Source of the DNA: Limnobaculum xujianqingii
GTDB taxonomy: Bacteria > Pseudomonadota > Gammaproteobacteria > Enterobacterales > Enterobacteriaceae
Length of the DNA stretch: 64,000 nucleotides
NCBI RefSeq assembly: GCF_013394855.1
Contig: NZ_JABMLK010000001.1
Location: 2,809,501-2,873,500 of the forward strand
Direction: 5' to 3'
Each line of letters starts with the position of its first letter. The first letter of the stretch is position 1. The notes below the pieces were generated by a model. It was not told the DNA's origin. It made no database searches and was given only the letters and a program-made list of their open reading frames with translations. This document shows, one piece after another, positions 1 to 64,000 of this stretch. The position numbers and the translations under genes were made by a program.

Positions 1-1
1 T

Positions 2-1273
2 TTGTATTACCTCAGCAACGGTCAGCGAGGCTTGCAAGTGATGGATAGTACAAAATTTTATAAGAACAAACCGAAGAATCTACAGCGTGTTTCCAGTGAT
101 CGGGTGTGGAGCTATGAAATCACTGACCATGCCAGCGGTTGGATCTATGTGGAATATGTAATGGGGGCTGAAAGCGGAGAAAATCTTTGTTCAGTTTTAA
201 TTAATGCCATACAGGAACGCGGCGGAGCCGATGTATTTCATGGTGTCCCCAAAATGCTGTATCTCGATCCCGGTTCTGCCAATACTGCGACTATGACCAA
301 GAATTTATGTCGTTCTTTGGGGATTTCCGTCGAAGCTCATAAGGCTCATAACGCACGAGCTACCGGACAGGTAGAAAAGGCACGGGATATTATTGAGCGT
401 AAATTTGAACCTGGTTTGAAATTCCAGCCTGTACACAACCTGGAAGAACTGAACGAGAAAGCGCGTCTGTGGAGACAGCATTTTAACGCAACGGCCATTC
501 ATAGCCGCCATCGTAAAACCCGTAGTGAAGTATGGATGAGTATTACCGCAGAGCAATTAATTAAAGCTCCATCCATCGAAGTTTGTCGTGATTTAGCGAT
601 ATCCGATCCAGAGAGCCGAAAGGTAACGCCTAAGTTAAGAGTACCATTCCGAGGGGTGGAATATGACGTATCCACGGTTCCTAAAGTGATGGTCGGTGAA
701 AAACTGATGATTACCCGCAATCCATGGCGCTCTGATGCAGCCCAGGTAGTTTTAGTCGATGAAAATGGTCATGAATACTTTTACCAGGTCAGTGAGGTCA
801 GTAAGAACGAATTGGGCTTTGCCGAAAGTGCCGCGATAATCGGTCAGAACTATAAGCGTCAGGCAGACACGCCAGCACAAATAGCGGTTAAAGAAATTGA
901 GCAGTTGGTGACGGGTACCGATAACGAAGTTGATGCTACCGCAGCCCGAAAGGCTAAATCATTACCATTTGGGGGGCAGTTAGATCCCTATAAGCATATT
1001 ACTGAGTATGAGTTACCGTCATTTATGCCCCGCCGTGGTCAGGCATCAACGGTACGTTCTCCCCGTGTTGAATTGCACCTGTTAACACACGTGGAAGCGG
1101 CAAAAATACTGAAGTCCAACCTGCAAAACCACGGACTGGACTGGAAGCCTGACTATTTCCAGCACATTACCCAGCAATGGCCGGATGGTGTACCGGTGGA
1201 AGAGCTTCAGGCATTCGGCGATAAACTTTCTGGTAAATCAACCCCAGCTCTCCGGCTGGTTAATCAGCAGTAA
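2..1273 (+). CDS. Mu-like phage transposase subunit A (5' end outside window)
   Basis: DDE-type transposase that would catalyse strand transfer in replicative transposition of a Mu-like phage. The visible 423 residues hold the catalytic core: Asp15 in MDSTKFY, Asp89 in YLDPGS and Glu125 in GQVEKA. The 35 residues between the last two give the D-35-E spacing of retroviral-type integrases. A Mu C-terminal-like beta-barrel and tail follow. The N-terminal DNA-binding domains must lie left of position 1, since the frame runs open to the edge and the TTG at position 2 is probably not the start. The MuB-like ATPase gene starts 10 bases after the stop, as in Mu. Family assignment is confident; whether the element is still mobile cannot be judged. 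Confidence 0.9.
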   Translation: MYYLSNGQRGLQVMDSTKFYKNKPKNLQRVSSDRVWSYEITDHASGWIYVEYVMGAESGENLCSVLINAIQERGGADVFHGVPKMLYLDPGSANTATMTKNLCRSLGISVEAHKAHNARATGQVEKARDIIERKFEPGLKFQPVHNLEELNEKARLWRQHFNATAIHSRHRKTRSEVWMSITAEQLIKAPSIEVCRDLAISDPESRKVTPKLRVPFRGVEYDVSTVPKVMVGEKLMITRNPWRSDAAQVVLVDENGHEYFYQVSEVSKNELGFAESAAIIGQNYKRQADTPAQIAVKEIEQLVTGTDNEVDATAARKAKSLPFGGQLDPYKHITEYELPSFMPRRGQASTVRSPRVELHLLTHVEAAKILKSNLQNHGLDWKPDYFQHITQQWPDGVPVEELQAFGDKLSGKSTPALRLVNQQ

Positions 1274-1282
1274 GGAGCGGAT

Positions 1283-2434
1283 ATGTTGGTACTTAAGCAG
1301 CAGTTACAACAACACGGTATCGCGCAAAGCACAATGGCTCAGGCCGTTAGTGTGTCGGCGGCGGCCATTGCTCAACTGCTAAACCACAATCAATGGCCAA
1401 AGCACCATCAGGAGGAGCTTAAGCAGCGAATTATCGATTTTTTAACAGGTAAAGCGATTGATACGAAAGACTCGTTTAAAGCGGTACAGGAAGTCGCCAC
1501 TCCCTGTACCAGTACAGCATCCCAAACCAATAAGGACGACACTATGTTACTGGCAAAACAGGTATTAAATCCAGCCGCCAAGAAGCATTTCGGGTTATTT
1601 CGTGACCCGTTCGCTGATGACGTTATGCAAAACAGCCAGGATGTTTTTACTACCCCTGATATTCGCTATGTCCGTGAGGCTCTCTATCAGACTGCACGGC
1701 ACGGTGGTTTCATTGCGGTCATTGGTGAGTCTGGCGCAGGTAAAACGACTTTACGCCGAGACCTGACTGACCGGATTAACCGGGAGAACGCGCCCATCAT
1801 CATAATTGAGCCTTACATCATTGCTATGGAAGATAATGATGCCAAGGGTAAGACACTGAAGGCCAACAGTATTGCCGAAGCGATTATTCATACCATCGCC
1901 CCGCTGGAATCTGTTAAGCGCTCACAGGAAGCCCGTTTCCGTCAGTTGCACCGGTTACTTAAGGAGTCTGCCCGTGCGGGGTTCAATCATGTACTGGTGA
2001 TTGAAGAGGCGCACTCACTACCCATACCAACCCTGAAGCACCTTAAGCGGTTCTTTGAACTGGAAGATGGGTTTAAAAAGCTGCTGTCGGTGGTACTGAT
2101 TGGTCAGCCGGAATTAAAACTGAAGTTGTCAGAGCGTAATCAGGAGGTGCGTGAGGTTGTACAGCGCTGTGAAGTGGTTGAACTGCTGCCGCTGGATAGC
2201 CACCTGGAAGATTTTATGACCTTCAAATTCTCACGAGCCGGAAAGGAAGTCCAGGACGTTCTGGATAAAGGCGCGATTGACGCTATCAGAGCCCGATTAA
2301 GCAGTTCCACCCGCCGTGGCGATATCAGTCTGCTCTATCCGCTGGCCGTGGGTAACCTGGTGATTGCCGCCATGAACCTGGCCGCTGAATTCGGTATTCC
2401 GGCAGTCAATGCCGATGTGATTAAGGGGATATAG
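1283..2434 (+). CDS. Mu B-like AAA+ ATPase, transposition target selector
   Basis: ATPase of the MuB/ExeA type that binds target DNA and activates the A transposase. Residues 1-50 look like a small helix-turn-helix (HGIAQSTMAQAVSVSAAAI). The AAA+ core carries Walker A GESGAGKT at 148-155 and Walker B VLVIEEAH from about 237. The 383 residues are a little longer than phage Mu B (about 312), with the extra length between the HTH and the ATPase core. A good ribosome site (AAGGAG) precedes the ATG. It sits directly behind the A gene, so the two are almost certainly co-transcribed early genes. Confidence 0.9.
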   Translation: MLVLKQQLQQHGIAQSTMAQAVSVSAAAIAQLLNHNQWPKHHQEELKQRIIDFLTGKAIDTKDSFKAVQEVATPCTSTASQTNKDDTMLLAKQVLNPAAKKHFGLFRDPFADDVMQNSQDVFTTPDIRYVREALYQTARHGGFIAVIGESGAGKTTLRRDLTDRINRENAPIIIIEPYIIAMEDNDAKGKTLKANSIAEAIIHTIAPLESVKRSQEARFRQLHRLLKESARAGFNHVLVIEEAHSLPIPTLKHLKRFFELEDGFKKLLSVVLIGQPELKLKLSERNQEVREVVQRCEVVELLPLDSHLEDFMTFKFSRAGKEVQDVLDKGAIDAIRARLSSSTRRGDISLLYPLAVGNLVIAAMNLAAEFGIPAVNADVIKGI

Positions 2435-2436
2435 CC

Positions 2437-2574
2437 ATGACATTCCATAAGCTGACCGGTAAAGATGTTATGCAATATCGCAAATTATCGCGTATTGACC
2501 ATCTGGTTGTGTGGCTGGCCTCTGTCGGGTTAATCATCCTGGCTATATTGGGAATGATTGGAGGGCTGGCATGA
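2437..2574 (+). CDS. small phage membrane protein (45 aa)
   Basis: Short gene found by reading. The ATG lies two bases after the stop of the ATPase gene and the TGA overlaps the next ATG (ATGA). The product has a basic N-terminus and one hydrophobic helix near its C-terminus (LVVWLASVGLIILAILGMIG). Its position after the B gene recalls the small early genes of Mu-like phages, but I do not recognise a family. Function unknown; the tight coupling on both sides is the main support. Confidence 0.6.
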   Translation: MTFHKLTGKDVMQYRKLSRIDHLVVWLASVGLIILAILGMIGGLA

Positions 2575-2837
2575 GCGCAAACCATGCTTTACCTGATTTT
2601 GTGAAGCTGCCATACGTTATTCAGCATGACGGAATGGATTATCGTCTCTTCACATTTTCATTTACCTGTCCTGACGGGCGCATTTTTGGTTCTTACTTTT
2701 ATGCTCTGGACCACCAGGACGCAAAACAGCTATGTGAGGCTATCAAAAAGACCATTCACCTTGATGGCCAGATTAAACTTTCCATTGATGTGGATGCTTC
2801 CACGCTTATTTTTGAGGAGAAGCCCCGTACTCACTAA
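2571..2837 (+). CDS. phage early-region protein of unknown function (88 aa)
   Basis: Starts at the ATG overlapping the preceding stop, with GGAGGG just upstream. A longer in-frame reading from 2511 is less likely because it overlaps the membrane-protein gene. The product is soluble, with no clear motif beyond a repeated aromatic pattern (YRLFTFSFTCPDGRIFGSYFYAL). Its place between B and the DUF3164 gene is where Mu-like phages keep small host-modulating early genes. I cannot assign a function. Confidence 0.6.
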   Translation: MSANHALPDFVKLPYVIQHDGMDYRLFTFSFTCPDGRIFGSYFYALDHQDAKQLCEAIKKTIHLDGQIKLSIDVDASTLIFEEKPRTH

Positions 2838-2992
2838 TGAATATATTGCCAGTATGATGAATTAACCGGGTAATGGCTGTAACACACTGAATTACTTAAC
2901 TTAGCCGGAACCAAAATAATGTATTGATTTAATTTGCCGTTTACCCGGCAGGCATCGCACACCCAAAATCTGAAAATTGGAGATATTTAATA

Positions 2993-3613
2993 ATGAAAAA
3001 CAACGCATTAACCTTACCTGATGGCTACTGGCAGGATGCAAAAGGTTATTTGGTACCTGAATCACTGATTAAGCCTATCGATAAAGCCAGAGACAGTCTG
3101 GTTCGTGAAATTGTGACTAATGCCAAAGGTGTTAATAAAGCCCTGTCAGACTTTAAGGCGCAATCCTTCGGCGATATTCAGGCTTTTGTTGACCTGTCGA
3201 TTGAAGAGTATGACACCAGACTGGGCGGCAAGAAAGGCAACTTGACCCTGTACTCTTTTGATGGTCGCTACAAGGTGCAACGTGCCATTCAGGAGCGCAT
3301 TGCCTTTGATGAACGCCTTCAGGCGGCACGTTCTCTGATTGATGAATGTCTTCAGGAGTGGACAGCAGGTTCCGGGCCAGAAATCAAAATCATTGTTGAG
3401 AAGGCGTTTGCTGAAGATAAGGAAGGCAACATCAGCACCGGGCGTGTTCTTGGTCTGCGCCGTTATGACATTACTGACTCCCGTTGGTTACGGGCCATGG
3501 AAGCTATTGGTGAGTCGGTTCAGGTTGTTAACTCAACCAGTTATATCCGTGTCTACGAACGTGACAGCAACGGACAGTATCAACCAGTTTCTCTTGATGT
3601 GGCGGGGGTTTGA
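2993..3613 (+). CDS. DUF3164 family phage protein
   Basis: A 206-residue protein opening with LPDGYWQDAKGYLVPESLIKP, the typical start of DUF3164 proteins of Mu-like phages, followed by a helical segment (residues about 30-80) and a C-terminal half ending in a predicted beta-rich region (STSYIRVYERDSNGQYQPV). Function unknown in the family. It is preceded by 155 bases without a gene and followed after one base by the MazG-like gene, so it probably opens the second half of the early operon. Confidence 0.8.
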   Translation: MKNNALTLPDGYWQDAKGYLVPESLIKPIDKARDSLVREIVTNAKGVNKALSDFKAQSFGDIQAFVDLSIEEYDTRLGGKKGNLTLYSFDGRYKVQRAIQERIAFDERLQAARSLIDECLQEWTAGSGPEIKIIVEKAFAEDKEGNISTGRVLGLRRYDITDSRWLRAMEAIGESVQVVNSTSYIRVYERDSNGQYQPVSLDVAGV

Positions 3614-3614
3614 G

Positions 3615-3890
3615 ATGGTTAATAAGACTGAGCTATACAGGAAGGCACTACAGCGCTATGGGGCTGATGCTCAACTTGCCAAACTGGCTGAAGAAGCCAG
3701 CGAACTGTCTGCGGCCGTTATCCGTAATTTGTTGTGCCGGGGCGACGAACGAGCCATGGCGGAGGAAATCGCCGATGTCGAGATCATGATCGAACAGCAC
3801 CGGCAGAATGGAATGGGCCAACTGATTGATTTCTTCAAACAGCAAAAGCTCGAAAGGCTTAATCAGCTACTGAAGGATGGTGGCGTATGA
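3615..3890 (+). CDS. MazG-like nucleotide pyrophosphohydrolase-type protein
   Basis: 91-residue all-helical protein with the MazG metal-binding pattern: EEASE near residues 24-28, then EEIADVEIMIEQ some 25 residues later (EExxE...ExxD). Small phage MazG-like proteins hydrolyse nucleoside triphosphates or (p)ppGpp-like nucleotides; the substrate here is not known. The start is the ATG right after the DUF3164 stop (TGAGATGG). A much longer in-frame extension reaching back to 3339 would lie inside DUF3164 and is rejected. The last four bases overlap the GemA start. Confidence 0.7.
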   Translation: MVNKTELYRKALQRYGADAQLAKLAEEASELSAAVIRNLLCRGDERAMAEEIADVEIMIEQHRQNGMGQLIDFFKQQKLERLNQLLKDGGV

Positions 3891-4297
3891 ACCGAAAAGA
3901 GCTAATCCGCATCATCCACGTGGCTAAACGTGACCTGTGCCTGGATAACGAAACGTACCGATCGCTTCTACTTTCTCATGGTGGAAAGGAATCTACCCTG
4001 GAAATGAGTGACGCGGCATTACACCGGGTATTTAGCGCCATGAAAAAGCTGGGTTTTAAGGTGAAAAGTAAACCTGTGCCAGATAAGCCCAAGAGTGCCA
4101 TAGAGCGACAAATATCCATGATCCGTGGGTTGTGGCTTGAGTTAGCTGATATCGGTGAAGTCCGTGACCGTTCCGATCGGGCGATGAATGCTTTCGTCCA
4201 TAAGTGTACCGATATTGGTCGGGTTGAATGGATTAGTAGCGCTCAGGCTTCAGCAGTCATTGAAAGGCTGAAGAAGTGGCGCAACCGGATAGCCTGA
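3887..4297 (+). CDS. GemA / gp16-like phage regulatory protein (DUF1018)
   Basis: 136 residues beginning MNRKELIRIIHVAKRDLCLDNETYRSLL, the hallmark start of DUF1018 (Mu gp16/GemA). GemA in Mu alters expression of host replication and division genes; its biochemical role is unclear. The ATGA overlap with the MazG-like gene and the 10-base gap to mor indicate one operon. The order gemA then mor is the phage Mu order. Confidence 0.85.
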   Translation: MNRKELIRIIHVAKRDLCLDNETYRSLLLSHGGKESTLEMSDAALHRVFSAMKKLGFKVKSKPVPDKPKSAIERQISMIRGLWLELADIGEVRDRSDRAMNAFVHKCTDIGRVEWISSAQASAVIERLKKWRNRIA

Positions 4298-4307
4298 GGA
4301 GGCTTTT

Positions 4308-4715
4308 ATGTCTGATGATTCCATTTTTCGAAGTAAGGGGCCGGAGTTGCTTATTAGCCTGGCCGACCTGATTAACCATATAGCTAAAGAAATGCTGAAC
4401 CTTAGTGATACACAGGTGCAAGCTCTAAGCCAGGAAGTCGCATTACAGGTGGCACAAGCCTGGGGTGGTCAGTTGGTTTATATGCCTCAGGGAGCACAGC
4501 TTGAAACGGCTAAAACGCACCTGGAAATCTTTGAAGCGTTCAATGGTAAAAACCATGCTGATGTCGCCCGTAAGTTCGGTATCTCATTACAGAGCGTTTA
4601 CCGCATCGTTAAGCGAGTACGCAAAGAGACCCTTACCAAGATGCAGGGTGATCTCTTTGTAGCCAATGATGGTCAGTTTGATGATGACGAAATGGATAAC
4701 AAAGGGGAGGAATAG
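4308..4715 (+). CDS. mor: Mor-family middle-operon transcription activator
   Basis: 135-residue Mor/C family activator, expected to bind the middle promoter of a Mu-like phage and recruit RNA polymerase. The first 70 residues are the helical dimerisation part (LISLADLINHIAKEMLNLSD). The helix-turn-helix is HADVARKFGISLQSVYRIVK near residues 85-104. An acidic tail (DDDEMDNKGEE) ends the protein. AGGAGG precedes the ATG. The middle and late genes it should activate are mostly missing here. Confidence 0.85.
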   Translation: MSDDSIFRSKGPELLISLADLINHIAKEMLNLSDTQVQALSQEVALQVAQAWGGQLVYMPQGAQLETAKTHLEIFEAFNGKNHADVARKFGISLQSVYRIVKRVRKETLTKMQGDLFVANDGQFDDDEMDNKGEE

Positions 4716-4716
4716 C

Positions 4717-4833
4717 ATGGGTGCCTGGCTATTTTTAACCGGGTTTATTATGGGGTTCCTGCTCTGCCTGCATCTGGAACGACAGGCAGAGCGAGAGCAT
4801 ACCGAACAGTACAATAATGGCCAATATGATTGA
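4717..4833 (+). CDS. small phage membrane protein (38 aa)
   Basis: Short gene starting one base after the mor stop with GGGAGG upstream. One hydrophobic helix at the N-terminus (GAWLFLTGFIMGFLLCL) followed by a charged tail (HLERQAEREH). Located where Mu-like phages place lysis-associated and small spanin-like genes, but too short to assign. Supported by position, ribosome site and codon usage only. Confidence 0.5.
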   Translation: MGAWLFLTGFIMGFLLCLHLERQAEREHTEQYNNGQYD

Positions 4834-4856
4834 TACCAACAACTGAGGGTATATTG

Positions 4857-5189
4857 ATGGGACGAATTAATAGTGTATTTAAGCTTCCTGTGGAGCTTAG
4901 GCAGAAATTGAATACTCAGCTTCGGGATAACAACTTTAGTGATTACGTATATCTGGAATCGTGGTTAAAAGACGAGGGCTTCTTTGTCTCCAAATCAGCG
5001 ATATTTAGATATGCACAATCTAATAGACTGGAAATTCTTGGTCTGAACGAGGATGAAGGATATGAAAGTAGTTTGCCAGATATGCGTGCAAGATGTTTAG
5101 AATCTGCGATAGCAATCAATCATGATGGTGATATAGAATCAGTTTTAAAAGATGCAGATCGTTTTTTAAAATGGATATATTTGGGCTGA
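4857..5189 (+). CDS. Mu gp27-like protein (DUF3486)
   Basis: 110-residue protein starting MGRINSVFKLPVELRQKLN with the DUF3486 pattern NFSDYVYLESWLKDEGFFVSKSAIFRY, which looks like a short DNA-binding module. In Mu this gene (gp27) precedes the terminase large subunit, so it is thought to be the small terminase-like partner. Start chosen at the ATG at 4857 behind GAGGG rather than the upstream TTG. No terminase, portal or tail gene follows, so the prophage is cut here. Confidence 0.75.
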   Translation: MGRINSVFKLPVELRQKLNTQLRDNNFSDYVYLESWLKDEGFFVSKSAIFRYAQSNRLEILGLNEDEGYESSLPDMRARCLESAIAINHDGDIESVLKDADRFLKWIYLG

Positions 5190-5205
5190 TTTTTCCTTTC
5201 AATAT

Positions 5206-5234
5206 GTGAAACGATTTTTCAGAAGTCGTTTCAC
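5206..5234 (+). terminator. hairpin after the last phage gene
   Basis: Arms GTGAAACGA and TCGTTTCAC with an 11-base loop containing TTTTT. It lies 17 bases past the gp27-like stop. There is no clear U-run after the stem, so it may be a phage-end feature rather than a terminator. Phage Mu right-end binding sites also contain GTGAAACG-like words, which makes either reading possible. Confidence 0.4.
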
Positions 5235-5266
5235 CAGTTTCCCTAATTCGACACTTCATTCCATAA

Positions 5267-5728
5267 TTATCACGCAGACCTTGTAGTATTTATCTCACTT
5301 CTAATCAGATAGCTGTTGTTTTCGGATTTGGTGCTTTTCAGGCTTATCACACTTATGACAACCACAAAAGCTATGCCTTAAGCAGCACACCTAAACACCC
5401 CCATAAAGCAAAAATAGAGGTTACCGCTGAACCAGCAAATCTGACGTTATTTAATCAGCCAACAAGCGCAGCTAAGACAGCTATTCAGGCTCCACCTGTC
5501 GCAGTAGAAGTCAGTGCCATTGTTTATAGTGATGATACAGATTTATCTATGGCAACCCTTAAGCAAGGAAGCGAAGAAATTAACTATCGCGTTGGTGAAA
5601 TGCTTAAAGGTTACAGTGATGTATTTGTTGATTCTATTGATAAAGATAGCATCCACCTGCGTAATAAAGGCAACATGGAAACCGTAAAATTGAAACAGCC
5701 TGACTATATGAAAGGACACGCAGTCTAG
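5267..5728 (+). pseudogene. 5'-truncated gspC-like type II secretion fragment
   Basis: An open frame of about 154 codons with no usable start codon. It begins with a short hydrophobic stretch (IAVVFGFGAFQAY), continues through a Pro/Ala-rich linker and ends in a small beta domain (VSAIVYSDDTDLSMATLKQG then INYRVGEMLKGYSDVFVDSI). The layout and the pattern resemble the homology region of inner-membrane GspC. The N-terminal membrane anchor is cut off by the end of the prophage region. I infer that the phage inserted in, or deleted into, a gspC-like gene. Moderate certainty: the match is by eye only. Confidence 0.45.
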
Positions 5729-5794
5729 TCAGGAAGTCCCCCTAACCCCGTTGGTATAATCAGGCAAAAATGTGGAGTTAATCTTCAAGGATGA

Positions 5795-5992
5795 TATCTC
5801 TGTAAGGAAGCACGCTATATACAAGCAGGATGTATTAAATGGACAGGCTCACAATCAGGGATGACCTATACCTCTGACATAAAAATCGCAGGAAGCGCTA
5901 AGTTAAACAGCAAGGAGCATGTAAAGGAATATCGCACTATCAAGGATGATACAGTAGCAGCCCGTATGCCTCGATATGAAATCTGTTACTGA
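5795..5992 (+). pseudogene. decayed coding remnant, unknown family
   Basis: Same reading frame as the gspC-like fragment, starting right after an in-frame TGA at 5792. It encodes 65 residues (includes IKWTGSQSGMTYTSDIKIAG) with no start codon or ribosome site. Cysteines are scattered through it and it ends in MPRYEICY. It may be the tail of a secreted or pilin-like gene destroyed together with its neighbour. No family recognised. Confidence 0.3.
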
Positions 5993-6004
5993 TGTGCATA
6001 ACAT

Positions 6005-6040
6005 AATGGCCCTATCATTTATGACAGGGCCATTTTTTTA
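6005..6040 (+). terminator. rho-independent terminator
   Basis: Stem AATGGCCCT / AGGGCCATT with a 12-base loop, followed by TTTTTTT on the + strand. It ends transcription from the decayed left-hand genes and lies 25 bases past the valS stop. On the - strand there is no U-run, so it is not a good valS terminator. Confidence 0.8.
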
Positions 6041-6064
6041 TACTACTTGCAGTCTTTCACCAAA

Positions 6065-8920
6065 TTACAGCGCAGCGATAGTTGCCTTCTGCTCCAGCAG
6101 CTTGGCTTTATCTTCAATAAAGGACGCTAAACGTTCACGCTCTTTAGCCACTACCGCTTCCGGAGCTCGAGAAACAAAGCCTTCGTTTTCCAGTTTGCTC
6201 TCAATTTTGCCAATTTCTTCTTCAATGCGCGTCACTTCTTTCGCCAGACGTTCCAATTCGGCAGCTTTATCTACCAGACCCGCCATTGGAATTAACAGCT
6301 CTGCACCTTCTACCAGCTTAGTCACAGAAACCGGACCTTTATCACCGGCTGGCAAAATAGTAATCGACGACAGACGCGCCAGGGTTTTAATAAAGTTCTC
6401 GTTTTCCATCACCCGGCTTTGTGCCATCGGATTAGCTTCACGCAGTAACACATCCAGCAGTTTACCCGGCGCAATGTTCATCTCAGCACGAATATTACGT
6501 ACTGCAACGATCGCCGTTCTAATCCACTCCAGAGAATCTCGTGCTGCTTTATCATCCAGTGCCGCATCATATTCCGGCATTGGTTGCAGCATGATGGTAT
6601 CTGCCGTGATGTTTTTCAGCAGCTTCACGCGCTGCCAGATAGTTTCAGTGATAAATGGAATGATTGGATGCGCTAAACGCAACAATGATTCCAGTACATG
6701 AACCAGCGTATGGCGAGTACCACGCAACTCCGTTTCAGAACCTGAATTCATCACCGGCTTCGCCAGTTCCAGATACCAGTCACAGAACTGGTTCCAGGTG
6801 AATTCATACAGAATGTTGGCAGCCATATCGAAACGATAGCTATCCAACGCCTCACGATAGGCTTTCACCGTCTGGTTAAACTCTGCCAAAATCCAGCGAT
6901 CCGCCAACGAAAGCACCATCTCTCCGCCGTTTTGACCGCAATCCTGATCTTCAGTATTCATTAATACAAAGCGGCTGGCATTCCACAGCTTGTTACAGAA
7001 GTTACGATAGCCTTCCAGGCGTTTCATATCCCAGTTGATATCGCGACCGGTTGAGGCTAATGCCGTCAGGGTAAAGCGCAAGGCATCAGTACCATGAGCT
7101 TCAATACCGTTCGGGAATTGCTTCTCGGTACGCTTACGGATTTTCTCCGCCAGCTGCGGCTGCATCATGTTACCGGTACGTTTTTCTAACAGCCCTTCCA
7201 GAGAAATACCGTCAATCATATCCAGTGGGTCAATAACGTTACCCTTGGATTTGGACATTTTCTGCCCTTCGTCATCACGAATCAGACCAGTAACATAAAC
7301 GTTTTTAAACGGTACCTGTGGCTTGCCGTTTTCATCTTTAATGAAGTGCATAGTCAGCATGATCATGCGGGCAATCCAGAAGAAAATGATATCGAAGCCA
7401 CTTACCAGTACATTGGTTGGATGGAAAGTACGTAGATCTTCAGTATTTTCCGGCCAGCCTAATGTTGAGAAGGTCCATAAACCGGATGAGAACCAGGTAT
7501 CCAGCACATCTTCGTCCTGGGTTAGTACCACATCGGCTGGAATGTTATTCTCTTTACGCACTTCTTCTTCGTTACGGGCAACGTATACGTTACCTTCCGC
7601 GTCGTACCATGCAGGAATACGATGTCCCCACCATAGCTGACGTGAAATACACCAGTCCTGAATATCACGCATCCAGGAGAAGTACATATTTTCATACTGT
7701 TTAGGTACGAACTGAATATCACCGTTTTCAACCGCTTCAATAGCAACTTTTGCCAGTGGAGCAGTACGTACATACCACTGATCGGTTAGCATTGGTTCAA
7801 TAACCACACCACCACGGTCGCCATAAGGTACCGTTAAGTCATGTGGTTTAATCTCTTCCAGCAGGCCCAGGCCATCAAAGGCAGCAACTACGGCTTTACG
7901 CGCAGCAAAACGTTCTAATCCACGCAGCTCAGACGGCAGTTCATCAGAATAATCTTCACTTGGTTTACCATTGGTATCAAATATTTCTGCGCTATCGCGG
8001 ATATCACCGTCGAAGGTCAGAATATTGATCATCGGTAGCCCGTGGCGACGTCCAACTTCATAGTCGTTAAAGTCATGGGCTGGGGTGATTTTCACACAGC
8101 CGGTACCTTTTTCCATATCCGCATGTTCATCACCCACGATCGGAATACGGCGGTTGACCAGCGGCAGTACCACAAACTTACCAATAAGATCTTTATAGCG
8201 AGGATCTTCCGGGTTAACGGCTACGCCGGTGTCGCCCAGTAACGTTTCAGGACGGGTGGTGGCAACCACCAGATAATCTTTACCATCAGCAGTTTTTACG
8301 CCATCCGCCAGCGGGTAACGCAGATGCCACATGGAACCTTTGGTTTCACGGTTTTCTACTTCCAGATCGGAAATTGCCGTACGCAGTTTTGGATCCCAGT
8401 TAACCAGGCGTTTGCCGCGATAAATCAGGTTTTCTTTATGCAGACGAACAAATACTTCTTTTACCGCATTGGACAAACTTTCATCCATGGTAAAACGTTC
8501 ACGATCCCAGTCTACCGATGCGCCTAAGCGGCGCATTTGACCGGTGATGGTGCCACCTGACTCTGCTTTCCACTGCCAGATTTTGTCGATAAACGCTTCG
8601 CGACCGTAATCATGGCGAGTCTTGTTCTCTTCGGCGGCAATTTTGCGCTCCACTACCATCTGAGTAGCGATACCTGCGTGGTCAGTCCCTGCCTGCCAAA
8701 GGGTATTTTTTCCCTGCATGCGCTGATAGCGGATCATGGCATCCATGATGGTCTGCTGGAAGGCATGTCCCATATGCAGGCTACCGGTGACATTCGGTGG
8801 AGGAATGACGATGCAGTAGCTTTCTTTGCTGGTGTCGCCATTTGGCTTAAAGTAGCCACTCTCTTCCCAATGTTGATAAAGGGACTGTTCGATCTCTTGC
8901 GGGTTGTATGTTTTTTCCAT
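6065..8920 (-). CDS. valS: valine--tRNA ligase
   Basis: Class I aminoacyl-tRNA synthetase that charges tRNA-Val in the cytoplasm. 951 residues, the usual length. The HIGH-type motif is [14 protein letters not shown] near residue 40, the KMSKS loop is [10 protein letters not shown] near residue 555, the editing domain contains [10 protein letters not shown], and the C-terminal coiled-coil arm is [20 protein letters not shown]. Starts 16 bases after the holC stop; the order pepA, holC, valS on one strand is the standard enteric arrangement. Ordinary and intact. Confidence 0.98.
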
Positions 8921-8936
8921 GGTATTTTTATATCAT

Positions 8937-9386
8937 TCAGATGGTTGGCGGCGTTGCCGTAGACAGATTAAAACCGACGCTGCGATAAACTTTATAACGT
9001 TCGCGCGCCAACTGTTTTAAATCGTCTTCATGTGGAACAAAGTCTATCACTTCATAGAATGCCGTAGCAAAATCCGGAAATTGACTCTGTAGATTAATCA
9101 GAAGATCCCGTGGTGCGTTGCTGCGTTTACCGGGCCAGCACAGCTCCACCGGAGCTCCATATTTAGGGCCTTCACCGGCCAGGTTATGAGGAACAAACTG
9201 GTCGGTATCCAACTTCCATAGTGCTTCATCCAACTGCTCTGCCTGTTGTTGGGTTTCGCAAGCTATGAGTACGCGTTTTCCCATGCGCCAACGCTCAGCC
9301 GCTACGCTACAGGCCAGCACCTCGCAGGCAGAAAGGCCCTGTGATGAGTTGCTGTGGTCGAGTAGATAAAATGATGCTGTTTTCAT
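8937..9386 (-). CDS. holC: DNA polymerase III subunit chi
   Basis: 149-residue chi subunit of the clamp loader, which binds psi (HolD) and single-strand binding protein at the replication fork. Recognised by MKTASFYLLDHS at the start, ERWRMGKRVLIACET, and the C-terminal DFVPHEDDLKQLARERYKVYR helix with the tail after it. Length equals E. coli HolC (147). Immediately upstream of valS and very likely co-transcribed with it. Confidence 0.95.
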   Translation of the reverse strand: MKTASFYLLDHSNSSQGLSACEVLACSVAAERWRMGKRVLIACETQQQAEQLDEALWKLDTDQFVPHNLAGEGPKYGAPVELCWPGKRSNAPRDLLINLQSQFPDFATAFYEVIDFVPHEDDLKQLARERYKVYRSVGFNLSTATPPTI

Positions 9387-9444
9387 AGTTGGTGTTGGAG
9401 TTAGCTCTATTTATTGGGATTGCTGATAAATACATTTAAGTCAG

Positions 9445-9611
9445 CTACTGTGGATATTCCGGCCGTAAGAGCAATGTGTTTATCTCTGCTTTGTGCCTGG
9501 CCGGAAGACCGTCTGTACTTAATATCGGAGAGCGTCGGGCCTAGATTCCCTAGGGGCGCTCCGGCAGCTGAAGCTGCTACGACCCCAACGGCAATCTCTC
9601 CCTCCGATTAG
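9445..9611 (+). repeat. dispersed structured repeat, family A, copy 1
   Basis: Fills much of the holC-pepA gap. Shares with copies at 45548-45730, 51594-51805 and 60998-61130 the words TATTCCGG near one end and GGAAGACC then CTGTACTT in the middle. Its first stem is TTCCGGCC (9457-9464) with GGCCGGAA (9499-9506). A closing stem ATCGGAG (9524-9530) pairs with CTCCGAT (9602-9608). The other copies have different but still pairing bases at these places. Confidence 0.75.
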
Positions 9612-9615
9612 CTTT

Positions 9616-9710
9616 CTTAATAACTAAAAAAGGAGCACGTATCCAGTCTGTTTACGATTATCGCTCTTTTATTACTTAATAACTCAAGGAGCACGCATAG
9701 CGTGCTCCTT
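9616..9710. repeat. direct repeat ending in a hairpin
   Basis: The word CTTAATAACT plus a short A-run and AGGAGCACG occurs at 9616-9639 and again at 9675-9695, about 59 bases apart. The second copy continues into a perfect hairpin AAGGAGCACG / CGTGCTCCTT (9686-9710). It lies 80 bases beyond the pepA stop, so the hairpin may act as a processing or weak termination site for pepA. No U-run follows on the - strand. Confidence 0.5.
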
Positions 9711-9789
9711 TAATCACATCAATTGACAGGATAATACCATGTCATGCGGGTAACCGAAATAAACAGCACACTGCTTATATCAGTCCCTG

Positions 9790-11301
9790 TTACTCGTCGT
9801 AGCTTTGGCCTGAGCGGTTGAGCAGGAACTGGGTTAGTAGTGCTACCGGACGTCCTGTTGCGCCTTTGGCTTTACCAGAGCGCCATGCGGTACCGGCGAT
9901 GTCCAGATGTGCCCAGCTGTATTTGCGGGTAAAGCGGGAGAGGAAGCAGCCCGCAGTAATCGCACCAGCAGGACGACCACCGATGTTGGCCATATCAGCA
10001 AAGTTAGATTCTAACTGTTCCTGATATTCATCTCCCAGCGGTAAGCGCCACGCGCGATCGCCTGCCTGTTCAGATGCACCAACCAGTTCAGTTGCCAGAG
10101 GATTATGATTCGACATCAGGCCGGTGATTTGATGGCCTAGCGCAATGACGCAGGCACCGGTCAGGGTAGCGATATCAATGACCACTTCTGGCTCAAAGCG
10201 TTCAACGTAGGTTAATACGTCACATAATACCAAGCGGCCTTCCGCATCGGTGTTCAGTACTTCTACTGTTTGCCCTGACATGGTGGTCAGCACATCGCCA
10301 GGACGATAGGCGCGGCCACCGGGCATGTTTTCACAGCCCGCCAGTACCCCAACGATATTGAGCGGTAGCTTCAGCTCTGCGGCTGCACGCATTACGCCAT
10401 AGACTGATGCCGCGCCGCACATATCATATTTCATCTCATCCATGCCTTCGGCAGGTTTGATAGATATACCGCCCGAGTCAAAGGTCAGCCCTTTACCCAC
10501 CAGAACGATAGGTTTGGCATCGGTCACCGGATTGCCTTTGTATTCAATCACTGACATCAGCGATTCATTCTGAGAACCATGACCTACCGCCAGGTAAGCA
10601 TCCATTCCCAGCTCTTTCATCTGCTGTTCACCAATCACTTTGGTAACGATGTTTTCGCTGAAAGCATCAGCCAGTTGACGAGCCTGAGAAGCCAGATAAG
10701 CGGCGTTACAGATATTTGGCGGCATATTGCCCAAATCTTTCGCCGCTTTAATACCGGCAGAAATCGCCAGACCATGTTGAATAGCTTTTTCACCACAGGT
10801 CAGTTCGCGGCGGGTTGGTACGCTGAGTACCATTTTACGCAATGGGCGACGAGGCTCAACTTTGTTGCTTTTCAACTGGTCGAAAATATACAACGCTTCT
10901 TTAGTGGTCTCGACCGCCTGACGGACATTCCAGTAAGTATTGCGCCCTTTTACGTGCAGCTCAGTCAGGAAGCACACCGCTTCCATTGAACCGGTATCGT
11001 TCAGGGTATTGATGGTTTTCTGCACTACTTGTTTGTACTGGCGCTCATCAAGTTCGCGTTCTTTACCACAACCGATTAATAAAATTCTTTCTGAAAGTAT
11101 GTTTGGTACATGGTGTAACAATAAAGTTTGACCAACCTTACCTTCCAGTTCACCACGGCGGAGTAACGCACTGATATAGCCATCGCTGATCTTATCCAAC
11201 TGCTCGGCTATGGGTGACAGACGACGAGGTTCAAAAACACCGACGACGATACAGGCGCTACGTTGTTTTTCCGGGCTACCACTTTTTACACTGAACTCCA
11301 T
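9790..11301 (-). CDS. pepA: leucyl aminopeptidase / Xer accessory protein
   Basis: Cytoplasmic M17 metallopeptidase that removes N-terminal residues, and in enterics also binds DNA as a cofactor in Xer recombination and carAB control. 503 residues, as E. coli PepA. The metal and active-site motifs are present: [24 protein letters not shown], and NTDAEGRL. Transcribed divergently from lptF across a 237-base gap, as in E. coli. Normally co-oriented with holC and valS, here separated from holC by 403 bases holding a family A repeat. Confidence 0.97.
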
Positions 11302-11538
11302 GCACTCTCCTGAATCTTAAAGAGACAAGGCAGGTGAGTTATGGATAGAATAGACACATCCGTAACGCCCCTGCGGTTTTTATTAACGTGACACAAATAG
11401 TGTTAATATTTTATGCCCATTAATACTATTATTAGCAATATAGGCTGCCATTATGGTAGATGTTAGTAAAAATGGCGAATTAACGATGAAAGTATCGGCT
11501 TTCCTGTAAAAAAACAAGTTTTCACAGGCGTAATTAAC

Positions 11539-12633
11539 TTGATAATCATTAGATATCTGATCCGGGAGACATTCAAGAGTCAAATCGCAATCCTGTTTAT
11601 CCTACTTCTGATCTTTTTCTGTCAGAAGCTGGTACGGGTTTTGTCGATGGCTGTTGAGGGAGATATCCCGACGAACTTAATTTTTTCTTTGCTGGGCCTC
11701 GGTATTCCCGAGATGGCGCAACTCATTCTGCCTCTGAGCTTATTCTTAGGCATTTTGATGACCTTCAGTAAGCTGTACTCGGAGAGTGAAATCACCGTGA
11801 TGCATGCCTGCGGCTTAAGCAAAAACGTATTATTGATTGCCGCACTGGCTCTCTCGATACTGACTGGCGCTGCTGCCGGGATAAACTCAGCCTGGCTAGG
11901 GCCATTGTCCGCAGTGAGTCAGGAACGAATTATTGCCGATGCCAAAGCCAACCCAAGTTTAGGCGCTCTGGTTGAAGGGCAATTTCAGCCATCTCAGGAT
12001 GGCAACGCGGTGCTATTTGTTGGCAAAGTAGAAGGCAACGAATTTACTGATGTTTTTCTGGCGCAGTTACGCCCTTCAGGCAATCAGCGTCCTTCGGTTG
12101 TAGTGGCAGATAAAGGCCATATCGTTGAAGATCCAACCGGCAATCAGCGTATCTTTTTAGATACCGGCACCCGTTATGAAGGCACCGCCCTGTTGCGTGA
12201 CTTTCGCATTACCGATTTCACCCACTATCAGGCAGTTATCGGACATCAGGAAGCCATGTTTGATGACAGTGACGTAGAGCAAGCCAGCATGTCCTCACTG
12301 ATGGCCTCAGACAGCCATCAGGCTAAGGCCGAGTTGAACTGGCGTTTAACGCTGATTATCTCTGTGCCATTGATGGCTCTGCTGGTAGTACCGCTAAGTG
12401 AAGTGAATCCACGTCAGGGTCGCGTAGTCAGTATGCTACCGGCAATGCTGCTGTATTTAATCTACTTCCTGCTGCAAAGCTCATTAAAATCGAATGCCAG
12501 CCGTGGAAAAATCGATCCGATGATCTGGGTTTGGGTGGTTAATCTTGGCTATTTAGCCTTGGGTATTTTACTAAATCTGTGGGATAGCATACCTTCCCGC
12601 CGCCTGCGTGCCCGGCTGAGAGGAGCGGTTTAA
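11539..12633 (+). CDS. lptF: LPS export ABC permease LptF
   Basis: Inner-membrane subunit of the LptB2FG transporter that extracts lipopolysaccharide from the membrane and feeds it to LptC. 364 residues: three N-terminal helices (QIAILFILLLIFFCQ, PEMAQLILPLSLFLGILM), a periplasmic beta-jellyroll (about 130-250), three C-terminal helices. The start matching E. coli LptF (MIIIRYLIRET) is a TTG at 11539 with a weak AGG upstream; no in-frame ATG is near. lptG follows after three bases. Confidence 0.96.
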   Translation: MIIIRYLIRETFKSQIAILFILLLIFFCQKLVRVLSMAVEGDIPTNLIFSLLGLGIPEMAQLILPLSLFLGILMTFSKLYSESEITVMHACGLSKNVLLIAALALSILTGAAAGINSAWLGPLSAVSQERIIADAKANPSLGALVEGQFQPSQDGNAVLFVGKVEGNEFTDVFLAQLRPSGNQRPSVVVADKGHIVEDPTGNQRIFLDTGTRYEGTALLRDFRITDFTHYQAVIGHQEAMFDDSDVEQASMSSLMASDSHQAKAELNWRLTLIISVPLMALLVVPLSEVNPRQGRVVSMLPAMLLYLIYFLLQSSLKSNASRGKIDPMIWVWVVNLGYLALGILLNLWDSIPSRRLRARLRGAV

Positions 12634-12636
12634 TTT

Positions 12637-13713
12637 ATGTTCAGCGTTTTAGACCGTTATATCGGCCGCACCATTTTCAGTACCATCATGAGTACCCTGT
12701 TTCTGCTGGTCAGCCTGTCCGGAATCATCAAATTCGTGGATCAGCTGCGTAAAACTGGTAAAGGTGACTATGATGCTCTGGGTGCGGGCCTCTACACCCT
12801 GTTAAGCGTACCAAAAGATATCGAAACCTTTTTCCCGATGGCGGCACTACTGGGTGCACTATTAGGATTAGGGGCGCTGGCAACCCGCAGTGAACTGGTG
12901 GTGATGGAAGCCTCTGGCTTTACCCGGATGCAGATCGCAACCGCAGTAATGAAAACCGCTATTCCTCTGGTATTGCTTACCATGGCGATTGGCGAATGGG
13001 TTGCTCCAATAGGTGAACAAACCGCTCGTAATACCCGCGCTCAAATGATGTACGGTAGTTCACTGCTTTCTACTCGCGACGGAATATGGGCAAAAGATAA
13101 AAATGACTTTATCTATATCCAAAACGTAGTGAAAGAAGACGAACTCTCCGGTGTCAGCATTTATCATTTTGATAAACAACGTAAGCTGCTGTCGGTACGC
13201 TATGCCGGTACCGCCACTTACGATAAAAACAGCAATACCTGGCAGCTATTCCAGATAGATCAATCCGACCTCAGCCAGCCAAATAAAATTGTGGGTACTC
13301 AAACCCTCAGTGAAGAATGGCAAACCAACCTGACGCCGGACAAGCTGGGGGTAGTCGCCATGAACCCGGAATCCCTGTCCGCCAGCGGGCTGTATGAATA
13401 CAGTAAATATCTGAAGCAAAGTGGACAAGAATCTGCACGCTATCAGCTGATTTTCTGGAACAAGGTGCTGTCACCCATATCGGTGGCAGTAATGATGCTG
13501 ATGGCGCTGTCCTTTATTTTTGGTCCATTGCGCAGCGTGCCAATGGGTATTCGGGTGGTCACCGGTATCAGCTTTGGTTTCATCTTCTATGTGCTTGACC
13601 AAATTTTTGGTCCGCTCAGTCTGGTATATGGTGTACCGCCATTTATCGGCGCGTTATTACCAAGCCTGCTGTTTTTGGCTATCAGTATTTTCCTGCTTAA
13701 ACAAAAACGCTAA
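12637..13713 (+). CDS. lptG: LPS export ABC permease LptG
   Basis: Second permease of LptB2FG. 358 residues with the expected start MFSVLDRYIGRTIFSTIM, six membrane helices and a central periplasmic domain; ends in KQKR. Begins three bases after the lptF stop, so translation is coupled. A strong terminator follows nine bases after its stop. Intact and unremarkable. Confidence 0.96.
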   Translation: MFSVLDRYIGRTIFSTIMSTLFLLVSLSGIIKFVDQLRKTGKGDYDALGAGLYTLLSVPKDIETFFPMAALLGALLGLGALATRSELVVMEASGFTRMQIATAVMKTAIPLVLLTMAIGEWVAPIGEQTARNTRAQMMYGSSLLSTRDGIWAKDKNDFIYIQNVVKEDELSGVSIYHFDKQRKLLSVRYAGTATYDKNSNTWQLFQIDQSDLSQPNKIVGTQTLSEEWQTNLTPDKLGVVAMNPESLSASGLYEYSKYLKQSGQESARYQLIFWNKVLSPISVAVMMLMALSFIFGPLRSVPMGIRVVTGISFGFIFYVLDQIFGPLSLVYGVPPFIGALLPSLLFLAISIFLLKQKR

Positions 13714-13721
13714 GTGTCTTC

Positions 13722-13758
13722 AAATGGCGGTGATAACGAATATCACCGCCATTTTACT
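13722..13758 (+). terminator. rho-independent terminator of lptFG
   Basis: Perfect 14-base arms AAATGGCGGTGATA / TATCACCGCCATTT with a 5-base loop, followed by T-rich sequence. Ends the lptF-lptG operon. Confidence 0.9.
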
Positions 13759-13869
13759 TTCCCTGCTAATTATTAAAGAAGATTAAAGAGCATTGAAACA
13801 CTCTATGCTCACGAGTAACATGCCTCTATTAACGATTGATTAACTTACAGGGAAAGCACCTTTATCATC

Positions 13870-14196
13870 ATGAAATTATCATTGTTGCCCAAATTGCTTT
13901 TGATTCTGGCCGTGCTATTCAGCGCACCGGGGTTTGCAATGGCTACAAATCATGATGCCTCCTGTGCCCCGGTATCCGTTACTCAGGAACACCATACCTC
14001 AATGTCACAGCATGATGCTCCGGTAGATCACTGCAATGATAATGCGCATTGTATGCTCTGTTTTTCTGTCGTTCCTTCTATGTCATTTTCTGTTTCTGCC
14101 TCAATAGGTCATGAGCCTTATCTGAACTCTGCTGTCAGTTGGCACTCCCGCTCACTTCAGCCAGAGCCCCATCCTCCCAGAAATCTCAACGTTTAA
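13870..14196 (+). CDS. small secreted Cys/His-rich protein next to cueO
   Basis: 108 residues with a clear signal peptide (LLPKLLLILAVLFSAPGFAMA) and a mature part rich in His, Met and Cys (EHHTSMSQHDAPVDHC, then HCMLCF). The CxxC with nearby histidines suggests metal binding, most likely copper, given the multicopper oxidase gene 146 bases downstream on the same strand. It resembles the small DUF2946/CopL-like proteins in layout, but I cannot confirm a family. Ribosome site is weak. Function inferred from context only. Confidence 0.6.
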   Translation: MKLSLLPKLLLILAVLFSAPGFAMATNHDASCAPVSVTQEHHTSMSQHDAPVDHCNDNAHCMLCFSVVPSMSFSVSASIGHEPYLNSAVSWHSRSLQPEPHPPRNLNV

Positions 14197-14303
14197 ATTA
14201 TCTCGTTTAAACCTGTTAAAGCGACTTATCGGGCTTTTGTCTGTATTTCTGCTTTAGCCTTCAGATTTCAATCGCATGATGCAGTTACAAGCGCATCATT
14301 GCT

Positions 14304-14327
14304 CTGTTCACCATCGACGATGAACAG
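14304..14327 (+). promoter_or_regulatory. inverted repeat in cueO leader
   Basis: Arms CTGTTCA (14304-14310) and TGAACAG (14321-14327) around a partly self-complementary centre. It ends 15 bases before the cueO ATG, so it would cover the region just upstream of the ribosome site (ATGAGGAT). It could be an operator or an mRNA hairpin. It does not look like a CueR site. Confidence 0.35.
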
Positions 14328-14342
14328 TATGAGGATAACATT

Positions 14343-15863
14343 ATGAACCGCAGACTATTTTTAACTAAACTTGCAGCGGCAGTAGGCACTATGGCCGCTG
14401 CTAAAGTGATGGCACAGCCTCACCATATGGAAAAGATGTCCTCCGGACATGGCATGGGAAACATGTCCCGTCACGATATGGGCAATATGCCAATGGGGGG
14501 AATGCATAACGGCAATTTACTGCCAGAATCCGCTTTGCCCAAAAACCTGCCGCTACCAGATTTAAAAAAGCTGCTTAATACCAACGATAAGCCTGGTTAT
14601 TTCAGCGCATCCCTTACGGCTAAACCGGTTCGGGTACAGTTAACCCCACAGGTAGAAACCGAATTCTGGGCCTATAACGACCAGATCCCCGGCCCTGCCA
14701 TCGAAGTGTTTGAAGGGGATACGGTAGAAATTCTGTTTAAAAATGAATTACCGCAGCCTACTACCGTACACTGGCACGGATTACCGGTTCCACCGGATCA
14801 GGATGGCAACCCGCAAGACGAAGTCGCTCCCGGTGCTTCTCGCGTGTATAAATTCACTCTGCCAGAAGGCTGTGCCGGTACCTATTGGTATCACCCTCAT
14901 GGACATAACACCGTGGCTGAACAGGCATTTCGTGGTCTGGCCGGAGTATTTATCGTTAAGCCAAAACAGGATCAGCTATCGCATATTCCTGTACAGAACT
15001 GGCTAATCTCCGATTTAAAACTCAGTGAAGACGGTCAAATTGCACCAAACTCCATGATGGACTGGATGAACGGTCGGGAGGGGCAGTTTGTTCTGATCAA
15101 CGGTGCATCACATCCGGAAATCACGCTGAATCAGGCAACCCGTGCCCGCCTGTGGAATGCCTGCTCGGGGCGCTACCTTAATCTGTCGCTGAACGATGCG
15201 GATATCTACCTGATTGGTACCGATGGTGGCCTGTTGGAACAGCCTTATAAGCTCACCACCCTGTTGCTAACACCGGGTGAACGAGCTGAAATTCTGGTGG
15301 TACCAAAAAAATCCGGCACCCAAAGCCTTCAGGCATTGGCTTACGATCGCGGCAAGATGGGTTGCACTACTGAAGAAGTCACCCGCTCACTGGCATCCAT
15401 TAAGCTGAAAGAGAGCTCATTGCCTGAATTACCGCAAAAACTGGCCAGTCTGCCAAATATCGGCAAAGCCAGCGCGGTAAAAACGCTGGAATACACCGAA
15501 ACCATGGATATGGGCAAAGGCATGTCCGGGATGAACTTCCTGATTAACGGTAAAAAACACGATCCAAAACGTATCGATCTCACCAGTAAAGTGGGTGAAG
15601 TCGAAGAATGGGAAATCTTCAATAACTCCCATATGGACCATAACTTCCATCTGCACGGCACGCAATTTACCGTGGTCAGCTACCAGCTCAACGGCCAGTC
15701 GCGCCTGCCGGAATATATCGGCCATAAAGACACCATTAATCTGAAACCTAATGAGCGAGTACGCATTAAGCTGGTTCAGCAGCATAAAGGCTTACGTATG
15801 TATCACTGTCATATTCTGGAGCATGAAACCCTGGGTATGATGGGACAGTTGAATGTGATTTAA
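14343..15863 (+). CDS. cueO: CueO-type multicopper oxidase
   Basis: Periplasmic cuprous oxidase protecting against copper. 506 residues. The twin-arginine signal is NRRLFLTKL. A Met/His-rich stretch follows directly (HGMGNMSRHDMGNMPMGG), unlike E. coli CueO, whose Met-rich part is central. All four copper motifs are seen: HWHG, YWYHPHGH, HNFHLHG and MYHCHILEHE, the last giving the type 1 site with its axial Met (GMMGQL). So the enzyme should be active. Downstream it converges on the epimerase gene. Confidence 0.93.
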   Translation: MNRRLFLTKLAAAVGTMAAAKVMAQPHHMEKMSSGHGMGNMSRHDMGNMPMGGMHNGNLLPESALPKNLPLPDLKKLLNTNDKPGYFSASLTAKPVRVQLTPQVETEFWAYNDQIPGPAIEVFEGDTVEILFKNELPQPTTVHWHGLPVPPDQDGNPQDEVAPGASRVYKFTLPEGCAGTYWYHPHGHNTVAEQAFRGLAGVFIVKPKQDQLSHIPVQNWLISDLKLSEDGQIAPNSMMDWMNGREGQFVLINGASHPEITLNQATRARLWNACSGRYLNLSLNDADIYLIGTDGGLLEQPYKLTTLLLTPGERAEILVVPKKSGTQSLQALAYDRGKMGCTTEEVTRSLASIKLKESSLPELPQKLASLPNIGKASAVKTLEYTETMDMGKGMSGMNFLINGKKHDPKRIDLTSKVGEVEEWEIFNNSHMDHNFHLHGTQFTVVSYQLNGQSRLPEYIGHKDTINLKPNERVRIKLVQQHKGLRMYHCHILEHETLGMMGQLNVI

Positions 15864-15892
15864 TCACCGACTGGCAAAATATTAGTGACAGA

Positions 15893-15925
15893 AAAGTCCG
15901 GCCGAACAATCGGCCGGATAATCAT
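15893..15925. terminator. terminator hairpin between cueO and the epimerase gene
   Basis: Arms TCCGGCCGA (15897-15905) and TCGGCCGGA (15910-15918) with a 4-base loop. Short A/T-rich flanks on both sides suit a weak bidirectional terminator between convergent genes. Confidence 0.6.
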
Positions 15926-15942
15926 AATCAGATTTGATAACG

Positions 15943-16857
15943 TTAAACAATCGATATATCCCAGCGAGTTTCAATGACTAATGGCCTATCCACCGTCACT
16001 ATCGTCGGAGCAGTATTCACGCTATTTGGTGGTCCGGACAGTGGCTCAACACAGGCAGCATCTGGCTGTTTATTGAATACCACCATCGATGGCGCCGCTG
16101 ATGACATGTTTAACTGAAGCTTACCCGGCCACAGTAACGTGGCAGACATGCCATTATTGAAGCCGAAACAGTCGTCCCACGGGCCCGGCTGTGGTTCGAT
16201 TCGTTTGCCAGTGGGCAGTTCGTTATCACCAGGCTCTTCTTGCCAGTCTGCATTAAAGCTAACCTGTAGCTCATCATCCTCATGACCAGGCTGAGCCTGC
16301 GTTACATATTCAGTGTCACTAGTCCACTTGGCAAACCACGGGTGCCAACCAGCCGCCGCAGGGAACGATTCATTCTCTGTTTTAACCATCAGGCTGACCA
16401 ACAGTGCATCTTCCTGTAGTTCAAAACGTTGAATCACCTCGCCACGCCAAGGCCAGGGATGCTCTAATTTAAAGCTAAACGTGGCTGAATCCGCAGAGGT
16501 TTCTATAATTTGCCAGGGAGCAAAACAGGCCATACCGTGCAGAGCATGGGGGTTTTTGTTCATGGGCAATGAATAACGCTGCCCCTCAAACTCCAGTTGT
16601 GCATTTCCCATTCGCCCCACCCATGGAATCATGGGGAAACAGCCATATTGAAAAGCACGTCGCTGTGGATTCCACTGGCGCAATAACTCATAACCAAATG
16701 CATTAAGTGAAGTTAAACGACAGCCATCTTCAGGATATATCACCGCCTTAATAGCGCCTTTACTGAGTACCACTTTTGGCCCACGTGGGCCAGCCCATGG
16801 GGCATCAAATGCTTGTCTGACTGCCATATAGGGGTTGTTATCTAAAACCATAGTCAT
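15943..16857 (-). CDS. aldose 1-epimerase family protein
   Basis: Galactose-mutarotase fold enzyme that interconverts alpha and beta anomers of an aldose. 304 residues with HALHGM, the second catalytic His region AAGWHPWFAK and a glutamate in CVEPLSGPPNSVN. Last gene of the leftward operon yihU - aldolase - dehydrogenase - MFS - MFS - epimerase. In E. coli the sulfoquinovose locus also carries an aldose epimerase (YihR), so mutarotation of an imported (sulfo)sugar is the likely job. Sequence alone does not tell the substrate. Confidence 0.8.
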   Translation of the reverse strand: MTMVLDNNPYMAVRQAFDAPWAGPRGPKVVLSKGAIKAVIYPEDGCRLTSLNAFGYELLRQWNPQRRAFQYGCFPMIPWVGRMGNAQLEFEGQRYSLPMNKNPHALHGMACFAPWQIIETSADSATFSFKLEHPWPWRGEVIQRFELQEDALLVSLMVKTENESFPAAAGWHPWFAKWTSDTEYVTQAQPGHEDDELQVSFNADWQEEPGDNELPTGKRIEPQPGPWDDCFGFNNGMSATLLWPGKLQLNMSSAAPSMVVFNKQPDAACVEPLSGPPNSVNTAPTIVTVDRPLVIETRWDISIV

Positions 16858-16892
16858 CTTTATTCATCCTCTGTTCGCAATATTTTTAATCA

Positions 16893-18275
16893 TTATTTAG
16901 TTTGAGGGTCGCCGTAGTTCACGCGAATTAACTGCACGCAAACTAAAGAGATAACGGATATTCCGGCAAAATAGGCGGCAACATACCAGGGTTTACCATC
17001 ACCTAACGCCAGCAACGATGAAGCAATTAACGGCGTCATCCCACCGAGAATGGCGGAAAACTGATAGGCAAACGACAAACCGGTATAACGCACTTTGGTA
17101 CCAAACATACGGACAAACATGGTCGGCTGAACGGCAAACATCATGGTTGGGCCAAAGTTATAGCCAACAATCATGGCAAACCAGATAACCAGCGGCTGCT
17201 GGGTTTCCAGCAACAAGAAGAATGGGAAGGCGAACAGCATACAAAAAGCTGCACCGGCCATATACAACGGCCGCTGCCCTACCCGGTCGGAAATCCAGCC
17301 AATTAGCGGACAGCTAATTAAACCAATCGCCGAGGCGATCAACATCCCCGTAAGAGGAATTTGTCTGTCCATTGCCAACTGAGTTGATAAATAAGCAATA
17401 CCAAACGCATTGATAATATTAGAAGAGACGGTTTCTGCTAAACGCGCCCCCAGCGCCAAAAAGATATTGCGAGGATGACGGCGAAACAGCTCAATAATCG
17501 GTAATGACTCTTTTTTCTTCCACTGCTGTCCGTTGTCATCTCGCTGAGCCATCGGTACCGTCAGAATTGCCTGTTTCTCCGCGATCACTTCCCGTTTAGC
17601 ATGTTTGAAGTCACCCGTTTCTTCCGTGTGAATGCGGATATACATACCAACAATCAGCATCACCGCCGATAGCAGGAAAGGAATACGCCATCCCCAGGAC
17701 ATAAACTGCTCCTGAGTCAGCAAACCATTACATAAAGCAAACACCCCGGTTGCCAGCATAATTCCGGCAGACGCCGCCGTTTGGGGCAACGACCCCAGAA
17801 AACCGCGCTTACTCTGAGGGGCCGATTCGATGGTCATCAGCGCAGCTCCGCCATACTCACCGCCTAAACCAAAGCCTTGAACCAGCCGCAGAACCACTAA
17901 TAGTGCAGGAGCCCAAACCCCGGCATTGGCGTAAGTGGGTAATAATCCGATTAAGAAAGTAGATATACCTACGATCACCAGCGTCCAGATCAGGGTAACT
18001 TTTCGGCCAATCTTGTCGCCATAATGCCCAAAAACAATACCCCCCAATGGACGGGCCAAAAAACCTACGCCAAAGGTAGCAAACGCGGCGATGGTACCAA
18101 CCACTGGATCTTCCTGTGGAAAGAATAGTGGGCCAAATACCAGCCCTGCTGCCGTACCAAAAATGAAAAAGTCATACCACTCCAGCAGAGCACCCGCGAA
18201 GCTGGCGGCAACCACCTTACGCATGGCGGCATCAGGTAATCCATCGTTGGCAATATGATTTTTATCCATATCCAT
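16893..18275 (-). CDS. MFS transporter, metabolite:H+ symporter type
   Basis: Twelve-helix major facilitator of the shikimate/proline-betaine (MHS) type. Typical words are GALLEWYDFFIFGTAAGLVF at the first helix and FGVGFLARPLGGIVFGHYGDKIGRK in the 2-3 loop, plus LRLVQGFGLGGEYGGA. Start taken at the ATG at 18275 (MDMDKNH) behind GGAGG; an upstream start adds 19 residues without a ribosome site. 460 residues. MHS members carry organic acids and zwitterions. In this operon it could import the sulfonated substrate or export the C3 sulfonate product; inference only. Confidence 0.8.
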   Translation of the reverse strand: MDMDKNHIANDGLPDAAMRKVVAASFAGALLEWYDFFIFGTAAGLVFGPLFFPQEDPVVGTIAAFATFGVGFLARPLGGIVFGHYGDKIGRKVTLIWTLVIVGISTFLIGLLPTYANAGVWAPALLVVLRLVQGFGLGGEYGGAALMTIESAPQSKRGFLGSLPQTAASAGIMLATGVFALCNGLLTQEQFMSWGWRIPFLLSAVMLIVGMYIRIHTEETGDFKHAKREVIAEKQAILTVPMAQRDDNGQQWKKKESLPIIELFRRHPRNIFLALGARLAETVSSNIINAFGIAYLSTQLAMDRQIPLTGMLIASAIGLISCPLIGWISDRVGQRPLYMAGAAFCMLFAFPFFLLLETQQPLVIWFAMIVGYNFGPTMMFAVQPTMFVRMFGTKVRYTGLSFAYQFSAILGGMTPLIASSLLALGDGKPWYVAAYFAGISVISLVCVQLIRVNYGDPQTK

Positions 18276-18393
18276 ACTCTGTTCCTCCGTGCTACCAGCC
18301 TGAGTCGATAAATACGCTATGACCAATAACAACGATATTGCTGAGGATTAGCAGCAGTCACCGGCAGAACAAGCATTCTGCCGGTGCATGGTG

Positions 18394-19836
18394 TTAACGA
18401 CTCTGCTTGTTAGATTCAATCAATGCCAAAACTTCTTCGTCTTCCGCATCAACGTTGGCACCAATCGGTTCCCAACGAATGCACAGACAGGTAGCAAAAC
18501 CGATGAACGGTACAATCGCCAGCCAGAAAAATGCCTGAGTGTTCAACGCGCCCCACAACATTGGCCAGAAGATTAATCCGGCAATCGCCCCGGTACGCAT
18601 AATTGCCCGGGCAAAACCCACACCCGCAGGACGAATACTTGGAGGGTAAGACAGCGTTGCAATAGTCATTCCCAGACCACCAGGTCCCGCAGAATGGAAG
18701 AAGATGATTGAACCCAGTAATGCCAGTGACAGCCACGGATTAGTGGTAGCCAGTAAGCCCAATGCAATTAGCGCGATAGTGACCATGGCAAAACCAAACA
18801 TCGACTGGCGGCGTGCGCCAAACTTACTGACAATCAGTGAACCAATCGCACCGCCGGTTACGCCACATAAAGCATTCACCACCGCAGAACCGGTTAATGC
18901 TCCAGTAAGCCCACCGCTCAATATTCCCGCCAGCGTCAACGGCAAGTAGACCCCCACCGCGTTGTACTGCCATGCCTGCATGGTGGCAACAATACAACCC
19001 AGAATGGTACGGCGACGATATTTCTGGTTAAACAAAATACTGTACGCCCCTTCAATTTTGACTTTTTGTTCACCTTCTGGCTGCTGTTGGATTTGTTCGC
19101 CCACAGAGGCATCAATGCCATAACGCTGCTTTAACATCTTACATGACAACGCATATTTACCCACCCTGGCTGCCCACATGGCAGACTCACCAATAAATAC
19201 ATAGCGTAAAATCATGACCAGTACGGCGAAGCCTGCACCAATAAAGATGCCGTAACGCCATAACTGACCATCCGCTACTTCAGACAGATGTAACGGAATC
19301 AATACCAGATACACAATGGTAGTGGATACATACCACCCCATTTGCCACAAGTTGACCGAAGAACCCGACTTTTTCGACGACGTTCCGCGCAATTCAGCCA
19401 CTGCACTGGTTGCCAACGGGAAGTCGATACCCAGGCCGAATCCCATAATCACCCGCGATACCAGAACCCACCAGATATTAGGTGCAAAAGCCACCGCCGC
19501 TGCCCCAATGGTGCATAGCCCCATGCCAATCAAAAAGGCTTTACGTTGACCAAAGGTGTTAATCACCCGGTTTGCCAACAGACCACCAATAAGCGCCGCT
19601 ACCAACACTGAGGCGTTAACGGTCGCCGCCAGCCCTGGGGAAATACCAAACTCTGCTGCAATAAACTTGTTACCAAAACCTACCATCGCTGCCTGATAGG
19701 CATCGATTAAAATTCCACCCAGCGCAATCAGAACAATGCCAATATTCGAGCGCAGTGCCGCATGATTATTGACAATATCAATGACATCCTGAGGGCGACT
19801 TATCCGATATGTCGTTCGGGCTGAAGTCTGTGTCAT
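18394..19836 (-). CDS. MFS transporter, sugar-porter-like
   Basis: 480-residue MFS protein with GLLANRVINTFGQRKAFLIG in the first signature loop and RVIMGFGLGIDFPLATS in helix 5. A cytosolic loop separates the halves (about 215-260). It starts with AAGGA upstream and is the first of two MFS genes in the operon, 162 bases after the dehydrogenase stop. It is not of the GPH family used for sulfoquinovose (YihO) in E. coli. Two MFS genes in one catabolic operon suggest one importer and one product exporter, but which is which cannot be seen. Confidence 0.8.
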   Translation of the reverse strand: MTQTSARTTYRISRPQDVIDIVNNHAALRSNIGIVLIALGGILIDAYQAAMVGFGNKFIAAEFGISPGLAATVNASVLVAALIGGLLANRVINTFGQRKAFLIGMGLCTIGAAAVAFAPNIWWVLVSRVIMGFGLGIDFPLATSAVAELRGTSSKKSGSSVNLWQMGWYVSTTIVYLVLIPLHLSEVADGQLWRYGIFIGAGFAVLVMILRYVFIGESAMWAARVGKYALSCKMLKQRYGIDASVGEQIQQQPEGEQKVKIEGAYSILFNQKYRRRTILGCIVATMQAWQYNAVGVYLPLTLAGILSGGLTGALTGSAVVNALCGVTGGAIGSLIVSKFGARRQSMFGFAMVTIALIALGLLATTNPWLSLALLGSIIFFHSAGPGGLGMTIATLSYPPSIRPAGVGFARAIMRTGAIAGLIFWPMLWGALNTQAFFWLAIVPFIGFATCLCIRWEPIGANVDAEDEEVLALIESNKQSR

Positions 19837-19998
19837 GTTTGTATCCTTACTATTCCAGTAATAGATTAATTTTTGTTTTCAGCTGAAAAGCCGGTAAGCC
19901 GGGCAGATAGGTTCTGTTTAATTCTTTGGTTATATTCAGAACTCAGCCACCCGGAGATAAACAAACAACAAGGTTATAAGTAGCCAGACAACAGCCGG

Positions 19999-21006
19999 TT
20001 ATTGTTCAAACTTAATCAGTACTTTGATTGAGGTTGGTTGCTTAGCACGGGCAAATGCTTCCGATGCCTGACTGACCGGGAAAACATCCGTTACCAGATC
20101 GGTGGTATCGAACAGGCCATCCGCCAGCCAGCCAATAACCACGTCAAAATCTTCCGGCACATACATACCTGAGCTAATTAAATCCCGTTCGAAGCGCTGC
20201 ATGCTTGGTAATGGAATTTCACGCGGACCGCTCGGTACGCCCATACAAACCACGGTTCCTCCCGCCATGACTTTGGTACAGGCATCCGTTATCGTGGCCT
20301 GCGAGGCAACAACATCAATCACGCCAGTAAAGCGTTCATCATCCGCCAGCTCTCCCGGAGCCAGCGCCCGGTATGCACCATATTTAATGGCCAGTTCGCG
20401 TTTTTTGCTGTCCGGCTCCACCACCGTGATTTTTTCTGCACCCATAATGCGCAGTGCCTGAATCACTGACAGACCAATGGTACCGGCACCGATAACCAGC
20501 ACGATTTCACGCGACTCTTTAGGCATACGGTTAACGCAGTGGCGGGCACAAGCCGCAGGCTCGGCAAACGCCAGTACGTTCATCGGTAATGATTTTGGTG
20601 CGATATGCAGGTTTCTGGCGGGGACTACATGGGAAGATCGGGCAAAACCCGGCGCCCGGAATCCGGCAACCTGAGGCGGTTCACACAGATTAAAGCGCCC
20701 GGCTTTACAGGCCCTGCACTCCATACAGGCCATAATCGGGTCAACCACCACATGATCCCCAACGCTGACATTAGTGACGCCAGAGCCAATTTCTTTAACT
20801 ACGGCGGCAATTTCATGTCCCGGAACAATGGGCGGTTTAGCGAACGGATGACCATCAGCCAAAACATGGAGATCGGAACCACAAATCCCCAGATAAACGG
20901 GTGCAATACGCACTTCGTGGGCCGCCAGAGGCTTCACCGGCAGATCGTGATATTCAGTGGTCACTTCCCCTACCGCTGAGAATAAGACATTTGTGACTTT
21001 GCTCAT
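19999..21006 (-). CDS. zinc-dependent polyol/alcohol dehydrogenase
   Basis: Medium-chain dehydrogenase of the sorbitol/threonine dehydrogenase type. Start taken at MSKVTNV (ATG 21006, AAGGA upstream; 21009 is equally possible). Catalytic zinc ligands Cys42, His64 and Glu65 (VPGHE) and four structural-zinc cysteines 94, 97, 100 and 108 are present; the NAD site is VIGAGTIGLS. Lies between the aldolase and MFS genes, 95 bases from the aldolase start. In sugar operons such enzymes oxidise a polyol to a ketose or a hydroxyl to a ketone. Here it could make 6-deoxy-6-sulfofructose from a sulfo-alditol, an inference without direct evidence. Confidence 0.85.
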   Translation of the reverse strand: MSKVTNVLFSAVGEVTTEYHDLPVKPLAAHEVRIAPVYLGICGSDLHVLADGHPFAKPPIVPGHEIAAVVKEIGSGVTNVSVGDHVVVDPIMACMECRACKAGRFNLCEPPQVAGFRAPGFARSSHVVPARNLHIAPKSLPMNVLAFAEPAACARHCVNRMPKESREIVLVIGAGTIGLSVIQALRIMGAEKITVVEPDSKKRELAIKYGAYRALAPGELADDERFTGVIDVVASQATITDACTKVMAGGTVVCMGVPSGPREIPLPSMQRFERDLISSGMYVPEDFDVVIGWLADGLFDTTDLVTDVFPVSQASEAFARAKQPTSIKVLIKFEQ

Positions 21007-21101
21007 CATAAAGATCCTTACCAATCATAAAGAAGCTGTTATTCAGGCCATCGGGTGATGGTTACCCGATGGTCATCAGAAAAGTGAAACTATGCGGTCG
21101 G

Positions 21102-21965
21102 TCAAAACTCCGCCGCTTTACCGCTACTGCCAAACAGGCGAATCTTTTCTCTTACTCGCTGTTGCATAAACTCAGAACCGCGCCCCAAAGAGATAGCCAG
21201 GGTGTACTCATCAGGATCTTTAGCTAACACATCCAGCACGCCTTCAGTAAATGCCTGACGCAGTTCGGTATCCACATTCACTTTGGCTACGCCCAGTGAA
21301 ATTGCCCGGCGAATTTGCTCATCGGGAACACCAGAACCGCCGTGCAGCACAATTGGTTTTTTCACCGTATCGCGAATCTCACTTAAACGCTGAAAAGCCA
21401 GCTTGGGTTCCTGCTTATACATGCCATGAGCAGTACCAATCGACACTGCCAGATAGTCCACGGCTGTTTGTTCGGCAAACGCTAACGCCTCTTCACAACT
21501 GGTAATAAAGGCATCTTTCTCATCAACGGAAATATCATCTTCCGTTCCTCCGATTTTACCGATTTCTCCTTCAGAACCTATATCTAAAGCGTGTGCAACC
21601 TGCGCAACTGCATGAGTAATTCTCACATTCTCTTCAAAGCTCAGGTGCGAGCCATCAAACATCACCGAATGGAACCCGGCCCGTACTGCCTGCATGGTTT
21701 GTTCAAAGCTACGGCTGTGGTCCAGATGAATACATACCGGCACTGAACACTCCGCCATAAACGCATCCACCATCTCTTTCATTGGTTGTAAACCCAGAGT
21801 ATTAATTACCCGCTGACCAATCTGGATCATCACCGGTGACTGTTCCTGTTCGGCTGCCAGCAAAATAGCGCGAATAGTTTCAGCGTTATGTGCACTAAAG
21901 GCACCAATGGCGTAGCCCCCTTTCCAGGCCTGCTGAATCATTTGTTTACCCGATAAATACGGCAT
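21102..21965 (-). CDS. class II aldolase, GatY/KbaY type
   Basis: Zinc-dependent ketose-1-phosphate aldolase, 287 residues. Catalytic Asp82 and zinc ligand His83 lie in HLDH, the other zinc ligands are His180 (GTAHG) and His208 (VLHGGSG), at the same numbers as tagatose-bisphosphate aldolases GatY/KbaY. The phosphate site GGSGVP and VNVDTELR are intact. The gene stands between yihU and the dehydrogenase, where a sulfofructose-1-phosphate aldolase is needed. E. coli uses the unrelated class I enzyme YihT for this. I infer it splits a 6-sulfo-hexulose 1-phosphate into DHAP and sulfolactaldehyde; tagatose-type stereochemistry is also possible. Confidence 0.85.
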   Translation of the reverse strand: MPYLSGKQMIQQAWKGGYAIGAFSAHNAETIRAILLAAEQEQSPVMIQIGQRVINTLGLQPMKEMVDAFMAECSVPVCIHLDHSRSFEQTMQAVRAGFHSVMFDGSHLSFEENVRITHAVAQVAHALDIGSEGEIGKIGGTEDDISVDEKDAFITSCEEALAFAEQTAVDYLAVSIGTAHGMYKQEPKLAFQRLSEIRDTVKKPIVLHGGSGVPDEQIRRAISLGVAKVNVDTELRQAFTEGVLDVLAKDPDEYTLAISLGRGSEFMQQRVREKIRLFGSSGKAAEF

Positions 21966-22015
21966 TATTTTCTTCTCCCTTAATTTCTGTTTACGATTAG
22001 GTTATGGGGTTTGGG

Positions 22016-22903
22016 TTATGCTTCACTACGGCCGGAAATTTTTCGCACATGGGCCAGAATTGCGGTCCAGTCTTGTCTGCCTCGCCCCGCAGCTCTGGCC
22101 TGGCTGTATACTTCGCGCGCCGCCGCGCCAAGCGGCATAGGCACATGCAGTTGATTGGCTACGTCCAGCGCTATGCCTAAATCTTTGTGGGCAAGATCGA
22201 TCATAAAGGCCGGGCTGAGGTCACCTTTCAGCACTTTATTAGGCCAGCTGGTCGTAAAATGCCCTTTTCCCACTGGCGTGTTGGACATCACCTGAATAGC
22301 AACATCTAAAGGCAAGCCAAGGGCCTCACACATCACAGCTGCTTCCGCTGACAGGGCATTCAAGGCAATACTCATATAGTTATTAATCAGTTTGACCCGA
22401 ATCCCCATACCCGGGCCGGAACAATTCACCAGCTCGGAGCCCATACACATCAGAACAGATCTGGCTTTTTCCACCTGCGCCTCCGTTCCACCCGCCAGAA
22501 TCAACAGCGTTCCGGCAATGGCATGGTCAGAGGTGCGTCCTACTGGCGCATCCATATAGCTGAAACCCTGTTGTGACATTTTTTGACACAAACGATCGCT
22601 GTGTAATGGATGGATGGTGGACATATCAATCACCAGTGCCTGTTTTGACAGCGATTCATTTACCCCGCCATCACCAAACAGTACCTGCTCAACCAAATCG
22701 CCGTTGGGCAGCATAGTAATGACAAACTCGGCACCTGAAGCCGCAGCTGATGGGCTATCCGCACTTCTGGCCCCTAAGCCCGTTAACACTTCAACCGCCT
22801 GACGATTAACGTCGTATACACAGAGCTGATGCCCTTTTTTAATCAGGTTAGCGGCCATCGGAGCGCCCATCTGTCCCAATCCAATAAATGCTACGAATGC
22901 CAT
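22016..22903 (-). CDS. yihU: 3-sulfolactaldehyde reductase (YihU orthologue)
   Basis: NADH-dependent reductase of the beta-hydroxyacid dehydrogenase family that turns sulfolactaldehyde into 2,3-dihydroxypropane-1-sulfonate. 295 residues (E. coli 298). Rossmann motif [12 protein letters not shown]. The catalytic lysine is Lys171 in KLINNYMS. The residues I recall as the sulfonate-binding set of E. coli YihU, Arg123 (GRTS), Asn174 and Ser178, are all present at the same numbers. The C-terminal half is nearly word-for-word E. coli ([20 protein letters not shown]). First gene of the leftward operon, with AGGAGG before its ATG. Confidence 0.9.
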
Positions 22904-22994
22904 CCCCTACCTCCTGATCATTATTGATAGAAATTGTTCGTTTTTGTCATTTTTGAAATTGAATTTGATGTTATTTGTAATTTTAAGTAATTAA

Positions 22995-23010
22995 AGTGAC
23001 GCAAATCACT
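22995..23010. promoter_or_regulatory. CRP-like site between yihU and yihV
   Basis: AGTGACGCAAATCACT fits the CRP pattern GTGA-N6-TCAC symmetrically. It is central in the 181-base divergent region. Just before yihV the word GACAATA occurs twice, at 23049-23055 and 23059-23065, one helical turn apart, a possible operator half-site pair for the DeoR-type regulator CsqR. Both would control the divergent operons. Prediction by eye. Confidence 0.55.
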
Positions 23011-23084
23011 CTTTCAGCATTTATTTGAATTAAAATGGACAGCAATACGACAATATCTGACAATAATGAAAAAGGAGCCTGACA

Positions 23085-23981
23085 ATGATAAAGATCGCCT
23101 GTATTGGTATTGCGGTTCAGGACCGCCTGTATTACGTGGAAAAGCTGCCTCAGGGCGGCGGAAAATATGTTGCACAGGACTACAAAGAAATTGGAGGTGG
23201 ACCCGCAGCAACCGCAGCGGTTGCCATTGCCCGACTGGGGGCTCAGGTCGATTTCATCGGCAGGTTAGGTGATGATGCAACAGGAAAAACCTTGCTATCA
23301 GAGCTGGAATCATCCGGTGTAAATACCTCGCTGACCAAAATCTTCAGTCAGGCTCGCTCATCTCAGTCGGCGGTATTGGTAGATCAACAGGGTGAACGCA
23401 TTATTATTAATCACCCAAGTCCTGACCTTTCTTATGACCCGGACTGGATGAAACAGATTGATTTCAGTCAATACGATTTGGTACTGGCGGATGTTCGCTG
23501 GCATCAGGGGGCTGAATATGCCTTCACTCAGGCCAGAGCAGCCGGGGTTCCTACCTTGCTGGATGCGGATATTACCCCACAAGACATCCTGCCATTAATC
23601 CAGTTGGCGGATCATGCTGCCTTTTCTGAACCAGGATTAATCAAAGCTACCGGTGAAAACGATGTGACAAAAGCGCTCACTCTGGCAGACCACATGACAC
23701 CGGGAACCGTATATGTCACCAGGGGAAAATCCGGCTGCTTTTGGCTGGAGCAGCAAGAGCTACAACATCAGTCTGGTTTTAGCGTGAATGTGGTAGACAC
23801 GACCGGAGCCGGGGATGTATTCCACGGCGCGCTAGCTTTCGCACTGGCAGAAAAACAGCCGTTGGCGCAGGCAGTACGTTTTGCCAATGCGGTTGCCGCC
23901 TTAAAATGTACCCAGCCGGGAGGACGAGCCGGCATTCCGGATCGCCATCAAACTGACGCCTTTTTGTCACTTTGTGTATAG
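23085..23981 (+). CDS. yihV: 6-deoxy-6-sulfofructose kinase (YihV orthologue)
   Basis: PfkB-family kinase that phosphorylates sulfofructose at C1 with ATP. 298 residues, identical length to E. coli YihV. The PfkB signature VVDTTGAGDVFHGALAFA contains the catalytic Asp. Residues I recall as contacting the sulfonate in E. coli YihV, Lys27 (GGGKY), Asn109 (IIINH) and Arg138 (ADVRWH), are all kept at the same positions. Long stretches such as GGGPAATAAVA and HAAFSEPGL match E. coli. Divergent from yihU, followed by csqR; AAGGAG before the ATG. Confidence 0.9.
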   Translation: MIKIACIGIAVQDRLYYVEKLPQGGGKYVAQDYKEIGGGPAATAAVAIARLGAQVDFIGRLGDDATGKTLLSELESSGVNTSLTKIFSQARSSQSAVLVDQQGERIIINHPSPDLSYDPDWMKQIDFSQYDLVLADVRWHQGAEYAFTQARAAGVPTLLDADITPQDILPLIQLADHAAFSEPGLIKATGENDVTKALTLADHMTPGTVYVTRGKSGCFWLEQQELQHQSGFSVNVVDTTGAGDVFHGALAFALAEKQPLAQAVRFANAVAALKCTQPGGRAGIPDRHQTDAFLSLCV

Positions 23982-24029
23982 AATAGTCACCATTAAAGCG
24001 AAGCGATGTCAATTTATGGGAGACAGAGG

Positions 24030-24815
24030 ATGGAATTGACGGAACTAACGGGTAATCCGAGGCACGATCATCTGATTACGCTGATAGCCGAACACGGTTA
24101 TATGAATATTGAAGATCTGGCGCAGATTTTAGATGTATCTACCCAGACGGTACGGCGGGATATCCGTAAGTTAAGCGAGTTAGGGCTGATTTCCCGACAT
24201 CATGGCGGGGCTGGCCGACCTTCCAGCGTGATGAACACCGCTTTTGAACAGCGTGAAATTTCCTATACCAATGAGAAAATTGCCATTGCCCGCAACATTG
24301 CTGAGTACATCCCTGATGGCTGTACTCTGTTTATGACCATTGGTACCACGGTGGAACACGTCGCCAGAGCATTAGAAGTACGTAAAAATTTACGGGTTAT
24401 CACTAACAGCCTGCGCGCCGCCCATATTTTGTATAAGCATACTTCGTTTGAAGTGATGGTTCCAGGTGGAACTATTCGCCCGCATAACGGCGGAATCATT
24501 GGCCCCAGTGCGGTGTCGTTTGTTGAGGGTTTTCGCGCTGACTATCTGATTACCAGCATGGGAGCCATTGAGAACGACGGCAGCATTCTGGAGTTTGATG
24601 TTAACGAAGCGGCGATAGTGAAAGCGATGATCGCACATTCCCGCCATATGCTACTGGCGGCGGATCACACCAAATATCATGCTTCTGCAGCCGTAGAAAT
24701 TGGTAATGTAAATCAGGCTACCGCCCTGTTTACCGATGAAATGCCGCCGGTACAGCTGGCTTCTTATCTGAAGCAGCAGCAGGTTGAGATCCACGTTTCT
24801 CCCCCGGAGAAATAG
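24030..24815 (+). CDS. csqR: DeoR-family repressor of sulfoglycolysis (CsqR/YihW orthologue)
   Basis: 261-residue DeoR-type regulator: N-terminal winged helix (GYMNIEDLAQILDVSTQTVR) with the DeoR signature RRDIRKLSELGL, then a sugar-phosphate-sensing domain (FMTIGTTVEHVARAL, VMVPGGTIRPHNGGIIG). Length and start (MELTELTGNPRHD) agree with E. coli CsqR/YihW, which represses the sulfoquinovose genes. Start placed at ATG 24030 behind GGGAG; an ATG 24 bases upstream is less likely. Forms an operon with yihV and probably regulates both divergent transcripts. A strong terminator follows. Confidence 0.9.
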   Translation: MELTELTGNPRHDHLITLIAEHGYMNIEDLAQILDVSTQTVRRDIRKLSELGLISRHHGGAGRPSSVMNTAFEQREISYTNEKIAIARNIAEYIPDGCTLFMTIGTTVEHVARALEVRKNLRVITNSLRAAHILYKHTSFEVMVPGGTIRPHNGGIIGPSAVSFVEGFRADYLITSMGAIENDGSILEFDVNEAAIVKAMIAHSRHMLLAADHTKYHASAAVEIGNVNQATALFTDEMPPVQLASYLKQQQVEIHVSPPEK

Positions 24816-24828
24816 TTTACAACCTTAC

Positions 24829-24868
24829 TATTGCCCGCTGATGCTTTTATCAGAGGGCAATATTTTCC
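24829..24868 (+). terminator. rho-independent terminator after csqR
   Basis: Arms TATTGCCC-GCTGAT and ATCAGA-GGGCAATA around a short T-rich loop, followed by TTTTCC. It separates the yihV-csqR transcript from the TRAP transporter genes. Confidence 0.85.
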
Positions 24869-24994
24869 TCCCATCTCAAGCTCAATCTTTCTCCCATTTT
24901 TCCCTAAAGATTTATCGATTCAAATCACACTTTAGCTAATTAATAGCCAATTTTTCGAATAATGGTTGAATTGTTTTTCCTCTCTCTATATGTT

Positions 24995-25025
24995 TTCTGT
25001 AACGGTTCACTAAAACGTTACAGAA
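24995..25025. promoter_or_regulatory. operator-like inverted repeat upstream of dctP
   Basis: Ten-base arms TTCTGTAACG (24995-25004) and CGTTACAGAA (25016-25025) spaced by 11 bases, 108 bases before the dctP ATG. The TGTAACG/CGTTACA halves suit a LacI/GntR-type repressor, and a LacI-family gene closes this operon at 29156. The 317-base gap between csqR and dctP otherwise holds the csqR terminator and AT-rich promoter sequence. Confidence 0.55.
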
Positions 25026-25132
25026 GAAAAAATGAACAATGCTTTAAAGGATAAAGTCTGATGGTATCCGCCCTACCGGAAAGGACTTTATTACTTAAAA
25101 ATCAATAGCGTGAAGACTACAGGAAAATAATC

Positions 25133-26170
25133 ATGAGCGACAAGATTCAGCATTCTTTACGAAAGACTTTAGTGTGTACCTGCATGGGTTTAACTATGAT
25201 GGCAGGATCGGCCATTAGCAGTCTGGCTAATGCCGCCCCAACCGTCTCATTTCGCGTTTACTCCTCATTGCCTGCTGACGAAAACTCAGCTCACTACGTT
25301 TGGTTTCAGCGTTTCCAGAACAATCTGGAAGCCAATGAAAATTTAAAAGGCAAAATCAAACTGAATTACTTCCCTAACGGTATGTTAGGCAAAGAGGCCG
25401 ACGCGACTCAACAAGTGCGTATCGGTGCTATCAATATGATGATTTCCGGCAGCTCCATTTGGGCCACACTGGTACCTGAAGTGGGCGTGCTGGACTTAGG
25501 TTATCTGTTTAAAGACTACGAGCACGTTGGCCGTGCGCTGGATGGTAAGCCGGGCAAACAGCTTTCCGATATGATGATGCAAAAAGCTAACGTGATGGTT
25601 CTGGGCTATGGCTATAGCCTGGGAGCCCGCAATATCTACACCAAAAAAGTGGTGGATAGCCCTGCCGATCTGAAAAACTTAAAAGTGCGCGTATTACCGG
25701 TGCCTAACTTTATTGCCACATTAAACAGTATGGGAACCGTCGCCATTCCAATGCCCGGTGGTGAAGTTTACTCCGGCTTGCAAATGGGTGTGATTGACGG
25801 CGTAGAACACGATGCGGCTACCGTATTTGCCAGCAAATATTATGAAATTGCCAAAAACGCCACCCTCACCCAGCACATTTACAACCCGGTGCTGATTGCC
25901 ATGAACAAAGCCTCATTTGAACGCATTCCGGAAAACCTGCGCGCCGATGTACTGGCAGCGGCAACCGAAGCCACCAACTACGAGCGTCAGCAATCACAAT
26001 CGATGGAAAAAAATGCCATTGTTGAACTGGAGAAAAAAGGCGTGGTGTTTAAAACCACTGACCGGGACTATTTCAAACAACAGGTTCAGCCGGTATGGAA
26101 TGAATTTATTACCAAATATCCGGATATCAAACCTATTGTTGATGAAATTACCAGCGCTGAAAATAAATAA
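25133..26170 (+). CDS. dctP: TRAP transporter solute-binding protein (DctP family)
   Basis: Periplasmic receptor of a tripartite ATP-independent transporter. 345 residues with a signal peptide ending near ANA-AP (residue 35). The conserved arginine that usually clamps a substrate carboxylate is Arg186 in LKVRVLPV, and the DctP words FPNGMLGKEADATQQVRIGAI and GVIDGVEHDAAT are present. Substrate unknown; DctP receptors take organic acids and some take sulfonates such as isethionate or dihydroxypropanesulfonate. Next to a sulfoglycolysis-type locus but under its own promoter. Confidence 0.88.
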   Translation: MSDKIQHSLRKTLVCTCMGLTMMAGSAISSLANAAPTVSFRVYSSLPADENSAHYVWFQRFQNNLEANENLKGKIKLNYFPNGMLGKEADATQQVRIGAINMMISGSSIWATLVPEVGVLDLGYLFKDYEHVGRALDGKPGKQLSDMMMQKANVMVLGYGYSLGARNIYTKKVVDSPADLKNLKVRVLPVPNFIATLNSMGTVAIPMPGGEVYSGLQMGVIDGVEHDAATVFASKYYEIAKNATLTQHIYNPVLIAMNKASFERIPENLRADVLAAATEATNYERQQSQSMEKNAIVELEKKGVVFKTTDRDYFKQQVQPVWNEFITKYPDIKPIVDEITSAENK

Positions 26171-26191
26171 TTAATTAGAAAGGTTATTCCA

Positions 26192-26256
26192 GAAATAACA
26201 GCTGGGCGCAGAGAAACTCCACTCTATCGCTCCGGGGATCCCTGCGCCGTTATTTC
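26192..26256 (+). other. long imperfect hairpin between dctP and dctQM
   Basis: GAAATAAC at 26192 pairs with GTTATTTC ending at 26256, and GGCGCA with TGCGCC inside, enclosing the gap between receptor and permease genes. Such structures stabilise the upstream mRNA and lower permease expression relative to the abundant binding protein. No U-run, so not a full terminator. Confidence 0.55.
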
Positions 26257-26284
26257 ACTGATTGACCACCGACAGAGGTACATT

Positions 26285-28189
26285 ATGTCAGACTCCTCTC
26301 TTATCGAAAAAGAGATCGGCACGGCGGAAAACGCGCCAGCACAAGGCCCGAGAGATATTATGATTCTCAGTAGCCTGAGTCGATTCCTTACCAAAATTAC
26401 CGCCGGTGCGGGAGCCCTGGTGCTGTTTATCAACGTAGTGGTGGTATTCGCCTCGGTTATCTGGCGCTATGCCCTGCACTCACCGCTGCACTGGGCAGAA
26501 GAAGTCGCCAGAGCCTTAATGATTGCGCTGGTCTTTTTTGGTGTTGCCACCTCAACCGGTCGCGGAGGCCATATCGGCGTAGATCTGTTTTTACGCTTTC
26601 TGCCGCCGCACGTTCGCCCTTATGTGGTACATGCCAGCCGCTGGATACTGTTTATGGTTTCTATCGGCCTGGTGATTTCAAGTTACGATCTGGTTCAGGC
26701 CGCCCGCCTGCAAACCACCGAAACCGGTCTGCCGCAGGTTATCTATGTTATTCCTGTATTTATTGGCTCGGTGGTAATGGTGGTTGCCGCGCTGGAACAT
26801 GCGCTACGGGAAAGGCTAAGAGTGGTGGTGCTGAGCGCCGTGGCGATCGCCATATTAGTTGCCATCGGTTACGCCAAACTGTCGTTTATGGATGATCCTT
26901 CCTCTGCGGCGGCAGTATTAATGCTCTCCTGCTTTGTGCTGGGTATTCTGGCCGGTGTACCAATTGCCTTTACGCTCGGCATGTCAGCCATGGTGTTCTT
27001 CATTTGTGATCCGTCACTGCCGTTTGTCTTCTTCTCCCAGCAGGTTGCTGCCGGTGTTGACCACTTTGTGCTACTGGCGATTCCGTTCTTCCTGCTGGCC
27101 GGTGCCGCCATGGAAGTCAACGGCATGTCCACCCGGCTGGTGGAGCTGATTGTGCGCGGTATGGGTAAATTCCGCGGCGGTCTGAATATGACCACGGTGC
27201 TGGCCATGGCGTTCTTCTCCGGTATTTCCGGCTCCAAACTGGCGGACGTCGCCGCTGTGGGCGGGGTATTAATGCCAGCAGTGCGTCGTGCCAAACAGGA
27301 TAGTGAAGAAGCCGCCGGCGTGTTTGCCGCCTCGGCCATGATGGCAGAAACCATCCCGCCATGCGTTAATCTGATTGTATTGGGCTTTGTCGCCAACATC
27401 TCCATTGGCGCACTGTTTATCGCCGGTCTGGTGCCCGCCGCCTGTCTGCTGGTGCTATTACTGATTGCCGCTAACTTCTTTGGTAAACGTATCAGTATTT
27501 CTGATGCCTACCCGATTCTACGTCCACGTAAGCAATTACTGCTGGGTGCGGCGGTTGGCCTGATTATGATTCTGATGATTGGCCGTGGTGTGGTTGCCGG
27601 TATTGCGACCTCTACTGAAATCTCCGCCTTTGCTGTGGTATATGCCCTGGTGGTTGGTCGTCTGGCCTTTGGTGAACTGACCTTAAAAGCAACGGTAAAA
27701 CTGTTTGTGGATATCGCCGCGATGTCCGGCGTACTGCTATTTATCGTGGCCTGTGCCACCAGCCTCTCTTATGCCCTGACTATCCAGATGATTCCGCAAA
27801 TGATTGCCGACGCACTGGTTGCCATCGGCTTTAGCCACGGTGCCTGGCTGTTCCTGATACTGACTATCGTGATTCTGATTATCTTTGGTGCAGTACTGGA
27901 AGGTGCTCCGGCGCTGATTATCTTCGCTCCGATTCTGGTACCGATTGCGGTTCAACTGGGTTTCGATCCGCTGCACTTCGGTATTGTAATGGTGCTGGCA
28001 ATGGGCTTTGGCCTGTTTTCACCGCCAATCGGGCTCGGACTCTATACCACTTGCGCCATTTGCGGCGTAGAGATGAAAAACGTAATTCGCCCGATGCTGA
28101 AATATCTGGCCGTGGTTATGGTCGGGATCATCGTAGTAGCCATGGTGCCAACTATCACAGTTTGGTTGCCAAGACTGATGGGCTACTGA
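26285..28189 (+). CDS. dctQM: TRAP transporter fused small-large permease (DctQM)
   Basis: 634-residue fusion. Residues about 1-190 are the DctQ four-helix part (HWAEEVARALMIALVFFGVATS). Residues about 200-634 are the DctM ion-coupled transport subunit with SGISGSKLADVAAVGGVLMP and MMAETIPPCVNLIVLG. It moves a substrate from DctP through the inner membrane with sodium. Fused QM permeases are common. Operon: dctP, dctQM, SDR, LacI regulator. Confidence 0.9.
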   Translation: MSDSSLIEKEIGTAENAPAQGPRDIMILSSLSRFLTKITAGAGALVLFINVVVVFASVIWRYALHSPLHWAEEVARALMIALVFFGVATSTGRGGHIGVDLFLRFLPPHVRPYVVHASRWILFMVSIGLVISSYDLVQAARLQTTETGLPQVIYVIPVFIGSVVMVVAALEHALRERLRVVVLSAVAIAILVAIGYAKLSFMDDPSSAAAVLMLSCFVLGILAGVPIAFTLGMSAMVFFICDPSLPFVFFSQQVAAGVDHFVLLAIPFFLLAGAAMEVNGMSTRLVELIVRGMGKFRGGLNMTTVLAMAFFSGISGSKLADVAAVGGVLMPAVRRAKQDSEEAAGVFAASAMMAETIPPCVNLIVLGFVANISIGALFIAGLVPAACLLVLLLIAANFFGKRISISDAYPILRPRKQLLLGAAVGLIMILMIGRGVVAGIATSTEISAFAVVYALVVGRLAFGELTLKATVKLFVDIAAMSGVLLFIVACATSLSYALTIQMIPQMIADALVAIGFSHGAWLFLILTIVILIIFGAVLEGAPALIIFAPILVPIAVQLGFDPLHFGIVMVLAMGFGLFSPPIGLGLYTTCAICGVEMKNVIRPMLKYLAVVMVGIIVVAMVPTITVWLPRLMGY

Positions 28190-28266
28190 CAGTAATTTGC
28201 GGCAATGCTCGATATTGCGAAATGTATAAACAATAAATTAATCATTAAAAACAACCGAGGTTTATT

Positions 28267-29040
28267 ATGTTAAGAGAATTAAAAGGAAAACGCGTTCTGA
28301 TCACCGGTTCAACTGCGGGTATTGGACTGGCAACCGCCAAACTGTTTTTACGCTACGGGGCTAAAGTCGGTATTAACGGGCTGAGCGGTATTGATGATGC
28401 TAACACGCTGGCGGAACTGGATCAGTTACCGGGTGAATATTCACTCTTCCCTGCGGACCTGACTAAAAGCGACCACTGTGAAAAACTGGTAAGCGATTTT
28501 ATCACTCAGTTTGGTGGTATGGATGTGCTGATTAACAACGCCGGTGGCCTGGGTGGACGCAGCAATCTGGAGAATATTGACGATGCGTTTTACGACCACG
28601 TCATGGATCTGAACGTACGCTCAGTGCTGATGGTAACCAAATATTCCATCCCGCATTTACGTGCAGCAGCCAAAGAGACCGGCCTGACTACTGCAGTGCT
28701 CAGTACTGGCTCGATTGCCGGACGTGACGGTGCCGGTATCGGCGCGGGTATTTACGGCAGCGCCAAAGCCTGGGTTCATAATATCCATCGCAACTGGGTA
28801 AAAGAATTTACTAAAGATAATATCCGTTTCAACATTGTCTCACCGGGCAGTATTGATACCGCCTTCCATCACGGTAAAAGTGAGGAAGTGCTAACTAATA
28901 TGCGCAACTCTATTGCCATGGGCCGTTTTGGCACCATTGAAGAAGTGGCACCAACCTATCTGTTTCTGGCGACCCATGCCTTCAGCGGTTATATCACCGG
29001 ACAGATTGTGGATGTAAACGGCGGCCAGATGGCGCCATAA
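28267..29040 (+). CDS. short-chain dehydrogenase/reductase
   Basis: 257-residue classical SDR. Cofactor motif TGSTAGIG at 13-20, NNAG at 90-93, catalytic Ser149 (STGSIAG), Tyr163 and Lys167 (YGSAK); C-terminal ITGQIVDVNGGQ. All active residues are present. Lies 77 bases after dctQM, so it most likely oxidises or reduces the compound the TRAP system imports. Substrate cannot be read from sequence. Confidence 0.85.
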   Translation: MLRELKGKRVLITGSTAGIGLATAKLFLRYGAKVGINGLSGIDDANTLAELDQLPGEYSLFPADLTKSDHCEKLVSDFITQFGGMDVLINNAGGLGGRSNLENIDDAFYDHVMDLNVRSVLMVTKYSIPHLRAAAKETGLTTAVLSTGSIAGRDGAGIGAGIYGSAKAWVHNIHRNWVKEFTKDNIRFNIVSPGSIDTAFHHGKSEEVLTNMRNSIAMGRFGTIEEVAPTYLFLATHAFSGYITGQIVDVNGGQMAP

Positions 29041-29155
29041 GCGTTCTGATTTGCGATAGCGGGCCCAGTGAACCGTGCTGTCGTAAATAGATATCGCTTA
29101 CGGATAAAAAACCTTTAGAATCATTGATAAAAATAAACCAGCAGCAGGGAATAAC

Positions 29156-30208
29156 ATGGCAAATATTCGTGATGTAGCAAGTCGTGCAGGCGTATCGGTC
29201 AGTTCGGTCTCCAATGTTCTTAATGGGCGAACCGATCAGATGCGTCAGGAAACGCTGGAGCGCATCGAAAACGCCATGCTGGAACTGAACTATCACCCGA
29301 ATCGGGCGGCCCAGCAGTTAAAAACCGGGCACGCCAAAATGATTGGGCTACTGGTCCCTTCTATCGTGAACCCCAGCTTTGCAGCGCTGGCGCGGGAAGT
29401 GGATCTGGCGGCCAAAAACAATCATGGCTATCGGGTGCTGTTGGGAAATACCTACCGGGAAGAGGACGAAGAGCAGGCTTTTCTCACCGATTTAATGTCC
29501 CACGGCGTACGTGGCGTTATTGTGGTTTCCAGTTCTATCGAAAAGAGCCACTTTTCCGAAGCGGCAGAAAACGGTCTGGTGATGGTGAATTATGACGGAA
29601 GTTCGGTAACCGATGCGGAGTCCAGACAAATTCTGTATGACAGCGTTTCGATGGATAACCGACAGGCCGGGCGTATTGCCGCTCAGTACCTGATCGATCA
29701 GGGCTGTCGCGAAATCGCCTTTGTCACTGAAACCACCCGTACCATCAGCCGTTGCCACAAGATAGAAGGCTTTCTGGCACTGTCTGCAGAAAAGGGAATG
29801 AAAACCCATGCCCGGGTGATTGAAGGCAAAGCCACCAAAGCTTACGGTGATACTGAAATGGTTGAGCTGGGAAACCAGCTGGCGGCAACCATTAGTGAAT
29901 TACCACTAAAGCCGGATGGCATTGTCGCGATTAACGACGTGCTGGCCATTGGCCTGATTGCCGGTCTACGTAGCAAAGGGATTCGGGTTCCGGAAGATAT
30001 CTCCATTGTGGGGATCGATAATATCTCACTGTCGGGATTAATCACCCCTGCCCTAACCTCGGTGGCCCCGCCGCTGGCGGATATGGCAACCGTTATGGTG
30101 GAACGGCTAATCAGCCGCCTGAATTCTCCCAATATCAATGCTGAAGAGTTTTTATTTACACCGACTCTGGTAGTCAGAGATTCTGTAATTAAACGCCCGG
30201 ATAAATAA
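29156..30208 (+). CDS. LacI-family transcriptional regulator
   Basis: 350 residues: N-terminal LacI helix-turn-helix and hinge (NIRDVASRAGVSVSSVSNVL, NYHPNRAAQQLK) and a periplasmic-binding-like ligand domain (NDVLAIGLIAGLRSKGIRVP, DISIVGIDNISLSGLITPAL). Ends the TRAP-SDR group and probably represses it through the inverted repeat upstream of dctP. Ligand unknown. Confidence 0.88.
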   Translation: MANIRDVASRAGVSVSSVSNVLNGRTDQMRQETLERIENAMLELNYHPNRAAQQLKTGHAKMIGLLVPSIVNPSFAALAREVDLAAKNNHGYRVLLGNTYREEDEEQAFLTDLMSHGVRGVIVVSSSIEKSHFSEAAENGLVMVNYDGSSVTDAESRQILYDSVSMDNRQAGRIAAQYLIDQGCREIAFVTETTRTISRCHKIEGFLALSAEKGMKTHARVIEGKATKAYGDTEMVELGNQLAATISELPLKPDGIVAINDVLAIGLIAGLRSKGIRVPEDISIVGIDNISLSGLITPALTSVAPPLADMATVMVERLISRLNSPNINAEEFLFTPTLVVRDSVIKRPDK

Positions 30209-30318
30209 CGCAACACCTGCGTTTTTCGCGGCACAAAGACTAATAAACACTGTACCAGGCTGATGATAATCAATTATCTGCCGGGGTAACTATGACCTGA
30301 ATTTACTATGGAGCCGTT

Positions 30319-30735
30319 ATGAGCAATGCATCTTGTGGCTATTGCCATCCTGAAAATGAGTATGTGCTGTGGCGCGACGACCAGTGTCGGGTACTGTTTG
30401 TGGAACAGACCGATTTTACCGGCTGGTGCCGGGTAGTGTGGAATGAACATCTGGCTGAATTAAGCGATTTGGATCAGCAGCAGCGCAATCGCATTATGCA
30501 GGTGGTGGCTGAAGTAGAGAAAAATATTCGCCAGTTACTCAGCCCGAAAAAAATGAATGTCGCCAGTCTGGGTACCGGCCTGCCGCACCTGCACTGGCAT
30601 ATTATTCCGCGTAATGAAGACGACAGCCACTTCCCGGAGCCGGTGTGGTGTCAGCCGCTGCGTCAGGGCGTGGTACGTCCATTACCGGAAAACTTTGTCG
30701 CTGAGATGAAAGCACGCCTGAATGCGGCGCTGTAA
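30319..30735 (+). CDS. HIT-family nucleotide hydrolase
   Basis: 138-residue histidine-triad protein with His90, His92 and His94 in LPHLHWHIIPR. Two CxxC-like cysteines occur at the N-terminus (CGYC). HIT enzymes hydrolyse nucleotide phosphoramidates or dinucleoside polyphosphates. It is 110 bases past the LacI gene with its own ribosome site (GGAG) and is likely an unrelated housekeeping gene. Confidence 0.88.
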   Translation: MSNASCGYCHPENEYVLWRDDQCRVLFVEQTDFTGWCRVVWNEHLAELSDLDQQQRNRIMQVVAEVEKNIRQLLSPKKMNVASLGTGLPHLHWHIIPRNEDDSHFPEPVWCQPLRQGVVRPLPENFVAEMKARLNAAL

Positions 30736-30792
30736 GTCTCAACGAAAGTAATTCAGCCTCTTCATTGTTCCGATGCGATGAAGAGACTGTAA

Positions 30793-30952
30793 GGCACACA
30801 GAGGACCAGAAGACCGCTGTGTGCCGCCAGCAGTAAGAAGTACCGATGTAGCAACCAACATGGCTAACGTCTCTTTGTTTGTTACCAGCAATAAAGAACA
30901 CCGATGCTATTACGATTGCGCCAAAGTAGTACCCGGTGGCCGCAAGGCCACC
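30793..30952. other. two hairpins in the gap before tRNA-Leu
   Basis: The 328-base gap holds GGCACACAG / CTGTGTGCC (30793-30825, 15-base loop) and GGTGGCC-GCAA-GGCCACC (30935-30952, a GNRA-like tetraloop). Neither has a U-run. They may be weak terminators for the HIT gene. Confidence 0.45.
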
Positions 30953-31008
30953 AACTATTGCTTATCGGCTATTTTCAAACCAGTTAGATGAAATTTAAGG
31001 GATAACGC

Positions 31009-31036
31009 TTGCGCGGTGTTGTCTGACAGGTATAAT
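31009..31036 (+). promoter_or_regulatory. promoter of tRNA-Leu
   Basis: -35 TTGCGC (31009-31014) and perfect -10 TATAAT (31031-31036) with a 16-base spacer, followed by a GC-rich start region (GCCG) as usual for stable RNA promoters. Transcription would start about 20 bases before the tRNA. Confidence 0.75.
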
Positions 31037-31063
31037 GCCGAAGTTTTCCGCATTCTGCTCAGT

Positions 31064-31148
31064 GCCTGAGTGGCGAAATCGGTAGACGCAGTTGATTCAA
31101 AATCAACCGCCTTCGGGTGTGCCGGTTCGAGTCCGGCCTCAGGCACCA
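31064..31148 (+). tRNA. leuX: tRNA-Leu (anticodon CAA)
   Basis: Seven-base acceptor GCCTGAG/CTCAGGC, leucine-type long variable arm (CGCCTTCGGGTG), anticodon loop TTCAAAA on stem GTTGA/TCAAC, T-loop GGTTCGAGTCC, and encoded CCA. The anticodon CAA corresponds to E. coli leuX, a well-known island insertion site. An integrase remnant lies 160 bases downstream. The gene is intact. Confidence 0.95.
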
Positions 31149-31307
31149 TCTTGTTGTCCATAGACGTATCAATCAGTCTATAACATGATGAAAAATAGAG
31201 TAAAATATACATTCACATTCCATTAATGTCTTACTGAGTCTATTGACAGCCATTCTTTTTGGGGGTCATATTAGGGGTCAGGATGATATCATTATGGAGT
31301 GCTCCCA

Positions 31308-32442
31308 ATGCCGCTAAACGATACCCAAATTCGCAACTACAAGCCTAACGAAAAATTATATAAGAGAGCTGATGGTCTTGGCCTCTATATTCAAGTAAAT
31401 CCTAACGGTTCAAAACATTGGTATCGAAAGTATTCCTTTCAAGGAAAAGAAACTCGAGCCTCATATGGTCGATATCCTCAAGTATCTTTAGCTGATGCCA
31501 GAAAAATGCGTGATGCTGATATAGCCCTATTGGCAAAAGGCATCAATCCTAATACTGAGCGTCAAAGTAAAAAAAGAAGCCCAAAATATAGATAATTCTT
31601 TTGAAGTTATCGCAAGAAAATGGCATTCAAATCAAACTTGGTCTAAACATCACTCAGACAGAATTCTAAAAAGAATGCAGTCCTATTTATTTCCAGAGAT
31701 TGGAAAACATAATCTTCCAGACCTTAAAACTAAAGATCTTCTCGAAGTTGTCGAAAAAGCAGTTGAAAAGGGTTACTTAGATGTAGCTTCTCGATTACAG
31801 CAATATCTTACTGCTATCATGCGTTATGCTGTGCAAATTGACATAATTCAATCTAACCCCGCTCGAGACTTAGCGGGTGCATTTCCTACTAATAAAGCAC
31901 AACATAGAGCCGCACTGCCTTTAGAAAAAATACCTGATCTGCTACAAAGAGTTGACTCATTTAAGGGAAGAAATTTAACGAAACTGGCTATTAAATTAAC
32001 GTTACTAATCTTTATCCGTTCCAGTGAACTTCGCTTTGCTCGTTGGTCAGAAATCGATTTTGAAAAAAAACTTTGGACTATACCAGCAAAAAGAAAACCT
32101 ATTGAAGGTGTTAAATATTCACATAGAGGGACAAAAATGCACGACACTTCACATTTAATTCCCCTTAGTGCTCAAGCTATCTCCATATTAAAAGAAATTA
32201 AAACAATAAGTGGAGAATATGAATTTATCTTTATCGGTGCCCATTCACCAAAGAAGCCAATGAGTGAAAATACAATAAATAAGGCATTAAGAACGATGGG
32301 CTATAACACACAAACAGAAGTATGTGGACATGGATTTAGAACAATGGCTTGTTCGACCCTTTTAGAATCAGAACTATGGGATTCTGAAGCAATAGAACTA
32401 CAAATGAGCCATAAAGAAAGAAACTCCGTAAAAGCAGCTTAT
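31308..32442 (+). pseudogene. P4-type tyrosine integrase, frameshifted and truncated
   Basis: First part 31308-31595 gives the arm-binding N-terminus (MPLNDTQIRNYKPNEKLYKR, GRYPQVSLADARKMRD). At the A7 run 31569-31575 one extra base shifts the frame; reading resumes in the +1 frame (EAQNIDNSFEVIARKWHS) and continues to the catalytic part (FIRSSELRFARW, GHGFRTMA, HKERNSVKAAY). The nucleophile Tyr codon is 32440-32442, after which the IS605 element begins and the C-terminus is lost. Integrases of this class use tRNA 3' ends such as the tRNA-Leu just upstream. Not functional. Confidence 0.88.
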
Positions 32443-32499
32443 CCGGTGTGCCGTAAAACCCTGTCCTTCAGGGCGGGGATATAAGGCACGGTTTTCTAC

Positions 32500-32916
32500 C
32501 TAACTAGGTGTTTGCTGTTGCTCAATGTACTGTCGGATGATGGATATTGGCGCACCACCGCAACTACTAGCAAAGTAGCTCGGAGTCCACAGAACACCTT
32601 TGTAGTAATACCGTGCACCAATATCTGGACGGTCACGGCGGAGTAACCGACTGGATACCCCTTTGAGGCTGTTGACTAAACTGGATACCGCTAATTTTGG
32701 CGGGTAATTGACCAGCAAGTGAACGTGATCTCCTTCACCATCCATCTCGACCAGTTCAACATCAAAATCGGCGCATACGCTAGCAAAATAGCTCCGCAAC
32801 CTATCGATAGCATCCTGATCAAATATTTTACGTCGATACTTGGCAACAAATACCAAGTGAACATGCATCAGGAAAGTACAGTGTCTTCCTCGACGAATAT
32901 CGGTTTCTTTTGTCAT
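32500..32916 (-). CDS. tnpA: IS200/IS605 Y1 transposase TnpA
   Basis: 138-residue HUH single-strand transposase. The HUH pair is His64/His66 in DHVHLLV and the nucleophile is Tyr130 in IIRQYIEQQ. The N-terminus CTFLMHVHLVFVAKYRRK is the IS200-family start. It cuts and joins the top strand at the hairpin ends. Intact; starts 24 bases from tnpB on the opposite strand. Confidence 0.93.
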   Translation of the reverse strand: MTKETDIRRGRHCTFLMHVHLVFVAKYRRKIFDQDAIDRLRSYFASVCADFDVELVEMDGEGDHVHLLVNYPPKLAVSSLVNSLKGVSSRLLRRDRPDIGARYYYKGVLWTPSYFASSCGGAPISIIRQYIEQQQTPS

Positions 32917-32939
32917 AGGCCAAAAGTATAATCTTCCAT

Positions 32940-34148
32940 ATGAAACGACTACAAGCCTTCAAATTCCAGTTAAGACCTAATGGTCAGCAAGAGCGCGATA
33001 TGCGTTGCTTCGCTGGGGCATGTCGTTTTGTGTTCAACAAATCGTTGGTCTTGCAGAACGAAAACCATGAGGCGGGTAACAAATACCTTTCCTATGTAAA
33101 AATGGCGGCATGGCTGGTTGAGTGGAAAAAAACACCTGAAACGCAATGGTTGAAAGAAGCACCATCCCAGCCTTTGCAACAGGCTTTAAAAGATCTTGAG
33201 CGAGCCTATAAAAACTTCTTTCAGAAACGGGCGTCATTCCCACGGTTTAAAAAACGGGGGCAAAGTGATGCATTCCGCTACCCGCAGGGTGTGAAACTGG
33301 ATCAAGAGAACAACCGTATATCGCTGCCAAAACTGGGCTGGATAAGTTATCGCAATAGCCGTGAAGTCATTGGAGAAGTGAAGAACGTCACTGTCAGCCA
33401 GTCATGCGGTAAGTGGTACGTCAGCATCCAGACGGAATATGAAGTCACTGAACCAGCTCATGTTTCAACATCGATGGTTGGTCTTGATGCTGGCGTGGCG
33501 AAGCTAGCTACACTATCAGATGGCACCATTTTTGAGCCTGTACACAGCTTTAAAACCAATCAAAAGAAGCTCGCCAGACTCCAGCGTGAAATGAGCCGCA
33601 AGGTGAAGTTCAGCAATAACTGGAAGAAGGCTAAACACAAAGTACAAAACCTGCACTCTCGTATCGCGAACATCCGCCGAGACTACCTTCATAAGGTCAG
33701 CACGACAATCAGCAAAAACCACGCCATGATCGTCATTGAAGACTTAAAGGTTGCCAACATGTCAAAGTCAGCCGCGGGTACGGTCAGCCAGCCGGGGCGC
33801 AACGTCCGGGCAAAATCAGGCTTAAACCGTTCGATATTAGATCAGGGTTGGTACGAACTGCGCCGCCAGCTTGAGTATAAGCAGCTCTGGCGCGGTGGTC
33901 ATGTGCTGGCGATTAATCCGGCCTACACTAGCCAGAAATGTGCTTGCTGTGGTCATACAGCGAAAGAAAACCGCCAGTCCCAAAGCCTGTTTGAGTGTCT
34001 GGAATGTGGATATACAGAGAATGCCGATATAAACGGCGCTCGTAATATTTTAGCGGCGGGGCACGCCGCGTTAGCCTGTGGAGAGATGGCAGCTTTAGGC
34101 CGTTCGATGAAGCAGGAACCCACCGAGGCGAGTCAGACTTCGGTCTGA
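32940..34148 (+). CDS. tnpB: TnpB RNA-guided nuclease
   Basis: 402-residue TnpB (OrfB), ancestor type of Cas12. The RuvC triad is complete: Asp183 (GLDAGVAKL), Glu267 (IVIEDLKV) and Asp363 ([11 protein letters not shown]). The zinc ribbon has Cys334/337 and Cys353/356. TnpB uses an omega RNA made from its own 3' end and the element right end to cut the donor site and keep the IS in place. Start ATG at 32940 is close to the tnpA start. Appears fully active by motif. Confidence 0.93.
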
Positions 34149-35638
34149 ACGCTGTAGGAATCCTCGCCCTTTAGGGCGGGGAGGATGTCAACTATTTTAT
34201 CTCTATTAATTATTAATCTATTTAAATCAGAAGAATAAACTTCATAACTAAATGTTCTATTTGATAGAGCCGATAGAATATTAACTGCTATTCTTTTAAG
34301 GTACTCATTTTCTATTCCAGGAGTTTTAAATAATGTAGCCAATTGAAAGTCAGCAGATTTATTTCTATATTCGTGAGATAACATTAACTCCTCACTTTCA
34401 ATTAATGTTACAAAGCAATTGTTATTTTTTAGATTTGATATTATTTGAGGTGAGTGTGTAGCAATAATAAAATGACATCCTTTAACATGCGTAAATACCT
34501 CCATTAGTAAATGTATATATGTTTCCTGCCACTCTGGATGTAAACTTATTTCAGGTTCATCGATTAATATTAATGAGTCATTTTCAATACTTACTGCAAT
34601 ACCAAGAAAATTTAATAAGATACACTGTTGACCAGAACTAGCATCATTAATACTGAAAGATCTATTATCTCCTTGCCACAAATACCATTCAGTACTAACT
34701 TGACTTATTTGGTTATTCTCACATTGGACATGAACTACAACATCATGAATACTTAATAGACCTATATCAGAAAGTATTTTTATACCTGATAAAAATTCTC
34801 TATCCTCCTCACTTACTTCTTTAGTAAAATCCATATAAAATGGAATAATTCTGTAAGAATCAACTTTTGCACAATATTCATATAATGAAGTAAAAGCAGA
34901 GCATAACTCCTGATAACCTACCCCATATTCTTTTTCTAAATATATTCTACTTTTCTTTGACATATTTTCAATATAATCCATGAAATCATCTGGTATCATT
35001 TCACGTAAATTGACCATGAATTTATTTATTTCACGTTTAAGTCTAAAGCTTAAGTCAAATACAGGGTAAAAACCTAGAAAAGATAATAATCTAACAACAG
35101 TATCTTTATCTCTACCTAATAAATCTCTATTGATTGAAAAAAATAATTTTTCGACAAGAGATAATACTGCCCTACTTTTTGCTTTATCATTTAAACCATA
35201 ATAATGATAAAACCTATTATTTGATTTATTTTCTGGAGAAAAATACACACTTTCTTCAGGGAACTTATCAAATGGGCTTGTTGAAACAGCAATTAACCTT
35301 TGAGGGCACAATAGTTTTTCTTTATAAAGATAGCCACTTAAACCAATGCTACGCCCATTAACATCAACTTCATACTCGTTATTATCTGAAATAATTGTCA
35401 ATGAAGAATAATGATAATCTTGACTATATTGTCCAACTGTTCCTATATTTCTTTTAAGTAGCTTATTTCCAACAAAAACTGAACAAAGAATATTAGTTAT
35501 AGCACTTAACACCCTACTTTTTCCAGAACCATTTTTACCAATTAAGACAGTATATATATTATCACTATTATCATTTTTCTTTATACAAAGAGGAATTTCA
35601 TTCCCCTCAAAATTAACATTGTTGATTTTATAACTCAT
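34133..35638 (-). CDS. AAA/ABC-type ATPase, possible defence protein, IS-altered C-terminus
   Basis: 501-residue RecF/OLD/SMC-like ATPase: Walker A IGKNGSGKS near residue 33, signature NDASSGQQ, Walker B LILIDEPEISLHPEW, H-loop IIATHSPQII. Such lone ATPases occur in phage-defence islands (PtuA, retron or OLD partners), but no nuclease or partner gene is next to it. Very AT-rich with AT-type codons, unlike its neighbours, hence acquired. The last roughly 19 residues are read from the IS605 right end, so the native tail is lost and the stop at 34133 is borrowed. Function unknown. Confidence 0.75.
   Translation of the reverse strand: MSYKINNVNFEGNEIPLCIKKNDNSDNIYTVLIGKNGSGKSRVLSAITNILCSVFVGNKLLKRNIGTVGQYSQDYHYSSLTIISDNNEYEVDVNGRSIGLSGYLYKEKLLCPQRLIAVSTSPFDKFPEESVYFSPENKSNNRFYHYYGLNDKAKSRAVLSLVEKLFFSINRDLLGRDKDTVVRLLSFLGFYPVFDLSFRLKREINKFMVNLREMIPDDFMDYIENMSKKSRIYLEKEYGVGYQELCSAFTSLYEYCAKVDSYRIIPFYMDFTKEVSEEDREFLSGIKILSDIGLLSIHDVVVHVQCENNQISQVSTEWYLWQGDNRSFSINDASSGQQCILLNFLGIAVSIENDSLILIDEPEISLHPEWQETYIHLLMEVFTHVKGCHFIIATHSPQIISNLKNNNCFVTLIESEELMLSHEYRNKSADFQLATLFKTPGIENEYLKRIAVNILSALSNRTFSYEVYSSDLNRLIINRDKIVDILPALKGEDSYSVQTEV
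34161..34191 (+). other. IS605 right-end hairpin and likely omega RNA 3' part
   Basis: TCCTCGCCC / GGGCGGGGA hairpin with a TTTA loop, then GATGTCAA at the cleavage end. In TnpB systems the guide RNA covers the tnpB 3' end and this end, with the guide taken from the flanking DNA beyond 34191. The expected guide would start in ACTATTTTATCTC. Inferred from the family, not seen directly. Confidence 0.5.
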
Positions 35639-35768
35639 AACATATCCTCGGGATAATTATGTTTATTTAAAATAAATACTGTTTTAGAGCTATTACATCA
35701 ATGATATATCATTAAAAACTTAATTCAAACGACGCACATTACATTTATAATAATACTATATGATTTTT

Positions 35769-35863
35769 TGGCGGAAAGTCACAGGAGTCGAACCTGCCAG
35801 GGACCGCTGGCGGCCCCATCTGGATTTGAAGTCCAGCCGCCCCACCGGGGACGATGACCTTCC
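35769..35863 (-). tRNA. selC: selenocysteine tRNA (anticodon TCA)
   Basis: 95 bases with encoded CCA. Eight-base acceptor, long variable arm, anticodon TCA in GGACTTCAAATCC, and T-arm GCAGGTTCGACTCCTGT. Nearly identical to E. coli selC. It delivers selenocysteine at UGA with SelB (51819-53699). selC is a classic island insertion site; here it marks the right border of the AT-rich island. Confidence 0.97.
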
Positions 35864-35995
35864 GTTTTAGAAGCAACAGAAGTGCTGTAACAGATGAGCC
35901 CGTCGATTATACCGTTAAACGAATGGGATGGAACTGCTAATTTTCCTCGTATCTCGCGGTTTTTGCTCATGCTCACAACTACCGTGAAACCGCAA

Positions 35996-37174
35996 TCAGT
36001 ACACCAGCTCGCCGAACTTATCCCGATACTCTTTTGGTGTGATGCCGTACTCTTTCTTAAACACCGAATAGAAATACTGTAACGACGGATAGCCGCACAT
36101 CTGGGAAATCTCGTTAATCGACAGGGTACTGGCGGCTAAAAACTCACTGGCGCGATTCAATTTTTCCTGATGGATCAGGCCATGAATGGTGTTGCCGGTT
36201 TCATCACGAAAGCGCTTCTCAAGATTAGAACGGGAGATACCTACCGCATCCAGCACCTGCTCCACTTTAATTCCCTTACAGGCATGGTAACGAATAAAAT
36301 GCATTGCCTGAATCACCGCCGGATCGTGCAGAGAACGATAGTCCGTGGAGCGGCGCTCCACTACTTTCACCGGCGGCACTAAAATGCGCTGAACCGGAAA
36401 GTCACCCTGCTTCAGTAATTTATGCAACAGCTTAGCTGCCTGATAACCCATCTGGCGTGAACCTTGTGCCACCGAAGAGAGCGCCACCCGTGACAAATAG
36501 CGGGTCAGTTCTTCATTATCAATGCCGATAACGCACATCTTCTCCGGCACCGCGATATCCAGATGCTCGCATACCTGTAGCAAATGGCGGGCTCGCGCAT
36601 CGGTAACGGCGATAATCCCCGTATGGGCAGGCAGATTCTGTAACCAGTCCGCCAGACGGTTCTGGGCGTGTTTCCAGTTCTCCGGTGCGGTTTCCATTCC
36701 CTGAAAAATGGAGTGACGGTAATTTCCTTCGGTAACTAACTGACGGAAAGCGTGCTCCCGTTCCGTTGCCCAACGATGAGAGATATGGTGCGGTAATCCA
36801 TAAAAGGCAAAGTGGTTTAGCCCCTTCTCCTTTAAATGCATAAAGGCAGTGCTCACCAAAGCATGGTTATCAGTGGCAATATAATGAACCGGAGGATAAT
36901 CCTCTGGTCGATGATAAGAACCGCCAACCCCAACAACCGGAATATTCGCCTGGCTTAACGCCAGCTCGATTTCCGGATCGTCAAAATCGGCAATCACTCC
37001 ATCACCCAACCAGTCTTTAACGCTGTCTATCCGGCAACGGAAATCCTCTTCGATAAAGATGTCCCAATCGCATTGAGAAGCCTGTAAGTACTCGCCAACA
37101 CCTTCAATAATCTGCCGGTCATAAACCTTATTGGCATTAAACAACAGCGTAATACGGAAGCGTTTTTCAAACAT
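35996..37174 (-). CDS. xylR: xylose operon activator XylR
   Basis: 392-residue AraC-type activator: N-terminal sugar-binding LacI-like domain (RITLLFNANKVYDRQIIEGV), C-terminal double HTH (VEQVLDAVGISRSNLEKRF, SINEISQMCGYPSLQYFYSVF). Start placed at MFEKRFRITL to match E. coli; eight extra upstream codons exist. Binds xylose and activates xylA and xylF promoters. Last gene of the xylFGHR order, 176 bases beyond xylH. Confidence 0.95.
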   Translation of the reverse strand: MFEKRFRITLLFNANKVYDRQIIEGVGEYLQASQCDWDIFIEEDFRCRIDSVKDWLGDGVIADFDDPEIELALSQANIPVVGVGGSYHRPEDYPPVHYIATDNHALVSTAFMHLKEKGLNHFAFYGLPHHISHRWATEREHAFRQLVTEGNYRHSIFQGMETAPENWKHAQNRLADWLQNLPAHTGIIAVTDARARHLLQVCEHLDIAVPEKMCVIGIDNEELTRYLSRVALSSVAQGSRQMGYQAAKLLHKLLKQGDFPVQRILVPPVKVVERRSTDYRSLHDPAVIQAMHFIRYHACKGIKVEQVLDAVGISRSNLEKRFRDETGNTIHGLIHQEKLNRASEFLAASTLSINEISQMCGYPSLQYFYSVFKKEYGITPKEYRDKFGELVY

Positions 37175-37374
37175 GGCGTTCAATTTCCCGATCAACACAC
37201 AAGATAAATCACCACTGCCGCTGGGTCGGCAACCCTCTGTTCAGGTTGAATTGAGTAACACAATTATCCATAGCCTGTCAGGTCACACTGCTGAAAGTAC
37301 AACGCTCCGCACACTTTTCAGCTAACCAATAAACACATAGCTGAAAATATGTACGGAGCCTTTGGGTCGATCTA

Positions 37375-38556
37375 TCAGGCACGTTTTTTGGTTGCTGAAT
37401 CCATCCATACCGCCAGCAGTAAAATGGCGCCTTTAACGATGTACTGCCAGAAGGTAGGAACGTCCAGCATACTCATGCCGTTATCCAGTGATGCCATGAT
37501 AAATGCCCCCATCACTGCACCGGCCACGCTGCCTACACCACCTGCCAGACTGGTTCCACCAATAACGCAGGCAGCAATAGCGTCCAGCTCGGCAATGTTA
37601 CCGGCAGAAGGCGAACCAGCCCCTAAACGAGAACTAAGGATCAAACCGGCAATCGCCACCATCAGCCCGTTAATAGCAAACACCGCCAGTTTGGTGCGCT
37701 CAACGTTAATACCCGACAGTCGGGCCGCATCAATATTGCCACCAATAGCGTAAATACGACGGCCAAACGCGGTGCGGGTTGCCATAAAAATCCCCACCAT
37801 CATCAGTGCAGCCAGTATTAATACCGGCGTTGGAACACCACGATAATCATTCAGAAGATAGATAGCGCCCAGCAAAATCACTGCGGTGATGGCCTGACGA
37901 CCCACATCGCTGCCTTTACCCGGCACCGGTAATCCCAGCGCTTCCCGATGCGCACGCTGACGCCATTGCCAGATGACAAACAGCACCATTACGCCGATAC
38001 CAATACCAAAACCCAGGCTGTCCGGCAGATAGCTCTGCCCGATTTGCGACATGGCATTACTGGTTGGGGAAACGGTGGTACCGTTGGTGATCCCGACCAG
38101 AATTCCGCGGAAGGCCAGCATTCCTGCCAGCGTAACGATAAATGATGGCACTTTGCGATAGGCAACCCACCAACCATTCCATGCGCCTAACAACAGGCCC
38201 ATAACCAGCGTGACAATGATTGTCAGCGGCAGAGGCCAGCCAAACCAGACGTCAAAAATCGCTGCCGCGCCGCCAAGTAGTCCCATCATTGATCCAACCG
38301 ACAGGTCAATCTCTGCGGAAATAATGACAAATACCATCCCTACCGCCAGAATGCCGGTAATCGCCGTCTGGCGCAGCAGGTTAGAAATGTTACGTGCGCT
38401 GATGTAGGCTCCATCCGTCGCTACGCTGAAAAACAGAATGATCACCACGATGGCGGCCAGCATCACAAAAACCTGCAGGTTAACGCGCTTAGGCTGAGCC
38501 GGGCCAGCTGCTTTTCCGCCAGTGTTTCCCGTGGTTGATAATGTTTCATTAGACAT
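37375..38556 (-). CDS. xylH: xylose ABC transporter permease
   Basis: 393 residues, same as E. coli XylH; ten-helix BPD_transp_2 permease with [20 protein letters not shown] and [20 protein letters not shown]. Start at ATG 38556 with GGAG eight bases upstream; it overlaps the xylG end by eight bases, so the two are coupled. Confidence 0.95.
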
Positions 38557-40075
38557 GTTGTTCACTCCTGAGTGCCGCTTCCATAATCTGTTCTTGTGTC
38601 AAAGACCGGTTGGCTAAATCCGCTTTAATACAGCCTTCGTGCATCACTAATACCCGGTCGCTAAGGCCCAGCACTTCGGGTAGTTCTGACGAGATAACAA
38701 TCAGGGCAATACCCTGTTCAACCAGTTGATTAATCAGCTTATAAATTTCATATTTGGCACCGATATCAATGCCCCGGGTTGGTTCATCCAGAATCAGAAT
38801 TTTAGGATTAAGTAACAGACACTTAGCCAGAATGGCTTTTTGTTGATTACCGCCGCTCAGGCGGGCAATGGCTAATTCCGGCGATGAGGTTTTTACCTTC
38901 AGCCGCTCGATTGATTGCTGGATAATGGACTGCTCTTTGGCATCGTCCAGTATGCTCAGCCAGCCGCTAAAATCATCCAGCGCCGCCAGCGTCATATTGG
39001 CACCGACGCCCATCACCGGGATAATTCCGTCCTTTTTACGGTCTTCCGGCACCATCGCAATGCCGTGGCTGATGGCGTCCTGACAGTTGCGAATTTTTAC
39101 CGCTTTGCCACCAACTTTAATTTCCCCTTCCCAGCGCCCGCGATAGGCACCAAACAGACACTGGACGGTTTCGGTTCTTCCTGCTCCCACCAGACCAGCA
39201 ATACCCAGAATCTCGCCTTTATGCAGTGAGAAAGAGACGTTATTCACCCGACGAATATGGCGGTTAATTGGGTGCCAGGCGGTCAGGTTATCCACCCGCA
39301 GCACCTCTTCACCAATGGTATGTTCTGACTGAGGGTAGAGCTCTTTCAGCTCGCGGCCTACCATCATGGCGATAATATCGTCTTCGGTCATCTCGCTGGC
39401 CTGACGGGTACCAATATGTTTACCGTCACGAATCACACAGATCAGATCGGAGATGACTTTTACTTCGTTCAGTTTGTGGGAGATATAGATACAGGCAATA
39501 TCGTGGCTTTGCAGGTCGCGGATAATATTCAGCAAAATCTCGGTTTCGCTTTCTGTCAGTGATGCGGTTGGTTCATCCAGCACCAACAGGCGTACCTGCT
39601 TATTCAGCGCTTTGGCGATTTCCACCAGTTGCTGTTGGCCTAATCCCAGTTCACCCACTTTGGTATCAGGGCTTACCGCCAGCTTCACCTGTTGTAACAG
39701 GCGCTGGCAGCGTAAAAACATGCTGTCGTAATCCATGATGCCGAAACGCCCGCGCTCCGAACCAAGGAAAATATTCTCCAGCACGGTCATCTCTTTCACC
39801 AAAGCCAGTTCCTGATGGATGATGGCAATGCCTTTCTGCTCGGTATCGCGAATGGTTTTTGCCTGTATCACATCACCGGAAAACAGAATATCGCCCTGAT
39901 ACTGGCCGTAAGGATAGATGCCGCACAGCACCTTCATCAGCGTTGATTTACCAGAACCATTCTCTCCACACAAAGAGAGCACCTGCCCGGCATCTAACGT
40001 TAACGAGATGTCATCGACAGCTTTGATATCACCAAAAGCTTTGGTGATATTTTTCATTTCTAACAGATGTGGCAT
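38549..40075 (-). CDS. xylG: xylose ABC transporter ATPase
   Basis: 508-residue duplicated ATPase. Walker [10 protein letters not shown] in the first half, signature [15 protein letters not shown], Walker [12 protein letters not shown]; the second half has a degenerate Walker A (GLVGAGRT) and [15 protein letters not shown], as normal for sugar importers of this class. Start ATG at 40075 (a GTG directly before it is also in frame). Confidence 0.95.
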
Positions 40076-40153
40076 CACATGTACTCCACAAAGAGATAAC
40101 GACCATTAAGCTGATACTGGGTGCTGCTTATGCAGCACCCGATTGCAGGTAAA

Positions 40154-41152
40154 TCAGTTATAGATGCTCTCTTTGCTGTGGAAGCCATCGGCCACAACCG
40201 TTGAATCGATGTTGGATTTATCTACCTGAATTGGTGTCAGCAGATAAGATGGCACATCCTTTTTACCATTATTCAGAGTGGCGTTCGCTTTTGGTGTCTC
40301 GCCTTTACCCATTTCTACCGCGATCTCCGCCGCATCATTTGCCAGCTTGCTGATTGGCTTATACACCGTCATGGTTTGAGTACCGGCAACGATACGTTTG
40401 ATACCAGCAAGGTCAGCATCCTGACCGGAGATGGCAACTTTACCCGACAGCCCCTGAGCTACCAGTGCCTGAATCGCGCCACCGGCAGTGGCGTCATTAG
40501 AAGCAACGACGGCATCAATTTTATTGTTGTTAGCGGTTAAGGCGTTCTCCATGATTTTCAACGCGTTCTCTGCTAACCAGGCATCAACCCATTGGTCGCC
40601 AACTATCTTGATTTTTCCTTCTTTAATCAGTGGATTAAGCACGTTCATCTGCCCCTGACGGAACAGCTTGGCGTTGTTATCCACCGGTGAGCCTCCCATC
40701 AGGAAGTAGTTGCCCTGAGGCACACGTTCAACCAGGCTTTGAGCCTGTAGCTCACCCACTTTTTCATTGTTAAAGGAGATATAAAAATCGATATCCGCAT
40801 CGTTAATCATGCGGTCATAAGCCAGTACTTTGATGCCTTCACGTTTAGCTTCTGCAATAACGTTACTCAACACCTGACCGTTGTAGGGAATGATCACCAG
40901 TACGTCTACGCCACGGTTGATCATATTTTCAATCTGCGACATTTGGGTTTCTTCGTTACCGTTGGCAGACTGTACGAATACTTTGGCCCCTAATGACTCA
41001 GCTTTGCTGACAAAGATGTCGCGATCTTTCTGCCAGCGTTCTAAACGCAGATCGTCAATCGCCATACCTATTTTAACTTCTTTGGCATTTACCATGTGTC
41101 CTGATAGCGCCAGTGATGCACAAACGGCAAGTAAAACATGCTTTAATTTCAT
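40154..41152 (-). CDS. xylF: D-xylose-binding periplasmic protein
   Basis: 332 residues with a signal peptide ending near VNA-KE (residue 23). Mature part matches E. coli XylF (VKIGMAIDDLRLERWQKDRD, VDVLVIIPYNGQVLSNVI, SNDATAGGAIQALVAQGL). First gene of the leftward transport operon, divergent from xylA. Confidence 0.95.
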   Translation of the reverse strand: MKLKHVLLAVCASLALSGHMVNAKEVKIGMAIDDLRLERWQKDRDIFVSKAESLGAKVFVQSANGNEETQMSQIENMINRGVDVLVIIPYNGQVLSNVIAEAKREGIKVLAYDRMINDADIDFYISFNNEKVGELQAQSLVERVPQGNYFLMGGSPVDNNAKLFRQGQMNVLNPLIKEGKIKIVGDQWVDAWLAENALKIMENALTANNNKIDAVVASNDATAGGAIQALVAQGLSGKVAISGQDADLAGIKRIVAGTQTMTVYKPISKLANDAAEIAVEMGKGETPKANATLNNGKKDVPSYLLTPIQVDKSNIDSTVVADGFHSKESIYN

Positions 41153-41479
41153 TTGATAACATCCTATTTTGGTTAAGCTATTTCAGTGAAAGCGGGTATT
41201 TCCCCGTTTCTATTTATTACCGATAAATATTTAACCACTATAGTGTTATCAGTTATAACCAGAGTATCAATTACAGATTCTTACCCCGTTATTACGTTTT
41301 TTAGTTTATTTTCATTTTTATGAGAGAGGTCATGTTTTGCTGAGTAAATAAAAATAGCAATCAATGTTTTTATTTCAAAAATAAATCATAACAAACTGTA
41401 TATAAAAGAAATATTTAAAATTAATGATAAAAACAAACACCATTAAAAATAATTTCCTTACCGTTTTAAGGTTTATTAT

Positions 41480-41495
41480 TGTGAGCATAATCACA
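41480..41495. promoter_or_regulatory. CRP site in the xylF-xylA divergent region
   Basis: TGTGAGCATAATCACA is a perfect TGTGA-N6-TCACA CRP site. It lies near the middle of the 577-base AT-rich region between xylF and xylA, as in E. coli, where CRP and XylR activate both operons. XylR sites must flank it but I could not place them with confidence. Confidence 0.85.
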
Positions 41496-41729
41496 GTAGT
41501 TAAATTTCATAACTCACTATTCAAATCTAGGAATAACCTTCATTTTTTTAAATCTCTATGATTCCGACAATATAAAACAAATAGCGCTAAAACTGCGTCA
41601 ATTTATATTTTTAAGAAATGTAATAACGCAATTTTATTATTTATTGAGCGAGCAGTTTCAGTGATAAATAAATCGCGCTAAATGCTATTTGACCGAATGA
41701 CCTAAATACATCGCTTAAAGGAAACCACC

Positions 41730-43049
41730 ATGACTCAGTATTTCGATAAACTTGACCAGGTGCGCTACGAAGGCACCGCCAGTAACAATCCACTGGCTTT
41801 CCGCCACTACAACCCGGATGAGTTGGTTCTGGGTAAGCGTATGGCTGACCATCTGCGCTTTGCCGCCTGTTACTGGCACACCTTCTGCTGGAATGGTGCC
41901 GATATGTTTGGCGTAGGTTCATTCGATCGCCCATGGCAATCGGCGGGTGATGCCATCAAGCTGGCAAAAGCCAAAGCAGATGTTGCCTTCGAGTTTTTCC
42001 ATAAGCTAAATGTACCTTTCTATTGCTTCCACGATGTGGATGTATCCCCTGAAGGCAGCACCATTAAAGAGTATCTGAATAATCTGGCGCTGATGACCGA
42101 CGTACTGGCAGAAAAACAACAGTCAACCGGTGTGAAACTGTTATGGGGCACGGCGAACTGCTTTACCAACCCACGTTACGCTGCCGGTGCGGCAACTAAC
42201 CCGGACCCGGAAGTATTCGCTTACGCCGCCACTCAGGTGGTCAGTGCCATGCAGGCCACCCAGCGTCTGGGCGGTGAGAACTATGTGCTGTGGGGGGGCC
42301 GTGAAGGGTATGAAACCCTGTTAAATACCGACCTGCGTCAGGAGCGCGAGCAGCTTGGGCGCTTTATGCAAATGGTGGTAGAGCATAAACATAAAATTGG
42401 TTTTAACGGCCCCCTGTTGATTGAACCAAAACCACAAGAGCCAACCAAACATCAGTATGACTACGATGTGGCAACGGTATATGGCTTCCTGAAGCAGTTT
42501 GGTCTGGAAAAAGAGATTAAGGTCAATATCGAAGCTAACCACGCTACGCTGGCAGGTCACAGCTTCCACCATGAAATCGCCTCTGCCATTGCGCTGGGTA
42601 TTTTCGGCTCGGTTGATGCCAACCGTGGCGATGCTCAACTGGGTTGGGACACCGACCAGTTCCCGAACAGCGTGGAAGAAAACGCACTGATTATGTATGA
42701 AATCATCAAAGCGGGCGGTTTCACTACCGGTGGCCTGAACTACGACGCTAAAGTCCGTCGCCAGAGTACCGATAAGTACGATCTGTTCTACAGTCATATT
42801 GGCGCGATGGACACCATGGCACTGGCGCTGAAAGTTGCCGCTAAAATGGTACAAGACGGCAAACTGGACCAAAAAGTCTCCGAGCGCTACGCTGGCTGGA
42901 ATGGCAAACTGGGTCAACAAATCCTGGAAGGCGAAAGTTCACTGGAATCACTGGCAAAATATGTGGAAAGCAATAACCTGCAGCCACAGCATAAGTCAGG
43001 ACAGCAGGAGTTACTGGAAAATCTGGTGAACCGATATTTATTTGGATGA
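41730..43049 (+). CDS. xylA: xylose isomerase
   Basis: Converts D-xylose to D-xylulose. 439 residues (E. coli 440). Active-site words [11 protein letters not shown] (catalytic His), [23 protein letters not shown] and [12 protein letters not shown] (metal ligands) are present. AAGGAAACCACC precedes the ATG. Separated from xylB by 324 bases holding a family B repeat, an unusually large gap for this operon. Confidence 0.97.
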
Positions 43050-43073
43050 TCCAAAAATCAGTATCAGTGTATA

Positions 43074-43344
43074 TTTCGTCCGTAAAAGTGCAGTGTCTAA
43101 ATTAGCTATCGTGTAGCGGCCGAGTAAGGGGCGTTAAGGCGAACGCCCCTTACAACCCCGCGCCTACGCTGCCGAATGTTGACCGCAGCTTTGCTGCGGC
43201 AACCTCAGTCAGCCTGAAGGCTTAACGCACCGACATAGAGCCGCTCCCGGCGGCGCTATGTCTTTCGCAGCATCCATGCTGCTCATGCTACCTTCAGTCC
43301 TCCTTCGGCAACATTCGGACGCTTGTACTAAAGGTCAAGGGCCT
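43074..43344 (+). repeat. dispersed structured repeat, family B, copy 1
   Basis: Lies between xylA and xylB. Begins TTTCGTCC and ends AAAGGTCAAGGG, like the copies at 49341-49616 (+) and 56404-56673 (-). Successive hairpins: GGGGCGTT/AACGCCCC, CCGCAGC/GCTGCGG, GACATA/TATGTC, GCAGCAT/ATGCTGC. Copies 2 and 3 have other bases at the stems that still pair. GC-rich relative to its neighbours. No coding potential seen. Confidence 0.8.
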
Positions 43345-43373
43345 ATTACTCCCTACAACAAGGATCTCTCACC

Positions 43374-44825
43374 ATGTACATCGGTATCGACCTCGGCACT
43401 TCCGGCGTAAAAGTTATCCTCCTCAGTGAGCAGCAACAGGTTATTGCCACTCACTCTGAAGCGCTTTCTATTTCCCGTCCTCATCCCCTTTGGTCAGAGC
43501 AAAATCCTGATGACTGGTGGCAAGCCACCGATAAAGCGATGCAGGCGCTGGCGGCTCAGCACGATTTAAGCTCAGTTAAAGCCATGGGCCTGACCGGGCA
43601 AATGCATGGTGCAACCCTGTTAGATAAACAGATGAAGGTATTGCGCCCTGCCATTTTATGGAACGATGGCCGCAGTGCCGCCGAATGTGCCGAGCTGGAA
43701 AAAATAGTTCCTCAATCTAGAGCCATTACCGGCAACCTGATGATGCCAGGCTTTACCGCCCCAAAACTAAAATGGGTGGAAAAACATGAACCTGCTGTTT
43801 TTCAGACAACAGACAAAGTGCTGTTACCAAAAGATTATTTACGCTTGCTGATTACCGGCGAGCTGGCCAGCGATATGTCCGATGCGGCTGGCACCATGTG
43901 GATGGACGTTGGCAAACGTGACTGGAGCGATGAGATCCTCGCCGCCTGTAACCTAAGCCGCGATAATATGCCGACACTATTTGAAGGCTGCCAGATTACC
44001 GGCAACGTTAAAGCAGATATCGCCGCTCGTTGGAAGATTAATCAAATCCCGGTGGCGGCCGGTGGCGGTGATAACGCAGCCGGTGCTATCGGTATTGGGC
44101 TGTATCGTGAAGGTCAGGCGATGCTTTCTCTGGGAACTTCCGGTGTTTATTTTGCCGTCAGCGATGGTTTCCTGAGTAATCCGGAAAGCGCGGTTCACAG
44201 CTTCTGCCACGCGCTGCCAAACACCTGGCACCTAATGTCAGTAATTCTCAGTGCCGCTTCCTGCCTCGACTGGGCTTGTAAGTTAACCAATATTTCCAGC
44301 GTGCCAGCGCTACTGAAAGCCATTGAGCAAACGCCTCCTGCCGATACGCCAGTATGGTTTCTGCCCTATCTTTCCGGAGAACGCACACCGCACAACAACC
44401 CGGCAGCTAAAGGCGCATTCTGGGGGCTAACTCATCAACATAATGCAACCGATCTGGCCAGAGCGGTACTGGAAGGTGTGAGTTTCGCGCTGGCAGAAAG
44501 CATGGACGTATTACACGCTACTGGTCTGAAACCCACTCAAATTGCACTGATTGGCGGCGGAGCCCGTAGTCCGTACTGGCGTCAGCTTCTTGCTGACATC
44601 AGCGGTCAAACGCTGGAATACCGTACCGGTGGCGATGTTGGCCCGGCATTAGGTGCAGCCCGACTGGCACAAATTGCCATGAACCCTGGTATTGCGCTGG
44701 CAGACCTTTGCCCGGAACTGCCATTGGAACAACGCCATCAACCAAATCCTGAGCTTTATGCTCACTATCAGGAAAGAAGAGCTACATTTAAAACGCTTTA
44801 TCAGCAACTTCTGCCATTGTGTTAA
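43374..44825 (+). CDS. xylB: xylulokinase
   Basis: Phosphorylates D-xylulose to xylulose 5-phosphate. 483 residues of the FGGY family: MYIGIDLGTSGVKVILL, GLTGQMHGATLLD, the catalytic Asp in GGGDNAAGAIGIG, and the ATP site IGGGARSPYW. AAGGA precedes the start. Because the family B repeat lies between xylA and xylB, xylB expression may depend on read-through of that structured segment. Confidence 0.96.
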   Translation: MYIGIDLGTSGVKVILLSEQQQVIATHSEALSISRPHPLWSEQNPDDWWQATDKAMQALAAQHDLSSVKAMGLTGQMHGATLLDKQMKVLRPAILWNDGRSAAECAELEKIVPQSRAITGNLMMPGFTAPKLKWVEKHEPAVFQTTDKVLLPKDYLRLLITGELASDMSDAAGTMWMDVGKRDWSDEILAACNLSRDNMPTLFEGCQITGNVKADIAARWKINQIPVAAGGGDNAAGAIGIGLYREGQAMLSLGTSGVYFAVSDGFLSNPESAVHSFCHALPNTWHLMSVILSAASCLDWACKLTNISSVPALLKAIEQTPPADTPVWFLPYLSGERTPHNNPAAKGAFWGLTHQHNATDLARAVLEGVSFALAESMDVLHATGLKPTQIALIGGGARSPYWRQLLADISGQTLEYRTGGDVGPALGAARLAQIAMNPGIALADLCPELPLEQRHQPNPELYAHYQERRATFKTLYQQLLPLC

Positions 44826-44837
44826 TTAAATCCAAAC

Positions 44838-44865
44838 CTGCTCGTCAAATTCATATGGCGAGCAG
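44838..44865 (+). terminator. terminator hairpin after xylB
   Basis: Arms CTGCTCG / CGAGCAG with a 14-base loop; outer ATTAAAT / ATTTAAT can extend it. 13 bases past the xylB stop. Weak U-run, moderate confidence. Confidence 0.5.
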
Positions 44866-45009
44866 ATTTAATCAACCAAATGAATAATAAAGAATTATCT
44901 CTCCTTTTCGGTTCTTCATGTCGATAAATTTTTCTGCCCCTCTGTGTCACTTTATTACCACAAGGACTATGCTTATCACGTTTTCCGCTATTTAAAGGGA
45001 GTAATTGTG

Positions 45010-45480
45010 ATGCGTATTTCTTCTGTATTACCCGTTGTATTAAGCCTTTGTTTTTTATCCGGTGCAGCAATGGCCGCCGACACAACAGCAAAAGAACCAA
45101 CCAAAGCTCAAACTGCCCAGCGCGATAAAATGAGCAGTTGTAATAAAGAAGCAACAGATAAAGACCTTAAAGGGGATGAGCGTAAAACCTTTATGAGCAA
45201 CTGTCTGAAAGCTAAGCCAGCAGAAAGCGAAAAGAAAATGACCGCTCAGCAACAAAAAATGGCCGACTGTAATAAAGAAGCCGGTGATAAAGCCCTGAAG
45301 GGTGACGATCGCAAAGCCTTTATGAGCAGTTGCCTGAAAGGCAAAGCGGATACCGCTGAAAAGACGATTACCCCACAGCAACAAAAAATGGCCGATTGTA
45401 ATAAGGAAGCCGGCGATAAAGCACTGAAAGGTGACGATCGCAAAACCTTTATGAACACCTGCCTGAAAAAAGCCGCCTGA
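45010..45480 (+). CDS. psiF: PsiF-family protein with three repeats
   Basis: 156-residue exported protein: signal peptide ending at AMA (about residue 22), then three copies of a roughly 40-residue unit of the form KM..CNKEA..K.LKGD.RK.FM..CLK, each with two cysteines. E. coli PsiF (106 residues) has two units, so this one is expanded. Start at ATG 45010 behind GGGAG; upstream in-frame codons lack a signal sequence context. E. coli psiF is phosphate-starvation induced; I see no convincing Pho box here. Function unknown. Confidence 0.88.
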   Translation: MRISSVLPVVLSLCFLSGAAMAADTTAKEPTKAQTAQRDKMSSCNKEATDKDLKGDERKTFMSNCLKAKPAESEKKMTAQQQKMADCNKEAGDKALKGDDRKAFMSSCLKGKADTAEKTITPQQQKMADCNKEAGDKALKGDDRKTFMNTCLKKAA

Positions 45481-45500
45481 TTCTTCCCGACATAACAAAG

Positions 45501-45526
45501 AATATCCCGCCACAAGGCGGGATATT
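45501..45526 (+). terminator. terminator hairpin after psiF
   Basis: Perfect arms AATATCCCGCC / GGCGGGATATT with loop ACAA, 20 bases past the psiF stop. Followed by a T-rich but interrupted stretch. Confidence 0.7.
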
Positions 45527-45547
45527 CCAGATTTGAGTTTTAATATA

Positions 45548-45730
45548 GTCAATTGTCGGGAGGGGCTCCCGTGGGGGTCGACTTGGCGTAAGCCAACGAA
45601 GCGCCCGTAGGGAGGCCAGGCCCGACATGCACTGAAGCCAAGTACAAGCGGTCTTCCGGTCGAGCACAAAGCCAATATAAGCACTTAATATTTTACGACC
45701 GGAATATTCAGTGAGGCCAATTTATCTGGT
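45548..45730 (-). repeat. dispersed structured repeat, family A, copy 2
   Basis: Reverse orientation. On the - strand it starts with ATAAATTGGC, then GAATATTCCGGTCG which pairs with CGACCGGAA, then GACCGCTTGTACTT, and GTCGGG pairing with CCCGAC at the far end. Sits between psiF and the L36 gene in a 396-base gap. Same architecture as copies 1, 3 and 4. Confidence 0.75.
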
Positions 45731-45842
45731 TTGTTAGCCGTCTCATATACCTCACCTGACACCTTCACTTCCCACTAATAACACGATCATTTTTTATCAC
45801 CCACTAATTGACCCTACCTCAAGGTCAGTGCATACTTGTAAT

Positions 45843-45857
45843 TGTTATATTATAACA
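45843..45857. promoter_or_regulatory. Zur operator
   Basis: TGTTATATTATAACA is a perfect palindrome equal to the enterobacterial Zur (zinc uptake repressor) consensus core GTTATA-TTATAAC. It ends 20 bases before the L36 start. It predicts derepression of the zinc-free ribosomal protein when zinc is scarce. Confidence 0.9.
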
Positions 45858-45876
45858 TATCAATTCAGGAGTTATC

Positions 45877-46017
45877 ATGCAGGTACTAAGTTCTCTACGC
45901 TCCGCTAAACAGCGCCATCCAGACTGCAAAGTAGTACGCCGCCGGGGTAAAATCTACGTTATATGCAAAACCAACCCACGATTTAAAGCAGTACAGGGTG
46001 GAAAGAAAAAGCGTTAA
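45877..46017 (+). CDS. ykgO: alternative 50S ribosomal protein L36 (zinc-independent, YkgO type)
   Basis: 46-residue protein [18 protein letters not shown]..., very close to E. coli YkgO (rpmJ2). It lacks the CxxC zinc ligands of normal L36 and replaces it in ribosomes under zinc limitation. Too short for usual ORF cut-offs. Ribosome site AGGAG; Zur box directly upstream. In many enterics it is paired with ykgM (L31B); no such gene is adjacent here. Confidence 0.93.
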
Positions 46018-46166
46018 CCATTATCCCTTTCGATTTAGTGAAAAGCACTCTCCCAGTGAGTGCTTACTAACTATTTATCTTTACCCATTAACTTTTCAAG
46101 TAATCCGCATCAAATACTGAAAAAATAAATATCCATAATAATCATGATAATAATTTTATCTTCGCA

Positions 46167-46192
46167 ATTAAGTTAGTAACCACTAACTTAAT
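46167..46192. promoter_or_regulatory. perfect palindrome upstream of the hydrolase-leuCD genes
   Basis: Eleven-base arms ATTAAGTTAGT (46167-46177) and ACTAACTTAAT (46182-46192) around AACC. It lies 145 bases before the hydrolase ATG, in a 320-base AT-rich gap with nothing else recognised beyond a weak hairpin AAGCACTC/GAGTGCTT (46043-46065) behind the L36 gene. Possible operator for the LysR-type regulator at 49663-50586. Confidence 0.5.
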
Positions 46193-46337
46193 CGGTATCT
46201 ATCCCCCTGTTTATTGCTCGCTTTTTAACCTCATTCAACACACTTTGTATTTAATCCGTTCACATAACGCTCTATTGTTAATACCAAGAGGCTATTTACA
46301 ATACTTAAAAACGATCTAATAGCGGGAGGATGTCGCA

Positions 46338-47222
46338 ATGTTGGCTGGATTAGAACAAAAAAAATGCAAAGTTAATCATATAGATATTAGTTATCGCACT
46401 ACCGGTCAGGGGCCTGCACTGCTGATGCTGCATGGTCATCCCCAAACCCATATGATGTGGCATAAGGTGGCTCCGGCTCTGGCACAGCACTTTACCATTG
46501 TGACTGCCGATCTGCGTGGATACGGTGACAGTGACAAACCGGTGTCACCACCAGACCAAAGCCTCTATTCCAAACGCCTGATGGCTCAGGATATGTATGA
46601 GTTGATGAACAAACTGGGATTCTCTCAATTCTATGTATTGGCGCACGACAGAGGCGCTCGCGTAGCCCACCGTCTGGCTTTAGACCATCCAGACGCAGTA
46701 TCAGGAATGGTACTGCTGGATATCGCCCCAACGCTGGCGATGTATCGCCAAACCGATGAAAAATTTGCCCGCGCCTATTGGCACTGGTTCACATTGATTC
46801 GCCCTACCCCTTTCCCGGAAAAATTAATTGAAAGCGATCCCTTACTTTATCTGCATAGCGTAATGGGCGTTCGCAGTGCCGGAATGGCGTCATTTACCCC
46901 ACATGCACTGGCTGAATACCAACGTTGCCTGAGCCTTCCCGGTAGCGCTTATGGCGTTTGTGAAGACTATCGGGCCAGCGCCGGTATTGACCTGGAACAT
47001 GACCAGCACGATCTGGATAGAGGACACCAGGTTACCAGCCCGATGCTGGCGCTGTGGGGACAGCACGGAGCAATAGAGCAATGCTTTGATGCGCTGGCAG
47101 AATGGAAAAAAGTGGCGACCAATGTTCGAGGCAAAGCCATGCCGTCCGGTCACTACATTGCTGAAGAAGTTCCTGAGCAGCTCACCCGAGAAGTGCTGGA
47201 CTTTTTTGCCTCCATTCGCTGA
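46338..47222 (+). CDS. alpha/beta hydrolase, haloacetate (fluoroacetate) dehalogenase-like
   Basis: 294 residues. Nucleophile Asp104 in AHDRGAR, with Arg105 and Arg108 that hold the carboxylate, acid Asp128 (LLDIAPT), His149 and Trp150 (YWHWF) that form the halide pocket, a Tyr at 211, and His272 (SGHYIAEE). These match the residues I recall for fluoroacetate dehalogenase with constant offsets (6, then 8). Such enzymes turn haloacetate into glycolate. Linked to the leuC/leuD pair 52 bases downstream, so the true substrate may be another small carboxylate. Confidence 0.8.
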   Translation: MLAGLEQKKCKVNHIDISYRTTGQGPALLMLHGHPQTHMMWHKVAPALAQHFTIVTADLRGYGDSDKPVSPPDQSLYSKRLMAQDMYELMNKLGFSQFYVLAHDRGARVAHRLALDHPDAVSGMVLLDIAPTLAMYRQTDEKFARAYWHWFTLIRPTPFPEKLIESDPLLYLHSVMGVRSAGMASFTPHALAEYQRCLSLPGSAYGVCEDYRASAGIDLEHDQHDLDRGHQVTSPMLALWGQHGAIEQCFDALAEWKKVATNVRGKAMPSGHYIAEEVPEQLTREVLDFFASIR

Positions 47223-47274
47223 GGGGCGTGGCCTTTTCAATGCCAACCATAAAATTAATCAAGAGAACAACACC

Positions 47275-48699
47275 ATGGCTTGTGCAAAAACCTTATATCG
47301 AAAACTGATTGATTCCCATACTGTCCGTGAACTGGACGATCAGGGCAATGTACTATTGTATATCGATCGCTCCATCCTGAATGAGTACACCAGCCCGCAG
47401 GCATTCAGCGGACTAAGAGAGAAAAACCGCAAGGCATGGCGACCAGAAAGCGTCTTGCTGAACGTGGACCACGTAAACCCTACCCGTCCAGTGCGCGATG
47501 ACAAAATGACCGATCCTGGCGGCCAGTTGCAGGTTGATTACTTCCGTGAAAACAGTCGCGATTTTGGTATAGAGCTGTTTGATGTTTTAGATACCCGTCA
47601 GGGCATTGAACACGTAGTCGCACCGGAACAAGGTTTTGTATTACCCGGCATGGTGATTGCAGCGGGTGACAGCCATACCACCACTTATGGTGCCCTCGGC
47701 GCTTTTGGTTTTGGTATTGGTACTTCTGAAATTGAGCACTTTCTGGCAACCCAAACTCTGGCCTACAAGCGACTGAAAACCATGCGGGTTAAGGTCAGCG
47801 GTAAACTCGGCCCGGCGGTGACGGCCAAAGATATCATTATGCTGCTGATTCAGAAGATTGGCGCTTCCGGCGCTACCGGTTTTGCCATCGAGTTTACCGG
47901 CCCGGTAATTACTCAGCTCAGTGTTGAAGGTCGAATGACCATCTGCAATATGGCGGTAGAAGCCGGTGCACGAGGTGCCTTTATGGCGCCGGATGAAAAG
48001 GTGTATCAATATCTGCAGGACAAGCCCCGTGCACCAAAAGGCGAAATGTGGGAATTAGCACTGCAATCATGGCAGAACTTATATACCGATGAGGGTGCGG
48101 AATTCGATCGGGAAATAGAACTGGATTGCGATAAGCTCGAACCCATGGTGACTTGGGGTATCAGCCCGGATCAGGCCGATAATATCAGCGGCGTACTACC
48201 TGACCCGGCAGATGAAAAAGATCCTCAGAAGCGTCTGGCTCAGGAAAAAGCGCTGGCCTATATGGCGCTTAAGCCAGGTACGCGTTTAACCGATATTCCA
48301 ATTTCTCACGCCTTTATTGGTTCCTGTACCAATGGGCGGATTGAAGATCTTCGTCTGGCGGCAGAAGTGCTGAAAGGTAAGAAAATTGCCCCACACGTAA
48401 GAGGCATGATTATTCCCGGCTCTACACTGGTACGGCAACAGGCGGAACAGGAAGGTCTGGCGAAAATCTTTATCGATGCCGGTTTCGAGTGGCGTCAATC
48501 GGGCTGTTCTATGTGTCTGGCGATGAATGAAGACGTACTGGAACCCGGCGATCGCTGCGCCTCCAGCACCAACCGTAACTTTGCCGGTCGACAGGGTGCC
48601 GGTTCCCACACCCATTTAATGAGCCCGGCGATGGTCGCGGCGGCGGCAATCGCCGGACATCTGGCCGATGTGCGTTCAATCAACGGTGGAGAACAATAA
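47275..48699 (+). CDS. isopropylmalate dehydratase-type large subunit (LeuC2)
   Basis: 474-residue aconitase-family large subunit. Fe-S cysteines in GSCTNGR and GCSMC, active-site words AGDSHTTTYGALGAFGFGIG. Start at ATG 47275; upstream in-frame sequence overlaps the hydrolase gene. The gene is not in a leuABCD operon, so it is probably a second, specialised hydro-lyase acting on isopropylmalate-like or methylmalate/citraconate-type acids. The TAATG junction couples it to the small subunit. Confidence 0.85.
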   Translation: MACAKTLYRKLIDSHTVRELDDQGNVLLYIDRSILNEYTSPQAFSGLREKNRKAWRPESVLLNVDHVNPTRPVRDDKMTDPGGQLQVDYFRENSRDFGIELFDVLDTRQGIEHVVAPEQGFVLPGMVIAAGDSHTTTYGALGAFGFGIGTSEIEHFLATQTLAYKRLKTMRVKVSGKLGPAVTAKDIIMLLIQKIGASGATGFAIEFTGPVITQLSVEGRMTICNMAVEAGARGAFMAPDEKVYQYLQDKPRAPKGEMWELALQSWQNLYTDEGAEFDREIELDCDKLEPMVTWGISPDQADNISGVLPDPADEKDPQKRLAQEKALAYMALKPGTRLTDIPISHAFIGSCTNGRIEDLRLAAEVLKGKKIAPHVRGMIIPGSTLVRQQAEQEGLAKIFIDAGFEWRQSGCSMCLAMNEDVLEPGDRCASSTNRNFAGRQGAGSHTHLMSPAMVAAAAIAGHLADVRSINGGEQ

Positions 48700-49313
48700 T
48701 GCAAACTTTCACAGTAGTAACAGGGAAAGTGGCACCGATGATGGATGCCAATATTGATACCGATGTCATTATGCCAAAGCAGTTTTTGAAGGGTATCGAT
48801 CGTCAAAATCTGGATCGCGGCCTGTTCTTTGACCTGCGTCTGTTGCCCGATGGCCAGCCCAATCCGGAGTTTATCCTCAATCGCCCGGAGTGGCACGGTA
48901 GTTCATTTATGGTGGTTGGCCCTAACTTTGGCTGCGGCTCCAGTCGTGAGCATGCAGTATGGGGCTTGCAGCAAACCGGCATTCGCGCCCTGATTGGTAC
49001 CTCATTTGCCGGTATCTTTGCGGATAACTGTCAGCGCAACGGCGTACTGCTGATTTGCTTAACGCCGGAGCAGGTTGCGGAAGTGGCAGCGGTGGCTGGT
49101 GAACCACAACACAATACGATCAGTATTGATTTGTCGGTGCAACAGATTCAGTTGGATGATGGTCGGGTAATTGGCTTTAAGCTGGATGAGAGAAACAGGC
49201 TGGCGCTGATGAAGGGATTGGATGCGATTGGGGTGACGATGGAGTATCAGGGGGAGATTAGAGATTTTGAGAAGCGGTATGGGGTAGGGAGTCCTTGGTT
49301 GGGGATTAATTGA
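48699..49313 (+). CDS. isopropylmalate dehydratase-type small subunit (LeuD2)
   Basis: 204-residue swivel-domain partner: NIDTDVIMPKQFLK, NFGCGSSREHAVWGL and SFAGIFADNCQRNGVLL. Forms a heterodimer with the preceding large subunit. The last 35 codons use almost only G or T in third position (GGG, AGA, TTG), giving 51 G against 9 C in 49201-49320, unlike the rest of the gene. The protein looks intact. Confidence 0.85.
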   Translation: MQTFTVVTGKVAPMMDANIDTDVIMPKQFLKGIDRQNLDRGLFFDLRLLPDGQPNPEFILNRPEWHGSSFMVVGPNFGCGSSREHAVWGLQQTGIRALIGTSFAGIFADNCQRNGVLLICLTPEQVAEVAAVAGEPQHNTISIDLSVQQIQLDDGRVIGFKLDERNRLALMKGLDAIGVTMEYQGEIRDFEKRYGVGSPWLGIN

Positions 49314-49340
49314 GAACTGTAAATATTTAGCCCGGATCAA

Positions 49341-49616
49341 TTTCGTCCACTAATCGTGCAGAATATAGATTAGCTTTCGTGCAAGTGGCCGAGCAAGGGG
49401 CGTTAGGGCGAACGCCCCCTGCACCCCCGCGCCTTCGCACCCGAATCCAGGTCGCTACGCGACTTCCCTCCGCCTTCATTCAGCCTTAACGCACCGGCAC
49501 TGATTCGCTCCAGGCGAAGCAGTGCCTCGCCAAACATCCATGTTTGGCGTGCTGGCTTCTCTCAGTTGTCGGCTGGAATTCCAGTGCTTAATGAGAAGGG
49601 CAAAAACAAGGTCAAA
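49341..49616 (+). repeat. dispersed structured repeat, family B, copy 2
   Basis: Begins TTTCGTCCAC, ends AAGGTCAAAA, in the leuD2-LysR gap. Hairpins: GGGGCGTT/AACGCCCC, GTCGC/GCGAC, GGCACTG/CAGTGCC, GCCAAACAT/ATGTTTGGC. Very similar to copy 3 (56404-56673) in opposite orientation, more diverged from copy 1. Confidence 0.82.
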
Positions 49617-49662
49617 ATTAAGAGCAAAAGCAAATTGGAGAGTGGCTCTTCACAGAAAGGAT

Positions 49663-50586
49663 TTATTCCTCTATATCTGCCCACTTAAAATAGAGTTGCA
49701 GGAATTCTACGCAGACTTTTAGTTTGGCGGAGTTTGAGAGGCGCATGGGGTATACCGCCCAGATGTCGGCATTTTGGGTATATTCTGGTAGTACGTTGAT
49801 CAGTTTGCCTTCGTCAATATAGCGCTTGGCATCCCACATGGAGCGCAGGAAGATACCGTGGCCTTCCAGGCCCCATTGCAGCACGATAGCACCACTGTTG
49901 GAGGAAAGTCGGCCGTCAACCCGGATAGTTTGTGGTTTTTCATCTTTGTCACTTAATAGCCAGCTGCCAAAAGGGGTATCCCGCTCTTTGATCACCAGAC
50001 AGTCGTGATGGACTAAATCATCCAGGGTTTCGGGCTGGCCTTTAACGGCCAGATAGTCTGGTGAAGCGCAAAGCACACGCTGGTTATCCAGCAGTTTTTT
50101 TGCCATATATTGATTCGGCAAATCGCTGCCGACGCGGATTTCTAAATCAAAGCCCTCTGCAACCAAATCGATAACGTGGTCTGAAGTAACCAGTTGGATA
50201 GCCAGATTAGGATACTGCTTTGCCAGTTGGGAAATTGCCGGGGCGACAAACTGGCGACCAAAGCCAAAAGAGCTGACAATACGCAATGTGCCCTGCGGTT
50301 CATGGCGCGCCTCTGAAACGTCACTGATAAAGTCGTCGAGATCCCCCAGAATCCTGTCTGCCCACACCCTGGCTTTCTCGCCCTCTTCTGTTAATACAAT
50401 GCTGCGGGTACTGCGATGAAACAGTTTTATATCCAGTACCTTTTCCAGCACATTAATCCGTTTACTGATGTAAGCGGGAGATACTCCCAGCTCAACGGCA
50501 GCTTTAGCAAAGCTATGCTTTCTGACTACGGTGAGAAAAACCCGTAAATCTTCATTTAACGGCAATGGAGAGCGGCTAATCGACAT
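49663..50586 (-). CDS. LysR-type transcriptional regulator
   Basis: 307 residues: N-terminal winged HTH (AKAAVELGVSPAYISKRINVLE, LFHRSTRSIVLTEEGE) and a periplasmic-binding-like effector domain (GTLRIVSSFGFGRQFVAPAI, LVAEGFDLEIRVG). Resembles DmlR-like regulators of malate-type acids in length and wording. Convergent with leuC2-leuD2 and likely their regulator; divergent from ygjV over 335 bases with two CRP-like sites. Confidence 0.85.
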   Translation of the reverse strand: MSISRSPLPLNEDLRVFLTVVRKHSFAKAAVELGVSPAYISKRINVLEKVLDIKLFHRSTRSIVLTEEGEKARVWADRILGDLDDFISDVSEARHEPQGTLRIVSSFGFGRQFVAPAISQLAKQYPNLAIQLVTSDHVIDLVAEGFDLEIRVGSDLPNQYMAKKLLDNQRVLCASPDYLAVKGQPETLDDLVHHDCLVIKERDTPFGSWLLSDKDEKPQTIRVDGRLSSNSGAIVLQWGLEGHGIFLRSMWDAKRYIDEGKLINVLPEYTQNADIWAVYPMRLSNSAKLKVCVEFLQLYFKWADIEE

Positions 50587-50766
50587 AAAAATAACCCTGA
50601 AGTAAAACGATACACCTTAAAGCAAACTGCCAGATGGGCTTTCTGTTTTATTATTGTTTAAGGTTCTATGATTTTATAAACAGAAACCCCGATTAACTCA
50701 GGAATATCCTGATATCTGACTATATTTTAACCCTGCTAACAATGCTATGGGAGCACTCGATTAAAG

Positions 50767-50782
50767 TGTGATAAACTTCACA
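50767..50782. promoter_or_regulatory. CRP site 1 in the LysR-ygjV gap
   Basis: TGTGATAAACTTCACA is a perfect TGTGA-N6-TCACA site. About 180 bases before the LysR start and 140 before ygjV. Confidence 0.75.
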
Positions 50783-50847
50783 TTAATTAGTGACTGAAAC
50801 AGCCATTCCCGAAATGACCTGATCAAGAGTATCTCTGAACCAACCTG

Positions 50848-50863
50848 AGTGATGCGATTCACT
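50848..50863. promoter_or_regulatory. CRP-like site 2 in the LysR-ygjV gap
   Basis: AGTGATGCGATTCACT, symmetric GTGA-N6-TCAC, 58 bases before the ygjV ATG. Position suits direct activation of ygjV. The remainder of the gap shows only AT-rich promoter-like DNA. Confidence 0.6.
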
Positions 50864-50921
50864 TCTCACGTTTTATTATCTGCAAAAAAATAACATTGTT
50901 TTCTGTAAGGAAATTCTGGTC

Positions 50922-51521
50922 ATGACATTTTATTGGGCCGCGCAGGCCGTGGGCGGCGTGGCGTTTCTGGTAGGTATTACCATGTTTTTTAACCGCAACG
51001 AACGCGGTTTTAAATATCAACTTTCTGCCTACTCAACCATCATGAGCTGTCACTTCTTTATGATGGGTGCCAATGCTGCCGCAATGAGCGTACTACTTAG
51101 CGCAATACGTACTATCACCTCTATCTGGTGGCGTAATCTTTGGGTAATGATGATTTTTATTACTCTGACGCTAATCTTAGCCACCATGAAAATTCAGCAC
51201 CCGATTGAGGCACTGCCAATTGCCGGGACTATTGCCAGTACCTGGGCGATGTTCCGTACACATGGTTTAAAGATGCGCAGCATTATGTGGTGCTCAACCG
51301 CCTGTTGGGTTACCCACAATATTTGGGCTGGCTCCATTGGCGGAACCCTGATTGAAGGGAGCTTTCTGCTGATGAACGGCTTCAACATTATTCGCTTCTA
51401 CCGTATGCAAAAACGCGGTATCGACCCATTTGCCATTGAAAGCAAAGTGGTTAAAGCGGCAGAAGAAGAAAGAGCATTAGAAGAACAGCGCCCGGAAGAA
51501 AAAGTAGTAGAACAAAAGTAA
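50922..51521 (+). CDS. ygjV: inner-membrane protein YgjV
   Basis: 199-residue membrane protein with about six helices; words GGVAFLVGITMFFNRNERGF, FMMGANAAAMSVLLSAIRT and SIGGTLIEGSFLLMNG match E. coli YgjV (183 residues). The C-terminal Glu-rich tail (EEERALEEQRPEEK) is longer than in E. coli. Function unknown. AAGGA upstream; hairpin 51520-51545 (AAGCCCGCG / CGCGTGGGCTT) directly at its stop is a probable terminator. Confidence 0.85.
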   Translation: MTFYWAAQAVGGVAFLVGITMFFNRNERGFKYQLSAYSTIMSCHFFMMGANAAAMSVLLSAIRTITSIWWRNLWVMMIFITLTLILATMKIQHPIEALPIAGTIASTWAMFRTHGLKMRSIMWCSTACWVTHNIWAGSIGGTLIEGSFLLMNGFNIIRFYRMQKRGIDPFAIESKVVKAAEEERALEEQRPEEKVVEQK

Positions 51522-51545
51522 GCCCGCGTTTTATCGCGTGGGCTT
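51520..51545 (+). terminator. hairpin at the ygjV stop
   Basis: Arms AAGCCCGCG and CGCGTGGGCTT with one unpaired T and a TTTTAT loop. No U-run follows, so termination is likely weak or Rho-assisted. Confidence 0.5.
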
Positions 51546-51593
51546 AACAGACTGATGACAAAGTCTACTAGCTCAGTTTAGTCCCTTAATAGA

Positions 51594-51805
51594 GCCAATC
51601 GATGGGAGGGACGGGTGTTGGGGTCGACTTGGCGCAAGCGCTGGCCCGCAGGGTGAAACACCGCAAGGTGTTTCATAACCGCCCCTAACCCGGCCAAGCC
51701 CATCGCGCTCCGTAGCTAAGTACAGAGTGTTTACCGACCGTTATCGGGGCCGATATAAGCAGAGAGTTTTTACGGTCGGAATATTTGCAGATGCTAATTT
51801 ATTAG
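51594..51805 (-). repeat. dispersed structured repeat, family A, copy 3
   Basis: Reverse orientation. On the - strand: AATATTCCGACCG pairing with CGGTCGG, then CTCTGTACTTAG, CGATGGG pairing with CCCATCG at the end, and an inserted hairpin GAAACACC-TTGC-GGTGTTTC. Fills the gap between ygjV and the selB stop. Confidence 0.75.
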
Positions 51806-51818
51806 GTTTGTCAGCAAC

Positions 51819-53699
51819 CTAATCCAAAAACAACCCCTGATCGCGAAGTAAGTGGTCGTTGCCACGCCGGCGGGTAAAGCCGCTGCGGTCAAAAAACTCC
51901 AGAACCTGAATCGCCAGCTTACGCCCTACTCCCAGCCGATCGCGAAAATCGGCTGCGCAGGTGCTGCCCTGCGTGGTGTGCATAGTACGAATCAAATCGG
52001 CAAACTGGCGAATACGACCACTCAGATAATAGCGATCGCGAACCACTGCGGTAATGTGACCCAGCTGCGCCGCTTTACGCAATACGCCTCTCACCAACTG
52101 CTCATCCAGCGCCAGCTCGGCGGCTAAATCCCGCACCCAGTAAGGGTCATCACCAAATATCTCTTCTATACGTTGCCATATCGCCTGTTCATCAGGAGTG
52201 AATGCCAGACTAAACTCCGGCAGATGCAACCATCCCCGGCTGTTGCTCAGACGCTTGTCTGCCAGCAGCATATCAATCAGCGAGAACACCAGCGCTTCCG
52301 GCTCAGAGGGTAACGCCATGCGACGTAGTCTGGCTCGCCCTACACCCAACTGATCTAAATGTTGCTGATGGAAATCTCTCAGAGTATCAATCAACCGTTG
52401 TTGGAACTCCTGCACTTTTTCCTGTTGCAGAGCGGTATCACCCACCACTTTACAGCCTGATGCCGTTAACAGTATTTGCAGCCCATCGTCAGTTAACTGA
52501 CGCGCCCAGCCAAATGCTTTAAGGGATAAACTGCCTTCTGCCAGACGCAGCTGTAAAGCCTGCATATCATTTTGTGCCTGACTGAGCTGGTTAAGCTTTT
52601 CAAGATATTCCGGCTGGCGCTTACCTCTGCGCGGTGGCTGAAGTAACAACACTCGCGCACCGCCCAACGTTTCACGGGCGCTGATATCACGCACAATAAT
52701 GCGATCGTTCTCCGCCAGCAGTAAGGCTTCATCCAGCACCAGCTCCACTAATACGTCACTGCCAGCGCTAACCGCCCCTTCCTGTAACAGAGAAATACGG
52801 CCGGTAATATGGTTAACTGAATGATGCAAATGTACCGACTGCCAGTGGCGAAGTGGCTTATCACAATGCAGGATCGCAAGGACCCGGTCTCCGGCTTCTG
52901 GTGGCGTTTGCTGCAATAGCCAGTCTCCGCGATTTACATCCTGCTTACCCATATCGCCGGTAATGTTTAACGCAATACGCTCACCGGCACCCGCCCGCTC
53001 TGCCGGTTGATTCTGAGCGTGGATACTTCTTACCCGCACCGGTCGATTAACCCCCGTCAGCCACAGGGTATCCCCTACGCTAACCTGTCCGCTAAATGCG
53101 GTGCCGGTGACCACCAGGCCGCTACCTTTGATAGTAAAACTACGGTCAACCGCCAGGCGAAAGCGATGGATTGATGCTTCATTATCTTCGATTCGGTGCT
53201 GATATAAATTAATTAAATGCTCGCGCAGTTCCGGGATACCCGTCCCCTGTGGAGCCGCGGTGACAAAGATCGGGCAATCATCCCAACCCTGAGTACTTAG
53301 CTCATCGGTAATCTGGCTTTTGACGCTGGCAATACGCTCAGGCGTGACCCGATCCGCCTTGGTTAAGGCGACGGTAATGGCAGGAATACCCACCAGGCGT
53401 AAAATCGCCAAATGCTCCCGGGTTTGCGCCATGATGCCGTCGTCACAGGCCACCACCAGCAGGGCATGTTGAACACCGTCAACACCAGCCAGCATATTTG
53501 CCAAAAACTTTTCATGACCCGGAACGTCGATAAAACCCAGCACCTGACCATCTTCCAATGGTAAGAAGACATAGCCTAAATCAATGGTCATTCCACGGCG
53601 TTTTTCTTCCGGCAGGCGATCGGTGCTGCCTGCTCCGGTCAGTGCTTGCAGCAGCGTGGATTTTCCGTGGTCAACGTGTCCGGCGGTGGCAATAATCAT
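51819..53699 (-). CDS. selB: selenocysteine-specific elongation factor SelB
   Basis: Brings Sec-tRNA to UGA codons marked by a SECIS hairpin. 626 residues: EF-Tu-like GTPase part ([23 protein letters not shown]), translation beta-barrels, and four C-terminal winged helices that bind SECIS RNA (from about residue 380). Overlaps selA by four bases, so the pair is coupled, as in E. coli. Confidence 0.96.
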
Positions 53700-55087
53700 G
53701 CTAACAACATCTCCAGCAATTCAGATTCATCTTCAAGGCAGCGCAAATCCAACCATAGCTTTCCTTCCTGTATCCGACCAATCACCGGTTTTGGCAGCGC
53801 GCGCCATTTTTCCGCCAGCGCTTCCAGCGTTCGGCCGCGGCCATCTTTTGGCTCGAAAGTCAGGGCATAGCTGGGCAGACGATCGACCGGTAATGAACCG
53901 CTGCCAATTTGTGACAGGCAAGGCTCTGTCTGTACGGTGAAATGTCCGCCGTAACAGGCCTGTAATGGCGATAATAACTGCATTGCCATTCCTTGCATTT
54001 CAGCCGCATCACGGCTTAACAAACGTAGAGTCGGCAGGGAATAAGCTAAACGTTCTGGCTGTTGGTAAAGGCGTAATGTAGCTTCCAGCGCCGCCAGCGT
54101 TAGCTTTCCGGCGCGCAGGGCGCGTTTTAATGGGTGACGCTGGATTTTCTCAATCCACTTTTTCGAACCAAGGATAATCCCCGCCTGCGGGCCGCCCAGC
54201 AATTTATCACCGGAAAATGTCACTAAATCCACACCCGCCGCAATCAGGTCTTGGGGCATTGGCTCAGCAGGTAAATCATACTGCTGTAAATCGATTAATG
54301 AGCCGCTACCAAGATCAGTGGCTACCGGCAAATTCAGCTCTCGACCCAGTGCCACCAGCTCCGACTCATCAACCGCAGCAGTAAAACCCTGAATACTGTA
54401 ATTGCTGGTATGCACTTTCATTAACAACCCGGTGCTTTCGCTCACCGCATCACGGTAATCACGCAGGTGGGTACGGTTGGTCGTACCCACTTCCACCAGC
54501 TTACACCCCGCCTGACGCATCACATCCGGCACCCGGAATGCGCCGCCAATTTCCACCAGCTCACCACGAGAAACGATAACTTCTTTATCTGCTGCTACCG
54601 CAGCCAGCATCAGCATCACCGCAGCGGCATTGTTATTCACAATACAGGCCGCTTCAGCGCCAGTTAATTCACTCAGCAGCTCGGAAATCACATTATCCCG
54701 ATGGCCGCGCCCGGCACCGTCCAGATCGTACTCCAGCGTCACCGCATGACGCATGGCGCTGGCAACTTCATCAATCGCCTCTTCTGCCAACAGCGCCCGC
54801 CCCAGATTGGTATGCAGCACGGTTCCACTCAGGTTGAATACCGGTTGTAAACCGCTGCGCTGTTTCTGCGTCAGATGATGGCTAACCGCCTCAATCCAGT
54901 TGTGGCTCCACTCAGGTAATCGATTGAACTGGCTAATCTCCTGTCGGGCCTGCTGCTGTAAATGACGCAGCGACGCCACCACCAGATGTTGACCGAATTG
55001 AACCAATAGCGGCTCCATATCCGGCTCATTAAGTAAGCGATCCACCGAGGGAAGCTGGCTGTACAGGGATTGAGTTTGATTATTCAT
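53696..55087 (-). CDS. selA: L-seryl-tRNA(Sec) selenium transferase SelA
   Basis: PLP enzyme converting Ser-tRNA(Sec) to Sec-tRNA(Sec). 463 residues, the E. coli length. PLP lysine is Lys295 in [23 protein letters not shown] and [12 protein letters not shown] are typical. Its substrate tRNA gene selC is at 35769-35863, and the selenoprotein user, formate dehydrogenase, is at the right edge. Confidence 0.96.
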
Positions 55088-55313
55088 GAGTGCGACCTGT
55101 TAAAAATCAATGACGCTAATATATCGGCTCAGCGCCATAACGTGAAGCGTAAGCTGCTCAGGGCGTGAATGATATCGATGAAATGGTGAAATCAGTCAAT
55201 GGCGGCTACGCTTAATAGCAGTCAGCATAATTTTTATGCTGTATGGATGCGGCCCGTTTTACTTCCGCTCATCCCTCTTTTTATTCCGTCAGCGCTACAA
55301 GGTGATAATCACT

Positions 55314-56378
55314 ATGACTATGAATATTCGCAGCTTTGCTGCCACTTCCGCTACGTCTCCCGTTGCTCTTCACGCCATTATTCGTCGTGACCCGCGAGAA
55401 GACGATGTAGCAATCAAGATTTTATACTGTGGCGTTTGCCACTCTGATATCCATCAGGCCCGCAATGAATGGCACAACACCATTTATCCGGTAGTTCCCG
55501 GCCATGAGATTATTGGTCAGGTAACCGCCGTCGGCAAAAACGTCACTCATTATAAACCGGGAGATTGGGTTGGCGTTGGCTGTATGGTGGATTCCTGCCA
55601 GCATTGCGCCTCCTGTCAGGATGGCCTTGAACAGTTCTGTGAAAACGTGGCTACTTTTACCTACAACGGCAAAGACCGCCATGACGGCACCATTACATAT
55701 GGCGGCTATTCTGAATCTATCGTGGTTTCCGAGAAGTTCGTGTTGCGCCTGCCGGAAAAACTCGACCCTAAATCCGCCGCACCTTTGCTGTGCGCTGGCA
55801 TTACTACTTACTCACCGTTACGCCACTGGAAGATTGGCAAAGGCCATAAAGTGGCAGTGGTCGGCTTAGGTGGTTTAGGCCATATGGCACTGAAATTTGC
55901 CAAAGCCTTAGGCGCTGACGTCACCCTGTTCACCCGTTCAATGAGCAAGGCCTCGGAAGCCATCCGACTGGGAGCCGACCATGTAGTACTGTCCTCCGAT
56001 GCCGATCAGATGAAAGCGGTAACAAACCACTTTGATTTCATTCTGGATACCGTTCCTCAACAGCACGACCTTAACCCTTACCTCGCCACCCTAAAACGCG
56101 ACGGCACCTGCGTACTGGTTGGCCTGCTGGAACCGGTCGAACCACCCATGAACAGCGGACTGCTGGTGATGGGCCGCAAAAGCCTGGCTGGCTCCCTGAT
56201 CGGCGGCATCGCTGAAACTCAGGAAATGCTCAACTTCTGCGCCCAACACAACATCACCAGCGACGTAGAAATGATCAACATTCAGGAAATCAACCAGGCC
56301 TACACCCGAATGCTAAAAAGCGACGTCAAATACCGGTTTGTCATTGATATGAAATCGATAGAGACAGAAAACCTGTAA
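55314..56378 (+). CDS. zinc-dependent NADP alcohol/aldehyde reductase (YahK/CAD type)
   Basis: 354-residue medium-chain dehydrogenase of the cinnamyl alcohol dehydrogenase group. Catalytic zinc motif YCGVCHSDIHQARNEW and PGHEIIG, structural-zinc cysteines in CMVDSCQHCASCQDGLEQFC, Rossmann GLGGLGHMALK. E. coli YahK is a broad aldehyde reductase of the same group. Start at ATG 55314 behind AAGGTG; the upstream ORF extension is unlikely. Its last 90 codons are rich in A and C third positions. Confidence 0.9.
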   Translation: MTMNIRSFAATSATSPVALHAIIRRDPREDDVAIKILYCGVCHSDIHQARNEWHNTIYPVVPGHEIIGQVTAVGKNVTHYKPGDWVGVGCMVDSCQHCASCQDGLEQFCENVATFTYNGKDRHDGTITYGGYSESIVVSEKFVLRLPEKLDPKSAAPLLCAGITTYSPLRHWKIGKGHKVAVVGLGGLGHMALKFAKALGADVTLFTRSMSKASEAIRLGADHVVLSSDADQMKAVTNHFDFILDTVPQQHDLNPYLATLKRDGTCVLVGLLEPVEPPMNSGLLVMGRKSLAGSLIGGIAETQEMLNFCAQHNITSDVEMINIQEINQAYTRMLKSDVKYRFVIDMKSIETENL

Positions 56379-56403
56379 CCCCAATCCTTACCCTTTAGGT
56401 CCT

Positions 56404-56673
56404 TATCCCTTGACCTTCAAAAGAGCACTGGAATTCAGCCGACAACTGAGAGAGGGTAGCACGCCAAACATGGATGTTTGGCGAGGCACTGCTTCGCCGG
56501 GAGCGAATCAGTGCCGGTGCGTAAGCCCGAACGAAGGCGGAGGGAAGTCGCCTAAGCGACCTGGATTCGGGTGCGAAGGCGCGGGGGGTGCAGGGGGGCA
56601 TTCGCCCAAATGCCCCCCTGCTCGGCCACACCCACCACAGTCAATCTGTACGCTGTACTATTCGTGGACGAAA
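56404..56673 (-). repeat. dispersed structured repeat, family B, copy 3
   Basis: Reverse orientation, between the dehydrogenase and afuA genes. On the - strand it starts TTTCGTCCAC and ends GAAGGTCAAGGG. First hairpin GGGGGCATT/AATGCCCCC differs from copies 1 and 2 by paired changes. The GTCGC/GCGAC, GGCACTG/CAGTGCC and GCCAAACAT/ATGTTTGGC stems equal copy 2. Confidence 0.82.
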
Positions 56674-56848
56674 CCCACTCAAAACCAAATATCCACATAT
56701 TAATCAACAAATTAAACAATAACCCCTAATTAACTCCATAAAAACCATTCCCTAACTCCCAAAAATCTCTTCCCCCCTCAAACACCTCATGCAAACCTTA
56801 ACAACTCAACAACAATAACTTTAATTCCATCACATTTAATTAACAATC
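56674..56848 (+). other. G-free tract in front of afuA
   Basis: 175 bases with a single G (56791), rich in C, A and T. Such C-over-G unstructured RNA fits a Rho utilisation site. It follows the repeat and lies 80-255 bases before the afuA start. It could end read-through from the dehydrogenase or form part of a long afuA leader. The rest of the 551-base gap is family B copy 3. Confidence 0.55.
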
Positions 56849-56929
56849 GCTCATCCTCACCTTGTCATACCCCCCTTTCCACCCATACTTAATTTTGTCT
56901 ATAACCTGATAAACAATGGGAATACTAGC

Positions 56930-58015
56930 ATGTCCAGGAAATCAAATTTATTCATCGTCAGTATGCTAACCCTGTCCGTTGGTTCCGCTCTGGCTGCCCC
57001 TGAAAACTACCCTGCCGACTACCAAAAAATTATCGATGCTGCCAATAAAGAGGGCAAAGTGGTGATCTATTCCACCACCGATACCGCCGCCGCTGCACCG
57101 ATTATTAAAGGGTTCGAAACGCTGTATCCAAATATCACCGTTGAATATAACGATATGAACAGTACTGAACTGTATAACCGTTATATCAGCGAACAGGCTT
57201 CATCCAGCGGCAGCGGCGATGTGGTCTGGAGCTCTGCAATGGACACCGGCCTGAAGCTGGCAACCGACTATGCATTAACCTATAAATCACCGGAAGCCGG
57301 TAAGATCCCAACCTGGGCGGTATGGAAAGATACCGCTTATGGCACCACCTATGAGCCGTTGGTATTTATCTATAACAAGCGCCTGATTAAAGAAGATGAA
57401 ATTCCTAAATCTCACGCCGCTCTGGGTGAACTAGTGAAAAGCCAGTCGGACAGATTTAAAAACAAAGTCACCACTTACGATATCGAGAAATCCGCTCTTG
57501 GCTTTATGCTCTCGGTTGAAGATATGAAAAACGATCCTAAATACTGGGATCATCTGAAAGACATCTCCAGCGCGGGAATGGTGGTTCAGTCATCAACCGG
57601 TACTATGCTTGAGCGCGTCTCTTCCGGAGAGAATCTGATCGGTTACAACATTCTGGAACCCTACGCTAAAACCCGTGCGGCTAAAGATCCATCCTTGGGC
57701 ATCGCTTATCCATCGGATTACACCCTGGTACTTTCCCGCGTGACCTTTATCAGCAAGCAGGCGAAAAACGTTAACGCCGCCAAGCTATGGCTGGATTATC
57801 TGCTGTCACAAAAAGGCCAGGATATTGTCGCCAATCAGGCCAACATCACCTCTATTCGTGACGATATCAACGGCGATAACGACGTAGCGGGCACCACTAA
57901 ATTACTGGGTAGTTCACTGAAACCTATTCCGGTTAATGAAACGCTGCTGGAATATCTGGAGCAGAATAAGCGTCTGGATTATCTGAAAAAATGGCGTTCT
58001 GTCACCGGTAAATAA
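56930..58015 (+). CDS. afuA: ABC transporter substrate-binding protein, AfuA-like
   Basis: 361 residues with a signal peptide ending ALA-AP (about residue 22). Group of Fe(III)/sugar-phosphate-type receptors: GKVVIYSTTDTAAAAPIIKG, VEYNDMNSTELYNRYISEQA, WKDTAYGTTYEPLVFIYNKR. Related AfuA receptors bind hexose phosphates rather than iron; there is no pair of adjacent tyrosines of the iron-binding kind that I can see. Substrate remains inferred. First gene of an ABC operon. Confidence 0.82.
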   Translation: MSRKSNLFIVSMLTLSVGSALAAPENYPADYQKIIDAANKEGKVVIYSTTDTAAAAPIIKGFETLYPNITVEYNDMNSTELYNRYISEQASSSGSGDVVWSSAMDTGLKLATDYALTYKSPEAGKIPTWAVWKDTAYGTTYEPLVFIYNKRLIKEDEIPKSHAALGELVKSQSDRFKNKVTTYDIEKSALGFMLSVEDMKNDPKYWDHLKDISSAGMVVQSSTGTMLERVSSGENLIGYNILEPYAKTRAAKDPSLGIAYPSDYTLVLSRVTFISKQAKNVNAAKLWLDYLLSQKGQDIVANQANITSIRDDINGDNDVAGTTKLLGSSLKPIPVNETLLEYLEQNKRLDYLKKWRSVTGK

Positions 58016-58087
58016 TAACAAACGACTCTAACGACAGGGGTCATGGTGCCCCTGTCGTTAACCTTCTCTTTTCTACAGGGTTTTATC

Positions 58088-59857
58088 ATGTACTCGTTGC
58101 GCAAAATAAAGCAGAGCTTGCCGCGCGGTGTAGTAGTGATGCTAACGGCACTGTTTATCTACGGACCCTTAGCGCTTATTGTCACCCAAAGCTTTCTGTC
58201 TGCTCCTTTTTTTGTTCCTGACAAAACCTTCAGCCTCGACGCCTACCGCTTCGTTTTTGACGATCCGGACGTTTATAAGGCGCTAAAAAGCGGCTTTATT
58301 CTGGCTATCGGGCTGGTGGTCATTGTTATTCCTCTGGGCGGTATTCTGGCTTTCCTGATTGTCAGAAGCGATCTGCCGGGCCGTCGTTGGATAGAACCAA
58401 TGATTCTGGTGCCGGTGTTTGTCTCTCCAATGGTATTGGGGTTTGGCTATGTGGTTGCCGCCGGTCCGGTTGGCTTCTTCTCCCTGTGGATGCAGGATCT
58501 GTTTGGATTTGTGCCGTGGAACATCTACTCTATGACCAGCATTATCATTATTGCTGGTCTGATGCATGTGCCACACGCCTATCTGTATATCTCATCTGCA
58601 TTACGCAATATGGGTTCTGATGTAGAAGAAGCGGCGCGCATCTCTGGAGCATCGCCGTTTCGCGTGATGGTTTCTGTGAGCCTGCCGATGGTCAGACCAG
58701 CGATTCTGTACGCCACCGTGTTGCTGTTCTTCCTCGGTCTGGAAGTGTTCGGCCTGATGTTAGTGCTGGGAGATCCTGAAGGTAACCTGGTGCTGGCAAC
58801 CTACTTATACAAACTGACCAACAAACTGGGTATCCCTTCTTACCATCTGATGGCGGTGGTCGCGGTAGTTCTGATCAGTATTACTATTCCGCTGATCATG
58901 CTACAACGCCGCTTAATGCGCACCGCGAATCGCTTTGTCACAGTAAAAGGCAAAGCGTCACAGGCGCACGTGCTGCCACTGGGCAAATGGCGCTGGGTAT
59001 CTGCGGCCGTGGTTATCCTGTGGTTGATTGTAACCATTTTTGTACCGCTCACCGGCATACTGCTGCGGGCATTTGTCTCTAACTGGGGTGTGGGCGTTTC
59101 GCTGTTTGATCAGCTATCGCTGGATACCTTCCGCACCGTGTTCTCACAGCCAAACCTGATTCGGGCCATTATCAACTCGGTGGCTATCGGCGTGTTCGGC
59201 GGAGCGCTGGCGGTAATCTGTTACACCTTTATTGGTCTGGCAATGCACCGTAAACCGGATCGCACTACCCGTTTTCTCGACTATAGCGTGCTGATCCCTC
59301 GGGCGGTGCCGGGAATACTGGCCGGTCTGGCTTTCTTATGGGTATTCCTGTTTACCCCTATGTGGATGGACAAGTCTCTGGCTGATGGCTATATGTCGGT
59401 TCTGCCCGGCGCCCAGTGGATGCGGGATAACGTCATTGTCTGGATGCGGGCAACCCGCAATACCATTTTCAGCGTCTGGTTAGCTTATACCGTGGTATGG
59501 CTGGCTTATGGTCTGCGGCTTATCTCCTCAGCGCTGTTACAGGTAGGTGCCGAGCTGGAAGAAGCCGCTCGCAGTACCGGCGCACAGCGTAGTCAGGTTA
59601 CCCGACAAATTACCGTACCGCTGGCCCGTTATGGCCTGATTGGTTCCTGGCTGCTGATGTTCCTGATCTTTGAGCGGGAATATTCAACGGGCGTGTATCT
59701 GCTATCGCCGGGTACGGAAACCATCGGTTCGATGCTGGTTTCCCTGTGGGCTACGGGTGCTGTCGATATCGTCGCTGCCCTGTCATTTATCAATATTGTT
59801 TTAGTCATGTTCGGCTTAGGCATCGCACTGCGTTTTGGAGTAAAACTCAATGACTGA
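58088..59857 (+). CDS. afuB: ABC transporter permease, duplicated (AfuB-like)
   Basis: 589 residues with two permease halves in one chain, each with an EAA loop: EEAARISGASPFRVMVSVSL in the first and EEAARSTGAQRSQVTRQITV in the second. About twelve membrane helices. Start set at MYSLRKIKQS (ATG 58088); an upstream GTG/ATG frame adds 15 unlikely residues. Overlaps afuC by eight bases. Confidence 0.85.
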   Translation: MYSLRKIKQSLPRGVVVMLTALFIYGPLALIVTQSFLSAPFFVPDKTFSLDAYRFVFDDPDVYKALKSGFILAIGLVVIVIPLGGILAFLIVRSDLPGRRWIEPMILVPVFVSPMVLGFGYVVAAGPVGFFSLWMQDLFGFVPWNIYSMTSIIIIAGLMHVPHAYLYISSALRNMGSDVEEAARISGASPFRVMVSVSLPMVRPAILYATVLLFFLGLEVFGLMLVLGDPEGNLVLATYLYKLTNKLGIPSYHLMAVVAVVLISITIPLIMLQRRLMRTANRFVTVKGKASQAHVLPLGKWRWVSAAVVILWLIVTIFVPLTGILLRAFVSNWGVGVSLFDQLSLDTFRTVFSQPNLIRAIINSVAIGVFGGALAVICYTFIGLAMHRKPDRTTRFLDYSVLIPRAVPGILAGLAFLWVFLFTPMWMDKSLADGYMSVLPGAQWMRDNVIVWMRATRNTIFSVWLAYTVVWLAYGLRLISSALLQVGAELEEAARSTGAQRSQVTRQITVPLARYGLIGSWLLMFLIFEREYSTGVYLLSPGTETIGSMLVSLWATGAVDIVAALSFINIVLVMFGLGIALRFGVKLND

Positions 59858-60923
59858 ACTCACTGTAGAGAGTCTGCATTTAAATTACGGCACTAACCCG
59901 GTATTAAAAGGGGTTTCGATGCAGCTAAAAAAAGGCGAGGTTGTCACCCTGCTCGGTCCATCGGGCAGTGGAAAGACCACGCTGTTACGTGCCGTCGCCG
60001 GGTTGGAAGCACCCTGTCAGGGTCGTATTATCATTGGGGATCGCGTGGTGTATGACGGCAACACCAACCAGGAGATCCCGGTGGAAGAGCGCAATCTGGG
60101 GCTGGTTTTCCAGTCTTATGCCCTGTGGCCCCATATGACCATTTTCGACAATATTGCCTATCCTCTTAAACTACGCAAAACCCCAACTGCCGAAATGAAG
60201 CAGCGGGTTCAGGCGGTACTGGATCAGTTAGGGCTGGGTCACTTAGGCCAGCGTTATCCTCACCAGCTATCGGGCGGACAGCAACAGCGAGTGGCGATTG
60301 GTCGGGGGCTAGTTTATAACCCGCCGGTGCTGCTGCTGGATGAACCGCTTTCCAATCTGGATGCCAAACTGCGTGAAGAAGCACGGGTGTTCCTGCGCAG
60401 TTTGATTGTTGATTTAGGGCTATCGGCACTGATGGTAACCCACGATCAGAACGAAGCTATGGCGATTTCCGATCGCATTCTGCTGCTGAATAATGGCGTG
60501 ATTGAGCAACAGGGCACCCCACAGGAGATGTACTCTACGCCAACCACCCTGTTCAGCGCTGAATTTATGGGCAGCAACAACCGGCTTTACGGCCACGTTG
60601 CCGAACTTGCGGGCGACTATGCCTGCATTCAGGGAAGCAGTTGGAAGCTGTGGGGAAAACCGGGTGGCGCACTGAAAGTCGGCCAAAACGTCACGGCGGT
60701 GATTCGCGTTGAGCAGGTGAAACTCAATGATGTCGCCGAACAAAACAGTCTGGAACTACCGCTGCTGACCGGTATGTATCTCGGTAGCCACTGGGAGTAT
60801 CTGTTCCGCGAGTCTAACGAAGACTCTCCGGTACTGCGGGCTTTCGGTACCACCAAGCCGGCCAGCGGAAGCCAGTGTCGACTGTCTATGCCTGCGGATC
60901 AGGTGTGGATATTTCCTGGTTAA
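59850..60923 (+). CDS. afuC: ABC transporter ATPase, AfuC-like
   Basis: 357 residues: Walker A GPSGSGKTT, Q-loop VFQSYALWPH, signature LSGGQQQRVAIGRGL, Walker B VLLLDEPLSNLD, H-loop VTHDQNEAM, and a C-terminal TOBE domain. Drives the importer encoded by the two preceding genes. A terminator hairpin follows 27 bases after the stop. Confidence 0.88.
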   Translation: MTELTVESLHLNYGTNPVLKGVSMQLKKGEVVTLLGPSGSGKTTLLRAVAGLEAPCQGRIIIGDRVVYDGNTNQEIPVEERNLGLVFQSYALWPHMTIFDNIAYPLKLRKTPTAEMKQRVQAVLDQLGLGHLGQRYPHQLSGGQQQRVAIGRGLVYNPPVLLLDEPLSNLDAKLREEARVFLRSLIVDLGLSALMVTHDQNEAMAISDRILLLNNGVIEQQGTPQEMYSTPTTLFSAEFMGSNNRLYGHVAELAGDYACIQGSSWKLWGKPGGALKVGQNVTAVIRVEQVKLNDVAEQNSLELPLLTGMYLGSHWEYLFRESNEDSPVLRAFGTTKPASGSQCRLSMPADQVWIFPG

Positions 60924-60950
60924 TTGTTTTTTGTGTTAACCAATAAGCAG

Positions 60951-60984
60951 TCTCAGCGCTTTTATGGCGTAAGGAGCGCTGAGA
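60951..60984 (+). terminator. terminator hairpin after afuC
   Basis: Perfect arms TCTCAGCGCT / AGCGCTGAGA with a 14-base loop, followed by TTGATG. Weak U-run. Confidence 0.6.
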
Positions 60985-60997
60985 TTGATGACAAATC

Positions 60998-61130
60998 AGA
61001 TAAATTGGCTTTAGTGAATATTCCGGCCGGGCACAACGATGTCGCTCAAATCATCGTTGTGCCCGGCCGGAAGACCATCTGTACTTAACTGTAGAGCGCT
61101 CCATTTCACCAATGAGGTGGGCCTCATCAA
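60998..61130 (+). repeat. dispersed structured repeat, family A, copy 4 (short)
   Basis: ATAAATTGGC then GAATATTCCGGCCGG, a long hairpin CCGGCCGGGCAC / GTGCCCGGCCGG with CAACGATG/CATCGTTG inside, then GGAAGACCATCTGTACTTAA. The second half present in copies 1-3 is mostly missing. Lies between afuC and the next gene. Confidence 0.7.
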
Positions 61131-61223
61131 GCGGGCGCATTGAGATAAAATTCCATACCCCTCCACCGTCATTCTGTCTTAATATGCATTCGATATGAGT
61201 TTAGCTAATCAATGGAATGAACT

Positions 61224-62081
61224 ATGGTCATAGCGATCTTCGCGGGTATCGTTTTTATTATTATCGCTCGCGCATTTATTAAATCGGTACGGGAAAATCT
61301 GAAGAAGCTGAATACCGATAAGCTGATGCAGCAACGAAATGAGTGCTCACCGGCAGAACTCAAACTGGTTGCCTGCGCACAGCCACTGCGCTGTTTAGAG
61401 TTTTTCTTTAATAACCAATTCACCCCCGAAAATCATATGCCGGGATATTATCTGGCAGAGCAAAAGGCCCAATTAACAGGGATTCTGGCGGATGACTTTG
61501 GCGTTACCGGCGCTAGCGATGTGAATGACTATCGGGCCGCCGTTCTGTGGGATCTGCTATTAACTTACCTCTCTCCCCAGCAGTTTATTGAGCTATTCCA
61601 CGTATCGCCCCTGTCGCTGATTGCGATTAAGCAGAACTGTTCAGCGACGGAATACCAGAACCTGCTGACTGAAATTAATATCCATACCATCAACGACGCT
61701 CTACAGGCCATTGCACAAATTCATCCTAAAAAAATGGCTCCACTGCTTACAGATAAACATTTGGCTGACCATATCCGGCATATTGAAATCCTGTATAAAG
61801 CTCATGTTTATACTCTGGCCTGTGAAGTGGGTTATCTGGGTAAGGCGCAACTGATGCAGATGACGGCGGATATCGGCGGGCAAAAAATTAACTGGAAACA
61901 GTACGATCGATCTTTTGCTTTCCTGAACCGCATGATGAAGACCGGTCTTTTTACCAACTATATGATTGAGCGGAAAAAGGAAAAGGTATGCTGGAATGAG
62001 TGCGGAGTCTGGACTTTACAGCAGCAACAGGGGTTTCAGCAGGAATCTGACGCTGGAGTAGCGTTTTCCCACCTTCAATAA
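61224..62081 (+). CDS. membrane-anchored protein of unknown function
   Basis: 285 residues. One N-terminal membrane helix (VIAIFAGIVFIIIARAFI) followed by a mostly helical cytosolic part. The stretch LACEVGYLGKAQLMQMTADI then INWKQYDRSFAFLNRMM recalls, weakly, DUF1266-like proteins. Ends in a Gln-rich tail. It stands alone between a family A repeat and convergent fdhE. I do not recognise its function. Confidence 0.65.
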   Translation: MVIAIFAGIVFIIIARAFIKSVRENLKKLNTDKLMQQRNECSPAELKLVACAQPLRCLEFFFNNQFTPENHMPGYYLAEQKAQLTGILADDFGVTGASDVNDYRAAVLWDLLLTYLSPQQFIELFHVSPLSLIAIKQNCSATEYQNLLTEINIHTINDALQAIAQIHPKKMAPLLTDKHLADHIRHIEILYKAHVYTLACEVGYLGKAQLMQMTADIGGQKINWKQYDRSFAFLNRMMKTGLFTNYMIERKKEKVCWNECGVWTLQQQQGFQQESDAGVAFSHLQ

Positions 62082-62091
62082 ATGATGAAAC

Positions 62092-62119
62092 CGTTATTCC
62101 GATAACAATCGGAATAACG
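62092..62119. terminator. bidirectional terminator
   Basis: Perfect arms CGTTATTCCGAT / ATCGGAATAACG with loop AACA between the convergent unknown gene and fdhE; ATTAAAA on one side and T-rich sequence on the other strand. Confidence 0.7.
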
Positions 62120-62141
62120 ATTAAAATACCGCGGAGTTAAA

Positions 62142-63059
62142 CTACTCTCCCGAAGGGAACAGGAATGGGTTTAGCGCGCTGCGGGCAAAACCTTCTTCCT
62201 CTACCTTGGCATCCAGCACCAGCGAGGCTAAATCGTCAGCTACTGGCTCAACATACTGATCTTTCTCCTGATATAAAATCTTCAGGTAGCTTCCGCAGTC
62301 GCCACAACTTTCGGCTCTGACCGGGGCAGTTTCACTGTCCAGCGACCAGTAATTCAGCTTACCGGTTTGTTCGCAGTTAGAGCACTTCACCCGCACCATA
62401 TGCCATTCGCTTTCGCACAGGCTGCAATGCAGGTAGCGTAAGCCTGCTTCAGTACCGATATGGACCATGCTGGCAACCGGTGCACTGTCGCAGATTGGGC
62501 AGTTATGACGGCCTTCACCATAGTCTGCACGCGCTTTGCCTGGTATTTGGGTCGCCATTTGCGCCCAGTAAACCGACAGAGCCGCCCACAGGAATGGTGC
62601 TTTATCACTACCCACTTTACCGATTTCGCCGGTTAGCAGGTCAGTGGCCAGATTTTCCAGCTCCTGAGTCCCCATCTTCTTCAGCGATTCCAGAACCGGT
62701 AATACGTGTTCTGGCGCTTCCGGCTCCAGCTCGGCAATAATGGCCGACAGCAGCTGTTGCCAGTGCTGAGTACGCGGAAAATACTTCACCGACAGAGGTG
62801 GATTTCCGGTGGCCGCCGAGATTTTCAGCGTTTCGGACAGGTCGATGCTTAACGGATGGTCATGCTGAGCATGGCTCTGGGCATCCACCACCGTCGCGAC
62901 AAACTTCAGGTAGTCGCCTAACGGATGGTTTTCAGCCAGCTGACGCAGGCGCTCAGCGCGACGGGAATAGAGACTCTTTAAATTGGCAAATAACAACGGC
63001 GGGATTGCTCCCGCCGTTTTTGCCACTTCGTCCGGGGAGACGATGCGGATACTACTCAT
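62142..63059 (-). CDS. fdhE: formate dehydrogenase maturation factor FdhE
   Basis: 305 residues (E. coli 309). Four CxxC pairs in the C-terminal rubredoxin-like part: CPIC, CSLC, CSNC and CGDC. Needed for activity of the respiratory formate dehydrogenases. Overlaps the fdoI stop by eight bases, the standard fdoGHI-fdhE operon end. Confidence 0.95.
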
Positions 63060-63693
63060 TCTTTTTTTCTTCCTCGGCTACAACTTCACGATACCAACGA
63101 GGATGATGCTTGGCGGCCCACTTGCGGCTGACCTTGCCTTCTATCATCCCGGTAATAGAACCTTTCACCCAGAATGCCATATAAATATGGATAAGGATAG
63201 CGTGAATCAGCACGATAGCCGCTACGGCATGGATCATTAAACCTAAGCGGATAGCCCATATTGGGAAGAACTCAGCAAAGTAAGGACGCCAGATAATCAC
63301 GCCGCTCACCAGCAAAACAAGGATTAACCCCATAATGCTCCAGAACATCGCCTTCTGACCCGGGTTATATTTACCCACGTCAGCCACTTCATGCTCTTTG
63401 CCTTTCAGTACATCAACAATATGGACGAACCAACTGATATCCTCTTTCTTCGGGATGTTGTGTTTCACAAAGCGGAAAAACATCAGTACCAGCACACAGA
63501 AAATCAGTACGCCAAAGAAGGGGTGCAAAATACGCCCCATCTGTGGTGTACCAAAAGTCTGAGTTAACCAGCTCAGGGTCGGGAAGAACATCGCGATGCC
63601 CGACAGCGCCACCAGAAAGAAACAGATGACCACTGTCCAGTGACACGCTCGATCGATAAACGAGACTCGTTTAATCATCTTACTTTTCTTCAT
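63052..63693 (-). CDS. fdoI: formate dehydrogenase O, cytochrome b556 subunit
   Basis: 213-residue four-helix b-type cytochrome that passes electrons from formate to quinone. Haem-ligand histidines lie in [20 protein letters not shown] and [20 protein letters not shown]. Start at ATG 63693 behind GAGGAGG, overlapping the fdoH end by 14 bases; the longer reading from 63720 is unlikely. Linkage to fdhE supports fdo rather than fdn. Confidence 0.93.
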
Positions 63694-64000
63694 GATGATC
63701 CTCCTCGTCATCGTCTTCATCTACTTTGTTCGGCCCAACGCCGATGTAGTGATAAATCAGGCCTGCGAAGCTGGCAACAAACGCGGCTGCTGACAGCGGT
63801 TTCAGAACGCCTTTCCAGAAGCCAACCACCGGACTGATCGTTGGATCGTTCGGTAAGCCGTGATACAGCTCAGGACGGTCAGCGTGGTGCAGCACATACA
63901 TCACATGCGTACCGCCAACCCCTGCCGGGTTGTACAGGCCAGCGTTCTCATAGCCGCGAGTGTGCAGCTCAGCAACGCGTTCTTCTGCCAGTTGAATCAT
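63680..64000 (-). CDS. fdoH: formate dehydrogenase O, iron-sulfur subunit (C-terminal part only)
   Basis: Last 106 residues of the beta subunit: the end of the ferredoxin-like domain ([21 protein letters not shown]) and the single C-terminal membrane helix ([19 protein letters not shown]) that anchors it to FdoI. The acidic His-rich tail ([13 protein letters not shown]) is notable. The N-terminus and the selenocysteine subunit FdoG lie beyond the right edge. Confidence 0.9.

Follow-up and report, generated by a model that had tools for sequence, protein, structure and literature searches.

The window analyzed here is a 64,000-nucleotide stretch of Limnobaculum xujianqingii DNA, and its positions 15943-24815 hold an eight-gene cluster in which csqR and yihV diverge from a set of six genes for YihU, an aldolase, a zinc-dependent dehydrogenase (ZnDH), two MFS transporters (MFS2 and MHS), and an epimerase-like protein (EPIM), in that order. 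On the forward strand, csqR (yihW; 24006-24815) encodes a DeoR-family regulator with HTH_DeoR and DeoRC domains, and yihV (23085-23981) a PfkB-family sulfofructose kinase (PDB 7ag6, 437 bits). The reverse strand carries yihU (22016-22903), encoding a 3-sulfolactaldehyde reductase (NCBIfam PRK15461, 522 bits against a cut-off of 348; PDB 6sm7, 466 bits); a class II (metal-dependent) sulfofructose-1-phosphate (SFP) aldolase of the SqiA type (21102-21965; PDB 8q57/8q58, 506 bits); ZnDH (19999-21009; PF08240/PF00107), a medium-chain dehydrogenase that we propose to be a sulfo-hexitol 2-dehydrogenase; MFS2 (18394-19836), which weakly matches aromatic acid/H+ symporter families and may serve uptake or export; MHS (16893-18275), of the metabolite/H+ symporter type (TIGR00883, 410 bits, below the cut-off of 443); and EPIM (15943-16857), an aldose-1-epimerase-like protein and possible sulfosugar mutarotase (PF01263, 88 bits; 25% identity to YihR). 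A CueO-like gene lies on the EPIM side of the cluster. The genes named in the original prediction were all found where it had placed them, including the class II aldolase, the zinc dehydrogenase, and the two MFS proteins of other families; its codon counts for yihV (298) and yihU (295) were correct, and its 261 codons for csqR hold from the second ATG, the first giving 269. Its description of the YihV, YihU, and CsqR proteins as matching E. coli "almost word for word" was too strong, because the identities to K-12 are 67%, 74%, and 74%, respectively. EPIM, which belongs to the cluster, had been left unnamed. Genes for a TRAP transporter, an SDR, and a LacI protein (25133-30208) were rejected as members, as they adjoin the cluster only in one other locus of the same genus (L071) among 25 variant stretches (E up to 1e-40) from 22 genomes, three of which were present twice.

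The two operons diverge from a control region of 181 bases (22904-23084) between yihU and yihV, as had been described, from which CsqR would control both. Within it lie a conserved 10-mer, TTTGTAATTT (22974-22983), that recurs on either strand in nine of 11 yihU-yihV intergenic regions from canonical and variant loci, and the palindrome GTGA-N6-TCAC (22996-23009), which we take to be CRP-like from the CRP consensus.

The residues named as sulfonate contacts in the original prediction (Arg123, Asn174, and Ser178 of YihU; Lys27, Asn109, and Arg138 of YihV) are all present in the window proteins, and are retained in 40 of 42 aligned rows for YihU and 39 of 42 for YihV, including the window and every standard-order cluster that could be scored (YihV of L076 could not). 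The window aldolase is 80% identical to the class II aldolase of Yersinia aldovae, which differs from the protein of 8q57 at one residue of 287 and whose locus (L012) also has yihQ and sqvD matches. That proteobacterial clusters can contain class II SFP aldolases was known before (PMC12890257, PMC10991401). In the E. coli form of the cluster the same slot is occupied by the class I enzyme YihT, for which the best PDB match is a sulfofructosephosphate aldolase; the two are unrelated and are both known kinds of SFP aldolase, and two unrelated aldolases in one slot point to one shared reaction. Homology points to a YihV kinase with its sulfonate contacts, an SFP aldolase, and, with PRK15461 over its cut-off and the match to 6sm7, a sulfolactaldehyde reductase, and this close homology predicts a lower half of the SFP type that leads from sulfofructose to dihydroxypropanesulfonate.

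The genes by which sulfoquinovose enters this route in E. coli were not recovered. YihS, YihT, YihQ, SqvD, and YihO had no match in window positions 10001-35000, and the whole genome held no match to YihS, SqvD, YihT, or YihP (positive controls, covering YihS and SqvD, responded) and no orthologue of YihQ, the nearest protein being a single GH31 match with 23% identity. A search for the AGE family (PF07221) was empty and also missed its E. coli control, so the absence of YihS rests on the YihS protein searches. The searches thus found neither an isomerase of the YihS or SqvD type nor a GH31 sulfoquinovosidase of the YihQ type in the genome, and in them the predicted lack of the E. coli isomerase, glycosidase, and class I aldolase extends from the locus to the genome. 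Sulfoquinovose could still be the substrate if a general aldose or aldo-keto reductase encoded elsewhere reduced it at C1 and ZnDH reoxidized the resulting hexitol at C2, a polyol bypass that would replace the isomerase; the genome has seven aldo/keto-reductase-family matches, but the cluster itself contains neither an aldose reductase nor a glycosidase gene.

The four genes that accompany the lower half are a consistent block. In a comparison of 31 loci, ZnDH, MFS2, MHS, and EPIM occurred together in seven and were wholly absent from the other 24, so that MFS2 was present in 7/7 loci with ZnDH and 0/24 without it, and YihQ, YihS, SqvD, and YihO were found in none of the seven. CsqR, YihV, and YihU were shared by 23 of the 31 loci, of which the seven with the ZnDH block lack YihQ and 15 of the remaining 16 have it. 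ZnDH has relatives in Telmatospirillum, Rhodopseudomonas, and Streptomyces; of the nine K-12 proteins compared, the best are RspB (31% identity), LgoD (28%), and YdjJ (28%), with GatD at 32% over 192 residues, and a tree with the K-12 dehydrogenases singled out no nearest relative. Its C43, H65, E66, E150, and C95/C98/C101/C109 are invariant in 32 aligned sequences. LgoD converts an acid-ended polyol to an acid-ended ketose. EPIM matches PF01263 but scores only 46 bits against PRK15172 (cut-off 251), and the catalytic glutamate of YihR is retained in the window protein but replaced by Asn in the copies from E. coli, Vibrio, and Citrobacter, which leaves a mutarotase role for the epimerase in doubt.

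Sampling of the family recovered ZnDH in 21 of 392 genomes and 15 of 154 genera, and the standard eight-gene order in 19 of the 21 genomes, our own included, and 13 of the 15 genera. The aldolase slot of these 19 clusters holds a class II enzyme in six and class I YihT in 13; with the window set aside, 18 of 20 ZnDH stretches have the same eight genes in order (five class II, 13 class I). The original prediction of a sulfosugar pathway with an altered entry is supported by the SFP-type lower half, the conserved contacts, the two aldolases in one slot, and the failure to find an isomerase or YihQ orthologue, whereas a local recombination is not supported, since this is a recurring cluster. In a tree of CsqR, YihV, and YihU, the seven variant rows fell in three places and a single clade was rejected (p-AU 0.0137), although long branches meet in this tree and its starred branches by themselves leave one origin possible. 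A plasmid carrier is not supported: neither the E. coli form (megablast) nor ZnDH (E up to 1e-60) had a match in a plasmid collection, although two of the places where the cassette occurs in the E. coli collection are records labeled plasmid. The Citrobacter cassette (L033) gave no megablast match to E. coli, being too diverged for that mode.

The same layout is common in E. coli, where a cassette covered to at least 80% is present in 1,314 of 5,426 complete genomes (∼24%), and the predicted contrast with E. coli is therefore limited to the K-12 type. It shares with the window the regulator, kinase, YihU, aldolase, ZnDH, two MFS proteins, and epimerase in the same order, but has class I YihT in place of the class II aldolase and is flanked by typA/yihN and yihX, whereas the window cluster has the CueO-like gene on its epimerase side. 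The cassette is present in Nissle 1917, where the short form has been described as truncated "yihTUVW", with four genes listed (Kaznadzey 2025, PMC12608037). According to the same study, Nissle 1917 has no homologue of yihO/P/Q/R/S, shows growth on sulfoquinovose roughly equal to that of K-12, and has a YihW that sulfoquinovose releases from DNA, but more weakly, and the cassette genes examined were not induced by sulfoquinovose (PMC12608037). The growth and the release of YihW favor the polyol bypass from sulfoquinovose and the missing induction disfavors it, leaving it, on balance, an unlikely though not negligible explanation. The missing entry genes and the lack of induction would also suit a truncated, decaying sulfoquinovose cassette, as which the short form is described in print, but the open reading frames are complete, the same eight genes recur across 13 of the genera sampled from the family, the cluster has four genes more than the canonical loci compared, and pN/pS values of 0.05-0.25 in two genome pairs led us to reject decay; we regard this explanation as very improbable.

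Among known systems, the K-12 yih sulfo-EMP pathway shares orthologous CsqR, YihV, and YihU, the divergent promoter, and probably SFP cleavage and the dihydroxypropanesulfonate product, but the window lacks YihS, YihQ, and YihO/P, has the class II aldolase, and adds ZnDH, two MFS proteins of other families, and an epimerase that is only distantly related. The hybrid sulfo-EMP/EMP2 clusters of Yersinia and Serratia (L010-L012) likewise place a class II SFP aldolase beside YihU, YihV, and CsqR, but have an SqvD-type isomerase, a GalM-like mutarotase, YihQ, and YihO, and no ZnDH; Hafnia also has such a cluster (PMC10991401). The K-12 ydj operon has a comparable inventory (DeoR regulator, PfkB kinase, class II aldolase, Zn-dehydrogenases, MFS transporters, and a reductase), with an aldo-keto reductase in the position of YihU and identities of 23-38% where BLAST found matches, ydjG having none; it favors carboxylated long-chain sugars (PMC9602453). 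The ydj operon follows the same logic as the pathway proposed below. This precedent, and the fact that YihU and tartronate semialdehyde reductase belong to related families, would fit degradation of a non-sulfonated acid sugar, such as an analogue of a hexonate or uronate, in which YihU would carry out chemistry like that on tartronate semialdehyde. Two divergent ZnDH loci have also lost the sulfonate signature, L087 (YihU K-N-S, kinase K-V-S, aldolase 35%) and L088 (kinase K-V-S, YihU without a match), and thus further acid-ended sugars may be among the substrates served by the ZnDH block. Against this stand the contacts kept in the window and all scorable standard-order clusters and the sulfo type of both aldolase kinds, and for this cluster we consider such a substrate improbable. 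Another sulfonated carbohydrate, such as sulfofucose, sulforhamnose, or a sulfonated ketose, might instead be the entry compound, with ZnDH acting at another carbon or a side group; an epimerase-family gene suggests a ring-forming sugar, and further sulfosugars exist, among them sulfofucose (PMC12421959). The aldolase argues otherwise. Class II aldolases are usually stereospecific, and 80% identity to the Y. aldovae enzyme therefore indicates the fructo configuration, making a different sulfosugar rather unlikely.

The explanation that we prefer, with a probability of about one in two, is a sulfo-EMP pathway entered from a sulfonated sugar alcohol and not from sulfoquinovose. An MFS symporter would import a 6-deoxy-6-sulfo-hexitol, for which the glucitol and mannitol forms are the simplest candidates. 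ZnDH would oxidize this hexitol at C2 with NAD+ to 6-deoxy-6-sulfofructose, and EPIM may assist ring forms of the sulfosugar. YihV would then convert sulfofructose to SFP by phosphorylation, cleavage of SFP to DHAP and sulfolactaldehyde would fall to the class II aldolase, or to class I YihT in E. coli, YihU would reduce sulfolactaldehyde with NADH to dihydroxypropanesulfonate, and the second MFS protein would export this product; NADH from the ZnDH step could pay for the YihU reduction. We infer the ZnDH oxidation and the cofactor it uses, which hexitol enters, the directions of transport, and the role of the epimerase. In favor of hexitol entry at these even odds are the lower-half matches, the kept contacts, the swapped aldolases, the recurring gene order, the separation of the ZnDH block from YihQ, YihS, SqvD, and YihO, the three placements of the variant rows in the tree, the pN/pS values of 0.05-0.25, the likeness to LgoD, the shared logic of the ydj operon, and the lack of induction of the Nissle cassette genes by sulfoquinovose (PMC12608037); weighed against it are the lost signatures of L087 and L088, the Glu-to-Asn change in EPIM, the growth of Nissle on sulfoquinovose, the release of YihW, the literature search that found no paper naming a sulfo-alditol, the long branches of the core tree, and an identity of ∼30% between ZnDH and the closer K-12 enzymes among the nine compared.

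We know of no record of sulfonated sugar alcohols as bacterial food, and a literature search with six compound names found no paper naming a sulfo-alditol. Somewhat more tentatively, the cluster may be a dedicated sulfo-alditol pathway in which an NAD-dependent ZnDH feeds sulfofructose into the sulfo-EMP lower half, and which in ∼24% of complete E. coli genomes takes the place of the sulfoquinovose cassette at a single chromosomal site; strains would then be split between two sulfosugar diets. If hexitol entry is correct, gut and environmental bacteria would use sulfonated sugar alcohols and end in dihydroxypropanesulfonate, which is listed among the sulfonates that Bilophila converts to hydrogen sulfide (PMC12890257). 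It would also account for the retention, in roughly one in four complete E. coli genomes, of a cassette that is not induced by sulfoquinovose in Nissle 1917, and the published puzzle of the "truncated" cassette would become directly testable in E. coli.

The eight genes at 15943–24815 are arranged as two divergent operons, with yihV (23085–23981) and csqR (24006–24815) on the right-hand side, and yihU (22016–22903), a class II aldolase (21102–21965), a zinc-dependent medium-chain dehydrogenase (ZnDH, 19999–21009), two MFS transporters (MFS2, 18394–19836; MHS, 16893–18275), and an aldose-1-epimerase-like protein (EPIM, 15943–16857) on the left. The yihU-yihV control region is 181 bases long; the motif AAATTACAAA was found in 9 of 11 yihU-yihV intergenic regions, from both canonical (K-12-like) and variant clusters, with one mismatch in L009 and with the L028 region represented by 50 bases only. 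A TRAP transporter, an SDR, and a LacI-family regulator adjoin csqR (25133–30208), as they do elsewhere only in L071, a stretch from the same genus, among 25 stretches searched; its solute-binding gene matches that of the window in three pieces. Farther along, a tRNA-Leu gene is followed by an integrase-domain fragment, an IS200/IS605 transposase, and a TnpB RNA-guided nuclease gene (31064–34148), possibly an island remnant at the tRNA gene, and a PsiF-like protein of 178 aa (44944–45480) apparently carries its repeat unit three times over. A tRNA-Asp (anticodon ATC) called by ARAGORN at 59673–59748 lies inside an ABC-permease-like open frame (58043–59857) and is probably a false call.

YihU, YihV, and CsqR are 74, 67, and 74% identical to their K-12 counterparts, and YihU scored 522 bits on the NCBIfam sulfolactaldehyde 3-reductase model (cut-off 348). 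The best PDB matches were sulfolactaldehyde reductase 6sm7 for YihU, sulfofructose kinase 7ag6 for YihV, and the class II aldolases 8q57/8q58 for the aldolase; we take the latter two to be the class II sulfofructose-1-phosphate (SFP) aldolases of Sharma 2023. The Yersinia aldovae aldolase (L012) differs from 8q57 at one residue over 287. In this draft locus, the sqvD, yihQ, and yihO matches (12055–18495) are each spread over two open frames, through either draft errors or broken genes. The residues that we take from the structure papers to be sulfonate contacts, YihU R123/N174/S178 and YihV K27/N109/R138, were conserved in 40 of 42 and 39 of 42 aligned rows, respectively (three genomes present twice), and the window was not among the exceptions (L087, L088, and L076), in agreement with the original prediction. 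The L076 YihV (G1095) has gaps at the three positions and was thus unscored; its frame is possibly broken or wrongly started. From these sequence matches, the half of the pathway leading from sulfofructose to dihydroxypropanesulfonate is likely present (probability about 0.85).

The absence of the E. coli isomerase, glycosidase, and class I aldolase, originally read from the locus, extended to the whole genome, where YihS, SqvD, YihT, and YihP gave no match (positive controls for YihS and SqvD only, each detected in 2 of 2 genomes) and no YihQ orthologue was found, the sole GH31 match being 23% identical to YihQ. The SqvD query was a Yersinia alsatica gene (L010, 12038–13381) named from its fucose-isomerase domain (PF02952) and from reviews. 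Since neither the isomerase nor the YihQ of a sulfoquinovose-fed sulfoglycolytic Embden-Meyerhof-Parnas (sulfo-EMP) pathway was found, we read the cluster as a variant that would work like sulfo-EMP from sulfofructose onward.

The eight-gene cluster recurs. A search of genome contigs with the aldolase as query yielded 27 loci; adding the window and the loci of K-12 (L036), E. coli AVS0947 (L037), and G218 (L050) brought the comparison to 31, made under score thresholds set for this analysis. ZnDH, MFS2, MHS, and EPIM (the ZnDH block) were all present in 7 of these 31 loci and all missing from the other 24. YihQ, YihS, SqvD, and YihO occurred in none of the seven, and YihQ was present in 17 of the 24. 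Eight loci held the aldolase only, without CsqR, YihV, or YihU; among the 23 bearing these core genes, seven had the block and YihQ was found in 15 of the other 16 (exception L017). ZnDH was detected in 3/394 sampled genomes of the order (E <= 1e-100), in the identical three of 398 in the phylum sample (E <= 1e-90), and in 21/392 genomes and 15/154 genera of the family sample (E <= 1e-90). When the stretches around ZnDH were examined in the 20 other family genomes, 18 had identical gene content and order (19/21 counting the window, spanning 13 genus codes).

In these 19 clusters, the aldolase slot is filled by the class II enzyme in six and by class I YihT in 13, and genus code g370 has both (G819 class II; G923 and G993 class I). 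The E. coli cassette YihT is 67% identical to that of K-12 and is matched best in the PDB by sulfofructosephosphate aldolases. That an otherwise constant cluster accepts unrelated aldolases at the same position argues for SFP cleavage as the reaction. On a tree of concatenated CsqR, YihV, and YihU (22 rows), the seven variant rows fall in three places, and constraining them to a single clade was rejected (p-AU 0.0137); however, long branches meet in this tree and its starred branches alone permit one origin, so the block and the core may have been joined once or more than once.

The two exceptions, L087 (3708–12353) and L088 (6918–15180), pair ZnDH with a distant kinase and a distant class II aldolase (35%) and lack the sulfonate residues: L087 has K-N-S in YihU and K-V-S in YihV, and L088 has no YihU and K-V-S in YihV. 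Thus, belonging to the family does not by itself guarantee the contact residues, and the ZnDH block can accompany enzymes that may not handle sulfonate; these clusters are possibly a sister pathway for a different acid sugar. Past its MHS gene, L088 carries two further genes, coding for an enolase-superfamily-like protein and an aldehyde dehydrogenase (13702–15180).

Of 5,426 complete E. coli genomes, 1,314 match the 8,559-base AVS0947 cassette over at least 80% of its length, and 4,002 match K-12-type yihV-csqR DNA, 3,992 of them with the same minimum coverage. A yihU-yihV-csqR place of either type occurred in 5,317 genomes, at most one each, and was missing from 109; by these single-place counts, an E. 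coli genome with such a place should have one type or the other. In Nissle 1917, yihN and yihX flank the complete set of eight genes (NZ_CP007799.1, 4490202–4498760). Kaznadzey et al. 2025 (PMC12608037) describe the Nissle form as a short, truncated yihTUVW that is not induced by sulfoquinovose, with weaker release of YihW by sulfoquinovose and growth as low as that of K-12; the words "alcohol dehydrogenase," "zinc," and "class II" are absent from its main text. Mutual exclusivity and unique genetic content are reported, with no function given to the block, in the available part of PMC13427033. Our literature search, with most subscription papers and Sharma 2023 outside its scope, found no function assigned to the block (also cited: PMC12890257, PMC10991401, PMC9594981, and PMC9602453).

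Selection appears to be maintained, with rough pN/pS values, synonymous sites being near saturation, of 0.10–0.22 between the window and Budvicia (eight genes) and 0.05–0.25 between E. coli and G218 (seven genes, MHS left out). EPIM belongs to PF01263 and scored 46 bits on model PRK15172 (cut-off 251); the position aligned with the YihR Glu holds Glu in the copies of the window, Budvicia, and Leminorella but Asn in those of E. coli, Vibrio, and Citrobacter, and the His of its HPWF motif is conserved, including in copies with Asn. The closest named relative of EPIM (97%) is from a Limnobaculum xujianqingii MAG, which makes Limnobaculum the probable host. Domain search placed ZnDH among the medium-chain dehydrogenases, and its C43, H65, E66, E150, and C95/C98/C101/C109, presumably zinc ligands, are invariant over 32 aligned sequences. 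Among nine K-12 relatives, the best scores were to RspB (31%), LgoD (28%), and YdjJ (28%), with GatD 32% identical over 192 residues; a tree leaves the nearest one unresolved. LgoD, annotated as an L-galactonate oxidoreductase, converts an acid-ended polyol to an acid-ended ketose. By analogy, ZnDH would convert a 6-sulfo-hexitol to sulfofructose, the substrate of YihV; this is our best guess, at even odds or slightly less. The K-12 ydj operon likewise combines a DeoR regulator, a PfkB kinase, a class II aldolase, Zn-dehydrogenases, MFS transporters, and a reductase, and its kinase and aldolase favor carboxylate-ended long sugars, according to PMC9602453 (citing Huddleston 2019). One guess is that the sulfo-hexitol could arise through reduction of sulfoquinovose by another organism.
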